A DNA stretch of 64,000 nt from Mycobacterium spongiae (GCF_018278905.1 NZ_CP046600.1:3534001-3598000); one strand, 5' to 3'; positions 1 through 64,000 are shown, numbered from the stretch's first letter. Program-made: numbers and translations. The notes: a model not told the origin generated them from the letters alone.

Positions 1-381
1 CCGCACACCCCACTCCACCCCGCCACCGTCAGCGTGCACGCGGTCGAGCAGCACCCGCTCGGTAGCGTCCTGACCCAACGACAACGCGAACGGGTAGTGC
101 GTCGCCAGACCCGCGAACGATAGGTCAGCGATCACCTCTCCGCGGTCATGAAAGCGAAAGCCACCGATCTCAACACCCACATCAACCAGGCGGGCGCTGA
201 TATCGAGGCGCTCGAGCAACTCCAGCGTCCGGGCATGAATGCCGATGGCTTTGGACGTCGTTGACAGACCTGACGCCGCATCGACCACGCGCACTGCGAC
301 ACCACGTCGCCCCAGCTCCGCGGCCGCCGTCAAGCCGACCGGACCCGCACCGACGATCAAGATTCGGTCGCTGCCGTCCAT
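1..381 (-). CDS. FAD-dependent monooxygenase, N-terminal part (runs off the window edge)
   Basis: Reading leftwards from the ATG at 381 gives 127 in-frame codons with no stop, so the gene continues beyond position 1. The N-terminus has a Rossmann dinucleotide fold, ILIVGAGPVGLTAA (GxGxxG), then an Arg-rich second strand ending in VVDAA and the segment IHARTLELLERL. This is the usual start of the FAD_binding_3 / PheA-type aromatic hydroxylase family, which uses FAD and NAD(P)H to hydroxylate aromatic substrates. The substrate cannot be told from this fragment. No Shine-Dalgarno lies before the ATG, and an inverted repeat overlaps the start, which suits a leaderless, repressor-controlled transcript (inference). 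Confidence 0.8.
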   Translation of the reverse strand, partial: MDGSDRILIVGAGPVGLTAAAELGRRGVAVRVVDAASGLSTTSKAIGIHARTLELLERLDISARLVDVGVEIGGFRFHDRGEVIADLSFAGLATHYPFALSLGQDATERVLLDRVHADGGGVEWGVR

Positions 382-408
382 AAGTTGGTAGTCTACAACC
401 AACTTATG
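379..408. promoter_or_regulatory. Perfect 11-bp inverted repeat over the monooxygenase start (likely operator)
   Basis: The arm CATAAGTTGGT (379-389) is followed after 8 bases by its exact reverse complement (398-408). The left arm contains the start codon of the truncated monooxygenase (379-381). The spacer adds further partial symmetry (GTAG T CTAC). Size and position fit a TetR- or MarR-type operator that blocks transcription of the monooxygenase. The cognate regulator is not identifiable here. The site also lies just beyond the 3' end of htpG. Confidence 0.6.
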
Positions 409-440
409 GCGCTGGGTAGCGCCCTGCAGCGAGCGAGCGG

Positions 441-2384
<1,944 letters not shown>

Positions 2385-2513
2385 GTGACATTCCTTCCGA
2401 CAAATCGCGACTCGAATCTAGCGATACCGAATCCGGGACTGTGCCAGGGGTGGTCACCCAATTGACGGCCCGGGCTGGTGGCATTCGCCAGACCAGCTGG
2501 CTGGTCGGTCCGG

Positions 2514-3296
2514 CTAGGCCGTATCGCGCGCAAGCCCGTAGAGGGTGCGATCGTGGGCGCAGACGATCAGCAGGTCTGGGTCCCGACGCTGGTGAAGCTC
2601 AACGATTCGCGCCTGGTTGTCGTACATTTGTTTGCGGTTGAACGACAGCAGATCTTGCTGAGCCTGGACGAAGAAGGGCACTCGGTGGCGCCTGTCCAGG
2701 GTGCCGAGATGATCGAAGGCGTCACCGCAGTGCAAGACCCAGCGGTGACCGGCGTCAACGGCGACCGCGGCGTGCCCACGGGTGTGACCGGGCATCGGCA
2801 CCAACACCACGCCGTCGCCGATGGCGTCGAGGGGTTTGGCAGCGACGAATCCACGCCACGATTCCCCACCGGGACCGTGCTCCACCAGCTTGGGACCGTG
2901 TGCCCATTGGGTACGGCGATAGCGAACGCGCTCGCGGATCGAGGGAGCGTGGATGGCGCCGCGGGCTTCGGCGGCAGTGACATGGATGTCCGCGTCGGGG
3001 AAGTCGGCGATCCCGCCGATATGGTCGAAATCACAATGCGTCAGCACGATGTGGCGCACATCGGACGCGCGGTACCCCAGCTGTTCGATTTGGTATTGCG
3101 CAGTTTCGGTGGGCAGCAATGCCGGCCGGAGGAAGTGGCGGACCGGTCCTAGCCGAGCGGGATCGAGGCAGTCCCGGGCGCCGTAACCGGTGTCGACCAA
3201 GGCCAGCCCGTCGTCGGTCTCCAGCAGCAACACGTGGCAGATCAAGCCGACACCGGGCACGTTCATCGTGCCGCAGTTGAGGTGGTGGACTTTCAC
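2514..3296 (-). CDS. Metallo-beta-lactamase-fold hydrolase (Rv2300c-like)
   Basis: A 260-residue MBL-fold protein. The metal motif reads [10 protein letters not shown], so the usual HxHxDH appears as HxDxDH, with Asp where the second His normally sits. A later MPGHTRGH gives the third metal-binding His, and HCGDAF supplies the bridging Asp. This arrangement resembles the lactonase / AttM-type branch of the superfamily more than true beta-lactamases. No signal peptide is visible, so it is probably cytosolic. It lies between htpG and a divergent cutinase, as Rv2300c does in M. tuberculosis (recalled, not searched). Substrate unknown. Confidence 0.85.
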
Positions 3297-3558
3297 CGCC
3301 CCGTTCCGTCTCGTCCCGAGATACCCACGGTGTCAGGCTGCCGCATCGTCTCCAAGTCCGCATCCTTACCGGAGTAGCTGGTGGCCCACGGCGCCAATCC
3401 GCGCCGTCGACCACGTCAACTCTATCCACCGAACCCATGGGACCTGTCCCGTGGCCTGATGACCAGCACCCGAGCAATCTGCGCCGTGCCCGTTCGCGGC
3501 GAAGGAGCTCGGGCAATTTCGCCGGGCACGGGCGGCCGCCGCTCGCTACCATCGCCAT

Positions 3559-4251
3559 GTGAGTGTTTTACGGAACCGCCGATTTCTCCCTGGGGGTGCC
3601 GCTGCAGTTCTGCTGGCCGCGGTGCTGCTGATTGCTCCCGTCACGATCAACGCCGGTGCCCCCGGCTCCGTTGCACCGGCCCGGGCGGCTTGCCCCGATG
3701 CCGAGGTCATCTTCGCCCGCGGGCGCACGGAACCGCCCGGGATCGGGGCCGTTGGCAATGCGTTCGTCAGTGCGCTGCGGTCGAAGGTCCCGAAGAACAT
3801 CGGGGTCTACGCGGTGCAGTACCCGGCGGACACGGAGATCGATCAGGGCGCCAACGACATGAGCGCCCATATCCAGAGCATGGCGGGTAGTTGCCCGGAC
3901 ACGCGTTTGGTGCCGGGCGGCTACTCGCTCGGCGCGGCGGTCACCGACATCGTTGTGGCGGTCCCGACCCAGGTGTGGGGTTTCACCAATCCCCTGCCGC
4001 CGGGTAGCGACGAGCACATCGCCGCGATCGTGTTGTTCGGCAACGGAAGTCAATGGGTAGGCCCCATCACCGCCTTTAATCCGCGCTACAACGACCGGAC
4101 CATTGAGCTCTGCCACGGCGCAGACCCCATTTGCAACCCGGCAGACCCGAACACTTGGGAGGACAACTGGCCACAGCACTTGGCCGGCGAATACATCTCG
4201 TCCGGGATGGTCAACCAGGCTGCTGACTTCGTCGCCGGAAAGCTGCAGTAG
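3559..4251 (+). CDS. cut2: Secreted cutinase-family esterase (Cut2-like)
   Basis: This 230-residue secreted alpha/beta hydrolase has a Sec-type leader: a basic start, a hydrophobic run at about 12-30 and an Ala-rich cleavage region near 44. Mature-protein features match the cutinase family: FARGRTE, nucleophile motif GYSLG (Ser123), Asp189 in CHGADPIC and His207 in WPQHLAGEY. Cys45, 112, 185 and 192 are placed for the family's two disulfides. The nucleophile elbow has Leu instead of the more common Gln (GYSQG). It likely hydrolyses medium-chain lipid esters outside the membrane. Start GTG at 3559; the symbol rests on family and position next to htpG. Confidence 0.88.
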   Translation: MSVLRNRRFLPGGAAAVLLAAVLLIAPVTINAGAPGSVAPARAACPDAEVIFARGRTEPPGIGAVGNAFVSALRSKVPKNIGVYAVQYPADTEIDQGANDMSAHIQSMAGSCPDTRLVPGGYSLGAAVTDIVVAVPTQVWGFTNPLPPGSDEHIAAIVLFGNGSQWVGPITAFNPRYNDRTIELCHGADPICNPADPNTWEDNWPQHLAGEYISSGMVNQAADFVAGKLQ

Positions 4252-4325
4252 CGACTCGCCCAAATTCTCGTGCACCGGCGGTTTCTCAGTCACCGGCGGT
4301 CGCCGGGTTCGCGACAACCGATGAC

Positions 4326-4349
4326 CTGGATGAGAACGTTCTCATCCAG
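4326..4349. promoter_or_regulatory. Perfect 24-bp palindrome upstream of the two-component operon
   Basis: CTGGATGAGAAC (4326-4337) is followed immediately by its exact reverse complement (4338-4349), with no spacer. It is directly followed by TATCAT (4351-4356), a plausible -10 element, about 35 bases before the ATG of the first gene. A spacerless palindrome is a poor hairpin but a good dimer-binding site, so an operator is the likely reading. The obvious candidate ligand is the response regulator encoded at 6207-6869, though OmpR-family regulators usually prefer direct repeats. Confidence 0.65.
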
Positions 4350-4390
4350 CTATCATCTTCAGCAAAGCGCTGCCGTGAACGCTAGATCAC

Positions 4391-4642
4391 ATGCGGACAC
4401 CGTTGATGATTGCAGTGGCAGTGGTTGCCGTCGCCGGGCTTGGCGCGGCGGCGGGTCTGAGCCTGTCGTCGTCCAGGGACGCCGAACCGCTGGCACCGAT
4501 CGTCGTTGACGCCCCAGATTGGACACCGCCGGACACACCGCCGGCGTCACTGTGGGAGGCGTCGGGGATCCCGCATCCGCCGCCGCCGGAGAATCTTGAC
4601 GGCATTTGTCCTCGCGCTGCCGCTGGCGATCAGGCACGATGA
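4391..4642 (+). CDS. Small exported or membrane-anchored Pro-rich protein, first gene of the two-component operon
   Basis: This 83-residue protein has one hydrophobic segment (about residues 5-27, Ala/Val/Gly rich), followed by a Pro-rich polar tail containing WTPPDTPPASLW and PHPPPPENL. Its TGA overlaps the ATG of the histidine kinase by four bases (ATGA), a usual sign of translational coupling. It may be a small sensor partner in the periplasm-like space, which is inference from position only. I recognise no family. The last residues (AAAGDQAR) look less organised than the rest, so a frameshifted longer ancestor is possible. Confidence 0.55.
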   Translation: MRTPLMIAVAVVAVAGLGAAAGLSLSSSRDAEPLAPIVVDAPDWTPPDTPPASLWEASGIPHPPPPENLDGICPRAAAGDQAR

Positions 4643-6222
4643 CGATGAGCCAGACGACTTCCACGACGACTGAGGACGTGAAGCCGGTTGAAACCGTGCG
4701 CCACCGCGTTGAATTGCGTCGGGAGTGTGGTCTGGAGACGACAGTGAGCACCACCAACAGCGGTGTACGACGGTTGTGGCACCGGATCGCTCCGTCGGCG
4801 GCGCGGACCCGAATCATGGGTATGGTGCTTCTCTTGGTCATGGCGGCACTGGTCATCGTCACCTTCGTGACATGGCGTTTGCTCGTGTCGGTCATCGACG
4901 CGCGGATGGACCGAGCGCTCCGACTCGAGGTCGAGGAGTTCGCGGAGCTCACGGCACCCGGGATCAATCCCCGCACCGGACACCCGTTCACCAGCGTCGA
5001 ACAGATGATCAGCGAGGCGATCGCGTACAACATCGCGCGGCCCAACGAGAAGTTCCTCGGCTACGTAGACGGCAAGTACCGCACCCAAAGCAGGCAGCAA
5101 CCGGGATACCCGGAGGTGCTCGCGAAGGACGACACGTTCACCAGCCTCGTTGGCTCGGTCACCAAACCGACCGAGGGCCAGTACCGACAGCCCGAGATCG
5201 GCGAGGTCCGCTATCTCGCGATCCCGGTCAAGCTCGCGGGCGACCCGTCACGCGGCGTGATCGTCGCCGCCTATCTCGGCGACGCGGAACGCGCCGACGC
5301 CAACGGGGCCGCCCGACTGATGCTGGTGGCCGGTGGGCTCACGCTACTGGGCGCGACGGCGGCGGCGTGGCTGGTAGCCGGCCGAATCCTGCGGCCGCTA
5401 CGCGACGTCACGGAGACCGCGCGGCGCATCACCGACTCCGACCTTTCGCAACGCATACCCACCGGCGCGTACCACAAGGGTGACGAGCTCGATGACTTGG
5501 TCCACACGGTCAACGGAATGCTCGATCGCGTGGAGTCCGGGGTATTGGCGCAGCGCCGCTTCATCGATGACGCCGGCCACGAACTACGCACACCGATCAC
5601 CATCGTGCGCGGCCACCTCGAAGTGCTCGACCCCAACGATCCCGACGATATTCGAGCCACGGCCGCCCTGCTCGACGACGAGTTGGTGCGAATGAATCGG
5701 ATGGTGTCGGATCTGCTGTTGCTGGCCCGCTCCGTACAACCGTCGTTCGTGCAACCTCGGCCCGTCTACGTGGCGGCCCTGACCCGTGAGGTGTTCGAGA
5801 AAGTTACCCAACTCGGTGACCGTGACTTCAGCCTGCAGTCGGTGGCCGAAGTGGACGCCGTGCTGGATCCGCAACGGATCACCCAAGCCTTGGTGGCGCT
5901 GGCCGACAACGCGTGCCATTACACCAAAGACGGCGACCAAATCGGCATTGGTTCTGCGGTGATGGGCGAATGGTTGTGGTTCTGGGTATCAGACTCCGGG
6001 CCCGGGGTCAGCGCGGAGGACCGAGCGCGGATTTTCGAGCGCTTCGCCCGGGGCACGGCCGGTGGCCATCGCTCCGATGGGGCCGGACTCGGACTGAGCA
6101 TCGTACAAGCCATCGCTAAGGCGCACGACGGGCACGTCGAGCTTGACAGCACGCCCGGCAGTGGCGCCACCTTCATCGTCGTCGTGCCCGTCGGCAAGGG
6201 AGAATCATGTCACGCATCCTGA
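4639..6222 (+). CDS. Two-component sensor histidine kinase
   Basis: A 527-residue sensor kinase. A first membrane span (about residues 60-85) and a second (about 220-245) bracket a roughly 130-residue extracytoplasmic sensor region. A HAMP domain follows (ILRPLRDVTETARRI), then the H-box FIDDAGHELRTPI with phospho-acceptor His314, an N-box (ALADNACHYT), and G-boxes DSGPGV and GAGLGLSIVQAIAKAH. All catalytic motifs are intact. The ATG at 4639 was chosen because it overlaps the preceding stop. It should autophosphorylate and pass phosphate to the regulator that overlaps its 3' end. Signal unknown. Confidence 0.92.
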   Translation: MTMSQTTSTTTEDVKPVETVRHRVELRRECGLETTVSTTNSGVRRLWHRIAPSAARTRIMGMVLLLVMAALVIVTFVTWRLLVSVIDARMDRALRLEVEEFAELTAPGINPRTGHPFTSVEQMISEAIAYNIARPNEKFLGYVDGKYRTQSRQQPGYPEVLAKDDTFTSLVGSVTKPTEGQYRQPEIGEVRYLAIPVKLAGDPSRGVIVAAYLGDAERADANGAARLMLVAGGLTLLGATAAAWLVAGRILRPLRDVTETARRITDSDLSQRIPTGAYHKGDELDDLVHTVNGMLDRVESGVLAQRRFIDDAGHELRTPITIVRGHLEVLDPNDPDDIRATAALLDDELVRMNRMVSDLLLLARSVQPSFVQPRPVYVAALTREVFEKVTQLGDRDFSLQSVAEVDAVLDPQRITQALVALADNACHYTKDGDQIGIGSAVMGEWLWFWVSDSGPGVSAEDRARIFERFARGTAGGHRSDGAGLGLSIVQAIAKAHDGHVELDSTPGSGATFIVVVPVGKGESCHAS

Positions 6223-6869
6223 TTGCCGAAGATGAGCCGCGAATCTCCGCGTTCATCGAGAAAGGGCTGTCTGCCAATGGATACGCGGTCACGGTGGTGA
6301 CAGACGGACCATCGGCCTACGACTACGCAACGACGGGCGATTTCGATCTGATGATCCTTGACATTGGGCTGCCTGAGGTAGACGGCTTCGCGGTGCTAAG
6401 CAAGCTGCGCGCGGCGAACCACTCAATTCCGGTCATCATCCTCACCGCTCGCGACAGCGTCCAGGACACGGTTGCCGGCCTGGAAGGCGGTGCCGACGAC
6501 TACATGCCCAAGCCGTTCCGGTTCGAGGAGCTGCTCGCCCGGGTGCGGCTGCGGTTGACCAGCGAGCGCGTAGGGGAGATCACTGTCTTGTCCTACGGCG
6601 GTTTGGAACTAGACTTGCGCACCCGACGCGCCAAGGTTGACGATCGCACTGTCGACTTGTCGGCGCGCGAATTCGCACTCGCCGAGACGTTCCTTCGCCA
6701 TCCAGGCCAAGTGCTTTCCCGCGAACAGCTGCTCAGCCACGTCTGGGGTTTCGACTTCGATCCCGGTTCCAACGTCGTCGATGTTTACGTGCGCTACCTG
6801 CGGCGTAAGCTCGGCGGCGAGCGATTCACCACTCTGCGCGGCATGGGATATCGACTCGAAGCACTGTAA
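6207..6869 (+). CDS. OmpR/PhoB-family response regulator
   Basis: This 220-residue regulator has a receiver domain (about 1-120) with acidic pocket EDE near residue 8, phospho-acceptor Asp52 in LMILDIGLPEVDG, Thr80 and Lys102 (MPKPF). A winged-helix DNA-binding domain follows (about 130-220), with DLSAREFALAETFLRHPGQVLSREQLL and the ending GERFTTLRGMGYRL. It starts 16 bases inside the kinase gene, so the two are translationally coupled. It probably controls its own operon through the palindrome at 4326-4349 (inference). Its closest named mycobacterial homologue was not determined. Confidence 0.93.
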   Translation: MSRILIAEDEPRISAFIEKGLSANGYAVTVVTDGPSAYDYATTGDFDLMILDIGLPEVDGFAVLSKLRAANHSIPVIILTARDSVQDTVAGLEGGADDYMPKPFRFEELLARVRLRLTSERVGEITVLSYGGLELDLRTRRAKVDDRTVDLSAREFALAETFLRHPGQVLSREQLLSHVWGFDFDPGSNVVDVYVRYLRRKLGGERFTTLRGMGYRLEAL

Positions 6870-6949
6870 TGACGAAGCGTCGCCCGCAATCCCGATAGGC
6901 TCGCCATAACGCGGCAACCCCACCGACGTGCCCGGACACGGAGACGGTC

Positions 6950-8179
6950 ATGCAACCAGAGCTGAGCACGGGTTGTTGCGTCGCCGGTGGCGGCCCCGCG
7001 GGAATGATGCTGGCCTACCTGCTGGCCCGGGCGGGCGTCGAGGTCATCGTGCTGGAAAAGCACGGCGACTTCCTCCGCGATTTCCGCGGCGACACCATCC
7101 ACCCCTCGACCCTCGAAGTCATGAACGAGCTCGGCCTTTATGACCGGTTGTTGCAGCGACCGCACCAGCCAACCCCGACGCTGAATGTCCGTTTCGGTAC
7201 GCAGAAGATCACGGTGGTCGACTTCAGCCACTTGCCGGTGCGAGGCAAGTTCGTGGCGATGATGCCGCAATGGGATTTTCTGGATTTTCTCGCGGCAGAG
7301 GCGCAGAGCTATCCCTCCTTTCAGCTGATGATGCGGGCCGAGGTCACGAGCTTGGTCGAGGAGAACGGCCGGATTTGCGGCGTCGTCGCCCATACACCCG
7401 ACGGCGAGAAGAAGATCCGTAGCGACCTGGTGGTTGGTTGCGACGGCCGGACCTCCACCGTCCGTGCTCAGGCGGGCCTGCGCGTGCTGGATATCGGTGC
7501 GCCCATGGATGTGCTGTGGTTCAGGATTTCGCGTCTGACCAGCGACCCGGACGAATCGATGGGCAACTTCGGGCAGGGCGCCATCCTCGTGATGATCAAT
7601 CGCGGCGACTATTGGCAATGCGGCTATGTGATTGCCAAGGGTTCTTTGGCGCAGGTGCGCGAGCGCGGGCTGGAGACGTTCCGCGCCGAGATCGCGAAGG
7701 CAGCACCCTTCTTGGGGGGCCGCACCGAGGAAGTCACCGGGTTCGACGATCTACGGCTGTTGACAGTGGGCGTTGACCGCCTCGAGCAATGGCACCGGCC
7801 CGGGCTGCTGTGCATCGGCGATGCCGCCCACGCCATGTCACCGATCGGTGGAGTCGGTATCAACCTGGCGATCCAGGACGCGGTGGCTGCGGCCAATCTC
7901 CTGGCCAGGCCGTTGCTGCGCCGGCACGTGAGCGACGCCGACCTACACCGCGTGCAACGGCGGCGCGCGGCCCCGACCCGTATCACCCAGGCGGTGCAGG
8001 TGTTATTCCAAAAGAACGTCATCACCGCGGTGTTGGGCAGCCTCGACGAGTTCACGGTTCCGCTGCCGGTGCGGCTGATCGCACGGTGGCCCTGGCTGGC
8101 CCGCATTCCAGCACGGATGGTCGGCATCGGTTACCGGCCAGAGCATGCCGACCTGGCAGTGATCGACGGGGGTAGCTAG
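6950..8179 (+). CDS. FAD-dependent monooxygenase / aromatic hydroxylase
   Basis: A 409-residue single-component flavoprotein hydroxylase. The N-terminus binds the ADP part of FAD (CCVAGGGPAGMMLAYLLARAG), the middle has the DG segment VVGCDGRTSTVRAQAG, and the C-terminal half has the GD motif CIGDAAHAMSPIGGVGINLAIQDA, where Asp contacts the ribityl chain. These three motifs define the PHBH / UbiH-like class, which hydroxylates aromatic rings using NAD(P)H and oxygen. The gene lies 80 bases after the response regulator on the same strand and may be co-transcribed. It converges on a methyltransferase with both stops sharing CTAG. Substrate unknown. Confidence 0.88.
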   Translation: MQPELSTGCCVAGGGPAGMMLAYLLARAGVEVIVLEKHGDFLRDFRGDTIHPSTLEVMNELGLYDRLLQRPHQPTPTLNVRFGTQKITVVDFSHLPVRGKFVAMMPQWDFLDFLAAEAQSYPSFQLMMRAEVTSLVEENGRICGVVAHTPDGEKKIRSDLVVGCDGRTSTVRAQAGLRVLDIGAPMDVLWFRISRLTSDPDESMGNFGQGAILVMINRGDYWQCGYVIAKGSLAQVRERGLETFRAEIAKAAPFLGGRTEEVTGFDDLRLLTVGVDRLEQWHRPGLLCIGDAAHAMSPIGGVGINLAIQDAVAAANLLARPLLRRHVSDADLHRVQRRRAAPTRITQAVQVLFQKNVITAVLGSLDEFTVPLPVRLIARWPWLARIPARMVGIGYRPEHADLAVIDGGS

Positions 8180-8925
8180 TCGCGGACGCACTCGATGATG
8201 ATCGCGGGTGGATAGTGCAGGTAGTCGTCCCAATAGTCGCCCTCGTCGCCAGCTGGCGGCGCGGGCGAAAGTTCGGGCGGGTGTACCACGAAATCACGAA
8301 ATCCTGCATCGCGGAGCGCGGATTCGTATGCGTCGATGGGCAGGTAGTAGTTCTCGATGACGAGCGGGCCGTCATCGAGAAACGCCGTCAGCTCGATGGG
8401 TGCTCCGTCGACTGCCTGTTCGGCGAGCGTGATCTGGAAACCGTACTTGCGGTAGTCGGGCACCTGCTCAAACGCGTACAGGTTCGGATTGGTCGTGATC
8501 GTGACGAATCGGCCGCCCGGCTTGACGCGGCAGGCCACGCCCCGACACATCCGTGCGAGCTGGTCGCGGTCTCGCGCGTACACCAAGAGATAGGCGGCAA
8601 CCGCGATATCGAAGTCTTGTTGCGGCACCACGACGGTGGCGTCAGCGACGTGGTAGTCAATGCCTAGTGGTTCGCGGGCCTCCTCGTCGCGAGCAAGGCC
8701 GATCATTTTCTCGGAGATATCGAACCCGACAACGGGCGCGGCGCCGGCGCGCCGCAGGATGCGCGTGTAGTCGCCGGAACCGCAAGCGATGTCGATGAGC
8801 TTGCGCCCCGCGACATCGCCGATGTGTTTGAGGAACGAGTACGCCTCAATCCTGGAGCGGACCGGCACGTCCTTTGTCTTGCGATACTGTTCGGCGATCT
8901 CGCCCTCGTTGTAGTCGATCACCAT
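8176..8925 (-). CDS. Class I SAM-dependent methyltransferase
   Basis: This 249-residue protein has a Rossmann-like SAM fold. Motif I is KLIDIACGSGDYTRIL, the acidic end of strand 2 is VVGFDIS, motif II is DFDIAVAAYLLVYARDRDQL and motif III is LARMCRGVACRVKPGGRFV. The C-terminus includes aromatic-rich segments (GDYWDDYLHYPPAI) that may form the acceptor pocket. The substrate class cannot be assigned, but a small molecule is likely by resemblance to the ubiE/toxin-tailoring type. Its stop overlaps the stop of the convergent flavin monooxygenase by four bases. Confidence 0.85.
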   Translation of the reverse strand: MVIDYNEGEIAEQYRKTKDVPVRSRIEAYSFLKHIGDVAGRKLIDIACGSGDYTRILRRAGAAPVVGFDISEKMIGLARDEEAREPLGIDYHVADATVVVPQQDFDIAVAAYLLVYARDRDQLARMCRGVACRVKPGGRFVTITTNPNLYAFEQVPDYRKYGFQITLAEQAVDGAPIELTAFLDDGPLVIENYYLPIDAYESALRDAGFRDFVVHPPELSPAPPAGDEGDYWDDYLHYPPAIIIECVRD

Positions 8926-9048
8926 AGTGTCCTCGGCTCGCGTAGTCCTCGGTTCGCCCCTGATCGCGCAATATACGCCCTATTTCGACGCCTGGTGATG
9001 CGAGCACCGACCGGGCCAGGACCGACGTGCGGCAGGATGGCGGTCACC

Positions 9049-9756
9049 ATGACCGACAGCGAGACCCCAGCTACCAGCCGACGCCGCGACGCCCTGCGGC
9101 TGGCGCTGTTCACCGGGTTCTTGCTCGGGTTGTTCTACCTGGTTGCCGTGGCACGCGTCGTCGACGTCGAGACAGTGCGGCGCGCCATCGCGGCGACGGG
9201 TCCACTGGCGCCGCTGACGTATGTGTTGGTCTCGACCGCGCTCGGCGCGGTGTTCGTGCCGGGCCCCATCCTGGCCGCCGGAAGCGGTGTGTTGTTCGGG
9301 CCGGTGCTGGGCACATTCGTCACGCTCGGCGCGACGATAGGCACCGCGGTCGTTGCCAGTCTTCTCGGCCGCCGCGCTGGCCGGGACAGCGCCCGCGCGC
9401 TGCTAGGCGCCGATCGCGCCGATCGCCTCGATGCCCAGATCGAACGGCGCGGATTGTGGGCGGTGGTCGGTCAGCGCTTCGTTCCCGGGATCTCGGATGC
9501 GCTGGCCTCGTATACCTTCGGCGCGTTCGGGGTTCCGTTGTGGCAGATGGCGGTTGGTTCCTTTATCGGGTCGGCTCCGCGGGCGTTCGTCTACACGGCG
9601 CTGGGCGCATCGATCACACAGTTGTCGTCGCCGCTGGCGTACTCGGCGATCGCGGTGTGGTGCGTGACCGCCATCGTGGGGGCCTTCGCTGCCCGACGCT
9701 GGTACCGAAAATGGCGCGTGCACTCCAGCACCCCCGAAGCCACGGGTTCGGGCTAG
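9049..9756 (+). CDS. TVP38/TMEM64 (DedA-like) membrane protein
   Basis: A 235-residue integral membrane protein with about five to six hydrophobic segments (near residues 15-35, 50-70, 75-110, 140-165 and 195-215). The core FVPGPILAAGSGVLFGPVLGT and the later GLWAVVGQRFVPGISDALASYTFGAF match the VTT/SNARE-associated domain of TVP38 proteins, with the typical RFVPG signature. This family is linked to lipid scrambling or membrane homeostasis, and the exact substrate here is unknown. ATG at 9049 follows GGTCACC with a weak ribosome site. The stop shares CTAG with the convergent hydrolase. Confidence 0.85.
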   Translation: MTDSETPATSRRRDALRLALFTGFLLGLFYLVAVARVVDVETVRRAIAATGPLAPLTYVLVSTALGAVFVPGPILAAGSGVLFGPVLGTFVTLGATIGTAVVASLLGRRAGRDSARALLGADRADRLDAQIERRGLWAVVGQRFVPGISDALASYTFGAFGVPLWQMAVGSFIGSAPRAFVYTALGASITQLSSPLAYSAIAVWCVTAIVGAFAARRWYRKWRVHSSTPEATGSG

Positions 9757-10607
9757 CTTCGTGGGCGACCGAGCACCGGGGTTTGCGCCAAGAAACTGCG
9801 GATCGCGTCGAGCATCACCTGTCCATCGAGCAGTTCCCGGTCATTGTGGCCCACACCGGGAACCACGACGTAGCGCTTGGGCTCGGCGGCTGCGTCGACA
9901 AGCCGCTCGCTGAGCGCAGGGGGCACGATGTCGTCGGCGCTGCCAGCGATGACCAGCACAGGCGCGGACACTGAGGCGATGCGCTCGATCGAGGGATAGC
10001 GGTCCAATAGCAACCGGCGCAGCGGAAGCCACGGGTACTGCACCGCACCGACGTCGGCCAGCGACGTGAACGGAGACCGCAGTACCAGCGCCGCCGGCGG
10101 CCGCCGAACGGCGAGCCCGACCGCCACCGCCGCGCCGAGGGATTCACCGAAATAGGCGATTCTCTTGGGGTCGACGTCGATCTGTTCGGCCAGCCAGTCC
10201 TGCGCAGCCTCGGCGTCGGCGGCGAGCCCCTCCTCAGAGGGCTTACCCGGGTTACCTCCGTAACCGCGATAGTCAATGAGCAACGCCGACAGGCCCATCT
10301 GATTCAGCGCGACCGCCAGCTCCGCGCGCATCGACCGGTCGCCGGCATTGCCGTTGCATACCAGTACCGCGGGTCCACGACCGCCAGAGGTATGCGGGAA
10401 ATACCAGGCGCCCAAACGCATTCCATCGGAGGTTTCGATCACGACGTCGCGGCCGGCGGGCAGAACAGCCGACGCGGACGGCACCGGACCCGGCGACGGG
10501 AAGTAGATCAACCGACGCTGTTGCGACCAGATAAACGCGATGACGCCCGATGCCACCAGCGCGACGATACCGACAACCGTCAACGTGCGAAGCCGCTTTC
10601 GCGACAT
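9753..10607 (-). CDS. Membrane-anchored alpha/beta hydrolase (Rv2307c-like, ABHD13/Bem46 type)
   Basis: Starting at the ATG at 10607 (MSRKRL), this 284-residue protein begins with one hydrophobic anchor (about residues 8-27) followed by RRLIYFPSPGP, typical of the Bem46/ABHD13 group. The hydrolase core has LVCNGNAGDRS (oxyanion region), the nucleophile elbow GESLGAAV, SADDIVPP (acid) and GVGHNDREL (His), a complete Ser-Asp-His triad. It probably faces the periplasm-like space and cleaves esters or thioesters. M. tuberculosis Rv2307c is a recalled match. An in-frame upstream start at 10664 would add 19 polar residues and is less likely. Confidence 0.85.
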   Translation of the reverse strand: MSRKRLRTLTVVGIVALVASGVIAFIWSQQRRLIYFPSPGPVPSASAVLPAGRDVVIETSDGMRLGAWYFPHTSGGRGPAVLVCNGNAGDRSMRAELAVALNQMGLSALLIDYRGYGGNPGKPSEEGLAADAEAAQDWLAEQIDVDPKRIAYFGESLGAAVAVGLAVRRPPAALVLRSPFTSLADVGAVQYPWLPLRRLLLDRYPSIERIASVSAPVLVIAGSADDIVPPALSERLVDAAAEPKRYVVVPGVGHNDRELLDGQVMLDAIRSFLAQTPVLGRPRS

Positions 10608-10740
10608 TAAGCTCTGGTGGCGCAACCGGTTCGCGGGCTGAATGCCGCCCGCACCAGCAACCACCGACTGCTAGCGATCGCGGTGAACGATAATCGAACG
10701 GGTGCGCACGCAAGCGGTCGCGACTGAGCGCCGATCCATC

Positions 10741-11484
10741 ATGTTGCGGCTGCCTCCAGTCGTTTTGGTGGCTACGATCGCGGTCGCTGCGTCAATGGCG
10801 GGTTGCACCGCGGCGGCACCCCCCAACGCCGCCTCATCACCGCGGGCGGTCGTCGCACCACCACCGTCTCCCAGCTCGGCGGCACCGTCGGCCGTCGCAC
10901 CACCATCCGATGCGCCAGCCACACCTGCGCCGGCGACCGTCTACCCGGTCACCGCCGCCGAACTGGGCGCAAGCTGGCGGCCGGGCTGCCCGGTGGAGCC
11001 GGGACTGCTGCGGCGCGTCGAGGTCAACCACGTCGGTTTCGACGACCAGACCCACCGTGGCGAGCTGATCGTGCACGAAGACCTTGTGCCACAGGTCATC
11101 ACCATTTTCGAGCGGCTCTACGTGCTGCGCTATCCCGTCGAGAAAATCCGCACGGTCAACAACTATCCGGGCGCCACCGATGAACTGTCCATGGAGGACA
11201 ACAACACGTCCGCGTTCAACTGCCGCGGCATCCCCGGAACCACCCAGTGGTCGCAACACGCGTACGGCCGGGCCATCGACCTCAACCCCCTGCTGAACCC
11301 GTACATCGACGGCGCGGGGGCAATCCAACCAACGAATGCGGCGGAGTACCTCGACCGCGATCGCACCGACCCGGGACTGCTTCACGACGGCGATCCAGCC
11401 GTACTCGCCTTCACCGATCAAGGCTGGCAGTGGGGAGGCTTCTGGACGACGCCGATCGACTACCAACACTTCGAGCGACCCTGA
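10741..11484 (+). CDS. M15 (VanY-like) D-Ala-D-Ala carboxypeptidase lipoprotein
   Basis: A 247-residue protein with a lipoprotein signal: hydrophobic leader LPPVVLVATIAVAASMAGC ending in a Cys at about residue 20. A long Ala/Pro/Ser linker follows. The catalytic part carries SQHAYGRAIDLN, the SxHxxGxAxD zinc motif of peptidase family M15, and ends with WQWGGFW and YQHFE, which supply the second zinc His. It should trim peptide stems of peptidoglycan from the outer face of the membrane. The ATG at 10741 gives the best leader; an in-frame GTG at 10702 exists. Confidence 0.85.
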   Translation: MLRLPPVVLVATIAVAASMAGCTAAAPPNAASSPRAVVAPPPSPSSAAPSAVAPPSDAPATPAPATVYPVTAAELGASWRPGCPVEPGLLRRVEVNHVGFDDQTHRGELIVHEDLVPQVITIFERLYVLRYPVEKIRTVNNYPGATDELSMEDNNTSAFNCRGIPGTTQWSQHAYGRAIDLNPLLNPYIDGAGAIQPTNAAEYLDRDRTDPGLLHDGDPAVLAFTDQGWQWGGFWTTPIDYQHFERP

Positions 11485-11554
11485 TCCACGCCGCGCGCGC
11501 CAGCGGTGGTCGCAGCTGCGGGAAGTTGTCGTACCCCGCTGCGATGATGAAGTC

Positions 11555-12805
11555 ATGTCTTCGACCGCATCCACCAGCGCCGCTGGGGTGCGTCCTGATG
11601 AGCGCCTTGAGGTGTTGTTCGAGGAGTTGGCGGAGTTGACCGGCCAGCGCAACGCGATCGATGGGCGCATCGTGGAGATCGTCGCCGAGCTCGACCGTGA
11701 CCAGCACTGGGGCGCCACCGGCGCGCGATCAGTCGCGGGATTGGTCGCCTGGAAAACCGGCTCATCTCCGGGCAACGCCACCACTATCGCCACGGTCGCG
11801 CACCGACTCGAGGAGTTCCCCCGCTGCGCCCACGGCATGCGGGAGGGCCGATTGTCGCTGGATCAGGTCGGCGTCATCGCCCACCGCGCGCCCGAGGGCT
11901 CCGATGCGCATTTCGCCGAGCTGGCCGGGGTCGCCACGGTCAACCAGCTACGCACCGCGCTCAAGCTCGAACCGCGACCCGAACCCAATTCTGACCCACA
12001 CCCACAACCGTCGATCACCACCAGCAGCGACGACGAGTACACCTGCTGGCGGATCAAACTGCCGCATATCGACGCCGCGAAGTTCGACGCGGCACTGGCC
12101 GCCCATCGTGACGCGCTGATCGCCGCATGGCGTCGCGATCGCGAACACAACGACCAGCCATCCGATCACGCGCCCCCGATGCCGGGCACCGTCGACGCCT
12201 TTCTGCGCCTGGTCGAGGCCGGATGGGACGCCGAAGCCACCCGCCGCCCCCACGGACAGCACACCACGGTGGTGATGCACCTCGACGTGCACCAACGCAC
12301 GGCGGCACTGCACCTCGGTCCGCTGCTGTCCGACTCCCAGCGCCGCTACCTGGGCTGTGATGCCACCTATGAAGTCTGGTTCGAACGCGACGGTGAGGTC
12401 ATCGGCGCCGGGCGAGCGACCCGCCAGATCAACCGCCGGCTTCGCCGCGCCCTCGAACACCGCGACCGGGCGTGCGCGGTACCCGGCTGCGGGGCCAGTC
12501 GCGGTCTGCACGCCCACCACATCCGGCACTGGGAAGACGGCGGACCCACCGAGCTGGCCAACCTGGTGCTGGTCTGCCCGTATCACCACCGGCTCCACCA
12601 CCGCGGCATCATCACCATCACCGGACCCGCAGCCCATCCCACCGTCACCGATGCCGCCGGCCGACCGCTCAGTGCAGGATCGCTCGCGCGCCCACCGATG
12701 AAACCCCCGCCGGCGGTCCCACCGTGCCCCGGACCCACCGGCGAACGCGCCAACTGGTGGTGGTACCAACCCTTCCAACCCCACCCACCACCAACAACCA
12801 ACTAA
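11555..12805 (+). CDS. 13E12-repeat family HNH endonuclease-like protein
   Basis: This 416-residue protein belongs to the mycobacterial 13E12 repeat family (DUF222 + HNH). The N-terminal DUF222 part has LEVLFEELAELTGQRNAIDGR, ATGARSVAGLVAWKTG and AHGMREGRLSLDQVGVIA. The C-terminal HNH nuclease part has RDRACAVPGC, LHAHHIRHWEDGGPTELANLVLVCPYHH and HRLHHRG. The metal/active-site His pair and the Asn are intact. A Pro-rich tail follows. 13E12 genes are multi-copy in this genus and their role is not established; DNA cleavage is inferred from HNH alone. Start ATG 11555. Confidence 0.88.
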   Translation: MSSTASTSAAGVRPDERLEVLFEELAELTGQRNAIDGRIVEIVAELDRDQHWGATGARSVAGLVAWKTGSSPGNATTIATVAHRLEEFPRCAHGMREGRLSLDQVGVIAHRAPEGSDAHFAELAGVATVNQLRTALKLEPRPEPNSDPHPQPSITTSSDDEYTCWRIKLPHIDAAKFDAALAAHRDALIAAWRRDREHNDQPSDHAPPMPGTVDAFLRLVEAGWDAEATRRPHGQHTTVVMHLDVHQRTAALHLGPLLSDSQRRYLGCDATYEVWFERDGEVIGAGRATRQINRRLRRALEHRDRACAVPGCGASRGLHAHHIRHWEDGGPTELANLVLVCPYHHRLHHRGIITITGPAAHPTVTDAAGRPLSAGSLARPPMKPPPAVPPCPGPTGERANWWWYQPFQPHPPPTTN

Positions 12806-13095
12806 GTTGATCCCCCGGCGCCGGTCATGGCGGAACATCAAGGCCGACAACGACACCCGCACCCCACCAACCCACCGCCCAAGCCGAGTCGACGCGGCAT
12901 CGCCGTTGTACGCGGCGGTCGGGGTGGGGGCGGCGAAGGCTCAAGCGGAACCACCCGGTCGCAGCCACGCGGCCGCGTTGGAAAAGTTCAGGCCGGGCGT
13001 GGTCCACATCCCCTGGCGCCAAAACGACCAGTCAGGACATTTCACACCGTCACAGTTGACCCAGGCGATGCCATGGCCAGATCGACCACCGGGGC
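12806..13095. other. Intergenic stretch without a supported gene
   Basis: Short open frames on both strands lack family motifs, a convincing ribosome site or coherent composition. It forms the boundary between the intact 13E12 gene and the decayed transposase patch that follows. Confidence 0.5.
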
Positions 13096-13330
13096 TAGTA
13101 GCCCTCAATGAGCGACCAGCCTTTTCAACCGGTCGTTTTCGGCCTAGAGGTCTTTGAGCCGGTTGGCGTCGTTGGCTCCCATTCCGCTCTAGTGAGCAAG
13201 CCAGCGATGCCACGTCGATTCGGCGATCTCCGGGTGCCGGCAAACCTCGCTGCGTTCCTGGCCCAAGCCGAGAAACATGTTGCCCTCGGCGAGCTTGCGC
13301 GCTTCTTAGATGCTGCCCGCACGTCCGAGC
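13096..13330 (-). pseudogene. Remnant of an IS3-family OrfA (helix-turn-helix subunit)
   Basis: Conceptual translation on the minus strand shows pieces typical of IS3 OrfA: KLAEGNM, then EVCRHPEIAESTWHRWLAH, a stop, SGMGANDANRLKDL, a stop, and AENDRLKRLVAH. The order and spacing match an HTH followed by the leucine-zipper-like region, with in-frame stop codons interrupting it. It cannot make a working protein. No matching OrfB or terminal repeats were seen beside it. It lies about 1.8 kb from another IS3-type fragment on the opposite strand. Confidence 0.7.
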
Positions 13331-13537
13331 AACAAAGCCACATAACGACTGGGGCTTCCGTGGACCTACGTGCAGGCCCCGGGTGGCTCGAGAGTCAACG
13401 TTAGCCTGGCTAACTCGACGCCAAAGACATGCGGTATTGAGTAACACCGGCGATCGATCGGGCTTCCGATCACGAACGATCTACAAGACAAAACGCACGC
13501 CTACTGGTTCTCACTCACTTCTTGATTTCTTAGCGGA

Positions 13538-14125
13538 CTACGGCGTGAGCAACGGCTCCGAGGCGCGCGTGACATATAGATCGGCGCGCCACCTCTCCCC
13601 CAACACCCGATATGCCTGCTTAATTTCCCTTGCAGATGTTGGGCGTTCAGTATCGAAACGAGTCGCCATCTCGTCCCGCCACCAATCCATTTTGCGTCGA
13701 TCACCCAGCGGTGAGCTGATCGGTGACCGTAGGGGCGCGTCTTCGTCAGCGCGGGCGTAGGTGTCGAACAGCGTGAGCATAAATGCCTCGTAGGCCGCGA
13801 ATAGTTCATTGGAAAACAGCACCCGATTGGCGTACATCGTCTCATCCAGTTGGCGCTTCAACAAGATTGCCTGGTCCGGTGTGATCTGCTTCCAGCTTCC
13901 GACGAACGTACCGAAACAGAACAACTGGTTCAGTTTCGGCGTGACCACCGAGAAGATCTCGATGCGGCGCGTCACGACCGTTTGGTTCGCCCGCTGCACC
14001 ACCTCCACACTGCGTAGCCGACGATCCAGGCGATAACCTAGGACTATTACGGCGACAGGCGTCAATACCGCGGCCGCGAGCTTCATCGCTTCAAAGACGA
14101 TCCACCACCCTTCGCCAGGATCCAT
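13538..14125 (-). CDS. Hypothetical membrane-anchored protein
   Basis: This 195-residue protein starts at ATG 14125, preceded by a good ribosome site (GGAAGGAG). One hydrophobic helix (about residues 11-32, AMKLAAAVLTPVAVIVLGY) is followed by a basic stop-transfer segment (RLDRRLR) and then a soluble, probably cytosolic, alpha-helical part with many charged and aromatic residues. It resembles the small orphan proteins often seen near mobile elements in actinobacteria, but I recognise no family. Base composition looks less GC-rich than its neighbours. Transposase remnants on both sides support acquisition by transfer. Confidence 0.6.
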   Translation of the reverse strand: MDPGEGWWIVFEAMKLAAAVLTPVAVIVLGYRLDRRLRSVEVVQRANQTVVTRRIEIFSVVTPKLNQLFCFGTFVGSWKQITPDQAILLKRQLDETMYANRVLFSNELFAAYEAFMLTLFDTYARADEDAPLRSPISSPLGDRRKMDWWRDEMATRFDTERPTSAREIKQAYRVLGERWRADLYVTRASEPLLTP

Positions 14126-14167
14126 CCCAAACTCCTTCCACCGCCGGGGAACGCGTCTATCCAGCAT

Positions 14168-14513
14168 TGTCGCTGAAATTGTGAGGAGCTGCGCTCAGCG
14201 CGGCCGCACCACCAAATCCGTTTGAGGTCAAGATCTCACGCGCTGGCTGCCTTGGCGGAACATGCCATGCCAGGTCAGCCGGAAGGATGGCTCGTACATT
14301 CATCGGGAAGATCGCAACGCGGTCGGGTCGTTTAGGGATAGATTTGTCGCCATGCTCGAAACGCTAGACCCAATCGGCCTAGCAGTGCAGGGCCGCACCC
14401 AAAGCTAGTTGCCTTCCAACGATGCGCGCCAAGACGTTTTAGATGCGAGTCATTCCGTCGTAGTGGTGGGAGCAGAAGATGCATGGTTCGTTGTTTTCGC
14501 TGCCATAATCGAC
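14168..14513. other. Intergenic stretch, nothing recognised
   Basis: No open frame with coherent composition, no RNA signature and no strong inverted repeat was noticed between the membrane-anchored orphan and the broken ORF to its right. Confidence 0.4.
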
Positions 14514-14850
14514 TTAGCGCGCCACTGTATTTCCGAAGGCCGTTGCTGTTTCGGCCTCGGGCGCTGGTTCGGCTGCCGGATCGCGGTGGGGCTTGAGTGA
14601 AGCTACGCCAGCCAAAAGTGGGGATGGGTCGTCGAAGTCGCCGGTGACATCGGCGACGGCCCTGCCGTCGACGAACAAGCTGTAGAGGTCGTGGTCGGGG
14701 AATCCGTGGTTGAGCCGAAGTACCCACCATTGACCGGAGTGCTGTGCGGCATAGGGAAAGAACTTGTATCCGGTCCGCCTCCAATGTGGCCGTGCGGTCT
14801 TGTCAATCCCGGGGCCGATCCACTGATGGTCCTTCTGCGCGGGTCACATT
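14514..14850 (-). pseudogene. 5'-truncated unknown ORF
   Basis: A minus-strand frame ending at TAA 14514 reads coherently for about 110 codons, with segments such as HSGQWWVLRLNHGFPDHDLYSLFVDG and ADVTGDFDDPSPLLAGVASL cut here for illustration by their ends WWVLRL and LLAGVAS. A stop codon closes the frame on its 5' side before any plausible start. The even mix of hydrophobic and acidic residues looks like real former protein sequence. No family recognised. Confidence 0.4.
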
Positions 14851-15089
14851 GCCATTTAGGCGGCGTCGCCGACATGACGATATCTCAGAGCCGCTGCCTT
14901 TGTTCGGTGTTGTTCAGGTTGTGGGAGCTGGTCGGGAATGCTTGGTGCACTGCGTAACTGAGCCGGGGGTTGCTGGGGAAGTTGAAGAGCCCTGGTGTCG
15001 TGTTGCGACCGCTGTCGGGCTGTCGCCGCGCAGTTCCGGCCGGGTGGGCGGACCTCCTTGCTGTGGCAGAACGCCTGGACGGAATCTCA

Positions 15090-15243
15090 CAGCAGTCGGT
15101 TCCGTGACGAACTCGTAGTTCATCGCACCTCGACGCGCTGTTAGCAGCCCGCGCCATCAGCGAAGACCGGCGCTGCGACTACAAGGCCCACGGGCCGCAT
15201 CCCGCCCACGGGGAACTCACCCCAGCCGAGTTCGCCCGACGTC
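15090..15243 (+). pseudogene. 3' end of an IS3-type transposase
   Basis: The plus strand encodes SRFRDELV, then after a frameshift SHLDALLAARAISED and PHPAHGELTPAEFARRH. These match the C-terminal end of IS3/IS481-type transposases, where RxRDExL follows the catalytic Glu and RPHSALGxLTPAEFA closes the protein. Only this tail is present, and the gene is broken by a frameshift. Its last bases touch the stop of the DUF1460 gene on the other strand. Confidence 0.65.
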
Positions 15244-16081
15244 ACTTAACGGGGCGGAGCACAACTATCCCAGGGACCGTATTGAGGTAGTCAAAGAAGG
15301 GGCTGTCGACCACTTTGTTGTTGACCCGCAGTGATGACGCGTTTCGTAGGAAGGACCCATCGGGTGTGTCGACAAAGATGCCAATGTGCGTCACGTCGAG
15401 GCCGCCGTCTGCTGCGAATGCTCCGATATAGTCACCACTCCGTAGCTCGCTCACGACGCTGCTGTCGATCTGCTGACTGGGAATGTAGGAGATAGTTCGC
15501 GAGACAATCGGTATACCGGGCAAATACACCCCACCAGAATCTTTCTGATTGAGGTCCTTGGTCACCTGAATTGAATTGGCGCCAAGACTCCTCGTGATGT
15601 CGGTCGCCACTGGAGGAGCCACCGCGGACCAGTCCGTAAAGAAGTGCTTCCGGCTCCGGAATTCGACGACACCATCCTTATACCGAACGTCGACGAGACG
15701 TGCGATGAACTCGTCGCGATCATTGGCTCGTTTCAGCGCCTCCACATAGTCGGCATAGGTGAAACAGTCGACTTTCTGCAGCTGAACGACAAGCTGCTCT
15801 GCCTCATCCGCGGAACCGATAAGCGTATGTGCGCCATAGGGCACGCCCACGAACTGCCGTGACAACATCTCCGATCGCTCGGGTGTGCCCATGCTTGACG
15901 TGCGAGTCTTAACGCTCAGCAGATTTCGGAGTATGTGCTCGCTCTCGCTGGAGATCCGTACGGAAGGCGACGCCAGTGCATCCGGAGGAGGAGCGGCAGC
16001 GGCTGCGAGAGCCAGAATGACCCCTACGCGGACCCCCAGGCGGGCAAGCTTTGTCGCAAAACCGTGTCGGCGTGAAGACAC
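15242..16081 (-). CDS. Secreted DUF1460-type amidase / NlpC-like cysteine hydrolase
   Basis: Starting at GTG 16081, with a strong ribosome site (GAGGAG) eight bases upstream, gives 279 residues. A Sec signal peptide is clear: RRHGFATKLARLG then VRVGVILALAAAAAPP, cleaved near ALA-SP. The mature part has VDCFTYADYVEAL (candidate catalytic Cys) and DVTHIGIFVDTP (candidate catalytic His), the pattern of DUF1460 (PF07313), a cell-wall amidase-like papain fold. It likely cleaves peptidoglycan or a related amide outside the membrane. Its modest GC and its position between transposase debris and an HxlR gene suggest horizontal acquisition (inference). Confidence 0.72.
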   Translation of the reverse strand: MSSRRHGFATKLARLGVRVGVILALAAAAAPPPDALASPSVRISSESEHILRNLLSVKTRTSSMGTPERSEMLSRQFVGVPYGAHTLIGSADEAEQLVVQLQKVDCFTYADYVEALKRANDRDEFIARLVDVRYKDGVVEFRSRKHFFTDWSAVAPPVATDITRSLGANSIQVTKDLNQKDSGGVYLPGIPIVSRTISYIPSQQIDSSVVSELRSGDYIGAFAADGGLDVTHIGIFVDTPDGSFLRNASSLRVNNKVVDSPFFDYLNTVPGIVVLRPVK

Positions 16082-16147
16082 GAATTGCTCCTCACCGGTG
16101 TGCGTCAGTTTCACCACTGTACGCAGTGTCGCGGATCGCCAGCAGGT

Positions 16148-16465
16148 TCAGGGTGTGGCCCAGTCTTCGGCCCACGCGTATAGGGCGGTCAGCAGAACGC
16201 CCAGTTCCCGTCCTTTCGGGGTGAGGTGGTAGCCAGCCTCGGTATGGTCGACGACTCCGAGGTCGCGCAGTTCCTTGAGGCGAGTGTTCAGCGAGCCCGG
16301 GTTGGTTTCGCATGCCTGTTGAAGCGCACGAAAGCGCAACGGGTCGTGGCGTAGCTCCCAGAGGATGCGTAACGCGCCTTTGCGGCCAAGAACATCCAGG
16401 ACCACCATGATGGGCCGCCCTGAACGTGAACCGTGTGCGGGTCGACCGGCCGTCGCCGAACTCAT
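16148..16465 (-). CDS. HxlR-family transcriptional regulator
   Basis: A roughly 105-residue winged-helix protein. VLDVLGRKGALRILWELRHDPLRFRALQQACETNPGSL and LNTRLKELRDLGVVDHTEAGYHLTPKGREL, read in order, are the HxlR wHTH pattern. There is no N-terminal Cys of the redox-sensing subclass. It is divergent from the CMD-family gene at 16503 with only 37 bases between starts, and a perfect inverted repeat fills that gap. Likely role: autorepression and control of the CMD gene. An in-frame ATG at 16474 is an alternative start. No good Shine-Dalgarno is seen, so translation may be leaderless. Confidence 0.8.
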   Translation of the reverse strand: MSSATAGRPAHGSRSGRPIMVVLDVLGRKGALRILWELRHDPLRFRALQQACETNPGSLNTRLKELRDLGVVDHTEAGYHLTPKGRELGVLLTALYAWAEDWATP

Positions 16466-16484
16466 GCTATACATTTTATAGCAT
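16464..16484. promoter_or_regulatory. Inverted-repeat operator between the HxlR and CMD genes
   Basis: ATGCTATA (16464-16471), five spacer bases, then its exact reverse complement TATAGCAT (16477-16484). It sits in the 37-bp divergent gap and overlaps the regulator's start and both probable -10 regions. A related half-site, GCTATAAAA, recurs just inside the CMD gene (about 16510). This fits an HxlR dimer repressing both directions. Confidence 0.65.
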
Positions 16485-16502
16485 CGGCAGTAGCCTACAA
16501 CC

Positions 16503-17075
16503 ATGGAACGCTATAAAAATTCTAGCGCCCGGGTTGCGCCGGCGCCCGAGCCGCTACCACCCGATATCCAGGAGGCCATCGACGCGATCATGAGGGGCCA
16601 CCCGCCGCTCGCCTTGTTCACCACGATGGCTCGCGACCGGCGCCTATTCTTCAAGTTCTTCAATTCGGGAATGCTCGACCGCGGACATCTGAGCATCCGA
16701 GAACGCGAGATCGTGATCGACCGAGTAACAGCGACCTGTGGTGCCGAATACGAATGGGGCGTACACGTGTCGGTCTTCGCGGCTAAGGCCGCGCTCAGCG
16801 AGGCCCAAATCGAGTCGCTGACCCACGGAGGACCGGACGACGACTGCTGGACCGACCGAGAAAGAACACTGATCCGGTTGTGCGACACCCTGCACAACGT
16901 CTGCACGGTCGACGACGAACTGTGGGCTGACCTTTCCAGCGCGTACTCCGAAGAAGCGATCATCGAATTGCTCATGCTCGCCGGCACCTACCGCACGGTC
17001 AGCTACCTGGTGAACGGGTTACAGCTACCGCTTGAACCCAATGCTCGACGGTTCACCGACCTCCCCACCCGTTAA
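16503..17075 (+). CDS. Carboxymuconolactone decarboxylase / AhpD-like protein
   Basis: This 190-residue all-helical protein has the CMD signature ATCGAEYEWGVHVSVFA: Cys79, Glu82 and His88 in the spacing CxxEYxxxxH. That variant, with one Cys rather than the CxxC of AhpD, is common in decarboxylase/dehalogenase-like members. The family acts in ring-cleavage pathways or peroxide handling. It faces an HxlR regulator across a palindromic operator. The amidase that follows begins 85 bases beyond its stop, so the two may be one transcript. Exact substrate unknown. Confidence 0.85.
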   Translation: MERYKNSSARVAPAPEPLPPDIQEAIDAIMRGHPPLALFTTMARDRRLFFKFFNSGMLDRGHLSIREREIVIDRVTATCGAEYEWGVHVSVFAAKAALSEAQIESLTHGGPDDDCWTDRERTLIRLCDTLHNVCTVDDELWADLSSAYSEEAIIELLMLAGTYRTVSYLVNGLQLPLEPNARRFTDLPTR

Positions 17076-17160
17076 CCCGCCGCACACGCGACCTGACGAT
17101 TCCCTGGCCGGATCTCAGCCGCGCGCCCACCCACGGCCCGATCGTGCTACACAGGCTGGC

Positions 17161-18600
17161 ATGAGCGCCCTTGCCGAGCAGACCCGTTGGATGGATGCGA
17201 CCGATCAAGCAAAGCTCGTCGCCTCAGGAGAGGTGTCGCCGAGCGAGCTGCTGGAGGCTGCGATCGAGCGCATCGAACGCATCGACCCGGCCCTCAACGC
17301 GGTCGTGATCCGCTGGTTCGACCACGCCCGCGAGACCGCCGCCAGCGCCGATCTCCCCAATGGCGCGTTTCGCGGCGTGCCGTTCCTGATCAAAGACCTC
17401 TACGCCACATACGCCGGACAACGCATCAGCAACGGCAACCTCGCTTTCAAGGAAGCCCACGTCATCGCCGAGGCCGACACGACGCTCGTCAGCCGCTACC
17501 GCGCGGCCGGGCTGGTGATCGCCGGTCGAACGAACAGCCCAGAACTCGGCACCGTACCGACGACTGAGCCGGTCGCGTGGGGTCCGACCCATAACCCGTG
17601 GGACACAACCCGCACGCCGGGTGGATCGAGCGGCGGTGCTGCCGCAGCTGTCGCGTCGGGGATGGTGCCGTTCGCTCACGCCAGCGACGGTGGGGGCTCG
17701 ATCCGGATTCCCGCGTCGTGCTGCGGCCTCGTGGGGCTCAAGCCGAGCCAGGGACGTATCACTCTCGGCCCGGCCCGCGAAGAGAGCTCACTGGCTGTCG
17801 AGCACTGCGTCAGCCGTACCGTTCGTGACACCGCCGCCTTGCTCGACGCGACGCGCGGCCCGGGCATCGGCGACACCGTGATAGCACCCCCGCCCACACG
17901 TCCATACGTCGACGAGCTTGGCGTGGACCCCGGTCAGCTGCGCATCGGTATCCTCGACCACCATCCACAAGGCGGGCACGTGGATGCCGAAGTGACGCAC
18001 GCGACGCAGGCCGTTGGCCGGCTGCTCGAATCGTTGGGACACCATGTCGAGGCTTCGTGGCCGTTGGCCTTGGAGGACACCACGTTCAGCTCGAAGTTCG
18101 GCGCGTTGTGGAGCGCCAACGTTGGTCTGGCACGGCGCCGCTTCGAGGATCAACTCGGCCGTCGGTTGGCCGACAACGAGCTCGAGCCGGTGAATCGAGC
18201 CCAGGCTGACTTCGCCAAACACTTCACTTCCGTCGACTACGCGCAAGCGTTGTCCGCGATCGCGTCGTTTCGAAGGGCGCTTCAGTCGTGGTGGCACGAC
18301 GGCTGGGATCTGCTACTCACACCTACCGTTGCCGAGCTGCCGATCACACTCGGCACCATCGCCAACGACCCCGAACACCCAATGGCACCAATGCGGCGCT
18401 CCGGGGAATTCGTGCCGTTTACTCCCCCGTTCAACACCAGCGGCCAGCCAGCCATCAGCCTTCCGCTGGAGTGGACGGCCCAGGGCCTGCCTGTGGGCGT
18501 GCAGCTCGCCGCCGCCTACGGACGTGAAGATGTGCTGATCCGCATCGCCAGCCAGCTCGAGCACGCAAACCCCTGGGCACACCGCACACCCAATATCTGA
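17161..18600 (+). CDS. Amidase-signature family hydrolase
   Basis: A 479-residue amidase with the full Ser-cisSer-Lys triad: Lys78 in VPFLIKDLY, cis-Ser156 in [16 protein letters not shown] and nucleophile Ser180 in [11 protein letters not shown]. The spacing between the two serines (24 residues) equals that of fatty-acid amide hydrolase and GatA. Length is normal for the family. ATG 17161 follows a coherent upstream gap; an in-frame start at 17032 would overlap the CMD gene. It should hydrolyse a small carboxamide to acid and ammonia in the cytosol. Mycobacteria have several AmiA/B/C paralogues, and which one this is was not settled. Confidence 0.9.
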
Positions 18601-18659
18601 CCGCGAACTGGCGCTCCACATCGCCGCGCCGGCCAGGCTGCCAGGTGTAACCTCGTCTT

Positions 18660-18890
18660 ATGCCATCTGCCCTGGACGGCATGAGAGAGTATTGGGAACG
18701 GCTGCGGCGGCAAGGCCTGTGGCCCGTTCCAATCTGGGTTTCCGATGTGAACGACCCAGAGCCCGACGGCGACCCCCAGTCGGCAGTGGACACCCAGTCG
18801 GCACCGGTCACCATCAGCGAACCAGACCCAGCCGGCCAAGCCTTTGTCGAGCCGACGTCGTACGACTGGTTTGGCGGCACGATCGTCTAG
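18660..18890 (+). CDS. MazE-like antitoxin relative without a toxin partner
   Basis: A 76-residue protein. Its first third (MREYWERLRRQGLWPVPIWVSDVNDP) closely follows the DUF3018/MazE-type antitoxin pattern REYRxRLRxQGLRPVQIWVPDVR of mycobacteria. The rest (SAVDTQSAPVTISEPD) departs from the usual toxin-binding tail, but the end QAFVEPTSYDW again recalls it. Normally a mazF gene overlaps or follows, and here the next gene is DUF1918. So this is a solitary or decaying antitoxin, or one that has taken another role. Confidence 0.6.
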   Translation: MPSALDGMREYWERLRRQGLWPVPIWVSDVNDPEPDGDPQSAVDTQSAPVTISEPDPAGQAFVEPTSYDWFGGTIV

Positions 18891-18978
18891 GGCGCCCCAC
18901 TTCCCTTCCCTTTCGCAGCGCAGACGCGCACGATGAAAGGGTCCCCGCAAGCCTCACGCGATCGAGAAGGGACAGACG

Positions 18979-19221
18979 ATGAAGGCCAAAGTCGGCGACT
19001 TCCTCGTAGTCAAGGGCACCACTACGGAACGACATGATCAGCATGCCGAAATCATCGAAGTCCGTTCGGAAGACGGCTCGCCACCCTACGTGGTGCGGTG
19101 GCTGGTAACCGGGCATCAAGCCACGGTCTACCCCGGGCCTGACGCGGTCGTCGAGACCGCCGTCGAACACGCCGCTGCGGCACAGCGTGCCGCGGAGCGG
19201 GCCAGTCATCCCAGGAGATAA
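18979..19221 (+). CDS. DUF1918 protein (Rv2302-like)
   Basis: This 80-residue protein matches DUF1918 over its whole length: KVGDFLVVKGTTTERHDQHAEIIEV, then GSPPYVVRWLVTGHQATVYPGPDAVV and a short helical, charged tail. The fold is a small SH3-like beta barrel. M. tuberculosis Rv2302 is a near match from memory, and there it was structurally characterised without a firm function. A good ribosome site (AGAAGGGA) precedes the ATG. It stands alone between the MazE-like gene and a long non-coding stretch. Confidence 0.92.
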   Translation: MKAKVGDFLVVKGTTTERHDQHAEIIEVRSEDGSPPYVVRWLVTGHQATVYPGPDAVVETAVEHAAAAQRAAERASHPRR

Positions 19222-19560
19222 CGAGGCGCAGGCACCCCGGCGATCCAGTCGACGAGCCATGCACGGCGATGAGATGTTCGTCACATTCTCGGGCGGCATG
19301 GCGGCGGCGCGAAGGCTAGCAAGCCTGCTGACGCCCCCGTTCCAAGACGCTGTGCCGAAGCGGCCGAAAGGTCGCTGACCTCGACGAAGACCTCTGCGAA
19401 CCGGATTGGTCACAGCGTGGCGGGCCTGCCTCACCGATGACGGCGGTGAGTCGGCGGGCCAGCCCCGATGACCATCGCTCACGCATGGTCCCATCCTGGT
19501 TTGCCGCTCGTCGGTTTCGCGTCCAGCTTCGTGCCAGTTTCGCGGCGTATAAGTCGCCGT
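19222..19560. other. Intergenic stretch before the collagen-like gene
   Basis: No supported gene. Open frames on either strand continue into the collagen-like gene or its antisense and lack motifs. The region probably carries the promoter of the 19561 gene; no clear -10/-35 pair was picked out. Confidence 0.4.
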
Positions 19561-20094
19561 GTGAAAAACTTTGTGCGCTTCGCTGCAGCAAGTGCCGCGG
19601 TTACCGCCGGTTTGGGGCTCGCGGGCATAGCAACCGCGACCGGCGCCGCGGCCCAAACTGGGCCCGGCTTGTTCGGAACTGACCTGCCTGGTGATCCCGG
19701 GCCTGCGGACCCCGGTCCCGGCGGACCTGGTGGACCGGGCGGACCTGGTGGACCAGGCGGACCCGGCGGCCCGGGCGGTCGCGGCCCCGGCGGTCCCGGC
19801 TTGCCCGGCGCACCGGGCGGTCCCGGCGCTCCGGGCAGTCCCGGCTTGCCTGGCGGTCCGGGCGGTCCCGGCCGCGGCGGACCCGGAGGCCCCGGCGGAC
19901 CCGGCGGCCCAGGCGGTCGCGGCCCCGGCGGTCCCGGCTTGCCCGGCGCTCCGGGCAGTCCCGGCTTGCCCGGCGCACCGGGCGCCCCCGGCGCTCCGGG
20001 CGCCCCCGGGGCTCCCGGCGGACCAGGCGGACCCGGCGGACCCGGCGGCCCCGGCGGACCCGGCGGCCCAGGGGGTCCCGGCCCCGGGGCCTGA
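19561..20094 (+). CDS. Secreted collagen-like Gly-X-Pro repeat protein
   Basis: A 177-residue protein from GTG 19561. A Sec leader ([19 protein letters not shown], then ATATGAAAQ) is followed by about 130 residues of almost unbroken Gly-X-Pro triplets: GGP runs, GAP/GLP/GSP blocks and occasional GRG interruptions. Two larger blocks of the form [14 protein letters not shown] are repeated, showing internal duplication. Gly at every third position is the collagen triple-helix pattern, though Gly at X (GGP) makes a weak helix. It is exported and may be a surface or wall-associated filament. The gene downstream begins 40 bases later and encodes an MHB-type protein. Confidence 0.8.
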
Positions 20095-20133
20095 TCGGCT
20101 GGTGGGCGAGGGCCGTCCGGCAGGAGTGGACCA

Positions 20134-20484
20134 GTGAGTGGTCGGCTGAAAGCTTGGTTGTCGTGGCGACGTGTTCTCGCCGCAGTCGCCATGGCCGCGG
20201 TCCTCGTGAGCGCCCCAGTGACCGTGACGACCGACTCGGGAGACTCAGCACTAGTCGGATCAGTCCCAGTCAACGTCCTCGCCACCGCGCACGCCCAGCC
20301 CGACTGTTCCCCGTCAGCGCGGGCCGACTCAATTCGCGACATGGCCCGTTTTGTCGACGAGCACCCGGAGATTCGGACGATGTTGGGTGACGCATGGCGG
20401 GAGAGCACCCCGCAAGAGCGACGGGCCGCGATAGAGGCGTACCTGGCCCGGCACCCCGAAGAAGGTGGAGCTTGCCGCCCATAA
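20134..20484 (+). CDS. Hemophore-like MHB-domain secreted protein
   Basis: This 116-residue protein from GTG 20134 has a basic N-terminus, a hydrophobic leader ([18 protein letters not shown]) and a short mature helical domain with two conserved Cys (PDCSPS near the start, GACRP at the end). The core [18 protein letters not shown] ... [12 protein letters not shown] follows the pattern of the mycobacterial haem-binding (MHB) domain, in which HP-containing helices bind haem. A role in haem uptake or other small-ligand carriage outside the membrane is inferred from family. It is probably co-transcribed with the collagen-like gene 40 bases upstream. Confidence 0.78.
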
Positions 20485-20589
20485 ACCGCCCATAGAGAAT
20501 GCCGGCATGCCAAGGAATAAGACCCAGGGTTTGCCGGCGACCGTGCTCAGATTACGACCATTCGGTGATCTCGATACGGTGGCACACTC

Positions 20590-21384
20590 ATGAGCGGGAG
20601 GCTTGCTGACAAGATCGCCGTGATTTCCGGGGGTGGCACCGGCATCGGCGCGGCTACCGCCCGCCGCTTCGCGGCAGAAGGCGCCCGGGTTGTGGTCACC
20701 GGACGGCGACGCGAGCCGATAGAGTCCGTCGCCGCCGACATCGGCGGCGTTGCGGTCGCCGGCGATACCAGCGAAACCGAGCACGCGACCGCCGCCGTCA
20801 CCGCCGCGTTGACCCACTTCGGCGGGGTGGACATTGTCGTTGCCAACGCCGGCGTCGGGATAGGCGGCGATGTGTTGTCGGTTCGCGATGAGGACTGGCA
20901 GCAGATGTTGGACGTCAATGTGACCGGCGCGATGAAGCTGGCCCGTGCGGCGCTGCCGGCGCTCATCGACCGCGGTGGCGGAGCCATCGTCAACATCTCC
21001 TCGGTGAGCGCGTTGTCGGCCTCACCCGCCCGCGTGGGGTATGGCGTGAGCAAATCCGCGCTGCTCGCGTTGACCCGATCGATGGCGTATGACTATGGCC
21101 GCCAAGGCATCCGAGTCAACACGGTGTGCCCTGGCTGGGTCCGTACGCCGATGGCCGATGCGGCGATGGACTCGTTGGCGAACGCCAAAGACATTGACCG
21201 CGAAGAGGCCTACCGAAGGGCCGCAGCGCATCTGCCGCTGAGGCGAGTGGCCCGCCCCGAGGAGATCGCCCACTGCTGCGTGTTCCTCGCCTCCGATGAA
21301 GCTTCCTTCGTTACGGGTGCGGTGCTGGTCGCTGATGGCGGCGGCGAGATCGTCGGGACCGGCACACTGGCGTTCGACGACTAG
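20590..21384 (+). CDS. Short-chain dehydrogenase/reductase
   Basis: A 264-residue classical SDR. Cofactor motif VISGGGTGIGAATARRFAAEG (TGxxxGxG type), VVTGRRREP (an Arg pair suggesting NADP(H)), NAGVGIGG (NNAG position), and catalytic Ser in INISSVSALSA with YGVSKSALL providing Tyr-x3-Lys. The C-terminal GAVLVADGGGEIVGTG is the usual SDR end. It oxidises or reduces a hydroxyl/keto group in the cytosol. A cytochrome P450 follows on the same strand after 126 bases, suggesting a shared oxidative pathway of unknown substrate, perhaps lipid or sterol derived. Confidence 0.92.
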   Translation: MSGRLADKIAVISGGGTGIGAATARRFAAEGARVVVTGRRREPIESVAADIGGVAVAGDTSETEHATAAVTAALTHFGGVDIVVANAGVGIGGDVLSVRDEDWQQMLDVNVTGAMKLARAALPALIDRGGGAIVNISSVSALSASPARVGYGVSKSALLALTRSMAYDYGRQGIRVNTVCPGWVRTPMADAAMDSLANAKDIDREEAYRRAAAHLPLRRVARPEEIAHCCVFLASDEASFVTGAVLVADGGGEIVGTGTLAFDD

Positions 21385-21510
21385 GGACGTACCCCGGCGC
21401 CGGCGCCGTTCTCCGGCTTGACGCCGACAACTCTGCCGTACTGTGGAAATCACAGTGGAGGAACGGCCGGCGTGCGCCCGAATCCGAGCGCTCATACCAA
21501 GGAGCCGCAG

Positions 21511-22731
21511 ATGAGCACCACCCAGGACATGCCAACGGGCGAATCGATCCAGCTAGAGAGCCCGGACTTCTTGGCCGATCCGTTCGGCGTCTATGACCAC
21601 TTGCGACGCAACTCCCCGGTCCACCGCGCCACGATGAGCTATATCGGTAACGCCGAGCTCTACGTGTTGGCCCGCTACCACGACTGCGTTGACCTCACCA
21701 CCGATCCGCGGTTCCGACGCGTGGTCGAAGGCGCCGAGCCACCACCGGTTCCGCAGGCGATCCGATTTCTCAGTACCGACAGCATGATCTACAAGGACGA
21801 CCCCGAACATCTACGGCTGCGTAACCTCGTCAGCCGGGCGTTCACGCCCAAAGCTATCGCGACGTTGACTGATCGCGTCGAGGCAGTCACGAGCGAACTG
21901 CTCGACGGGTTTCGCCGCGGCCAACAAATCGAGCTCATCACCGACTACGCCCTGCCCATCCCGGTCACCGTGATCAGTGAGATGGTCGGCGTCGACGAAT
22001 CCGATCGGGCTCGCTTCCACGACGGTATGAAACTGATTATCGACGGAGTGACCACCTACGACCTGGAAGCGCTGGCAGCCAAATTCGAAGACCTGATCGA
22101 CTTCCTGCGCGGCGTCATCGACCGCCGTCGGGCCGAGCCGGCCGACGACATCATGACCGGGCTGATCCACGCGTCTCAGGACGGCGACAGACTCACCGAC
22201 GACGAGCTCGTGGCAATGGTGTTTCTACTGATCAGCGCCGGTTACGAAACCACCTACAACCTGATCAGCAACGGAGTCGCCGCGCTGCTGACCCACCCGG
22301 ATCAGCTCGAACTCCTCATCACCAACCCGGAGCTGATCGGTAGCGCCGTCGAGGAGATCCTGCGCTATACCGGCACCATCGGCGGCACCAAACCCAACTA
22401 CGCAACCGAGGACGTCGAGTGGCACGGGGTTCACATTCCGCGCGGGGCGATGGTCGTCCCGCTGCTGGCCTCGGCGAACCGCGACCCCGCCGTCTTCGAC
22501 CGGCCCGAAGTCTTTGACATCACGCGATCCCCCAACTACCACATTGCTTTTAGCAAGGGGCCGCACTTCTGCCTGGGCGCCAACCTGGCGCGGATGGAAA
22601 CCCGCATTGCGATCGGCAATCTCATCGCCAGATTTCCCGATCTGACCCTCGCTGTCGACCCTTCCGAGCTGCAATACGTACCGGTTCCGCTGTGGCGCCG
22701 TCTGACCAGGTTGCCCATCACTCTGCGCTGA
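21511..22731 (+). CDS. Cytochrome P450
   Basis: This 406-residue soluble P450 has the I-helix oxygen motif LISAGYETTYN, the K-helix EEILR and the haem-binding loop FSKGPHFCLGANLARMETRIAI, with axial Cys354. Length and lack of a membrane anchor are normal for bacterial class I P450s needing ferredoxin and reductase; none is encoded nearby. ATG 21511 has a clear ribosome site (AAGGAG). It follows an SDR, and the pair could hydroxylate and then oxidise one substrate. The CYP family number was not determined. Its stop overlaps the convergent methyltransferase by 14 bases. Confidence 0.93.
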   Translation: MSTTQDMPTGESIQLESPDFLADPFGVYDHLRRNSPVHRATMSYIGNAELYVLARYHDCVDLTTDPRFRRVVEGAEPPPVPQAIRFLSTDSMIYKDDPEHLRLRNLVSRAFTPKAIATLTDRVEAVTSELLDGFRRGQQIELITDYALPIPVTVISEMVGVDESDRARFHDGMKLIIDGVTTYDLEALAAKFEDLIDFLRGVIDRRRAEPADDIMTGLIHASQDGDRLTDDELVAMVFLLISAGYETTYNLISNGVAALLTHPDQLELLITNPELIGSAVEEILRYTGTIGGTKPNYATEDVEWHGVHIPRGAMVVPLLASANRDPAVFDRPEVFDITRSPNYHIAFSKGPHFCLGANLARMETRIAIGNLIARFPDLTLAVDPSELQYVPVPLWRRLTRLPITLR

Positions 22732-23314
22732 GAGGGGCTTTGCGGCGCAACTGATACCAGCGTGCGTTGTCGATGGTGAAGCGGCGTCCAAAACGCTTGA
22801 CCTCGAACGCTTTCATGGCCGCCTGCTCGATGTCGAAATCTGCCGAGAATCGGTCGGCGATTTCGTTGGGCCGCATCCGAATGCCTTCCCACATCACCAG
22901 CAACGCGCCGGGCTTGGCGACCGCGGCGAGTTCGCGCGCTAAGGCCTGCTTGCCGTCGTCGGCCAGGGAGTGGTAGCAGCCGTTGTCGATGATCAAGTCG
23001 AAGGGTCCCGTGATGCCCTGTTCGGTCAGCCTGGTGACGTCGGCTTCGATGAAGCTGGCGCCGGAGACACCTGCCGCTGCGGCCGTGGCCTTTTGGATTG
23101 CGGCGGGCGAGAAATCCACGCCAATGGCACGCCAGCCGTGGCGGGCCAGAAATGCTACGTTGCCGCTGGTGCCGCAACCGACATCCAGCGCGGCACCGGG
23201 CGCGACGGCGTTCGGACCGTCGGCAAGGGCACGGATTTCGTCGGGGACCGGGGTGTCCCAGATCGGTCGACGCGCCCGGTACATGGTGTTAAACAGCGCT
23301 TTTCGCCACGGCAT
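22718..23314 (-). CDS. SAM-dependent methyltransferase (thiopurine/TehB-like)
   Basis: A 198-residue protein starting at ATG 23314. Motif I is AALDVGCGTSGNVAFLARHGW, followed by AIGVDFSPAAI, ASFIEADVT and FDLIIDNGCYHSLADDGKQ. The IDxGCYHSL element is typical of small-molecule methyltransferases of the thiopurine/TehB-like group. It starts two bases after the stop of the upstream MBL hydrolase on the same strand, so the two form a tight operon. The start PWRKALFNTMYRARRPIWDTP is also characteristic of that group in mycobacteria. Acceptor unknown; detoxification is a fair guess. Confidence 0.85.
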   Translation of the reverse strand: MPWRKALFNTMYRARRPIWDTPVPDEIRALADGPNAVAPGAALDVGCGTSGNVAFLARHGWRAIGVDFSPAAIQKATAAAAGVSGASFIEADVTRLTEQGITGPFDLIIDNGCYHSLADDGKQALARELAAVAKPGALLVMWEGIRMRPNEIADRFSADFDIEQAAMKAFEVKRFGRRFTIDNARWYQLRRKAPLSAE

Positions 23315-23316
23315 TG

Positions 23317-24204
23317 CTAATTCCCTTGTCTGAGGTGGCCCGCCGCGGCGCGCAATTTCTGCTCCGCGAGTAGGTCGTGGGCGGGAAGGATCACCAGATC
23401 GGGCAGGTGTTTCTTGAGCGCTCGCACCTTGGCGAACGAATCGGCCAGCAGCTTCTTGTCTCCAATCGCGGGGAACTGGTCGCGGTAGAGCAGTTCCTCG
23501 GCGTAGGTCAGGTCGCCGACCAGGAGGAGGGGCGGGGCCGAATTGCGCCGCACCAACATCGACACCGAACCCGCCAGATGGCCAGGAGTGGGCACCACGA
23601 CCAATGAACCGTCGCCCATCAGATCGAACTTCTCGGTGAATGGCTCCAACGCGGGGTCGTCGTTGGGCTCGAACGGAATCATCCGCCATTTGGCGCCGGG
23701 AATCTCGGTGCGCTCACGCAAGACCATGTGGCGCTCGGGGTGATGGGGGCCCCGCATGTAGGCGAATCCCTCTGCGGCGGTGAACAGCTCCGCCTGCGGG
23801 ATCTCGGCGATGCCGCCGACGTGATCGGAATGGAGGTGGGAGATGACGGCCTTGACCACCATCGCCGCCGAATAACCCGCGCGCTCGAGCTGTACCGAAA
23901 GACTGTCGTCCGGCCCGATGTGCCAGCGAAAGATATGCCGCATGAAGAACGCGGTGATCGGGTCGGGCCAGTAGTCGGCATCCGTCTCGACGGCAGGATC
24001 CATGCCGGCGTCAAACAGCACCACACCGTCTTGGTGTGCGATCACGTAGACATTGATGGGCAGACGCAGCCAACGCCGGCCGAAGAAGACCCACCAATAG
24101 CTAGGTTTGCGGGTCCCGTACACGTGTTCGTAGTGACCCTCACCCGCCCCGGTGGCGATCACGGACACCGCGGTGATCGGGTCACGGTGAGCCAAGCGGT
24201 CCAT
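23317..24204 (-). CDS. Metallo-beta-lactamase-fold hydrolase, lactonase-like
   Basis: This 295-residue MBL-fold enzyme carries the complete dinuclear zinc motif HLHSDHVGG, a later PTPGHLAGS His, the bridging Asp in LLVGDLTYAEE and a final His in ILPAHD. This resembles AiiA/AttM N-acyl-homoserine-lactone lactonases and related hydrolases. No signal peptide is present. Start ATG 24204 follows GGGAG. It is the first gene of an operon with the methyltransferase and diverges from an Rv2305-like gene across 137 bases. Substrate unknown; a lactone or ester is likely. Confidence 0.87.
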   Translation of the reverse strand: MDRLAHRDPITAVSVIATGAGEGHYEHVYGTRKPSYWWVFFGRRWLRLPINVYVIAHQDGVVLFDAGMDPAVETDADYWPDPITAFFMRHIFRWHIGPDDSLSVQLERAGYSAAMVVKAVISHLHSDHVGGIAEIPQAELFTAAEGFAYMRGPHHPERHMVLRERTEIPGAKWRMIPFEPNDDPALEPFTEKFDLMGDGSLVVVPTPGHLAGSVSMLVRRNSAPPLLLVGDLTYAEELLYRDQFPAIGDKKLLADSFAKVRALKKHLPDLVILPAHDLLAEQKLRAAAGHLRQGN

Positions 24205-24341
24205 GGGCGGCTCCCGTCGACTCAGGCACAGTTCGTTTCGCACAGGCGTAGGGGCTCTCCCACGGGAGCCTCGAGCGGCCTAGCGATCTGCCTTCCACAA
24301 CTACAACCGCCGCGATTTGCCCGCTAGAGCAAAATGGCCCT

Positions 24342-25631
24342 ATGACCCAAACGCTGCGACTCACCGCGCTCGACGAGATGTTCATCACCGACGACATCGA
24401 CATCATTCCTTCGGTTCAAATAGAGGCGCGCGTGTCCGGCCGCCTGGACCCAGACCGGCTTGCCACAGCCCTGCGCGCCGCCGTCGCGAAGCACCCCCTT
24501 GCTCGGGCACGACTTGGCCGCGCGCGCCTGACCGCGCGGACACTGTATTGGGAAGTACCCGACCGCGCGGATCACCTCGCCATGGAGATCACCGATGAAC
24601 CCGTGAGCGAAGTCCGCAGTCGCCTCTATGCGCGGGTTCCCGATCTGCACCGCAGCCCAGTGTTTTCCGTCGCGGTGGTCCGCGAGACCCATGGGGACCG
24701 CCTTCTGCTCAACTTCCATCACGCGGCCTTCGACGGCATGGGAGCGATGCGTTTCTTGCTCTCACTCGTTCGGGCTTATGCGGGCGAGCCCGATGAAGTC
24801 GGTGGACCGCCCATCGAGGAAGCCCGTGACCTGAAGGGCATTGCCGGCTCCCGCGATCTCTTCGACGTTCTGATCCGCGCCCGGGGGGTCGCCAAACCGG
24901 CCATCGACCGGAAGCGAACCACCCGGGTCGCCGCGGACGGCGGCTCGCCGGAGGGGCCGCGATTCGTCTTCGCTCCGCTCACCATCGAGGGCGACGAGAT
25001 GGCCACCGCACTCGCGCGTCGACCCGCGGGGGCCACGGTGAACGACCTGGCCATGGCCGCGCTGGCGCTGACGATCCTGCGGTGGAACCGCGCCCACGAT
25101 GTCCCGCTCGCCGATTCGGTGTCGGTGAACATGCCGGTGAACTTCCGGCCGCCGGCGTGGTCGACCGAGGTCATCTCGAACTTCGCTAGCTACCTCGCGA
25201 TCGTGCTGCAGGTCGAGGAGGTGACTGACCTCGAGAAGGCGACCGCGATCGTCGCCGGGATCACCGGGCCGATGAAGCAATCCGGCGCGGCTGGGTGGGT
25301 CGTGGACCTGCTCGAGGGCGGAAACGCGTTGCCGGCCATGCTCAAACGCCAACTCCAGCTGCTGCTCCCGCTGGTCGAAGATCGGGTCGTCGAGAGCGTC
25401 TGCCTTTCCAATCTGGGCCGAGTCGACGTCCCCGCATTTGGAGGCGAGGCTGGCGACACCACCGAGGTGTGGTTCAGTCCGACGGCGGCTTTAAGCGTCA
25501 TGCCGATCGCACTCGGTCTCATCGGTTTCGGCAGGACGCTGCGGGCCATGTTCCGCGCCGACGGACGGGTCATCGGCGACGAGGCGTTGGGCCGGTTTGC
25601 CGCGTTGTATCGCGACACCCTGCTGACCTGA
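24342..25631 (+). CDS. Condensation/acyltransferase-fold protein (Rv2305-like)
   Basis: A 429-residue protein. The N-terminal half contains NFHHAAFDGMGAM, with catalytic His126-His127 and Asp131-Gly132 in the HHxxxDG pattern shared by NRPS condensation domains, wax-ester/DGAT acyltransferases and PapA proteins. The second half has SVNMPVNFRPPAW and a late CLSNLGRVD, matching the bridging region of that fold. It should transfer an acyl group to an alcohol or amine. The length equals the M. tuberculosis Rv2305 protein as I recall it. No carrier-protein or NRPS gene is adjacent, so it is a stand-alone enzyme. Confidence 0.82.
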   Translation: MTQTLRLTALDEMFITDDIDIIPSVQIEARVSGRLDPDRLATALRAAVAKHPLARARLGRARLTARTLYWEVPDRADHLAMEITDEPVSEVRSRLYARVPDLHRSPVFSVAVVRETHGDRLLLNFHHAAFDGMGAMRFLLSLVRAYAGEPDEVGGPPIEEARDLKGIAGSRDLFDVLIRARGVAKPAIDRKRTTRVAADGGSPEGPRFVFAPLTIEGDEMATALARRPAGATVNDLAMAALALTILRWNRAHDVPLADSVSVNMPVNFRPPAWSTEVISNFASYLAIVLQVEEVTDLEKATAIVAGITGPMKQSGAAGWVVDLLEGGNALPAMLKRQLQLLLPLVEDRVVESVCLSNLGRVDVPAFGGEAGDTTEVWFSPTAALSVMPIALGLIGFGRTLRAMFRADGRVIGDEALGRFAALYRDTLLT

Positions 25632-25664
25632 GACGGCGCACGGCATTGCCGGTGTCGCCCCGAG

Positions 25665-26717
25665 TCAGCCGCCGATAGCGCTCATCGGCCGCGCCGGCTG
25701 CTGGAATCCGGCGGCGCCGATCCCATGCCCGGCCTTCTTCACCCAAATGGCGTCTCGCCACTGATGGGCAATCGCGACGTCGTCGCCGCCGGTTCGGAGC
25801 AATCGGCGCAGGTCGGTCTCCCCGGTGGCAAACAGGCAGTTGCGTAGCTGGCCGTCCGCGGTGAGTCGCACTCGGTCGCAGTCCCCACAGAAAGGTTTGG
25901 TCACCGACGCGATCACACCCACCGACGCCGGCCCGCCATCGACGAGCCACCGCTGAGCCGGTGCTGCCCCGCGGGGTCGAGCGTCGGGTGTGAGGGCGAA
26001 CCTCTCGCGCAGCCGATCAAGAATCTCCTCCGCGGTAATCATCGACGCCCGATTCCACCGATGGTCGGCATCGAGGGGCATCTGCTCGATGAACCGCAGT
26101 TCGTAGCCATTGGCCAGGCAGAACCCGAGCAGATCGGCGGCTTGGTCGTCGTTGACGCCACGTTGCAGCACCGCATTGACCTTGACCGGTGCCAGCCCGG
26201 CGGCTACCGCGGCAGCCAGGCCATCCAGCACATCGTGGAGCCGGTCACGGCGGGTAATCGCTGCGTAAGCCACGCGATCGACACTGTCGAGGGACACGTT
26301 GATCCGGTCCAGGCCCGCATCGGCGAGAACCTTCGCCTTGTGTTTCAGACCCAGACCGTTGGTGGTGACCGATAGATCCGGCCGGGGATGAAGCCCTGCC
26401 GCGAAGGACACAAGCTCGGGCAGGTCGCGGCGTAGCAACGGCTCGCCGCCGGTGAATCGGATTTCGGCGATACCCAGCTGGGTGACCGCAATGTGGAGCA
26501 GCCGCTGCAGCTCGGCGGTGGACAGCAGTTCGTCGCGAGGCAGCCATTCGAGACCGTCGGCCGGCATGCAGTAGGTGCATCGCAAGTTGCAATGGTCGGT
26601 CACCGACACCCGTAGGTCCGTCGCGACGCGCCCGTATTGGTCAATCAGGGCAGGCGAGTCTGGCCGCTGCGCCGATGGAATCGGCGGGGACGGCATACCC
26701 AATGCGGTGATGGACAC
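25665..26717 (-). CDS. moaA: MoaA, GTP 3',8-cyclase (molybdenum cofactor, first step)
   Basis: This 350-residue radical-SAM enzyme has the N-terminal cluster motif DHCNLRCTYCMP (CxxxCxxC), FTGGEPLLRRDL and VTTNGLGL. The C-terminal second 4Fe-4S cluster lies in FCGDCDRVRLTADGQLRNCLF. The protein ends in SAIGG, the C-terminal Gly-Gly needed for catalysis. All key residues are present. It converts GTP to the cyclised precursor of molybdopterin. It starts (GTG 26717, ribosome site GGGAG) 35 bases after a molybdopterin oxidoreductase gene on the same strand, suggesting dedicated cofactor supply. It looks closer to the MoaA2 than the MoaA1 type of mycobacteria, from memory. Confidence 0.92.
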   Translation of the reverse strand: MSITALGMPSPPIPSAQRPDSPALIDQYGRVATDLRVSVTDHCNLRCTYCMPADGLEWLPRDELLSTAELQRLLHIAVTQLGIAEIRFTGGEPLLRRDLPELVSFAAGLHPRPDLSVTTNGLGLKHKAKVLADAGLDRINVSLDSVDRVAYAAITRRDRLHDVLDGLAAAVAAGLAPVKVNAVLQRGVNDDQAADLLGFCLANGYELRFIEQMPLDADHRWNRASMITAEEILDRLRERFALTPDARPRGAAPAQRWLVDGGPASVGVIASVTKPFCGDCDRVRLTADGQLRNCLFATGETDLRRLLRTGGDDVAIAHQWRDAIWVKKAGHGIGAAGFQQPARPMSAIGG

Positions 26718-26752
26718 GGTGCTCCCAAGTCAGTGTCGTGGCGCGTGCGGAT

Positions 26753-29299
<2,547 letters not shown>

Positions 29300-29317
29300 G
29301 TTCTGCTCCTTCTGATC

Positions 29318-30226
29318 TCACTTCGTGGTCCGCTCGGTATCGCGGGCAAGCTCCACGAGCCGCGCCCGCACCAGGTCCGGTTTCTCGTCGACGATGAAGT
29401 GTCCGCAATCGGCTTCTTCCAGCGTGTAGTCGTCGGCGTTTGCGTTCTCCGGCGACGCCAGCGATCGGTGGATAGCGAAGTCTTTGACCCCGAAGAGCGC
29501 GCGGATCGGAACGGTCGCACGGCGGCTCTCGCCCTTGCGCGCCGAGGCCGGTATTTCGCGCAACAAGAACGTCCGGTAGGTGTCGCGGCCGGCTCGCGCA
29601 CACACCGGGTCGCGGAAACGCTCGGCGAAGATCGCGACGTCAGCGGGGTCCAAAGCGGCTCCCCGGGATGCCTCGGTACCGAAGACCAGGCGTTCGATCA
29701 TCTTCGTGTGGCGCTGAAGCGGTATCCCGAACGCGGCCATGACCGGCTGGTATGCCAACAACCGCCACAGATGTGGCGCCAAACTCCGCGGTGACTGCCA
29801 TGGGTGCGAAATGTTCAGCGGCAGGTAGCCGTCGAATCGCTCGGGGGCGCTCAGGATCATGAGGTAGCCGATCCAGCCACCCCAGTCGTGCCCGGCCAAG
29901 AGCGTGGTGGGAAGCCGGAGCTCGTCGAGTAGGGCCAGCACATCGCTGGCGACCTCTTCTTTCGCCCAGCGATGCGGCGGCGGACCTGACCAGCCATAGC
30001 CGGGAAGATCCGGCGCGATGATCCGCAGCCCGGCCGGAGGGTCGGCGAGCAGGTCACGATACGCATAGTGGTGCTGTGGCCAGCCGTGTAGGAGCACGAC
30101 CGGCCTTCCCTCGGCCGGGCCTGCTTCGGTGACGTGGAACCGCACGCCGCGGGCCACGACGAACGAGCGCCGCACTCCGGCAATGGGCGGTGGCTGTGAT
30201 GAGCCGTTAACTCCGTCGGCCGCCAT
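29318..30226 (-). CDS. Alpha/beta hydrolase, epoxide-hydrolase-like
   Basis: A 302-residue hydrolase. RPVVLLHGWPQHHYAYR gives the HGxP oxyanion motif, LLAGHDWGGWIGYLM the nucleophile elbow with Asp (GHDWGG), and DCGHFIVDEKP the catalytic His. An Asp nucleophile points to epoxide hydrolase or haloalkane dehalogenase rather than esterase. First gene of the operon with the molybdenum oxidoreductase (19 bases apart) and moaA. The ATG lies immediately inside an inverted repeat that probably binds the divergent HxlR regulator. Expected reaction: water opening of an epoxide. Confidence 0.87.
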   Translation of the reverse strand: MAADGVNGSSQPPPIAGVRRSFVVARGVRFHVTEAGPAEGRPVVLLHGWPQHHYAYRDLLADPPAGLRIIAPDLPGYGWSGPPPHRWAKEEVASDVLALLDELRLPTTLLAGHDWGGWIGYLMILSAPERFDGYLPLNISHPWQSPRSLAPHLWRLLAYQPVMAAFGIPLQRHTKMIERLVFGTEASRGAALDPADVAIFAERFRDPVCARAGRDTYRTFLLREIPASARKGESRRATVPIRALFGVKDFAIHRSLASPENANADDYTLEEADCGHFIVDEKPDLVRARLVELARDTERTTK

Positions 30227-30231
30227 GAGTG

Positions 30232-30250
30232 AACTATAGAAAACATAGTT
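30232..30250. promoter_or_regulatory. Inverted repeat between the hydrolase operon and its HxlR regulator
   Basis: AACTAT (30232-30237), seven bases, then its exact reverse complement ATAGTT (30245-30250). It lies 6 bases before the hydrolase ATG on the minus strand and 71 bases before the regulator ATG on the plus strand. The AT-rich run that follows could hold a -10 box. Likely operator of the divergent HxlR protein. Confidence 0.55.
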
Positions 30251-30320
30251 TGAACTTGCAATAAGATAGGATCAGCGGCGACGAAACGGGTTCACCACAG
30301 CGATCAGGGCGGCAGGGGCG

Positions 30321-31322
30321 ATGCGAAGCTACGACCAGTTCTGTCCGGTGGCACGCGGACTCGACAAGATCGGCGGGCGATGGGCAATCTTGATCGTTCG
30401 CGAGTTGCTACTGGGTCCGAAGCGGTACAGCGATCTCGAAGCGGGCCTGCCGGGAGTGACCCCCAACATCCTTACCGAGCGTCTGCGCGATCTGCAGGAG
30501 GCGGGAGTAGTTCGGCGGTCAAAGCTGCCGCCACCGGCGGTTGCCGTGGTCTACGAGCTCACCGACCTCGGCGAAGGGCTGCGACCGGTTGTCGATGCCC
30601 TGACCCGGTGGGGTCTGCAGCTGCTGGATGTACCGCAACCCCAGGACAGCTTTCGACTGAACTGGCTACTGGGTTGCCTGCGGGCCAGTTTTCGACCCGA
30701 GCTGGCCTCCGCCGTCCGGGAGACCTACGAATACCGCGTCGACGGCGAGGTATTCCATATTCGGATCGCGGACGGCGATGTCGACGTCCGGCACGGCCCT
30801 GCTCCGGATCGAGCCTGTGTGATCTCTGCTGACCTGACGTCGTTGCTGGCGGTCGGCGGGCAGCTGTTGGCGCTGAGCGATGCCCAGGCGCAGGGGGTGG
30901 TCACCATCGAGGGCGACCGCTGCGCCGCCGAACGGTCGATCACCATCCTTGGGCCGCACCTGGAGGCCACCGGTGGCCAGCACGGCATCATCGGCGCGGT
31001 CCGGGCACGATTCCAACCCCAGGCGACCCGCGGCATCGAGGAATCCTACGAATTCCGCGTTGACGACCTCGTCTTTCATGCGTTTGTCAGCGACGGGTCG
31101 GTGCGCATGGAGCTCGGTCCGGCAACCGAACCGGCCGCAACGTTGCGCACCGATTTGGCGACGCTGCTCGGACTCGGCGCGGGCACTGTTTCGTTCGCGC
31201 AAGCCATAGCTGCCGACCCGGGCGCCCTGACCGGCGACCCGGGGGCAGGTCGACGGATGGCGATCGCGTTCGGCGTCGCGGGCGCAATCATTGGCTTTCC
31301 GGCTGGCGCTACTGGTTTCTAG
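30321..31322 (+). CDS. HxlR regulator fused to two SCP2-like domains
   Basis: A 333-residue protein. Residues 1-105 are an HxlR winged helix (DQFCPVARGLDKIGGRWAILIVRELLLGPKRYSDLE, cut here at GGRWAI, then NILTERLRDLQEAGVV and YELTDLGEGL), with the conserved Cys in FCPVAR. Two repeated segments follow (about 115-220 and 225-330), each beginning with LRASF or VRARF and containing ETYEYRVDGEVFHIRIADG or ESYEFRVDDLVFHAFVSDG. They look like sterol-carrier (SCP2)-type ligand pockets. So this is a one-component sensor, probably of a hydrophobic ligand, and likely represses the divergent hydrolase-oxidoreductase-moaA operon. Confidence 0.82.
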   Translation: MRSYDQFCPVARGLDKIGGRWAILIVRELLLGPKRYSDLEAGLPGVTPNILTERLRDLQEAGVVRRSKLPPPAVAVVYELTDLGEGLRPVVDALTRWGLQLLDVPQPQDSFRLNWLLGCLRASFRPELASAVRETYEYRVDGEVFHIRIADGDVDVRHGPAPDRACVISADLTSLLAVGGQLLALSDAQAQGVVTIEGDRCAAERSITILGPHLEATGGQHGIIGAVRARFQPQATRGIEESYEFRVDDLVFHAFVSDGSVRMELGPATEPAATLRTDLATLLGLGAGTVSFAQAIAADPGALTGDPGAGRRMAIAFGVAGAIIGFPAGATGF

Positions 31323-31494
31323 GTGGGACACGCAAGCACGAGAGGCGACGGCGCTGCCAGCCGACGCCGCAATCCGCCGGTGTCTCAACGCAGCTCGCAA
31401 CTGATCAACAGCGCGGCGCGGTGCTGTGCCGCGGGTACCCACACATCACCACAGAACGACGCTCGTCAGGACGTCCCGTCGCACTCGGCTCGTG

Positions 31495-32184
31495 TTACCC
31501 GCTCGTCTTGGGCACCGACCGCCGGGCCCGGCCATCACGGCGTGGCGCGGCATTCTTGGGTTTCGCCGACCCTTCCAATCGCAGCAGGTGAATGGCGACG
31601 TCGGCGATCTCCTCCGGCGTCACCTTCTCGACCGGCCGGTACCAGCGCGCAACCCAGATGAGCATCCCGAGGATCAACCGGGTGGCTACCACAGGATCGT
31701 CCTTAGCCAGGTAGCCATCACGCATGCAGGCTGCGACCACTTTGACCCAGATGTTCTCGAATCGTCGGCTCCACGAATGCCACCGAGCCACAACCTCCGG
31801 CGGCAGGTCGCCACCACCGAAGAACACGGGCATGTAGCGTCGCATTTGCACGGCCCCGTCAGCTTGAATCCTGATCAGGCTCGTCAGTTGCTCGATCGGG
31901 TGGGGCGTCGCGGCAATCGATGCCTTGGCCTTCTTAGTGAGATCGCGAGTGCTGCGCTCGAACAGGATGCCCATCAAGTCCGCTTTGGTGGGCACCGTCC
32001 GATACAGTGTCGCCCGCGAGACCGCCAGCTTCTCGGCAACCTCGGGGATTCCTACTGCGTCGTACCCGCCTTCGTGCAACAACTCCGCCACCGCGTCGGC
32101 AACCGCGTCACGATCGATCGGCAGCCGCGGCCGTCCACGTGGACGAGCACTCGAGACAACTTCTGCACTCTTCTTTTTCGCCAC
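31495..32184 (-). CDS. TetR-family transcriptional regulator
   Basis: A 229-residue TetR protein from GTG 32184. It has a basic N-terminal arm (RPRGRPRLP), then the HTH AVADAVAELLHEGGYDAVGIPEVAEKLAVSRATLYRTVPTKADLMGIL. The C-terminal ligand domain has RLILGMLIWVARWYRP, typical of mycobacterial KstR-like or fatty-acid-sensing regulators. A basic tail (PRRDGRARRSVPK) ends the protein. A short inverted repeat GTTC-aaaaa-GAAC (32228-32240) lies upstream and could be its operator. It stands alone between the HxlR gene and the PE_PGRS island; its target is unknown. Confidence 0.85.
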   Translation of the reverse strand: MAKKKSAEVVSSARPRGRPRLPIDRDAVADAVAELLHEGGYDAVGIPEVAEKLAVSRATLYRTVPTKADLMGILFERSTRDLTKKAKASIAATPHPIEQLTSLIRIQADGAVQMRRYMPVFFGGGDLPPEVVARWHSWSRRFENIWVKVVAACMRDGYLAKDDPVVATRLILGMLIWVARWYRPVEKVTPEEIADVAIHLLRLEGSAKPKNAAPRRDGRARRSVPKTSG

Positions 32185-32205
32185 TACGCTCCTCGGATCA
32201 CCCAA

Positions 32206-32554
32206 GCCTCCACTTTAGAGACTCGCTGTTCAAAAAGAACGCTTGGCCGCGAAGAAGAACGGCACTGGGGTTGAGAATGGGACCCCACACGGGTGCTGGG
32301 TGCCGCATGCCCACATCTGGCGGCAGTCGAAATCCTCAGCTGCCCAGCGCTGTTCATATGTACAGCAGTGTTCACGTTGGCCGCGACATCGGCTCCCGCG
32401 CAGAGAACCACAATGTCGTTGAATTCGAGCGAGTCAGTGCGACAATCGGTCCGGCATGAGTCCGGCAATCAGTCCGGCAATCGGTGCGGCACTGAATCGT
32501 CCCCGAGCAGCCGGAGCGGATACGGGTGAAGGCATCCCCGCGAAACCGACCATG
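32206..32554. other. Intergenic region with a duplicated phyH 3' fragment and short iterations
   Basis: Two things are visible. Around 32437-32497 the element AGTCCGGCAAT and close variants recur in tandem. Around 32485-32523 the sequence resembles the 3' end of the phytanoyl-CoA dioxygenase gene at 35296-35338, sharing the run GAGCAGCCGGAGCGGAT. Thus the PE_PGRS that follows has similar short sequences on both sides. No gene supported. Confidence 0.55.
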
Positions 32555-32651
32555 CAATTGAATTCTGATGTATGGTCTACGCCGACGGCGTCGTGCGCCG
32601 GGCCCTCGCTGGGTCGCCGGCCGGCGAGCGCGTGGGTGCGGGAGGTGTGAC
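32555..32651 (+). promoter_or_regulatory. PE_PGRS promoter and leader shared with the 54.6-kb PE_PGRS
   Basis: The roughly 95 bases before the GTG match those before the PE_PGRS gene at 54671. Common blocks are TGTATGGTCTAC (candidate -10 TATGGT), CTCGCTGGG, GGCCGGC and the ribosome site GGGAGGTGTG. CAATTGAATT lies at the left end and also occurs upstream of the minus-strand PE_PGRS (39.17 kb). Confidence 0.55.
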
Positions 32652-35249
32652 GTGTCGTTTGTAATTACGGTGCCCGAGGTGGTGGCGGCAGCGGCGGCAG
32701 ATTTGGCGGGTCTTGGCTCGATGCTGGGTACGGCCAATGCGGCCGCGGCGGCCCAGACAACCGCGATCGTGGCCGCCGCCGAGGACGAGGTGTCAGCGGG
32801 TATCGCGGCGCTGTTGTCCGGTCATGGCCGGGCTTACCAGGAGCTCAGCGTCCAGGTGGCGGGGTTTCACCAACAGTTCGTGCGGGTGTTGACCGCTACT
32901 GCCGGCGGATACGCGCACGCCGAGGCCGCGAGCGCTGCGCTGATAGCCAGCCCGGCCCAAGCCGTGCCGCTCGATCTGCTGGCCGCCATCAACGCGCCAA
33001 GTCTGGCGCTCACTGGGCGACCACTGATCGGCAACGGCGCGCCAGGTGCCCCGGGTACCGGGGCCGACGGGGGTCCAGGTGGGTGGTTGCTCGGTGATGG
33101 TGGGGCCGGCGGCTTGGGTGCGCCGGGGGTGGCAGGCGGGGACGGCGGGGCCGCCGGTCTGATCGGCACGGGCGGCGCCGGCGGGGCCGGTGGAGGGAGC
33201 TCCGCGGCCGGGGGTACCGGAGGCAGCGGCGGCACCGGCGGATGGCTGTTGGGCACCGGCGGCTCCGGCGGAGCCGGCGGGGCGAGCACGGCCGGTGGCG
33301 GTGCCGGCGGGGCGGGCGGCGCCGGCGGGCTGTTGGGTGCGGGCGGGGTCGGTGGGGCCGGCGGAGACAGCTTCGGCGCCACGACTGACGCGGCGGGCGG
33401 AGCCGGCGGGGCCGGCGGGGCTGGTGGGCTGCTGGCCGGCTTGGTGGGCGCCGGCGGCGGTCAGGGCGGAACCGGCGGGTTAGGTGTCATCGGTGGGGTA
33501 GGTGGCGTCGGCGGTGATGCCGGGCTGCTGTTCGGCAGCGGTGGTGGCGGCGGAGAGGGCGGCACAAGTAGCGCTGGCTCCGGCGATGTCGCCGGGGGTG
33601 CCGGTGGGGCCGGCGGTGCTGCGGGACTGCTGGTCGGCAGCGGCGGGGATGGCGGGGACGGAGGGTTCGGCCCTACCGGCGGGGCGGGCGGCGCCGGCGG
33701 TGATGCCGGGCTGCTGTTCGGCAGCGGCGGGACCGGCGGGACCGGAGGATTCGGCGCCAGCGGCGGGGGCAGCGGCGGGGCCGGTGGTGACGCCGGGTGG
33801 CTTGGCAACGGCGGAGTCGGCGGAATCGGCGGGGCCGCCATACTCCAGTCGGGCGGTGGGGGCGCCGGCGGGACCGGCGGCACGGCCGGGTTGCTGATCG
33901 GCAACGGCGGTGCCGGCGGCCCTGGCGGAGAGGGCGACATGACCGGTGGAGCCGGCGGGAGCGGCGGCAACGGTGGGCTGATCGGCAACGGTGGTAACGC
34001 CGGAATCGGCGGCACCGGCACGACCCCGGGCGCTTCCGGCATCGGTGGGATCAGCGGGGCATTGTTGGGTCTGGACGGATTCAACGCGGCGGCGAGCACC
34101 TCCATCCTGCGCACTCTGCAGCAAGAGGCGCTAGCCGCGATCAACGCACCCATCGAGTCAGTCACCGGGCGTCCGCTGATCGGCAACGGCGCACCCGGGG
34201 ATGCCGGCAGCGGTGCCGACGGCGCACCCGGGGGATGGTTGCTCGGCGATGGCGGAGCCGGCGGGTCGGGCGCGGCGGACTCGGGTATGCCTGGCGGTTC
34301 CGGCGGAGCCGGCGGGCTGTGGGGTACCGGCGGTAGCGGCGGGATCGGCGGCAGCTCGACGGCGGGCGCCGGTGGAGCCGGTGGTGCCGGCGGCGTCGGC
34401 GGATGGCTCTTCGGCGACGGTGGGCTGGGCGCTGCCGGCGGGTTCTCCCAAAACGCCGACGGCGGGGCCGGCGGGGGTGGCGGGGCCGGCGGGCTGCTCG
34501 GCGACGGCGGGGCCGGCGGGGCCGGCGGAGCCAGCACCGGCAGTCCCGCCAATCCGGGTGTCGCGGGGGCCGGCGGGGCGGGCGGCAACGGTGGGCTGCT
34601 GGGCGCCGGCGGGGCCGGCGGCGCTGGTGGACGCGGTCTTATCGCTGGGGCGGGTGGAGCCGGCGGCAACGGCGGGCTGTTTGGCGGTCCCGGCGGCGCC
34701 GGCGGTGCTGGCGGTCCGGGCGCGGCCGCCGGGGGCGCCGGCGGAGCCGGCGGCTACGCCGGGCTGCTGTTCGGTGGTGGCGGCGTCGGCGGAAGCGGCG
34801 GAACTGCATCGGCCGGTGTCGGGGGTGCCGGCGGTGCCGGTGGACCCGGCGGATGGCTCGTGGGCGACGGCGGGGTCGGCGGCTTCGGCGGTGTCGGCGA
34901 CGATGTTGGCGGGGCTGGCGGCACTGGCGGCATCCCCGGTCTTATCGGCGTCGCTGGGGCCGGCGGTGCCGGTGGGACCAGCGTATCCGGGAACGGGGGT
35001 GCCGGCGGGGACGGCGGGCTGTTCGGCGGGCGCTTGTTGGGTAACGGCGGCGCCGGAGGCGCCGGCGGGCAAGCTGACATCTTCGGAGATCCCGGCTCCG
35101 GCGGGGCTGGTGGGATGGGCAGCAACGGGTTGCTGATCGGCAACGGCGGCAACGGCGGCAACGGCGGTGCCGGCACCGCCCCGGGTAGTGCCGGCACCGG
35201 GGGCATCGGCGGGTTGTGGGGCCACAACGGCTTCAACGGGTTGCCATAG
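32652..35249 (+). CDS. PE_PGRS protein with two linker + PGRS modules
   Basis: This 865-residue protein from GTG 32652 has a PE domain (about 1-95; [14 protein letters not shown] secretion motif YxxxE), then linker [20 protein letters not shown] and a Gly-Ala-rich PGRS region. Near residue 475 the first PGRS closes with LLGLDGFNA, the kind of end normally found at a PGRS C-terminus. A second linker ([21 protein letters not shown], cut at GRPLIG) then starts another PGRS that ends [18 protein letters not shown] proteins are exported by the ESX-5 type VII system and sit in the outer envelope. Flanked by phyH on the right. Confidence 0.93.
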
Positions 35250-35293
35250 CCGCCCTCGGTGCTGCCGTGTCCGCGCAACACGCGATGAGGCAG

Positions 35294-36166
35294 TCAGTCC
35301 GACACCGAGTCGTCCTCGAGCAGCCGGAGCGGATGCAGTCCGTCCACGGCGCCCACGAACGGCGGGTGGACGTTGTAACCCAGCATCCGCTGGATGTCTG
35401 GAGACGCCGCCCGCGCGACGTCGCGCGGCACCGACAGGGTGAACGCCTCTTGTGGCCGCAGCCATGCCTCGCAGTACTGCGCCGTGACCGCAAGGCGGTC
35501 GCAGGCGGAGTGATTCGCGCCGCCACCGTGCCACAAGGTCCCGACGAAAAAGACGCAGGACCCGGCGGGCATGACCACCGACTCAACGCGGTCGTTCGGG
35601 CCCGGCTTGCGTTTGGGCTCCTCCCACCGATGACTTCCCGGAACGACAACGGTGGCCCCGTTGTCTTCGGTGAACGCGTCGATTGCCCATATGGTCGCCG
35701 CCCCGAGCGGGGGCCGTGGCCGAGGAACCGGATACAACCCGTCGTCGTGGTGGAGCAACTGGCTCGACTCACCCGGGTTGATGTTGATGACTTGCAGCTG
35801 AGACAACAGGTAATTGGGCAGGAACAGGTGGTCGAGCATGGCCAGCACGCGCGGATGGTCGACGAGTCGGTCGCACACCCGGGTCTTGTTCAAGACGCTG
35901 TAGACGCGCTGGGTGCTGTGCCCCTCGAAACCGTTGCGGCCGGTGTGGCCCAGCAACGGGATGACCGCGTCCCGGATCTTCCGGCACTCCTCGTCGCTGA
36001 TCAGGTTCTCCCAGATCACATACCCGTCGCGCTCGATGGCCGCGAGGTCGGCGGCGACCGTCTCGGGGTCGACGGTTGCGCCGCCGCTGGGGACGACCGG
36101 GTAACGCTGGGCCAGATCGGTTTTGAGATCGGCGAGCTTCGTCACCAAATCCACATCGGATTTCAT
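35294..36166 (-). CDS. Phytanoyl-CoA dioxygenase (PhyH) family protein
   Basis: A 290-residue Fe(II)/2-oxoglutarate oxygenase. Iron ligands are His and Asp in LLHHDDGLYPVP and His in LWHGGGANHS; RLAVTAQYCEAWLRPQE carries the Arg that should hold 2-oxoglutarate. Strong ribosome site (AAAGGAG) before ATG 36166. PhyH enzymes hydroxylate small molecules or acyl chains, and mycobacteria have many such orphans of unknown substrate. It lies between two PE_PGRS genes, and its last codons are partly copied on the far side of the left one. Confidence 0.87.
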   Translation of the reverse strand: MKSDVDLVTKLADLKTDLAQRYPVVPSGGATVDPETVAADLAAIERDGYVIWENLISDEECRKIRDAVIPLLGHTGRNGFEGHSTQRVYSVLNKTRVCDRLVDHPRVLAMLDHLFLPNYLLSQLQVININPGESSQLLHHDDGLYPVPRPRPPLGAATIWAIDAFTEDNGATVVVPGSHRWEEPKRKPGPNDRVESVVMPAGSCVFFVGTLWHGGGANHSACDRLAVTAQYCEAWLRPQEAFTLSVPRDVARAASPDIQRMLGYNVHPPFVGAVDGLHPLRLLEDDSVSD

Positions 36167-36327
36167 GGGACGGTTCTCCTTTCAGCGGACCTTCGTGGCA
36201 CGCAACGAGGCCTCAGTGCCCATGAAACGAGGATAGGTGAGTTCAGCGCGTTGCTACTGGCGATCGTTGTTGATCTCGAGGGCTTCGCGACTGGCCACCT
36301 ACGAAGGCAAGTGGCCCCGACGGCCGC

Positions 36328-39021
36328 CTATGCGCCGTTGGATCCGTTCTGGCCGAACAGTGTGCCGCCGGTGCCGCCAGTGCCGCCGGGCCCGCCGGAG
36401 TCGCCAGGCCCACCGTTGCCGCCGTTGCCGATCAACACGGCATTGCCACCGTTACCGCCGGTGCCGGCCACGGCGACGGCACTGACTCCGGCGGCGCCGC
36501 CGGTACCGCCGTCGCCCACCTGCGCGGCCCTACCGCCGTTACCGCCAGTGCCGCCGGCGGCGAGATCGCTGGACCCGCCGGATCCGCCTGCCCCGCCGTG
36601 GCCGAACAGCATGGCGCCGTTGCCGCCATTGCCGCCGGTGCCGCCGGCGGCGCCAGCACCACCAGTGCCGGCCGCGCCGGCCCCACCGTTGCCGCCGCTG
36701 CCGATCAGCCCGACCGCGCTGCCGCCACTGCCGCCGGTCCCGCCGTTGCCGGTTGTTCGCACGCTGTCGCCACCATCACCGCCGTCGCCGATCAGCGTCC
36801 CGCCGGCCCCACCGGCCCCACCGTCGCTGTCAGTCCCGCCCCAGCCGCCAGCACCGCCGTTGCCCAAGAACCCGGCGTTGCCGCCGTTACCGGCGGTGCC
36901 CGCATCGTCGGCGGCACCGCCGTCGCCGCCGTTGCCGAGCAGCCACCCGCCGTTGCCGCCGTTACCGGCCGTCCCCCCGCCGCCAGCGATGTTGCCGCCG
37001 AAGAAGCCGCCGCTACCGCCCTGGCCGATCAGCCGAGCATCACCACCGGCCCCCGCCGTCCCACCGCTGGCGAAATAGTTGATGCCACCGTCACCGCCGT
37101 TGCCGTACAACAACCCGCCGACGCCGCCATCCCCACCGGCACCAGCGCCCGGGATTTGGCCGAACCCGCTCGCCCCGCCAGCCCCACCATGGCCGAACAG
37201 CCCGACAGCGGCGCCGCCGACCCCGCCGACCCCCGGGGCGCCCGCGGTGCCTAGCCCGCCGATGCCGCCAGCACCGCCATTGCCGAACAGCCACCCGCCG
37301 GCTCCACCGGCCCCACCGGGGTGGCCGTTGAAATCGGGCCCGCCGATTCCGCCGTTGCCGCCGTTGCCGATCAATCCTGCAGCCCCACCAGCCCCGCCCG
37401 CTTGGCCGGGCGCACCGTTACCACCGTTGCCGCCGTCGCCGTAGAGCAAGCCGCCGGCCTCACCGGCTTGTCCGGGCGCCCCATCGGCGCCGTCGCCGAT
37501 CAACGGGCGACCCAACAGCGCCTCGGTGGGCGCATTCACCACGTCAAGTGGATCCCCCAGCAGCGTTCCGCGAGTGCCGTTGGTGCCGTTGGTGCCACCG
37601 GAGTCGCCGAGCCCGCCGATACCGCCGTTGCCGATCAGCTGGGCGTTGCCGCCGTTACCGCCCGCGCTGGGTGAAACGGCCACGCCGGCGGCGCCGCCGC
37701 TACCACCGTTGCCGATCAGCGCGGCCGTACCGCCGTTTCCACCGGTGCCGCCCACGCCGGCGCTGGAGCCGCCGGATCCCCCGGCCCCGCCGTTACCGAA
37801 CAGCGTGGCGCCGTTGCCGCCATTGCCGCCGTTGCCACCGGTGGCACCGGCAAAGCCGACCGCGCCGGTCCCGCCGTCACCGCCGCTGCCGATCAACCCC
37901 ACAGCGGCGCCACCGTTACCGCCGGTCCCGCCGCTACCGGTGGTGAACACACTGTTGCCGCCGTTGCCGCCGTTGCCGATCAGCGTCCCGCCGGCCCCAC
38001 CGGTGCCGCCGACGCTGTTGGAGCCGCCCCAGCCGCCATCACCGCCGTTGCCGAACAGCCCGGCACTGCCGCCGTTACCGCCCGTGCTCAAAAGATTGGC
38101 TGCGCCGCCGTCGCCGCCGTTGCCGAATAGCCACCCGCCGTTGCCGCCGTTGCCGCCGGTGCCATTGCTGCCTTGGTAGCCGCCGTTGCCGCCGTCGCCG
38201 ATCAGCCGAGCATCGCCACCCGCTCCGGCGCCGTCGCTACCCACCAGCGTGTTGCCGCCGTCACCGCCGTTGCCATACAAGAACCCGCCGACGCCGCCAA
38301 CCCCACCGGCCGCACCGGCACCGGCGGCGCCCTGTCCGCCGATCCCACCGGTCCCGCCATGGCCGAACAGCCCGACAGCGGCGCCGCCGGCCCCGCCGAG
38401 CCCGCCGGCGCCTGCGGTGCCCTGTCCGCCGATCCCGCCGGTACCGCCGTTGCCGAGTAGCCACCCGCCGGCCCCACCAGCGCCGCCGGGCAAGCCGATG
38501 GCGCCGGTCCCGCCGATCCCGCCATTGCCACCGTTGCCGATCAATCCCGCGGCCCCGCCCACACCACCAGCTTGGCCCGCGACACCGTTACCACCATTGC
38601 CGCCATTGCCGTAGAGCAACCCGCCGGCACCACCGGGCTGTCCCGGAGCGCCATCGGCACCATCACCAATCAACGGACGTCCTAGCAACGCCTGCACAGG
38701 CCCGTTCACCACATCCAGCGCAGCCGCCATCGGCAAAGCGTTAGCAGCCTCGGCACTGGCATAGGCTCCCGCGCCGGCCGTCATGGCCTGCACGAACTGC
38801 TGATGAAACGCCGCCGCCTGCGCGCTAATCACCTGATATGCCTGACCGTGAGCATCAAACAGCGCCGCGATGGCCGCCGACACCTCGTCGACACCGGCGG
38901 CCAGCACTCCGGTCGTCGGAATCGCCGCGGCCCCATTAGCCGCGTTGATCGTCGAAGCGATGCTGGCCAAATCCGAGGCCGCCGCCGCCACCATTTCCGG
39001 AGAAGCCACCACGAAGGACAT
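36328..39021 (-). CDS. PE_PGRS protein with two linker + PGRS modules
   Basis: An 897-residue protein from ATG 39021 (ribosome site GGAGA; a GTG codon lies just before). PE domain about 1-97 with SFVVASPE and YASAE, then linker [21 protein letters not shown] and a PGRS rich in GGNGG and GGTGG. The first PGRS closes with [10 protein letters not shown] near residue 490, and a second linker [21 protein letters not shown] starts a second PGRS that ends [11 protein letters not shown]. The two halves resemble each other block by block (LFGHGGTGG / [18 protein letters not shown] in both), so the module was duplicated. Surface-exposed or secreted via ESX-5 by family. Confidence 0.92.
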
Positions 39022-39189
39022 CACCGTCTCCTCACACGATGCCTAATTTCCAACGGCCGGTCCCCGCGCACCGCCGAGTCGGCGCTTGCCCACGCCAGCA
39101 CGGCACAGTCCCAGCAACCGCACCGTAGCGCTATCCCGTCGCCAGATCGACCAATCCGGCTAAACATGACCACAATTCAATTGACGCGA

Positions 39190-39226
39190 TAATTACGGCC
39201 ATGCACAGCTGTCGTGACCGTAATTA
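39190..39226. promoter_or_regulatory. Spaced 9-bp inverted repeat upstream of the minus-strand PE_PGRS
   Basis: TAATTACGG (39190-39198) and its exact reverse complement CCGTAATTA (39218-39226) lie 19 bases apart, with the small palindrome CAGCTG near the centre. The site is about 170 bases before the start of the PE_PGRS at 39021. The spacing fits two half-sites on one helix face (about 28 bp centre to centre) rather than a terminator, since no T-run follows. Confidence 0.5.
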
Positions 39227-39453
39227 CCCACGTCAAAGAGATCCGGCCAACGCGGGCAGCGATGTTTCAACGTCAGCGCGCACCGCACACCGACGTTGGC
39301 CGCGAACACCGCGCGACGGGTACCAGATGGATCTGCCACGGTCGCGAGCAAACTCCGATAGCCACAGCGTCGAAGCGGCTGCCAGCCGGGCCACCACGTC
39401 ACCACCGGCGTTGCCTAGCCAGGCACCGCTACGCCGGGTGCTGTTTGTCGAGC

Positions 39454-39825
39454 CTATTCTTGCGTTTGGCCAATCCATTCCCGCGCCTCGCCCGCATCGG
39501 CGGTGGAGAACGTGCGCAGTTTCGCGGGCATGAGAAATCCAAAAAGCTTGATGGAACGCGCCATCCAGTCGACATCGGTGACAACCGCAAAACGTTCCCA
39601 GCTCATGAGATGGCTGAAGCCAAGCTTGGCGTCATCCCAGACTGCGCCGGGACCCACGCCGTCAAAATCGGGGCCTACCTCGTAGTAAATCCGCACTTTC
39701 TTGTGGCGATTCAGGCGCTCCTCGATGTCGGGAATCAAGACCGTTTCGTAGTCATCCTTTGTCACATGGCCGTGACAGGCGAAGGCAGCTACGTTGTCGG
39801 GGAAGCCGGTAAGCGCCTCAATCAT
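39454..39825 (-). CDS. SpoIIAA-like / STAS-fold protein
   Basis: A 123-residue protein. MIEALTGFPDNVAAFACHGHVTKDDYETVLIPDIEERL and HKKVRIYYEVG, read through to FDGVGPGAVWDDAKLG and WERFAVVTDVDWMARSIK, are the standard SpoIIAA-like (PF11964) pattern, including the final LMPAKLRTFSTADAGEAREWI. The second of two adjacent ATGs (39825) has the best spacing from the GGAGG ribosome site. Members bind lipids or hydrophobic ligands in a STAS fold; a role here is unknown. It is single and not obviously linked to the PE_PGRS genes around it. Confidence 0.85.
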   Translation of the reverse strand: MIEALTGFPDNVAAFACHGHVTKDDYETVLIPDIEERLNRHKKVRIYYEVGPDFDGVGPGAVWDDAKLGFSHLMSWERFAVVTDVDWMARSIKLFGFLMPAKLRTFSTADAGEAREWIGQTQE

Positions 39826-39858
39826 CATGTCCTCCATAACAATAATGACCAACAACAT

Positions 39859-40139
39859 CGATCATCGACGTTGCCTGAACGGCGGCGGTAGAGCCGAAGG
39901 TCACTCAGACGGATAGCGCTGGCGACCCGCCTCTCGCGGGCTCAAGCAATAGCAAGCCCCTCAAAAAAATGCCCAGGGAGATGCGCCCGCCAAGCTCCGG
40001 CTAATGCGGCCACCAACGAACGTGGGCGCTCGTCCAATTCTTGGATTTCGCTACACCGATGCCAATTTTATGCAAAATTGCCTTAGTTCTGGCGATTAGG
40101 CGCTAGCCGGTTGTTCTTGGCCGGTTTGGGAGGTTCCAG
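39859..40139. other. Intergenic, promoter side of the third PE_PGRS
   Basis: No gene. A GGGCT (39938-39942) / AGCCC (39955-39959) hairpin is present but is not followed by a T-run in either useful direction. The segment near 40050-40090 is AT-rich for this genome and may hold the PE_PGRS promoter; a GGGAGG ribosome site lies just before ATG 40140. Confidence 0.4.
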
Positions 40140-42740
40140 ATGTCGTTTGTCATTGCGGTGCCCGAGCTGGTCTGGTCAGGGGCAACCGATTTGGCCAGGA
40201 TCGGCTCGACGCTTCGCGCTGCTGATGCGGCCGCGGCGACACAGACGACCGAGATCGTCGCTGCGGCCGAGGATGAGGTGTCGTCGGCGATCGCGGCAGT
40301 GTTTTCCCAGCACGCCCAGAGCTACCAGCAGCTCAGCGCGCGCGTGGCGTCCTTTCATGCCGAGTTTGTGCAGGCGCTGACCGCCGGTGCGGTCGCCTAC
40401 GCCAGCGCTGAAGCCGCCAACGCTGCACCGCTGGCCAGTGCGCAGGGTCTGCTCAACGCCATCAATGCCCCCGTTCAGGCACTGACCGGGCGCCCGTTGA
40501 TCGGCAATGGCGCCAACGGCGCGCCGGGTACCGGCGCAGCGGGCGCACCGGGCGGCTGGTTGCTGGGTAACGGCGGGGCCGGCGGGTCCGGCGCGGCGGG
40601 TATGCCCGGCGGCGCCGGTGGGGCTGCCGGGCTGATCGGTGCCGGCGGCGCTGGCGGTGCTGGCGGGAGTTCTTCGACCGGTAGTGGCGGGGCTGGGGGC
40701 GCCGGTGGGGCCGGGGGGTGGCTGTTGGGCAACGGTGGGTCCGGCGGGGTCGGCGGGGTCGCGATTACCGCCGGTTCGACCGCGGGTGCGGGCGGGATCG
40801 GCGGCGCCGGCGGCCTGCTGGGTGCGGGTGGGATCGGCGGGGCCGGCGGTGAGGGCTCCGGTGCCGCCCTGGCTGGCGGGGCCGGCGGTGCTGGCGGGGC
40901 CGGCGGGCTGCTGGCCGGGCTTGTCGGCGCCAGTGGCGGTGATGGCGGCGACGGCGGCCTCGGCCGAATCGGGGGTGCCGGCGGTGCCGGGGGCAGCGCC
41001 GGATTGCTAGCCGGGTCTGGCGGTGCTGGTGGGGCCGGCGGCGTCGGCGCGGCAGGCGACGGCGGGGCCGGCGGAGCGGGCGGTGACGGCGGGTTGCTGT
41101 TCGGCAGCGGCGGGGCGGGTGGCACCGGAGGTGGCAGCCTGAGCTTCGACGGCGGCACTGGCGGGGCCGGCGGGGATGCCGGGCTGCTGTTCGGCAGTGC
41201 TGGCGCCGGCGGTGCCGGCGGGTCTGGCGAAGGCGGCGGCGGGGCCGGTGGGGCTGGTGGTAGCGCAGTCTGGCTCGGTAATGGCGGAATGGGCGGGGCC
41301 GGCGGGTTCGGCAATACCGGCAACGGCGGTGTCGGCGGAATTGGCGGCAGGGCCGGGCTGCTGATCGGCAATGGCGGGGCCGGCGGATCGGGTGGCGAGG
41401 GCGCAGCGACCGGCGGTGCCGGCGGGGCCGGCGGCGACGCTGTGTTGATCGGCAATGGCGGCAACGGCGGCATCGGCGGCACCGGCCCGTCCGTGGGCGA
41501 CAACGGTGCCGGCGGAATCAGCGGGCTGCTGTTGGGCCTGGATGGCTTCAACGCGCCGGCGAGCGCCTCGCCCGTGCACATCGTGCGGCAAGACGCGCTG
41601 ACCGCGATCAATGCGCCGATCCAGGCATTGACGGGGCGCCCGCTGATCGCCAACGGCACCCCGGGGGCTGCCGGCAGCGGGGCCGCCGGTTCCCCCGGGG
41701 GTTGGCTGCTCGGCGACGGCGGAGCCGGTGGATCCGGTGCCGCGGGTACCGGTCTGGCGGGCGGTGCCGGCGGGGCGGCTGGGCTGTTGGGCACCGGCGG
41801 GGCCGGCGGGGCCGGCGCGAGCTCGGCCGTCGGCGACGGGGGCTCCGGTGGGGCCGGGGGTGCCGGTGGGTGGCTGTTGGGCGACGGCGGGGTCGGCGGT
41901 TTCGGCGGGTTTTCGCTGGCTGACACCGCCGGCGCCGGCGGGGCCGGTGGCAGCGGTGGGTTGCTGGGCGCCGGTGGGGGCGGCGGTGCCGGCGGCAGTG
42001 CCGGGCTCGCCGGTGCCACCAGTGCCGGTGGTGCCGGTGGTGCCGGTGGTGGCGGCGGGTTGTTCGGTGGGCTGGTCGGCGCGGGCGGCGGGGCCGGCGG
42101 GAACGGCGGAGTCGGCGACACCGGGGGCGTCGGTGGGACCGGCGGCGATGCCGGACAGCTTGGCGGAGCCGGCGGGGCCGGCGGAGCTGGCGGATTGAGC
42201 TTTGAATCCGGGATCAACGGCGCAGACGGCGGGGCGGGCGGCAACGCCGGCCTGCTGTTCGGCAGCGGCGGCGGTGGCGGCGACGGTGCGCCCGGCTCCG
42301 TCGGCGGGACCGGCGGGAGCGGCGGCAACGCTGGGCTGCTGTTCTCCAGCGGCGGGGCCGGTGGGCGCGGCGGGTTCGGCCTCAGCCTGGGCGGGGGCGG
42401 CGGCACCGGCGGCACGGGTGGCAACGCCGGCCTGCTGGGCGGCGGCGGTGCCGGCGGTGCCGGCGGAATCGGCGTTTCCGACGACGGAGGGGCCGGCGGG
42501 GCCGGCGGCGCCGGCGGACAACTCTTGGGCAATGGCGGGGCCGGCGGCGCCGGCGGCGAAGCGGGTGTCAGCGGTGCCCCCGGCGACGGCGGGGACGGTG
42601 GTGCTGGCGGCAATGCGGTTCTGGTCGGCAACGGCGGCAACGGCGGCAACGCCGGGACCGGCACACCCGCTGGCAGCCCTGGCACCGGCGGCACCGGCGG
42701 GCTGTTGTTCGGTCAAAACGGACTCAACGGGTCGGCGTAG
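40140..42740 (+). CDS. PE_PGRS protein with two linker + PGRS modules
   Basis: This 866-residue protein starts MSFVIAVPE and has the YASAE secretion motif and linker [21 protein letters not shown]. The first PGRS ends [17 protein letters not shown] (near residue 475), followed by [20 protein letters not shown] and a second PGRS closing with [14 protein letters not shown]. The architecture is the same as the gene at 32652, and the two first modules share many blocks ([32 protein letters not shown]), so they are probably recent paralogues. It converges on the giant PPE gene, 89 bases away. Exported by ESX-5 by family knowledge. Confidence 0.93.
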
Positions 42741-42829
42741 CCGCGGAACACTCGCTACGCGATCCGCTCGCTAGTGGCAGTCTCCACGAGGCCCCGTGGT
42801 TACTACCGTGTGCCAGAGGCCGGCCGACG

Positions 42830-45800
42830 TTACTGTTGCTTGGCCGCAGCGGCGAAGCCCGGGAGCAGGCTCAGGGCGGGTAGGTGGGCGGCGGCTGCGG
42901 CGGTGCCGGATTGGATGACGAGTTGGCCGAGGCTGAACAGGCCCGAGTTGCCGGTGCCGGTGTTGAACAAGCCGGTGTTAAACCCGCTGAGGGCACCGCT
43001 GGGGAAGGCCCCGATCGCCGCGGTCACCCCGGTGTTGAACAAGCCTGAGGTCACTCCGTTATCCAACGCACCGGCGGCGGAGTTGAAAAACCCGGAGATA
43101 CTGTGGGCGGTCGCCCCGGAGTTACCCACTCCCGACATCCCGCCCCCGGTGTTGAAGAACCCCGAACTGGCGGTGGCACCAATACCGACCGCACCGGCAC
43201 TGGTGGTGAACCCGAAACCGGTGTTCACATTGCCCGCGTTGCCGATCCCGGTGTTGACATGACCACCGTTACCGAACCCGGTGTTGGCCCCACCGGAGTT
43301 GAAAAACCCGGTGTTGACGTTATTGCCATTGAACCCGCCGGTATTGAGCGAGCCCGCATTACCGAAACCGGTATCCAACAACCCCGAGTTCCCGAACCCG
43401 AAGTTGCCGGCACCGGCGTTGCCGAAGCCCAGATTGCCGACACCGGAGTTGCCGAACCCGAAACTGTTGATCTGGCCCGGGAACACCGTATTCGTCCCCG
43501 CGCTGAAGGCACCGATATTGCCGTCACCAGAGTTGAAGAACCCGATGTTGTTGGTGCCGGAGTTGCCGAAACCGATGTTGCCGCTGCCCGAATTCAACAA
43601 CCCGGCCAGGTTGATCCCCACCTGATTGTCACCGGACAGCCCGATCCCGATGTTGTTGCTGCCGGTGTTGCCGAACCCGAAGTTGTTGTTGCCGGTGTTA
43701 CCGGCACCGATGTTGGCGTTGCCGGTGTTACCGCCACCGAAGTTGCCATCCCCGAGGTTGCCCAACCCGACGTTGTTGTTGCCGGTGTTACCGATACCCA
43801 TGTTGTTATCGCCCGGCGCCACCGAAAAACCGAACAGACTCCCACTGGACAGATCCACCGGGCCGGCGTTGCCGAACCCGACATTACCGACACCATGGTT
43901 ACCGAACCCGAAGTTGAAATCACCGATGTTGCCGCCACCCACATTGCTGTTGCCGTTGTTGCCCCCACCAATGTTGTTGTTACCCGGCAACCCCGGGGTG
44001 AGCCCACTGTTGAACTCACCACTGTTGCCGAACCCCAGGTTGCCGAACCCGATATTGCCGTTGCCGATATTGGCGTTACCCAAATTCCCGTTACCCAGAT
44101 TCGGCAGGTCGGCCAGGACCTGCTGCAGGCCCGGGGGCAAAGCCAGGGCGGGCAGGGCGGGTAGGTGGGCGGCGGCTGCGGCGGTGCCGGATTGGATGAC
44201 GAGTTGGCCGAGGCTGAACAGGCCCGAGTTGCCGGTGCCGGTGTTGAACAAGCCGGTGTTAAACCCGCTGAGTTCCCCGCTGGGGAAGGCCCCGATCGCC
44301 GCGGTCACCCCGGTGTTGAACAAGCCTGAGGTCACTCCGTTATCCAACGCACCGGCGGCGGAGTTGAAAAACCCGGAGATACTGTGGGCGGTCGCCCCGG
44401 AGTTACCCACTCCCGACATCCCGCCCCCGGTGTTGAAGAACCCCGAACTGGCGGTGGCACCAATACCGACCGCACCGGCACTGGTGGTGAACCCGAAACC
44501 GGTGTTCACATTGCCCGCGTTGCCGATCCCGGTGTTGACATGACCACCGTTACCGAACCCGGTGTTGGCCCCACCGGAGTTGAAAAACCCGGTGTTGACG
44601 TTATTGCCATTGAACCCGCCGGTATTGAGCGAGCCCGCATTACCGAAACCGGTATCCAACAACCCCGAGTTCCCGAACCCGAAGTTGCCGGCACCGGCGT
44701 TGCCGAAGCCCAGATTGCCGACACCGGAGTTGCCGAACCCGAAACTATTGATCTGGCCCGGGAACACCGTATTCGTCCCCGCGCTGAAGGCACCGATATT
44801 GCCGTCACCAGAGTTGAAGAACCCGATGTTGTTGGTGCCGGAGTTGCCGAAACCGATGTTGCCGCTGCCCGAATTCAACAACCCGGCCAGGTTGATCCCC
44901 ACCTGATTGTCACCGGACAGCCCGATCCCGATGTTGTTGCTGCCGGTGTTGCCGAACCCGAAGTTGTTGTTGCCGGTGTTGCCGGCACCGATGTTGGCGT
45001 TGCCGGTGTTACCGCCACCGAAGTTGCCATCCCCGAGGTTGCCCAACCCGACGTTGTTGTTGCCGGTGTTACCGATACCCATGTTGTTATCGCCCGGCGC
45101 CACCGAAAAACCAAACAGACTCCCACTGGACAGATCCACCGGGCCGGCGTTGCCGAACCCGACATTACCGACACCATGGTTACCGAACCCGAAGTTGAAA
45201 TCACCGATGTTGCCGCCACCCACATTGCTGTTGCCGTTGTTGCCCCCACCAATGTTGTTGTTACCCGGCAACCCCGGGGTGAGCCCACTGTTGAACTCAC
45301 CACTGTTGCCGAACCCCAGGTTGCCGAACCCGATATTGCCGTTGCCGATATTGGCGTTACCCAAATTCCCGTTACCCAGATTCGGCAGGTCGGCCAGGAC
45401 CTGCTGCAGGCCCGGGGGCAAAGCCAGGGCGGGCAGGGCGGGTAGGTGGGCGGCGGCTGCGGCGGTGCCGGATTGGATGACGAGTTGGCCGAGGCTGAAC
45501 AGGCCCGAGTTGCCGGTGCCGGTGTTGAACAAGCCGGTGTTAAACCCGCTGAGTTCCCCGCTGGGGAAGGCCCCGATCGCCGCGGTCACCCCGGTGTTGA
45601 ACAAGCCTGAGGTCACTCCGTTATCCAACGCACCGGCGGCGGAGTTGAAAAACCCGGAGATACTGTGGGCGGTCGCCCCGGAGTTACCCACTCCCGACAT
45701 CCCGCCCCCGGTGTTGAAGAACCCCGAACTGGCCGTGGCACCAATACCGACCGCACCGGCACTGGTGGTGAACCCGAAACCGGTGTTCACATTGCCCGCG

Positions 45801-48493
45801 TTGCCGATCCCGGTGTTGACATGACCACCGTTACCGAACCCGGTGTTGGCCCCACCGGAGTTGAAAAACCCGGTGTTGACGTTATTGCCATTGAACCCGC
45901 CGGTATTGAGCGAACCCGCATTACCGAAACCGGTATCCAACAACCCCGAGTTCCCGAACCCGAAGTTGCCGGCACCGGCGTTGCCGAAGCCCAGATTGCC
46001 GACACCGGAGTTGCCGAACCCGAAACTGTTGATCTGACCCGGGAACACCGTATTCGTCCCCGCGCTGAAGGCACCGATATTGCCGTCACCAGAGTTGAAG
46101 AACCCGATGTTGTTGGTGCCCGAGTTGCCGAAACCGATGTTGCCGCTGCCCGAATTCAACAACCCGGCCAGGTTGATCCCCACCTGATTGTCACCGGTCA
46201 GCCCGATCCCGATGTTGTTGCTGCCGGTGTTGCCGAACCCGAAGTTGTTGTTGCCGGTGTTGCCGGCACCGATGTTGGCGTTGCCGGTGTTACCGCCACC
46301 GAAGTTGCCATCCCCGAGGTTGCCCAACCCGACGTTGTTGTTGCCGGTGTTACCGATACCCATGTTGTTATCGCCCGGCGCCACCGAAAAACCAAACAGA
46401 CTCCCACTGGACAGATCCACCGGGCCGGCGTTGCCGAACCCGACATTACCGACACCATGGTTACCGAACCCGAAGTTGAAATCACCGATGTTGCCGCCAC
46501 CCACATTGCTGTTGCCGTTGTTGCCCCCACCAATGTTGTTGTTACCCGGCAGCCCCGGGGTGAGCCCACTGTTGAACTCACCACTGTTGCCGAACCCCAG
46601 GTTGCCGAACCCGATATTGCCGTTGCCGATATTGGCGTTACCCAAATTCCCGTTACCCAGATTCGGCAGGTCGGCCAGGACCTGTTGCAGGCCCGGGGGC
46701 AAAGCCAGGGCGGGCAGGGCGGGTAGGTGGGCGGCGGCTGCGGCGGTGCCGGATTGGATGACGAGTTGGCCGAGGCTGAACAGGCCCGAGTTGCCGGTGC
46801 CGGTGTTGAACAAGCCGGTGTTAAACCCGCTGAGTTCCCCGCTGGGGAAGGCCCCGATCGCCGCGGTCACCCCGGTGTTGAACAAGCCTGAGGTCACTCC
46901 GTTATCCAACGCACCGGCGGCGGAGTTGAAAAACCCGGAGATACTGTGGGCGGTCGCCCCGGAGTTACCCACTCCCGACATCCCGCCCCCGGTGTTGAAG
47001 AACCCCGAACTGGCGGTGGCACCAATACCGACCGCACCGGCACTGGTGGTGAACCCGAAACCGGTGTTCACATTGCCCGCGTTGCCGATCCCGGTGTTGA
47101 CATGACCACCGTTACCGAACCCGGTGTTGGCCCCACCGGAGTTGAAAAACCCGGTGTTGACGTTATTGCCATTGAACCCGCCGGTATTGAGCGAACCCGC
47201 ATTACCGAAACCGGTATCCAACAACCCCGAGTTCCCGAACCCGAAGTTGCCGGCACCGGCGTTGCCGAAGCCCAGATTGCCGACACCGGAGTTGCCGAAC
47301 CCGAAACTATTGATCTGACCCGGGAACACCGTATTCGTCCCCGCGCTGAAGGCACCGATATTGCCGTCACCAGAGTTGAAGAACCCGATGTTGTTGGTGC
47401 CCGAGTTGCCGAAACCGATGTTGCCGCTGCCCGAATTCAACAACCCGGCCAGGTTGATCCCCACCTGATTGTCACCGGACAGCCCGATCCCGATGTTGTT
47501 GCTGCCGGTGTTGCCGAACCCGAAGTTGTTGTTGCCGGTGTTACCGGCACCGATGTTGGCGTTGCCGGTGTTACCGCCACCGAAGTTGCCATCCCCGAGG
47601 TTGCCCAACCCGACGTTGTTGTTGCCGGTATTACCGATACCCATGTTGTTATCGCCCGGCGCCACCGAAAAACCAAACAGACTCCCACTGGACAGATCCA
47701 CCGGGCCGGCGTTGCCGAACCCGACATTACCGACACCATGGTTACCGAACCCGAAGTTGAAATCACCGATGTTGCCGCCACCCACATTGCTGTTGCCGTT
47801 GTTGCCCCCACCAATGTTGTTGTTACCCGGCAACCCCGGGGTGAGCCCACTGTTGAACTCACCACTGTTGCCGAACCCCAGGTTGCCGAACCCGATATTG
47901 CCGTTGCCGATATTGGCGTTACCCAAATTCCCGTTACCCAGATTCGGCAGGCCCGCCAAGAACTGCTGCAAACCCGGCGGCAAAGCCAACCCGGGAAGCG
48001 AAGCCACCGCCGCCGACGCCCCGGCGTGATACCCGGCCATGGCCGCCACGTCGGCCGCCCACATCTCCTCATAAATGCCCTCAACCGCGGCGATCGCCGG
48101 CGCGTTCTGCCCAAAGACGTTCGACACCACCAACTGCACCAACGAGTTCCGATTCGCCACCACCGCCAACGGATCAATCGTCGCCGCACGCGCAGCCTCA
48201 AACACACTCACCGCCGCACGCGCCTGCCCGGCCGCCTCCACGGCCTTGGCCGCGGCGGTGGCCAGATACTGCGCATAGGGCGCGGCCGCGGCCAACATCG
48301 CCGCCGAGGCCGCACCCTGCCACGCCTGACCCGCCAACTCCGATGTCACCGATGAAAACGACGACGCCGCGGTCCCCACCTCTGCGGCTAGCCCATCCCA
48401 GGCCGTGGCCGCGTCCAGCATGGGTGCCGATCCCGCACCCGTGAACATCAGCAATGAATTGATCTCCGGTGGCAGCATCGCGAAATTTGGCAC
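42830..48493 (-). CDS. Giant PPE-MPTR protein with four near-identical 427-residue repeats
   Basis: An 1887-residue PPE protein. GTG 48493 was chosen because it starts at [10 protein letters not shown] (the PPE motif at residues 8-10) and has an AAGGAG ribosome site. PPE domain about 1-165, then four tandem 427-residue copies of MPTR sequence built from NxGxGNxG pentapeptide-like units ([25 protein letters not shown]). Each copy opens with [21 protein letters not shown] and ends [21 protein letters not shown]. The protein ends [19 protein letters not shown] proteins are ESX-5 substrates at the cell surface. Upstream 5' extension to 48775 is not coding. Confidence 0.93.
42868..47991 (-). repeat. 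Four tandem copies of a 1281-bp unit inside the PPE gene
   Basis: The same landmarks recur every 1281 bases, for example the TAGGTGGGCGGCGGC block at 42881, 44162, 45443 and 46724. Unit limits are about 42868, 44149, 45430, 46711 and 47991. Copies differ at scattered single bases only. The period is a multiple of three (427 codons), so copy number can change without breaking the reading frame. The outer edges diverge: the leftmost copy lacks the LPALALPPG junction and the rightmost merges into [15 protein letters not shown]. Confidence 0.95.
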
Positions 48494-49371
48494 GCTCGAG
48501 CTCCTTTCGACGCCGCGCGTCGACCGCGAGGCGACTGGGACGGAGGCGGAAATCGGGGATCTCGCCTGGGATGCTATGTCGGCGGCGCCGCGCAGATCGG
48601 GCGCTTCGCGGGCTGATCCCCAATAGTGAGTCCAGCCGCTATTAGAGCCGGGTTGTCGTTGATAGGGATCTGATCTGACGATTACATCCCGGCGTTTCAA
48701 GATTTGCCAGCTCGGCCGAATGGCGCCCGCAGCGAAGTTCGAGGTCGTGGCCATTGAACACTGCACCGATTTCACGTGCCAACTGCTCCGGCGCGGGGGT
48801 GAACCTCCAGTTCGTCAGGGCAGCAACGGTACTAACGATCAACGGGTCGCGGTCGACAAAGGCAGAACACGCACGAGCGGGCAGGTAATCGTCCCCAGAA
48901 GGGGCGGCGGAGCCGCAATCTCGATGGTGGACCCGCAGTTTGCTCGCTGCGGCGCCGCGCATTCGCGTCCTAGCAATGGCGCGACCGATGAGCAAACTGG
49001 GAAACCTCGTAGGACAGGTAGCCCCGCACGCCGCCAATGGCGTCCGGCTTGGCCTTCTCTCCCCTGCCGCGTCGGATCCCATGACTACACGCCCGAGCGC
49101 GTCGTAGCCCCGCCTGTTGACCGCCAGTGTGTATCTTGCCCGGCCGTTCGTCGATGGGCCTCGGGGTCGCGGCGGTCGCGATCGCTGGCCGCGATCGGGG
49201 CGGCACGGGGGGTGGGGCAACGGTGTCCGACCCGATTCCCTTGACCTCAGATGGACCGAGATGGTCGGTGCGCGACCCAGCGATCATGCGTTGAATCTCG
49301 GGCCCGTGGGCAGCAGGACAGGCCACATTGAGCTGGTTGAAGCCCTGGGTGTGGCCGGTTTGACGATCCCG
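48494..49371. other. Long intergenic region, possible decayed ORF
   Basis: Almost 900 bases separate the PPE start from the TetR promoter. A minus-strand frame within about 48642-48900 reads coherently ([38 protein letters not shown]), which suggests a fragment of a former gene, but it has no start, ribosome site or known motif. Nothing else was recognised. Confidence 0.4.
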
Positions 49372-49432
49372 TTGACAAGTAGATCTACCATCTGGTAGAG
49401 ATAGTTTGCAGAGCTTGATATACCAACTGGTA
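49372..49432 (+). promoter_or_regulatory. TetR promoter with two palindromic operators
   Basis: TTGACA (49372-49377) and TAGAGA (49396-49401), 18 bases apart, form a plausible promoter. TCTACCA-TC-TGGTAGA (49384-49399) is a perfect 7-bp palindrome overlapping this -10, and TACCA-AC-TGGTA (49421-49432) is a second, shorter copy. Their centres are 35 bases apart. This is what an autorepressing TetR regulator would need. Confidence 0.7.
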
Positions 49433-49460
49433 GATCTAGTTTCCCTGACGGATTAGGGCA

Positions 49461-50120
49461 GTGAAGGCGAGCGCGATGAACTCCAGCAATGGCGACAGCC
49501 AGCGTGTGGACGGCCGGCGGCTGCGGTACCAGAACCGGCGCGCCGAAATCCTCGACGCAGCCATGGCTCATCTGTTGGAGAACGGCATCAACGGAATGTC
49601 GTTTCGCGCACTTGCTGCGGCCGTGGGCGTATCGCATGTCACCCTGCGCCACCACTTCGGCACAAAGGACGAACTGCTAGGCGAAATCTTCGGCGCGATT
49701 GGCTCGCGGTTGGCGGTGCCCGATCACTTCGATGCTGATGACATCGAGTCGATCGTGCAGAAGCTGTTGCTGCGATCGACGCAGCCCGAGACTGACCGCC
49801 GGACGCGCCTGGTCTTCGAGGTCTACGGCCAAGCGGTGCAAGACCCGGTCGAGTACCGCGCGTTCCTTGATCGCATGGTCACCGGATGGATCGAAATCAT
49901 TCGCGACCACGCCCTTAAGGCCGGGTGCCCCCACCACGAGGCCGACAACTTCGCAACGCTGTTGTTTGCGCAAATCCGAGGGCTTCAATTCGACCTGCTT
50001 GCCACCGGTGACAACGAGCGCATCGCTGCGGCGTTCAACACCGTCATCGACGGCCTCCGCTTTCAACACGCCCGATGGGCCGGAGCCGCTCAACAGTGGC
50101 ATCAGACAGGCACGCGATGA
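49461..50120 (+). CDS. TetR-family transcriptional regulator
   Basis: A 219-residue TetR protein (an ATG at 49476 is an alternative start). N-terminal HTH: RRAEILDAAMAHLLENGINGMSFRALAAAVGVSHVTLRHHFGTKDELLGEI. The long C-terminal domain has LVFEVYGQAVQDPVEYRAFLDRMV and LFAQIRGLQFDLLATGD, typical ligand-domain helices. Two matching palindromes lie just upstream, so autorepression is likely. No obvious target operon follows; the next item is an IS3 element, which may have separated the regulator from its targets. Confidence 0.88.
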   Translation: MKASAMNSSNGDSQRVDGRRLRYQNRRAEILDAAMAHLLENGINGMSFRALAAAVGVSHVTLRHHFGTKDELLGEIFGAIGSRLAVPDHFDADDIESIVQKLLLRSTQPETDRRTRLVFEVYGQAVQDPVEYRAFLDRMVTGWIEIIRDHALKAGCPHHEADNFATLLFAQIRGLQFDLLATGDNERIAAAFNTVIDGLRFQHARWAGAAQQWHQTGTR

Positions 50121-50546
50121 ATACCCACTCCGCGCTGTCCACGGACATCCTCGACACCCACCGCTGGCCCCACCAACAACGGTGCTGGCGACATACCTAC
50201 TGCCCCGACACCGGCCACCTGGGCGCCATTCTCACCACCATGCCGCCCCGAAGACCGCCATACCGTGGCCACTAGCCAGACCGGGGCAAATGTCGAAGAC
50301 GGCAACGCCGCTCGCGGTGGCTCGCGCTGCGGTGTAGGCCTCACCGACGACATGGCTAACACCCCCAAATCCTCCCATTAGCAGGCACATTCACGATGCC
50401 GGCTCTCAACAATATTTCTCGATTGGATGGTGTCCATAGTGGACCACAACACACTCATTGACGACAACAGCACACTCACAGACGCAGGCCCCATCGATCC
50501 GATGCAGACCAGCAGCCACGCGTCAGCATGGAGGCTCGACAACATC
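50121..50546. other. Gap between the TetR gene and the IS3 OrfA
   Basis: A 52-codon frame begins with an ATG overlapping the TetR stop (50117) but shows no family features. The left end of the IS3 element must lie in this stretch. I could not find terminal inverted repeats or a target duplication by eye. Confidence 0.35.
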
Positions 50547-50828
50547 ATGACGACGCGGAAGCGGCACAGCCCGGAGCAGATTATGCGCAAATTGGCGACG
50601 GCCGATCGGCTGTTGGCCAAAGGCATGGGAACCGCAGCGGTCTGCCGCGAGCTGGGCGTCTCGGAGGCGACGTATTACCGCTGGCGCAACCAGTTTGGTG
50701 GCTTGAAAGCTGATGACGCCAAACGGCTCAAAGACCTTGAGCGAGAAAACGCCAGACTCACGCGTCGGCTCGCCGATGCCGAGTTGGAGATGATCGCGCT
50801 AAAGGAGATCGCGAAGGGAAACTTCTAG
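50547..50828 (+). CDS. IS3-family OrfA (DNA-binding subunit)
   Basis: This 93-residue protein has an HTH_Tnp_1 domain: KRHSPEQIMRKLATADRLLAKGMGTAAVCRELGVSEATYYRWRNQFGG, followed by a leucine-zipper-like helix KRLKDLERENARLTRRLADAELEMIALKEIAKGNF. The ending KEIAKGNF is a common close for this IS3 subgroup in actinobacteria. The final codons contain a frameshift heptamer before the TAG. ATG 50547 begins the usual MTTRKRHS start. Confidence 0.9.
   Translation: MTTRKRHSPEQIMRKLATADRLLAKGMGTAAVCRELGVSEATYYRWRNQFGGLKADDAKRLKDLERENARLTRRLADAELEMIALKEIAKGNF
50816..50822 (+). promoter_or_regulatory. Programmed -1 frameshift heptamer GGGAAAC
   Basis: In the OrfA frame the sequence reads G GGA AAC, an exact X XXY YYZ slippery site, two codons before the OrfA stop. 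A slip back of one base moves translation into the OrfB frame, which is open at this point (LLGPERRRAAV follows). This would make the OrfAB fusion transposase. Confidence 0.75.
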
Positions 50829-51661
50829 GCCCGGAACGTCGGCGGGCGGCCGTTCAACATCTCCAGTGCGCGCTGGGGGTCAGTGAGCGGTTCGCGTGCC
50901 GGGTTACCGGGCAGCCCCGCGCTACTCAGCGATACCAGCCTGCAGCCACGACGCCGGATCCCGATGCGGCGTTGCGAGATTGGCTGCGCAGCTACGCGAA
51001 GAAGCATCCAGGACGTGGGTTCCGGCCAGCGTATCGCGATGCCGTTGCTGAAGGCTGGTTGGTCAATCACAAGAAGATTCAACGACTTTGGCGCGAAGAG
51101 GGGTTGCGGGTCTCGCAACACCGTCGTCGCAATGGCCAAGACGGCTCGATGGCGCCCGCGGCGACGCACGCCGACAGGCCCAACCGCGTGTGGGCAGTGG
51201 GTTTCCAATTCGGGACCACCATCGACGGACGACCGATCAGGATCATGTCCATCGTCGATGAGCACACCCGCGAATGCCTCGGAGGACTGATCGCATACAG
51301 CATCACCACCGAAGCCATTGTCTCCGTGCTCGAAAGGCTCAAAGCCGGCCGTGGAACTCATCCGGAAGTGTTGCGCTGTCACAACGGTCCCGAATTGGCC
51401 AGCGCGGCAATGGCACAATGGTCCCGGGGACAATCAAGTCTGCGCTTCGTCCCGCCCGGGGCGCCGTGGCGCGACGGCTACATCGAATGGTTCAACTCAC
51501 GCATACGCGATGAGTGCCTCAACTCCAACAGCTTCTGGTCACTGAATCAGGCCCGGATGCTCATCAACGATTGGAAGCACAACTACAACCACCACCGACG
51601 CCATGCCGTGCTCGGCCACTTACCACCTGCCCGCTACGCCGCAAAGTGTGCCCAGCAATAA
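50822..51661 (+). CDS. IS3-family OrfB (integrase domain), catalytic residues lost
   Basis: About 279 codons read in the -1 frame from OrfA. Family landmarks are present: LLGPERRRAAVQHL, HTH_21-like LRDWLRSYAKKHPGRGFRPAYRDA, RVSQHRRR, then the rve core. However, the first catalytic site reads RVWAVGFQFG where the family has WAVDFQFD, and the second reads LRCHNGPELA where it has LRCDNGPELA. The third (YIEWFNSRIRDECLN) keeps its Glu. Two of three DDE acids are therefore gone while the frame stays open. It has no normal start codon, so it is made only by frameshifting. Confidence 0.85.
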   Translation, partial: LLGPERRRAAVQHLQCALGVSERFACRVTGQPRATQRYQPAATTPDPDAALRDWLRSYAKKHPGRGFRPAYRDAVAEGWLVNHKKIQRLWREEGLRVSQHRRRNGQDGSMAPAATHADRPNRVWAVGFQFGTTIDGRPIRIMSIVDEHTRECLGGLIAYSITTEAIVSVLERLKAGRGTHPEVLRCHNGPELASAAMAQWSRGQSSLRFVPPGAPWRDGYIEWFNSRIRDECLNSNSFWSLNQARMLINDWKHNYNHHRRHAVLGHLPPARYAAKCAQQ

Positions 51662-51716
51662 GCCGACACAATCTGCGGGGAAATCCCTTCGGGGGCTGCG
51701 CCATACAGTTATCGGG

Positions 51717-51971
51717 TCAGAAGGCCAGATCAATGGCGCGCAGTTCGCGGGTGGGGCCGCGTTCGCCGGCTATTCGGTCGACTTCGTAGGTGACCTCATC
51801 GGTCTGTTCGGAGATCGTCGCGGCGAGGGCATGCAGCGCGTAGGCCTTTGCGTAGGCAACCGTTTCGGCGGGGTCGAGTTCGTCGGCGTTGACGCGCCGC
51901 ACGGCGTTGCAGGCCAGGCTGAGCGGGGTTGGAGGGTGTTCGTCGGTCGGCGCTGAGTCGAGAGGTGCCAC
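51717..51971 (-). CDS. Small conserved-looking hypothetical protein
   Basis: An 84-residue, highly acidic and helical protein: LACNAVRRVNADELDPAETVAYAKAYALHALAATISEQTDEVTYEVDRIAGE in order around DELDPAETV and ALHALAATI. Even composition and helix periodicity support a real protein. No family recognised. It ends (near 51717) about 55 bases from the IS3 stop on the other strand. A small cytosolic protein expressed alone would fit. Confidence 0.55.
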   Translation of the reverse strand: MAPLDSAPTDEHPPTPLSLACNAVRRVNADELDPAETVAYAKAYALHALAATISEQTDEVTYEVDRIAGERGPTRELRAIDLAF

Positions 51972-52134
51972 GGGCGAGATCGTCGCACGGGCCAGCTCGC
52001 GGAACTCCCAGAGACGCTGCTTCGGCTGCGGGACCCGTTTCGATGGTCCAGTCGCTATGAGTCGTTGGGAGCTACTGCCAGACCCAGATTCGCGGTCCGA
52101 TTCGTGCGCGGGTGATTAATGGTGGCTTGCGGAT
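51972..52134. other. Short gap before the phospholipase gene's 3' end
   Basis: No feature recognised; the spacing between the two minus-strand genes would allow a separate promoter for the small gene. Confidence 0.3.
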
Positions 52135-53694
52135 TCAGCACGGACCGCTGGGAGTTCCGCGCACGGGTGTGGTCTCCTGCGTGGGCATTACCTGCGGGAA
52201 CGGCACCCGATAAGGAGGAGTCAGCTTCGCAAGGGTTGTTGCGGTGTCGGGGACGCATTGCACCTGTTGCGGCACCGCCTTCAATAGCGGGTGGTTGAGA
52301 AACGGTGTGGACGCGTTCGGCGGCGCGGCGAAGTTGAAGGTTGACGTCATATCGCCGGTCACACCTCTTCGCCAAGCGGTCAGGTTGGGAACTGGCACAC
52401 CGAACCGTGTCTCGAGCAACCGCAGCTGCGAGGTGTGGTCGAAAGTGTCACTGACCAACAGCGGGCCGCGGCTGAATGGCGAAATGATAAAGCAGGGGAC
52501 GCGATAGCCCAGACCAATCGGCCCACGGATGCCGCCGGAACCGGTGACGCTGTCGATATCGGGCACCGTGACGAACTCGCCGGGAGTTCCCGGCGGCGCA
52601 GTAGGCGGTATGACGTGGTCAAAGAAACCTCCGTTTTCGTCAAAGCTGACGATCAGCGCGGTCTTTTCCCACACCGCGGGATTGGACAGCAATATGCGGA
52701 GGATGTTGACGATCGCGGTGCCGCCGAATGCCGGTGTTATCGGCAATGACGGATGTTCGGATACCTGAAAACCGGGCAGTACCCAGGAAACCTGGGGCAG
52801 CCTGTTGGCGAGGACATCGGCGGCGAAGTTAAAGGGATAGCTCGGGGCTATGCCCCGCCGGGCCATCTCGGAGCGCGGATTTTGGGCCTGTTGGAAATCA
52901 ACAAGCATCCCGTTGTAGCCGAGGACTGTGTTGTTGAGTGCGCCGAGAAGCTTGTTTTGGTACACCTTCCACGTGATGCCGGCATCGCTGAGGTTGTCCG
53001 GCATGGTGCGCCAAGTGAAGTTGCCCTGCGGTTGGATGGTGGGGTCTATCAGCAGTGGACCACCGTCGACACCGTCGGGATCGATCCAGGCACTCATCCA
53101 GTACAGCCGATTCGGCGAGGTCCCGCCGATCAGCGAACAGTGGTAGGCGTCGCACAGGGTGAACGTGTCGGCTAGCAGATAGTGGATCGGTTGGTCTTGA
53201 CGCGTGTAGAAACCCATCGTCACCGGGATGTTGCCCTGCAACGTTTGCGCTTGGGCCTGCGCGGGCAACCAATTGTCGTTGGCGCCATTGTTAAATGCCC
53301 GGTGCATGTCGATCCATTGGTGGCCGGGATCGTTGACACACGCGCCGTTAATCAGTGGGCCGCGGGTGGTGTCGAACCGATACGGGATGGTGACGCCGGC
53401 GGGGTCAACCGACTGTGTCTCAGGGTTCCAACCGGCCTGGGCAAAAAGTGGCGACCCGCTGTCGAACCCGTCAACGCCCGAGAGCGAACCGAAGTAGTGA
53501 TCAAACGACCGGTTCTCCTGCAGCATGAACACGAAGTGCTCGATGTCGGTCAAGTGGCCACCACACGGGCCAGCGCCGTAGGCCTTTTCGATCACCGGAC
53601 CGGCCAACGACATCATGGCGCCAGCGCTGGTTGCGGCCGCGACCTTCGCCATGAACTCTCGCCGCGACATGCCGTCGACTGGGTGTTTGCTCAC
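52135..53694 (-). CDS. plcB: Tat-exported phospholipase C (PlcB-like)
   Basis: A 519-residue enzyme from GTG 53694 (ribosome site AGGAAGGA; GTG 53697 and ATG 53670 are alternatives). It begins with a twin-arginine leader ([30 protein letters not shown], i.e. SRREF then a hydrophobic run) and the conserved AYGAGPC. The phosphoesterase signature [27 protein letters not shown] holds Thr/Asn metal-site residues, and [12 protein letters not shown] supplies the acid and His. The end [15 protein letters not shown] is the PlcA-D C-terminus. It cleaves phosphatidylcholine and similar lipids outside the cell, an established virulence-associated family. Which Plc paralogue it descends from is not certain. 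Confidence 0.93.
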
Positions 53695-54000
53695 CACCCT
53701 GTCCTTCCTGTTGGACATTGCGGTCGACGCTATATTTGCGGAGGCGATCAGCATCCAAACCTGGCCGGTGTGTCGCGCCCGGATTTTGGTGCTAGCCGCC
53801 AAGAGAAGTGCGTCGGTCACAGACACCCGCGCCGAGCGGACTGAGCGGGGCGATGAGCCGCCGACGACCACGCACATACAGCGGCGACAACCGTTACTCC
53901 ACAGGCGTCGTGTAATGCCCCGGGCGGTGCAATCCTGCAAAGCCGGGAGATTGCGTTGGCCGGGCAAATACGGCAAATAGTTGAGCTACAATGTGCCACT

Positions 54001-54306
54001 ATGAGGCCATTGATAGTGGCGTCAATCGGATTCGCCATTGGGCTCAGCTTCGCTCCGGCAGCTAACGCCGATCCCGGCGATATGTCGCCTGTGCACCTAT
54101 CGCTTCCCTATGCGGCGCCCATACCGCAAGCGCCGGATTCATCCTGCGACCCCAACTACTCGGGCGCCTGCGTCCCGATCGCCAGTGATGTCGATTGCGC
54201 TGGAGGCAGCGGCAACGGTCCGGCCTACGTTTCGGGTCCGGTAACTGTGGTCGGGCGCGACATCTACGGTCTCGATCGAGACGGTAACGGAATTGGATGC
54301 GAATAG
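54001..54306 (+). CDS. Secreted Excalibur-domain protein
   Basis: A 101-residue protein from ATG 54001. Sec leader (RPLIVASIGFAIGLSFAPAANA, cleaved after ANA). The mature part has SCDPNYSGACVPIASDVDCAGG and ends VVGRDIYGLDRDGNGIGCE. The final DRDGNGxxC with its spaced Cys is the Excalibur calcium-binding motif. Four Cys allow two disulfides. It is probably a small wall-associated protein, possibly binding calcium, and it diverges from phospholipase C across about 300 bases. Confidence 0.85.
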   Translation: MRPLIVASIGFAIGLSFAPAANADPGDMSPVHLSLPYAAPIPQAPDSSCDPNYSGACVPIASDVDCAGGSGNGPAYVSGPVTVVGRDIYGLDRDGNGIGCE

Positions 54307-54569
54307 GTCCACCAACTGCTAGCTCCCGGCGGACTTCAGCGTGATTCCCGGTCGTTTCACCACAGAGATTCACGCGATGGCCCACCCCAGCTCCGCCAGC
54401 GCCTAGCTGCCGGCCGCTGGCCTACGCCGCTGCGGTGAGGTAAAGCCCTCAATCGGAGACACCGGATCGTTGCGCCACAAACGCCTTGCGACTCCAGTGT
54501 CCGGTCTTTTCGATTCCCAGCGCGGTGGTGGTGATGTCACCGCGGGTGATCGTATTGTCCCTTAAATAG
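54307..54569. other. Intergenic, nothing recognised
   Basis: No supported gene between the Excalibur gene and the PE_PGRS promoter region. Confidence 0.4.
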
Positions 54570-54670
54570 ACCATTCAGTTGATGTCTAGTGTATGGTCTA
54601 CCGACAGCTTCGTGTGCCAGGACCTCGCTGGGACGTTGGCCGGCTGGGACGTACGTGTGGGAGGTGTGCT
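54570..54670 (+). promoter_or_regulatory. PE_PGRS promoter/leader shared with the 32.6-kb gene
   Basis: GTGTATGGTCTACCGA, CTCGCTGGG, GGCCGGC and GGGAGGTGTG recur in the same order and spacing as before the PE_PGRS at 32652. Candidate -10 is TATGGT (about 54592-54597). The similarity stops at the start codon side of the two PE domains only gradually, as those are also related. Confidence 0.55.
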
Positions 54671-56746
54671 GTGTCGTTCGTGATTGCTATGCCCGAAGTC
54701 ATGGGTGCAGCGGCGGCGGACTTGGCGGGTGTTGGCTCGACGCTGAGCGCGGCCAATGCGGCGGCGGTGGCCCAGACGAGCGCCCTCGTGGCCGCCGCCG
54801 AGGACGAGGTGTCAGCGGCTATCGCCGCGTTGTTTTCCGTCCACGGCGAGGCCTACCAGGCGCTCAGCGCTCAGACGGCGGCGTTTCATGCCCAGTTCGT
54901 GCGGGCCCTCACGAGCGCCGCGGGCGCCTATGACGGGGCTGAGGCGGCTAGCGCGTCGCCGTTGCAGGCTTTTGAACGAGGTGTGCTGGGGGCGATCAAC
55001 GCGCCTGCGCAGGCGTTGTTGGGGCGCCCGTTGATCGGCGACGGTACTAGCGGGACGGCCGGGACCGGAGCCAACGGCGGGGCCGGCGGGCTGCTCATCG
55101 GCAACGGCGGCAACGGCGGATCCGGGGCACCCGGCCAGACCGGCGGGGCCGGCGGGGCTGCGGGGTTGATCGGCAATGGCGGTCGTGGCGGGGCCGGCGG
55201 TTCCGGCGTCACCGGCCTGGCCGGGGGTGCCGGTGGGGCTGGCGGCTGGCTGCTGGGCAACGGCGGCGTCGGCGGACTCGGGGGCGTGGGCACCGGCGGC
55301 GGGGGCGGGGTCGGTGGGGCCGGCGGCGCGGCGGTGGGGTTGTTCGGCCATGGCGGGATCGGTGGGATCGGCGGTGCCGGCGGTGCTTCCCTCGGTGGGG
55401 TCGGCGGGGTTGGCGGCAGCGGTGGGTTGTTCTACGGCAATGGCGGCACCGGCGGCACCGGCGGTACCGGCGCCCTGGCGGGCACCGGCGGCACCGGCGG
55501 CACTGCCGCCGGGCTGATCGGCAACGGCGGGGCTGGCGGAGCCGGCGCGACCGGCGCCGCCGGCACTGACGGAATGGCGCCGGGAGCAGCTGGCACTAAC
55601 GGCGCCAACGGAGGGACCGGTGGGGCCGGCGGCAACGGTGGGCTGCTCTTCGGTGATGGCGGCGCGGGTGGCTCCGGCGGCGTCGGCGGTACCGGCGGTC
55701 GCGGCGCCGATGGCAATATCGTCGTCAACGGTGGTCGCGGCGGCGACGGCGGCGACGGTGGCGACCCCGGGGCTGGCGGCATCGGCGGGACCGGCGCTGC
55801 CGTTGTCGGTGCCGACGGCCCAGCTGGGCAGACTCCCACTTCCGGCGGTAACGGCGGCAACGGCGGCCACGGCGCCGATAGCCTCGTCAACGCCATCAAC
55901 GGCGGTGATGGCGGCAACGGCGGTAACGGCGGCGTCGTCGGCGACGGTGGGGCCGGCGGTATCGGCGGCGCCGGCGCTCACGGCCCGGACAACACCCCCT
56001 TCAGCAGTATCGGCAGTCGCGGCGGTCACGGCGGCAACGGCGGCGACGGGGGCACACTCAGCGGTGACGGCGGCATCGGCGGTCGCGGCGGCATCGGCGG
56101 CAACGGCGGCGACAACGCCGGCGACTTCAGTGTCGGCGCTCCTGGCGGGGACGGCGGTGACGGCGGCTCCGGCACCACCGGTACCGGGGGCAACGGCGGG
56201 GCGGGCGGCAACGGCGGTACCGCCGGCGTCAGCGCCGGCGGCAGCGCCGGCGGTAGCCAGGGCGGTAGCGGCGGTTCTGGCGGTGACGGCGGCGACAGCA
56301 TTGGCGGTGACGGCGGTGACGGCGGCAATGGCGGCCTCGCCGCGGATGGCCGCGACAACAACGCCGGCGACAGCATCGGCGGTGACGGCGGTGACGGTGG
56401 TGATGGCGGCGACAGCATCACCGGGGCCGGCGGGGCCGCCGGCGCCGCCAGCGGTGGCGGCAATGGCGGCGACAACGCCGGCTTCTTCAGTGTCGGCGGT
56501 CGCGGCGGGGACGGCGGCGACGGGGGCGCCAGCACCACTGGGGCTGGCCGCGACGGCGCGGCGGGCGGCAATGGCGGCGACGGCGGCGCCAACGCCGGCA
56601 CCAGTCAGGGCGGTAGCGGCGGTGACGGCGGTGACGGCGGTACGGGCAGCGGCGGCCCCGGCGATACAGGCATTCTCGGTGGCAGCGCGGTCGGCGGCAT
56701 GGGTGGCCTCGGCGGCGGGGGCGGTGACGGCGGACCGGCCGCCTAG
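54671..56746 (+). CDS. PE_PGRS protein with an Asp-rich, RTX-like C-terminal half
   Basis: A 691-residue protein from GTG 54671. PE domain about 1-95 ([14 protein letters not shown]), linker [19 protein letters not shown], then an ordinary GGAGG-type PGRS. From about residue 350 the repeat changes to GGDGG/GGNGGD, with segments such as GGDGGDSIG and GGDGGDSIT that fit the RTX nonapeptide consensus GGxGxDxUx, and a repeated block ([20 protein letters not shown] / [20 protein letters not shown]). It ends GGDGGPAA without the usual PGRS close. Calcium binding is a reasonable inference. ESX-5 export by family. Unlike the other three, it has one linker only. Confidence 0.93.
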
Positions 56747-56749
56747 ACA

Positions 56750-56850
56750 CCACCCATCCGCACCACAGCGCGACACACCGCCGATCCGGAAGACAACGGT
56801 GCCACCTTGCGCTACGACAGTTCGAACACCAACCGCCTCGCTGATCTCCG
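56750..56850 (-). pseudogene. Short IS481-type transposase remnant
   Basis: The minus strand reads RRLVFEL, S, stop, RKVAPLSSGSAVCRAVVRMV, matching a segment of the transposase fragment at 59252-59574 (RLVFELSTRNVAPLLSES). The two share the exact run AGTTCGAACACCAACCGCC at 56819-56837 and 59295-59313. It directly abuts the stop of the PE_PGRS gene. Confidence 0.6.
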
Positions 56851-57140
56851 CGACCATCCACACGGCCAGCTCACATGCCGGGGCGGTTCGTCACCTCAGA
56901 TTTCTACGAGACCCGGGACGACCTCCCCGTCTGAGCCGAATCTCCTTCACGCGAGGAACACGAGATCAGATCCGAATTCCGCGGATTTCGTCCTGACCGC
57001 ACCTCGTAGTCCAATTCACCGGGTCCGGTCAACATGAGGACCGCCTCACGATCGTCTCCTCTAGGAATCACATAAGCCAAGCAACCTGAACGTCGGACGC
57101 GATACCCGGTCGCGGTTTGGCGAGATGGAATGAGCGCATC
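56851..57140. other. Intergenic, nothing recognised
   Basis: No supported gene or RNA was found between the transposase remnant and the small ORF ahead of the MFS gene. Confidence 0.4.
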
Positions 57141-57389
57141 GTGAAACAACCCGTCAACACAGGTAAGGCCGTCACCGTCAGCGTGGCTTTAGCCGGCCGT
57201 AGCGATGTCGGTGCTGGAGCCGCGTTGGCGCAGCCGGCAGCGACCGATATGCCGCAGCGGGGAGTGGTCCCGCTTTCCTGTGACGATGGCGGCGAATCGT
57301 ATGACTCGTGGCTTACCTTGGGGATTGGCACTGGCAACGAATCTGGCCAGTTGTTGCTGCCTCGTAGAACAGCGGGAGACGCGCTGTGA
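57141..57389 (+). CDS. Possible small upstream ORF coupled to the MFS gene
   Basis: An 82-codon frame from GTG 57141 whose TGA overlaps the MFS start (GTGA, four bases). Composition is Ala/Val/Gly rich at first and mixed later; no motif or leader is evident. The overlap suggests translational coupling, but overlapping frames are frequent in GC-rich DNA, so it may be chance. Confidence 0.3.
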   Translation: MKQPVNTGKAVTVSVALAGRSDVGAGAALAQPAATDMPQRGVVPLSCDDGGESYDSWLTLGIGTGNESGQLLLPRRTAGDAL

Positions 57390-58696
57390 ACCCCGCTACC
57401 CTACCCACGCTCGCTGCACCTGCAGCCGGGCAGCAGACTGTGGCCGGTGGCCGCGGCTGGCGCGGGGCTCGCAAGCTGCTGCGAGGGCCGTTGGGGCCGC
57501 TGGTCGGGGGCCAATGCCTCGGGCAGCTCGCCGACGGACTCGCTCAGATCACGTTCGCGCAGTTCGTGTTGTTCGACGTGGCCCAGGGCGCAACTCCGGC
57601 GCGAATCGCCGCGGTGCTGGCGGTGACCTTGCTGCCGTTCAGTTTGGTCGGGCCGTTCGCGGGCATCTTGATCGACCGCTTGGATCGCCGCCGCACGCTG
57701 GTGGTCGTCTCGGCTGTGCGGGCCTCGCTGACCATGCTGGCCATCCTCACCGTGATAGCCCAATCGACGATCGCGGCCTACATCGGGGTCCTCATCTTGC
57801 TTTCGTCATCGCGGTTCGTCATGGCCGCCAAAGGCGCCGCGCTGCCCCGAACGGTGCCCCGCGCCGATCTGGTCACCGGCAACGCCGTTTCGTCGGTGTT
57901 GGGACTAAGTTCACAGTTTCTGGGTGCGGTCGGCGGTTCGCTGATCGTCGGACGGTCCACGGCGGCCGGATTCGCCATCGCCACAGTCCTTTACCTCGGC
58001 GCGGCGCTGGTGTTCACCCGGCTCCCGTACGTGGGCAGCAAGCAACGGGGCGAGGTGCTCTCCCAGGTGCGCCGCGTCGCCAAGGAGCTCGCCGACGGGT
58101 TGCGGGTGGCGGCGAGCACCGCGGAGATCCGTTGGCCGCTGCTTGCTGTCGCGGGCCATCGAGTGCTTCTGGGCGCCGGCTTCGTTGTCTTGGTGCTCAT
58201 GGCCGACTCCCGCTACCAGCTGGAAATCTCCGGCTACGGGGTCGCTCTGGCGGCAACGGGATTCGCCGCATTCGCCGGGAGTGCGCTCGCGCCGCCGTTG
58301 GCGCGTCGCTACTCGGCGACAGCGCTCGTGCCCCTCTCATTCTTGCCTGCCGCCGCCGCGGCATTCATCGGCGGACTAATCGGCTCGGTGGCCGTGCTGG
58401 TCGCCTGCGTCGGCGTGGTCGCCTTCGCATTCCAAGTCTTGAAGATCTCGGTCGACGCGCTGGTCGGTGGGAACGCCCCGGACGCGGTGCGCGGTCGGAT
58501 ATTCGCGGTCTACGACGTGCTCTACAACGTCTCTTTTGTGGCCGCCGGGCTGCTGATGATTCCGCTGTGGCACGCGGATTCCGAGCGGCTGCTGCTGTGG
58601 CTGGTGGCCGGCGGTTTCGCGCTCGGATGGGCGGTGTTCGGCACGGCCATGTCGGTCGTGCGACGGCGGGCGAGCCAGTCCCGCGGCACTTGGTGA
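57386..58696 (+). CDS. Major facilitator superfamily transporter
   Basis: A 436-residue membrane protein with about 12 hydrophobic segments. MFS loop signature GILIDRLDRRRTLVV between TM2 and TM3 (GxxxDRxxRR) and a second copy GNAPDAVRGRIFAVYDVLYNVSFV typical of the MFS_3 / Tap-like efflux branch. The end has a basic cytosolic tail (RRRASQSRG). It likely exports a small molecule or drug using the proton gradient. No regulator is adjacent. GTG 57386 may be coupled to the small frame upstream. The gene ends just before transposase debris. Confidence 0.9.
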   Translation: MNPATLPTLAAPAAGQQTVAGGRGWRGARKLLRGPLGPLVGGQCLGQLADGLAQITFAQFVLFDVAQGATPARIAAVLAVTLLPFSLVGPFAGILIDRLDRRRTLVVVSAVRASLTMLAILTVIAQSTIAAYIGVLILLSSSRFVMAAKGAALPRTVPRADLVTGNAVSSVLGLSSQFLGAVGGSLIVGRSTAAGFAIATVLYLGAALVFTRLPYVGSKQRGEVLSQVRRVAKELADGLRVAASTAEIRWPLLAVAGHRVLLGAGFVVLVLMADSRYQLEISGYGVALAATGFAAFAGSALAPPLARRYSATALVPLSFLPAAAAAFIGGLIGSVAVLVACVGVVAFAFQVLKISVDALVGGNAPDAVRGRIFAVYDVLYNVSFVAAGLLMIPLWHADSERLLLWLVAGGFALGWAVFGTAMSVVRRRASQSRGTW

Positions 58697-58784
58697 CGAT
58701 GCAGAAGCTTCCCCGCCGTTGTTGATGGCGCTCAACGAAATTCCCCAGGCGTGCTCGTTGAAATTCCCCACCGGTGAGCGGGGG

Positions 58785-59251
58785 TCAGTGTATGTGTCTA
58801 AGGGTGCTGCTGGTGGCGCGGGGTTTCGGCGGCGGGGGCGGTCACGTAGGTAGCAGGACCCGCCGTCGAGGCTGATGACCATCGGGCGGTGCAGGGGTCG
58901 GTCGGGCATGTCTGCGGCTACAGCGGCGTCGCCGAGGATTCCTCCCCGTGCTCCGACGCCTAAGTTGGTGGTGATGACGACTGAAGTCTTCAAATATCGT
59001 TGGTAGACAACCGGAAACAGTGCTGAGGCCACCTCGGCCGGCAACGGCAGATACCCCAGTTAGCGATGACCAGGGCGGTGGGTCCGGCGTAGAACCGCGT
59101 GGTGGAGGCCCAGCGTCCTTCGATCGCGGCGCGGTGGCGCGGGCGGCCAGATCGGCCGCGGCGGCGAAATAGGTCCGGTAGCCGGAATGGGCGGCTGCTC
59201 GCGCCAAGCCCAGACTGAGGTGGGGTTTGCCAGTGCCGGGTGTGCCCGCTA
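58785..59251 (-). pseudogene. istB: Degenerate IstB (IS21-family ATPase), 5' truncated
   Basis: Minus-strand fragments in three frames align in order with IstB: GLAGTPGTGKPHLSLGLARAAAHSGYRTYF (Walker A with Pro replacing Thr after GK), AAIEGRWASTTRFYAGPTALVI, then PAEVASALFPVVYQRYLKTSVVITTNLGV and GDAAVAADMPDRPLHRPMVIS. At least two frameshifts separate these pieces. The N-terminus is missing and replaced by an IS481-type transposase fragment. No IstA is present. Non-functional. Confidence 0.75.
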
Positions 59252-59574
59252 GGCCGCCGATTCCGACAGCAACGGTGCCACATTGCGTGTGGATAGTTCG
59301 AACACCAACCGCCCGGCCCCCAATACGGGCGCGACCGACGCAACTCCAACAGCTCGGCCTCGACCTGCACCGGCATCTGATGAGGACACGACACTGGTCG
59401 ATGCGACCGATCCACCAACCCATCTAGGCCCTCTGCCTCGTACCGCGCCAACCGAGTGTGCAGCGCCTGGCGCAACACCCCAGACTTCTCGGCGACCTGC
59501 GAAATCGACAAACCATCGGCAATCACCGACATCACGGCCTGATACCGCTGCTCAGCCACGCTCAACTCCCTCAT
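59252..59574 (-). pseudogene. IS481-type transposase N-terminal fragment fused to the IstB remnant
   Basis: ATG 59574 starts MRELSVAEQRYQAVMSVIADGLS, HTH ISQVAEKSGVLRQALHTRLARYEAEGLDGLVDRSHRP and LLELRRSRPYWGP, the N-terminal DNA-binding half of IS481-like transposases. After a frameshift it continues RLVFELSTRNVAPLLSES and then stops being recognisable where IstB begins. The catalytic domain is absent. The open frame is long enough to be expressed as a truncated DNA-binding protein, but nothing shows it is. Confidence 0.7.
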
Positions 59575-59696
59575 CTAGGGAGTGCGCCATCATCTTGCGG
59601 GCACGCAGGACGAACCGCTGCACACGGTCGCGAGGGTCAAGGGCAGGCATTCACCCACGCTACGACCCCACAGCAACAACAAATCCGCAAAGGAAA

Positions 59697-59726
59697 CAGC
59701 CCCGGGTCCCAAGGGAACCGGGGCTG
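59697..59726 (-). terminator. Hairpin terminator for the minus-strand mini-gene
   Basis: CAGCCCCGG (59697-59705) pairs exactly with CCGGGGCTG (59718-59726), and the 12-base loop region can pair further (TCCC/GGGA). Read on the minus strand, the hairpin is followed by TTTCCTTT. It begins 18 bases after the TAA at 59744. Confidence 0.7.
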
Positions 59727-59743
59727 CCCTGTCAAACGCAGGA

Positions 59744-59838
59744 TTACCGCCCGCGCTTGATCGTCCACCCCACATCGCCAGTCTTACCTTCTTGGTCTGG
59801 CCGGGCAGGACCTTCACCGTCTTCTTGATGGTGGCCAT
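59744..59838 (-). CDS. Mini-gene of about 31 residues, apparently split by a -1 frameshift
   Basis: ATG 59838 has a ribosome site (GGAG, 9-10 bases away) and reads MATIKKTVKVLPGQTKK. In that frame it then runs into unlikely sequence, but one base back it continues GKTGDVGWTIKRGR and stops at 59744, right before a strong terminator. Lys/Arg/Gly content fits a small basic protein. Either a base was inserted or slippage occurs at AAGAAGG. The continuous frame, read without a shift, would extend to 59590 past the terminator. Confidence 0.45.
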
Positions 59839-60122
59839 CGTTATCATCTCCAACCCGCCGGAACTCATCGTCCGGCAGGCTCAGCGCGCCCTGTTGCGCG
59901 CCGATCCAGGAGGGGTACGGCTGCCAGGCCCCAACAGCACCAACCGGACCACGGGTCCCGCATGCCACATTAAGCAAGCTATTAAAGCAGAACCTGACCG
60001 CGTATTTGGGATGCGGTCCGGGTGTCATGCCCCATTTGAGTCGGCCCCCACACTTAGCATGGAGACCAATTATTCGAACATACGGACGGTGCCTTGTGGC
60101 TCCACCGAGAAAGCACAGCACG

Positions 60123-61004
60123 ATGACGCCTACCGACGAGCACTGGCTGCCCCTTGGCATTGAGGGCGACGAGGCCGTGACATTTACCGCGCCGTGGACC
60201 GAGATACCCGATTGGTTTCAAGAGTCACTCTGGAAGTGGATCGCGGGCATCCTTCTCCGCCGGAATAGCTACGGCGGAGAAGGATCGTTCGACGCCCCGC
60301 GCATACGGCAGGCCGAGCGCGTGCTTCACGTGACGCTGCCGCATCTGGAGGATCACAACGTAAACAGCGGCCCAGGCGCGTTGCGGGAAAGGTATGACCA
60401 ACTTGGCCCTGCTGCCCTTCTGGCGTTTGTTGATTTCCTGATGTCAGACCTGCCCGTACGTCATGCCTATCTCGACATTCTCGAACAAATACTCGTTGAA
60501 GCAGGTTCAGGCTGGCGAGTCAGCACGCGCGCCGGCAAATCTGGTCTCGTAAAGCGACTCCCGGCTGGCGTCACCGATGCGACCGCGGCGATCGTCCAAC
60601 GCGGTAAGGGCGGAAAGCGCCTAGCTGAGGCCTGGGAAGCTGCCTTCGGTATCAACCCAAATCCTTCGCAGGCGTACCGGCTCGCGGTTAAGGCCGTTGA
60701 GGCCGCCAGCGCCCCCGTCGTGATACCCAAAGACCCCGATCCGTCTATGGGCAAGGTCATCGGTCGCATGCTGCAAGGTGGTCAATTCCGACTTCCCCAT
60801 TTGCGCGAAGAACCGAATGGTGTTACGTCACATGACGTGCTGCTATACAACCTGAAGCAGCTTTGGTGGGGCCAGCACGACCGACACGACGGTCTGCCAG
60901 AATCATCCCTTCCCGACGACGTCACTCAAGATGAAGCCGAATCGGCGGTCCTGCTAGCGGTGACTCTGGTCGGCTGGTTCGAGACCGGCAAGGTGCAGCC
61001 GTAA
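60123..61004 (+). CDS. Abi_C-like hypothetical protein (possible abortive-infection type)
   Basis: A 293-residue soluble protein (a GTG at 60096 is an alternative start). The N-terminal half (WFQESLWKWIAGILLRR, LRERYDQLGPAALLAFVDFL) is helical with no known motif. The C-terminal half (WEAAFGINPNPSQAYRLAVKAVEAASAPVV, then GQHDRHDG and AESAVLLAVTLVGWF) resembles the C-terminal domain found in abortive-infection-like proteins (PF14355), where a His/Gly loop precedes a helix. That match is from memory and tentative. It heads a short plus-strand cluster in the mobile-looking segment. Confidence 0.6.
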   Translation: MTPTDEHWLPLGIEGDEAVTFTAPWTEIPDWFQESLWKWIAGILLRRNSYGGEGSFDAPRIRQAERVLHVTLPHLEDHNVNSGPGALRERYDQLGPAALLAFVDFLMSDLPVRHAYLDILEQILVEAGSGWRVSTRAGKSGLVKRLPAGVTDATAAIVQRGKGGKRLAEAWEAAFGINPNPSQAYRLAVKAVEAASAPVVIPKDPDPSMGKVIGRMLQGGQFRLPHLREEPNGVTSHDVLLYNLKQLWWGQHDRHDGLPESSLPDDVTQDEAESAVLLAVTLVGWFETGKVQP

Positions 61005-61017
61005 AGGGATATTCGCG

Positions 61018-61173
61018 ATGGAAACCTTCGAGTGCGGGTGCTGCGAGCAGGAGCACCTGAACACGCTCGGAGCATCCATCTGGGAGGCATACACCGCGCC
61101 GACGCTTTGTAGTACGTGCATCGAGCACTGGGGCAAGCCACTCGAAACGGCAAAGGACCATGCAGCCGAGTAA
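61018..61173 (+). CDS. 51-residue zinc-knuckle peptide
   Basis: METFECGCCEQEHLNTLG starts the protein and APTLCSTCIEHWGK follows: two Cys pairs (CGCC and CSTC) about 22 residues apart, a typical small zinc ribbon/knuckle arrangement. The start is 13 bases after the previous stop, with AAAGGG upstream. Such tiny zinc proteins are common in actinophages. Probably co-transcribed with the gene before and after. Confidence 0.65.
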   Translation: METFECGCCEQEHLNTLGASIWEAYTAPTLCSTCIEHWGKPLETAKDHAAE

Positions 61174-61182
61174 CGCCGCCGT

Positions 61183-61611
61183 ATGGAGGTCGCCATCAAC
61201 GCGGCCTACAACGCACACGATGACGCCGCCGTGCCAAAGGCGGAAGCGCAGCGCGCCCTCAACTCGCGCGAACGCGCCATTGAGGCGCTGAATGCCGTAT
61301 CCACCTATCACCATCGCCGCGAGAATGGCTCGGGCTGTGTTTGGGGCAAACACAACTCCCCGACGCTCGGGGTCTTGAGCGATCCGTGGGTTGCGGACCG
61401 ACTAGTGGACTACAGCCTCCAAGAGAGCGGCCACAAACGTCATCAATCCCACACCAAGACCGGCGGCCGGCCTAACCTGTCGCAGCGTGACGGCGGTTAT
61501 TGGACAGGCTCACCACGTTGGTTGCCCCACCGGTTCTTGCCTCCGGGTGTGGCGATCGTCATGCAGGTAAACACGAAACCTACCTACACCCCGCCAACAA
61601 TCCAAACATAG
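61183..61611 (+). CDS. Hypothetical protein, phage-like cluster
   Basis: A 142-residue protein beginning 9 bases after the zinc peptide stop. KAEAQRALNSRERAIEALNAVSTYHHRRENG suggests a helical, coiled N-terminal part, followed by GCVWGKHNSPTLGVLSDPWVADRLVD and a loose Pro-rich tail. No family recognised. The tight spacing makes it the third gene of the cluster. The tail composition is odd and may reflect a late frameshift. Confidence 0.5.
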   Translation: MEVAINAAYNAHDDAAVPKAEAQRALNSRERAIEALNAVSTYHHRRENGSGCVWGKHNSPTLGVLSDPWVADRLVDYSLQESGHKRHQSHTKTGGRPNLSQRDGGYWTGSPRWLPHRFLPPGVAIVMQVNTKPTYTPPTIQT

Positions 61612-61627
61612 AGGAAGGCAGGGCAAA

Positions 61628-61720
61628 ATGTGCGCATTCACGCCCAAACCCCGACGGCTACTTGGCTTCTGGGAGCACAAAACGCTCGACGGCCCGAGTA
61701 AGTTCAGCTGGGGGCCCTAG
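61628..61720 (+). CDS. 30-residue ORF with strong ribosome site
   Basis: MCAFTPKPRRLLGFWEHKTL is followed by DGPSKFSWGP and a TAG. GAGGAAGG lies at good spacing before the ATG, 16 bases after the preceding stop. Basic and aromatic. No homologue recognised. Position and ribosome site favour a real small phage-type gene. Confidence 0.45.
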   Translation: MCAFTPKPRRLLGFWEHKTLDGPSKFSWGP

Positions 61721-61951
61721 ATTTGGTGCGCCCGGCTCACAGAACGCCCCCCAGCACGGGCGGCAGGCACCGCACCAAGTGCCCGCCGGTGGAGCTGACC
61801 ACAAGCCCTGACCTGAGCGTGCGGGTAGAAGCCAACCAACCCCAGCCAGAAGGCCCGCCGCAGGGCACCCCGGCGTGCGCGTCAGCTGACGAGCGCGTCC
61901 CAGCGGTCAATGGCAATGCCCTGAGAGGCGCGCCGGCTGTTGCATCACGGG
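61721..61951. other. Intergenic, convergent side of the PLD-like gene
   Basis: A plus-strand frame (VELTTSPDLSVRVEANQ, QPQPEGPPQG) reads tolerably but has no start signal and turns basic and random toward its end. No firm feature. Confidence 0.35.
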
Positions 61952-62767
61952 CTATTGCTCGTCGTCGTCCTCGTCTTCACGCTGCTCCGCTTCCCACTCT
62001 TCGTGAGCTAGCCGCTGGATTTCCGATGCTTCTCACATCGCAGCATCGTCAACCTCATAAGTGACTATGTTCGGCCCGGGACCGGCGCATTCGGAGGCTA
62101 GCGGTTCCGAGAAAGCGATCACGTCGGCCACGAAATGCGTCGCTGCATCTAATAGTTGGGCATCGCGGGAGACGCACCCTACTTCCAGATGGTTGCGCGA
62201 CCCTTCAGTCCAGTTTGCCGAACCCCACCGCACCGCCATAGGTCGAAATCTGGGACCGTCATCTACGATTCCGTATTCCGTTTCGTAGTTCATGAATTCG
62301 ACTCGACCTATTACCAACATCTTCGCATGCAGGACCGGATTGTTGTGTTCGCCGTCCCTCCACCCCAGAATCCGCCACGACTCGATGACGTGCTCCACGA
62401 CTTCCCTCGGGGTGCATGGGCCGACCACTACCGCCTTGCCGTCCTTCGCGGGAATTATGCCCGCCAGCCCCGCGATAGCTGAATTGGGAAATCCCCGCGG
62501 GAATCCGCCGTCGTCACCCATGAGGCGAGTCACGGCCCTTCGGTTTTTCGTTCCGTTGTCGATCACGACACAAAGCGAGTTCAGCTCCGCAAGCCGGTCG
62601 ATTACGGCCTTACTCGCCAGCCAGGGCACGCAGCCGATGGCGGCTGAGCCACCGCCAGTCGTGGCCAAGTGCTCATCCAGCACGGTGCACAGGCCGTCAA
62701 CGACTCGCCCCCGAGCCACGCTCGCGCATCGCTGTCTGCGCCCCATGTACGCGGTCGGCCCGACCAC
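61952..62767 (-). CDS. Phospholipase-D-fold protein with an in-frame TGA before a charged tail
   Basis: The main frame (62767 to TGA 62033-62035) encodes 244 residues with one HKD-type site: HAKMLVIG and then WGSANWTEGSRNHLEVG, the HxK...GSxN signature of PLD nucleases and DISARM DrmC-like proteins. An earlier IGCVPWLASKAVIDRLAEL supports the fold. After the TGA the same frame stays open for 26 residues of coherent charged sequence (ASEIQRLAHEEWEAEQRE, then DEDDDEQ) to TAG 61952. So the protein was probably longer. Start GTG 62767 is uncertain. Possible nuclease acting on DNA or RNA in defence or mobility. Confidence 0.65.
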
Positions 62768-62875
62768 TTGATGAACGGCTGGTAATCGCCGAGCGGCATG
62801 CGTTGTATTACACCATCGTCCCAGCCGACACCGGTTTGCGTTCCCACATTGCGAGGAGCGCGCCCAGGACTTGGG

Positions 62876-63502
62876 TCAGCGCAAAGCGCGCGGCCGCTGC
62901 GACGGCGGAACGTATAGCTTGTCGATGCGCTCAACACTGTCCGACGACTTCCCAAGCGCGACAAGGTAACTCTTGACAAAGTCGACGTCATAGCCGGCGT
63001 CCATCAGGATGTCTATGGGTGGAAAGTACTTGGCGGCAAAAAACCTTTCGCGTTGTCGCGCATAGCCGTTGTACCCGGCGTCATGCAGGTCTTGCAGTGC
63101 CTCTTGGATCTCGGGCGGCACGCCTGGGTGACGTTCGCTGGTCGCGAGGTCAAGAGCTTTCGTCGCCGCTGCCCACCCGATCACCTCGTGCGGGTGAACC
63201 GTCGCCACGCCGAACAGTTGCCGGTCAGCCAGCCGTACGCCGAGTTCCAGAAGCTTCAACGGCGGGTCGACGGCCAGCACGGGGCCGCCCCGCTCAGGGG
63301 GCTTACCGCGTGCGCTGGCGACGTTGTTGTTGGCGCTGAAGTTCTGGTGGTAGCCCTCCGTGCGCGCCGACATGTGAGGCAACAGCAGTGCCCGCTTACT
63401 CCAGTTGCTGCCGTTCTCGCACAGGTAGCCCTCCACCCCGGCGAATGCGTAGGCAAGGCCGTGCACGCTTCCGTCGACCCACACGTTGTCTACCGGTGAC
63501 AT
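62876..63502 (-). CDS. Hypothetical protein, partner of the PLD-like gene
   Basis: A 208-residue protein from ATG 63502. NVWVDGSVHGLAYAFAGVEGYLCENGSNWSKRALLLPHMSAR at the start, then AATKALDLATSERHPGVPPEIQEALQDLHDAGYNGYARQRERFFAAKYFPPIDILMDAGYDV, cut here at ALDLATS and ILMDAGYDV, show a well-composed globular protein. No family recognised. It precedes the PLD-like gene on the same strand by about 110 bases and may share its transcript. Confidence 0.6.
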   Translation of the reverse strand: MSPVDNVWVDGSVHGLAYAFAGVEGYLCENGSNWSKRALLLPHMSARTEGYHQNFSANNNVASARGKPPERGGPVLAVDPPLKLLELGVRLADRQLFGVATVHPHEVIGWAAATKALDLATSERHPGVPPEIQEALQDLHDAGYNGYARQRERFFAAKYFPPIDILMDAGYDVDFVKSYLVALGKSSDSVERIDKLYVPPSQRPRALR

Positions 63503-63709
63503 GCGTCCATCATCTCAGCCGCCACCGACACCTACCGACGTGTCACGTCTATGCATCGCACGCCCCTCAGACACGCGGCCCAAGTACCGAGTTAACTAGC
63601 GCGCCGTCCGCCCCGGCGCGATCCCGCCGCGCGCCGCGACGACGTCGCGACGAACGGACTCAAGAGCCGATCCGAACAGCCTCGTAAGGCTATCGCCAGG
63701 TGTTTCTCA
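63503..63709. other. Non-coding stretch beside the tRNA remnant
   Basis: No supported gene. It includes the promoter side of the minus-strand gene pair. Confidence 0.4.
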
Positions 63710-63752
63710 GTGGGGCGGGCGGGGCTCAAACCCGCGACCAACGGGTTATGAG
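63710..63752 (-). tRNA. 3' remnant of a tRNA-Met gene (anticodon CAT), likely att site
   Basis: On the minus strand the sequence reads CTCATAA (anticodon loop, CAT), then CCCGTTGGTC, the T arm GCGGG-TTTGAGC-CCCGC and the acceptor 3' strand CCGCCCCAC. This matches the 3' half of mycobacterial tRNA-Met. The bases 5' of the anticodon loop (AAGGTT) cannot pair with the 3' stem, and no D arm or 5' acceptor strand follows, so the gene is incomplete. Such 3' fragments mark attachment sites of integrative elements. Confidence 0.72.
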
Positions 63753-64000
63753 AACCTTGGTCGGGCGCTGTAGCAAACCAGAAAGATTCCGCCAGAGGTC
63801 CAATCTCCGCTGTAATCCCCTGTCTCCCAATTCCTCCGATTGGAATTTGCAGCCCAATCGGAGGAGTTAGCGCATCGCAGCAAGCCAGTGCGCTACGAAA
63901 CTCTGCTGGCACAACGGGCTGTCGAGGTGGTTGTCAACAGCCGCGGCGGAGAGGCAGCAACTCTAGATCCATTGGCTGATCACGTTGGTGCTTGCTTCCC
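63753..64000. other. Window end, nothing recognised
   Basis: No gene supported in the last 248 bases. If the tRNA remnant is an attachment site, this is the side where the integrated element should lie, with its complete tRNA beyond the window. Confidence 0.35.

What the first reader, a model, noticed from the sequence alone, without database searches (positions are those of the whole stretch)
42868..47991. PPE gene built from four in-frame 1281-bp tandem copies
Landmarks recur exactly every 1281 bases four times, giving four 427-residue copies that differ only at scattered bases. MPTR proteins normally contain short pentapeptide repeats; a long unit amplified almost unchanged is a different scale of repetition. 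Because the period is a multiple of three, copy number can shift by recombination without losing the protein, so this may be a size-variable surface antigen.
Basis: seen in the sequence. Interest (0 to 1): 0.88.

Follow-up and report, generated by a model that had tools for sequence, protein, structure and literature searches.

The report
Mycobacterial PPE gene with quadrupled domain
A PPE protein gene in a sponge mycobacterium carries four nearly identical copies of its whole 427-residue repeat domain where related genes examined carry one, an extreme and unusually readable case of a known way in which these proteins grow.

Summary
On the minus strand, CDS 42830-48493 (1887 aa) encodes one PPE domain and four head-to-tail, in-frame 1281-bp units, 98.4-99.4% identical. 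The genome is Mycobacterium spongiae FSD4b-SM (size match to PMC11361433).

New: (1) a second PPE gene about 700 kb away, on the other strand, carries two near-identical units and a mosaic third; units 1 and 2 match in register. (2) 24 of 24 homologous ORFs in 15 other genomes have one unit. (3) Junctions between units are a patchwork of the other gene's C-terminal tail and the linker after the PPE domain, suggesting unequal recombination. (4) Units are shuffled: 47 of 78 informative site pairs show four gametes. (5) 13 of 17 changes are synonymous. (6) The unit is predicted as a beta-solenoid.

Long near-identical repeats also occur in 23 of 67 other large PPE ORFs scanned in four species, and PPE_MPTR 'cassette duplications' are published (PMC4858275). 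Verdict: real, an extreme member of a known kind; 'size-variable antigen' is untested.

The parts
42830..48493 (-). PPE-MPTR gene (gene A), 1887 aa, likely GTG start
   Evidence: ORF, translation; PF00823 at residues 3-167 and 16 stretches of PF01469
48501..48507 (-). ribosome-binding-site-like AAAGGAG, 7 bases upstream of the GTG start
   Evidence: read from the alignment; role inferred
47993..48493 (-). PPE domain; last 245 bp identical to paralogue B, first half diverged
   Evidence: fold match to PPE15 of PE8-PPE15-EspG5 (5xfs_B, 50% identity)
46712..47992 (-). unit A1 (427 aa)
45431..46711 (-). unit A2
44150..45430 (-). unit A3
42869..44149 (-). unit A4
46665..46729 (-). junction A1/A2: patchwork of stretches like the C-terminal tail of paralogue B and like the linker after the PPE domain
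45384..45448 (-). junction A2/A3, corresponding stretch (one base different in the unit start)
44103..44167 (-). junction A3/A4, corresponding stretch
42833..42868 (-). C-terminal tail of gene A (differs from B's tail)

Best explanation
Gene A is a PPE-MPTR gene of M. spongiae whose whole C-terminal pentapeptide-solenoid domain (427 aa with its linker) was amplified in frame from one copy to four by homologous recombination, and the copies are kept alike by further recombination within the gene and with a second gene (B) about 700 kb away. Proposed order: a single-unit ancestor as in relatives; gain of a C-terminal tail resembling the linker behind the PPE domain; unequal recombination between these two flanking sequences, giving a tandem pair; transfer of the 5' two-unit part, in register, between B and A; growth to four units in A; repeated conversion among units. 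Because the unit is a whole solenoid domain and its length is a multiple of three, each gain or loss should leave a folded, exportable protein longer or shorter by one module. SHOWN by sequence: four units, in-register sharing with B, single units in relatives, patchwork junction, incompatibility of unit sites with a tree, excess of synonymous change. PREDICTED: the solenoid fold. INFERRED: the order of events and the donor, export by ESX-5 as an elongated surface or secreted rod, and ongoing copy-number change.
For: (four units, 98.4-99.4% identical). (B1 differs from A1 by 7 and B2 from A2 by 6 of 1281; B3 is a mosaic). (245-bp identical run in an otherwise 94% identical PPE domain and 149-bp identical run between B2 and B3, each reached in 0 of 2000 permutations; 800-bp flanks of A and B score about as shuffled sequence). 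(47 of 78 informative site pairs with four gametes, at least 7 recombination events). (396 genus genomes searched, 16 with a match at E<=1e-100 including this one; 24 of 24 homologous ORFs in the 15 others carry one unit). (19 of 19 relatives' tails printed end where the unit's MPTR ends; 10 of 10 relatives' linkers printed have the LQQ motif that B repeats in its tail). (13 of 17 body sites synonymous, 6.3 expected, P=0.0002 in 5000 simulations). (unit model pLDDT 78.8, pTM 0.79, strands every five residues). (PPE domain nearest to PPE15, solved with EspG5).
Against: The junction is not a clean two-part hybrid: 5' to 3' it follows B's tail (15 bases), then the linker (14 of 17 bases, counted by eye), then the tail again (24 of 26, against 19 of 26 for the linker), then the linker exactly. 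So the first crossover point is unclear, later conversion or a changed tail must be assumed, and illegitimate recombination is not excluded. Gene A's own tail lacks the LQQ motif. No shared flanks were found between A or B and the fetched 9-10 kb relatives' loci, so orthology and ancestral position are unknown. Four-gamete pairs could partly be recurrent mutation. No expression data were seen. Foldseek gave no PDB match at E<=0.001 for the unit, and the predicted C-terminal helix has pLDDT under 50 from residue 414 on.
Confidence: 0.75

Rival explanations
1. Size-variable surface antigen: unit number changes often within the species and is selected by a host's defences.
For: Copy number differs between the two loci and from relatives; unit length keeps the frame; cassette number differs among M. 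bovis, M. tuberculosis and M. canettii PPE_MPTR proteins (PMC4858275); intragenic pe/ppe structural variants between two M. tuberculosis strains were in-frame in 17 of 25 (PMC12817950 passages).
Against: Only one isolate; differences between units are mostly synonymous, so change would be in length rather than epitopes; sponge isolate without observable pathology in mice (PMC11361433); three closely related KZN genomes of M. tuberculosis had identical sequences of the hypervariable ppe genes compared (PMC3319526 passages).
Confidence: 0.2
2. Assembly artefact: one or two real copies expanded by the assembler.
For: Repeats of this kind are prone to misassembly; I could not see reads.
Against: Copies differ from each other at 8-21 of 1281 sites, 13 of 17 body sites synonymous, unlike random error; a second locus has the same units; PacBio RSII with an 8-kb size cut-off and Illumina correction (PMC11361433) against a 5.1-kb array.
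Confidence: 0.05
3. Plain whole-gene duplication of an already multi-unit gene followed by independent drift, without conversion.
For: Units match in register between A and B.
Against: The 5' half of the PPE domain and the 800-bp flanks differ while the next 2.8 kb differs at 13 of 2807 sites; B3 is a patchwork of identical and 62-86% identical blocks; four-gamete pairs among units.
Confidence: 0.08
4. A dedicated cassette-exchange system, B acting as a donor store for A, comparable in logic to silent-locus antigenic variation.
For: In-register exchange between two distant loci and shuffling among units.
Against: B is a full gene with its own start and PPE domain; ordinary gene conversion between PE/PPE paralogues is known (PMC12046097 passages); I did not look for a dedicated recombinase.
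Confidence: 0.07

Closest known systems
Cassette duplications of pentapeptide-2 regions in PPE_MPTR proteins (Warholm and Light 2016, PMC4858275)
   Same: Tandem duplication of large blocks of many pentapeptide repeats behind one PPE domain; cassette number differs between species and strains (section 11 part 1 read).
   Different: Here the copies are still 98.4-99.4% identical in DNA, the cassette is the entire MPTR domain of a short single-unit PPE protein, single-unit relatives survive, and part of the array is shared in register with a second locus. Their 'event motif' is in a supplement I could not read, so it was not compared.
VNTR-bearing and hypervariable M. tuberculosis ppe genes (ppe8, ppe10, ppe24, ppe34, ppe54, ppe55)
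   Same: MPTR genes that vary by in-frame repeat or indel changes (PMC3319526; PMC12817950; passages only).
   Different: The unit here is 1281 bp; that the VNTR units in those genes are tens of bases is recalled, not read.
PE/PPE gene-conversion pairs in M. tuberculosis (pe_pgrs17/18, pe_pgrs27/28, ppe18/19)
   Same: Sequence exchange between paralogues, ppe18/19 being 190 kb apart (PMC12046097 passages).
   Different: Here the shared tract is about 2.8 kb, spans two units in register, and joins loci about 700 kb apart.
Large internal repeats in other PPE-MPTR genes of this and related genomes
   Same: 23 of 67 other PPE ORFs of at least 690 aa scanned have 250 bp or more of direct repeat at 95% or better; the spacings printed are multiples of three with one exception.
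   Different: Among the repeats printed (at most six per ORF) none has four full head-to-tail copies of so long a unit. Nearest: two copies of a 1277-aa block (L097), three partial copies spaced about 2.7-2.8 kb (L116, L176), and about four copies of a 148-151-aa unit (L109).

Membership tests
PPE family | N-terminal PPE domain PF00823 over the curated cut-off | tested here: met
   196.7 bits against a cut-off of 26, residues 3-167; fold matches to solved PPE domains
PPE-MPTR subfamily | C-terminal NxGxGNxG pentapeptide repeats (PF01469) | tested here: met
   428.1 bits, 16 stretches; motif definition in PMC1660551 (passages)
ESX-5 substrates | Secretion dependent on ESX-5 and EspG5 | not testable with these tools
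   Only indirect: nearest solved PPE domain is PPE15 in a PE8-PPE15-EspG5 complex
PPE_MPTR cassette duplication | Tandem duplication of a block of many pentapeptide-2 repeats within one PPE protein | tested here: met
PPE_MPTR cassette duplication | Spacer region and 'event motif' bordering the cassettes | tested here: inconclusive
   A short LP-rich linker lies between units; the published motif is in a supplement that could not be read
VNTR / size-variable locus | Copy number differs between isolates of one species | not testable with these tools
   One isolate held; only differences between loci and species seen
Gene-conversion pair | Tract of near-identity inside otherwise diverged paralogues | tested here: met
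Known solved beta-solenoid folds (for example YadA-like heads, curli, pentapeptide-repeat proteins) | Structural match to a solved solenoid well above background | tested here: inconclusive

The most novel reading that the evidence does not exclude
Genes A and B form a fast, possibly adaptive module-exchange pair: a folded solenoid domain is gained, lost and swapped between two distant loci by recombination at its two ends, so that one strain population displays surface rods of different lengths; this is a frozen early stage of how 3000-residue PPE-MPTR giants arise.
Probability: 0.15. Interest if true: 0.7.

Novelty: new member of a known kind. Interest (0 to 1): 0.45.

Why it matters
How the giant PPE-MPTR proteins of tuberculosis-related mycobacteria arose is usually hidden by divergence. 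Here the likely ancestor (one unit), the product (four units), the junctions and a second locus in exchange can all be read, in a species that caused no observable pathology in mice. Copy-number change becomes testable by long-read sequencing alone. It also shows a practical blind spot: only five of 1887 residues are K or R, and residues 116-1884 contain none, so trypsin-based proteomics can hardly see this protein.

Tried and rejected
Whole-protein homology search found relatives of 33-65% identity over part of the query; its length limits hide single-unit homologues, so I repeated it with PPE domain plus unit 1 and with the unit alone. Each search scored only the 7983-7994 candidates sharing most words. 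The only listed hit over 90% was P0066, a metagenome protein of 362 aa whose last residues depart from the query; its copy number could not be learned. Shared flanks between A or B and relatives' loci were looked for and not found. G016, a 4.3-Mb genome taken as a contrast, has no PPE ORF over 786 aa and was not used further. Foldseek with the PPE-plus-unit model gave only PPE-type domains at E<=0.001, so the unit was folded alone; Foldseek then gave nothing at E<=0.001. No pentapeptide-repeat protein such as MfpA (recalled) was listed, which does not exclude that fold. Paper search added nothing that I used.

Left out of counts: one M. spongiae PPE ORF of at least 690 aa (L093, 723 aa) was fetched but not recognised by the BLAST filter; it had no repeat. 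For G120 12 of 13 and for G006 16 of 21 ORFs of at least 690 aa were fetched, for G044 9 of 9; one of the G120 ORFs was cut by the end of the stretch. L001 and L006 repeat L133 and L135 and are counted once.

Full report
OBSERVATION. The array is real. Lag-1281 identity is 0.988-1.0 in the 250-bp blocks wholly inside it, against at most 0.63 (600-base windows) for lags that are not multiples of 1281. Matching spans 42872-47951; in codon register the units are 47992-46712, 46711-45431, 45430-44150 and 44149-42869 on the minus strand. Pairwise DNA identity among the four is 98.36-99.38% and they differ by 1-5 residues per pair. The open frame is 42830-48775, and the likely start is the GTG at 48493 ([10 protein letters not shown]...) with AAAGGAG seven bases before it. 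The product of 1887 aa has one PPE domain (PF00823) and 16 stretches of PF01469.

ORIGIN OF THE WINDOW. The genome is one contig of 5,581,157 bp, the size of M. spongiae FSD4b-SM, CP046600, from a Great Barrier Reef sponge (PMC11361433: passages, section 12; not the whole text, no supplements). The paper reports PacBio plus Illumina sequencing, 82 PPE genes, expansion of PE/PPE genes most likely by duplication and homologous recombination, at least 29 PE/PPE proteins seen by proteomics (whether this one is among them I could not check), and no observable pathology in mice. The passages and section that I read do not mention this array.

A SECOND LOCUS. Searching the own genome with one unit gave seven near matches: the four here and three in another PPE gene (B, genome 2876836-2881254, plus strand, locus L088). 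B1 differs from A1 at 7 and B2 from A2 at 6 of 1281 sites, while B1 and B2 differ at 24. B3 is a mosaic, 85.9% identical to B2 over aligned sites, with identical stretches up to 149 bp (0 of 2000 permutations) beside 50-base blocks as low as 62-76%. In the PPE domain the first half differs and the last 245 bp are identical (0 of 2000 permutations); the 800-bp flanks upstream and downstream give local alignment scores of 11.5 and 15.0 against means of 10.4 and 11.3 for ten shuffles each. The other own-genome matches listed (the list is cut) are partial and at most 71% identical. This is the pattern of an exchanged tract inside two otherwise distinct genes.

SHUFFLING AND CONSTRAINT. Among A1-A4, B1 and B2, outside the linker, 17 sites vary, 13 of them informative; 47 of 78 informative pairs show all four combinations, and at least 7 recombination events are needed. 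Of the 17 changes 13 are synonymous, with 6.3 expected if placed at random with the same spectrum (0.0002 of 5000 simulations). Random sequencing error would not do this, which also speaks against an assembly artefact.

ANCESTRAL STATE. A DNA search of 396 genomes of the genus (drawn evenly from a larger group; only the best candidate places of each genome were scored) found 16 with E<=1e-100, the own genome included. I fetched every listed place in the 15 others. Counting ORFs with a unit match of 425 bits or more in L128-L145, L089 and L090, there are 24 (one of them cut off from its PPE domain by a stop), of 434-690 aa, and 24 of 24 hold one unit; their further printed matches overlap the first. 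A looser count over all loci held at that point (1521 ORFs of at least 250 aa, 130 matched at E<=1e-15) gave 16 with no match of 70% coverage, 90 with one unit and 24 with two or more (13, 6, 3, 1, 1). Of these 24, three are gene A, a fetched part of it (L073) and gene B; the other 21 have best identities of 30-51%. So multi-block PPE proteins are common; near-identical multiples of this unit were seen only in A and B.

JUNCTION. In 19 of 19 relatives printed (of the 24), the protein ends shortly after the motif that closes the unit's MPTR (...SLGQLV... and variants). B instead continues with ...HLPALSLPPGLQQILADLSK..., which resembles the linker behind the PPE domain, [20 protein letters not shown]; the LQQ motif is in the linker of 10 of 10 relatives for which it was printed (9 others were not caught by my pattern). 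The DNA at the A1/A2 junction is a patchwork, counted by eye in the alignments: 15 bases as in B's tail, 17 bases closer to the linker (14 of 17; the tail has a gap there), 26 bases closer to the tail (24 of 26, against 19 of 26 for the linker), then linker sequence exactly. I read this as unequal recombination between tail and linker, blurred by later conversion or change. It is inference, the similarity is short, and gene A's own tail lacks the motif.

LITERATURE. Cassette duplications in PPE_MPTR proteins, with four cassettes in M. bovis, five in M. tuberculosis and two or six in M. canettii in one group, are published (PMC4858275; outline, passages and section 11 part 1 read). [quoted passage not shown] Eight searches of an open-access library listed no paper whose title or abstract start describes this gene; several of those lists show only the first 8-20 of more papers, and subscription papers are mostly not held.

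VERDICT. A true, striking and well resolved case of a known process, with three additions: surviving single-unit relatives, junctions that can still be read, and in-register exchange with a distant gene. Function and copy-number change in living populations are not shown.

Noticed in passing
window 50427-50828 (+) and 50972-51661 (+): IS3-family transposase pieces (orfA-like; orfB-like without its N-terminus, both below the NCBIfam cut-off) about 2 kb upstream of the PPE gene, although PMC11361433 states that the genome has no insertion sequences.
   Followed up: partly
L097:765-11651 (-), genome 3645264-3656150: 3629-aa PPE ORF with two 99.9% identical 1277-aa MPTR blocks followed by a GRPWIG-like linker and a glycine-rich PGRS-like tail: looks like a PPE-MPTR/PGRS hybrid; Pfam called only PPE and Pentapeptide_2 there.
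   Followed up: partly
window 52135-53976 (-): Phospholipase C-like protein (PF04185; TIGR03396 below its cut-off) near the PPE gene; a plc gene beside a ppe gene recalls the plcD-PPE24 region of M. tuberculosis (recalled, not tested).
   Followed up: no
window 32568-35249, 36328-39024, 40140-42740, 54593-56746: Four PE_PGRS genes lie within about 10 kb on either side of the PPE gene.
   Followed up: no
window 42830-48493: Only five K/R residues in 1887 (83, 92, 102, 115, 1885) and no cysteine: nearly invisible to trypsin-based proteomics.
   Followed up: yes
L101 (genome 2237000-2249500): Three adjacent PPE genes share long stretches, up to 100% identical in 300-bp windows, at gene spacing: a further candidate for conversion.
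   Followed up: no
P0066 (metagenome protein, 13,030-bp ENA contig): 94-95% identical relative of the PPE domain and first part of the unit, 362 aa, whose last residues depart from the query; possibly an environmental M. spongiae relative.
   Followed up: partly
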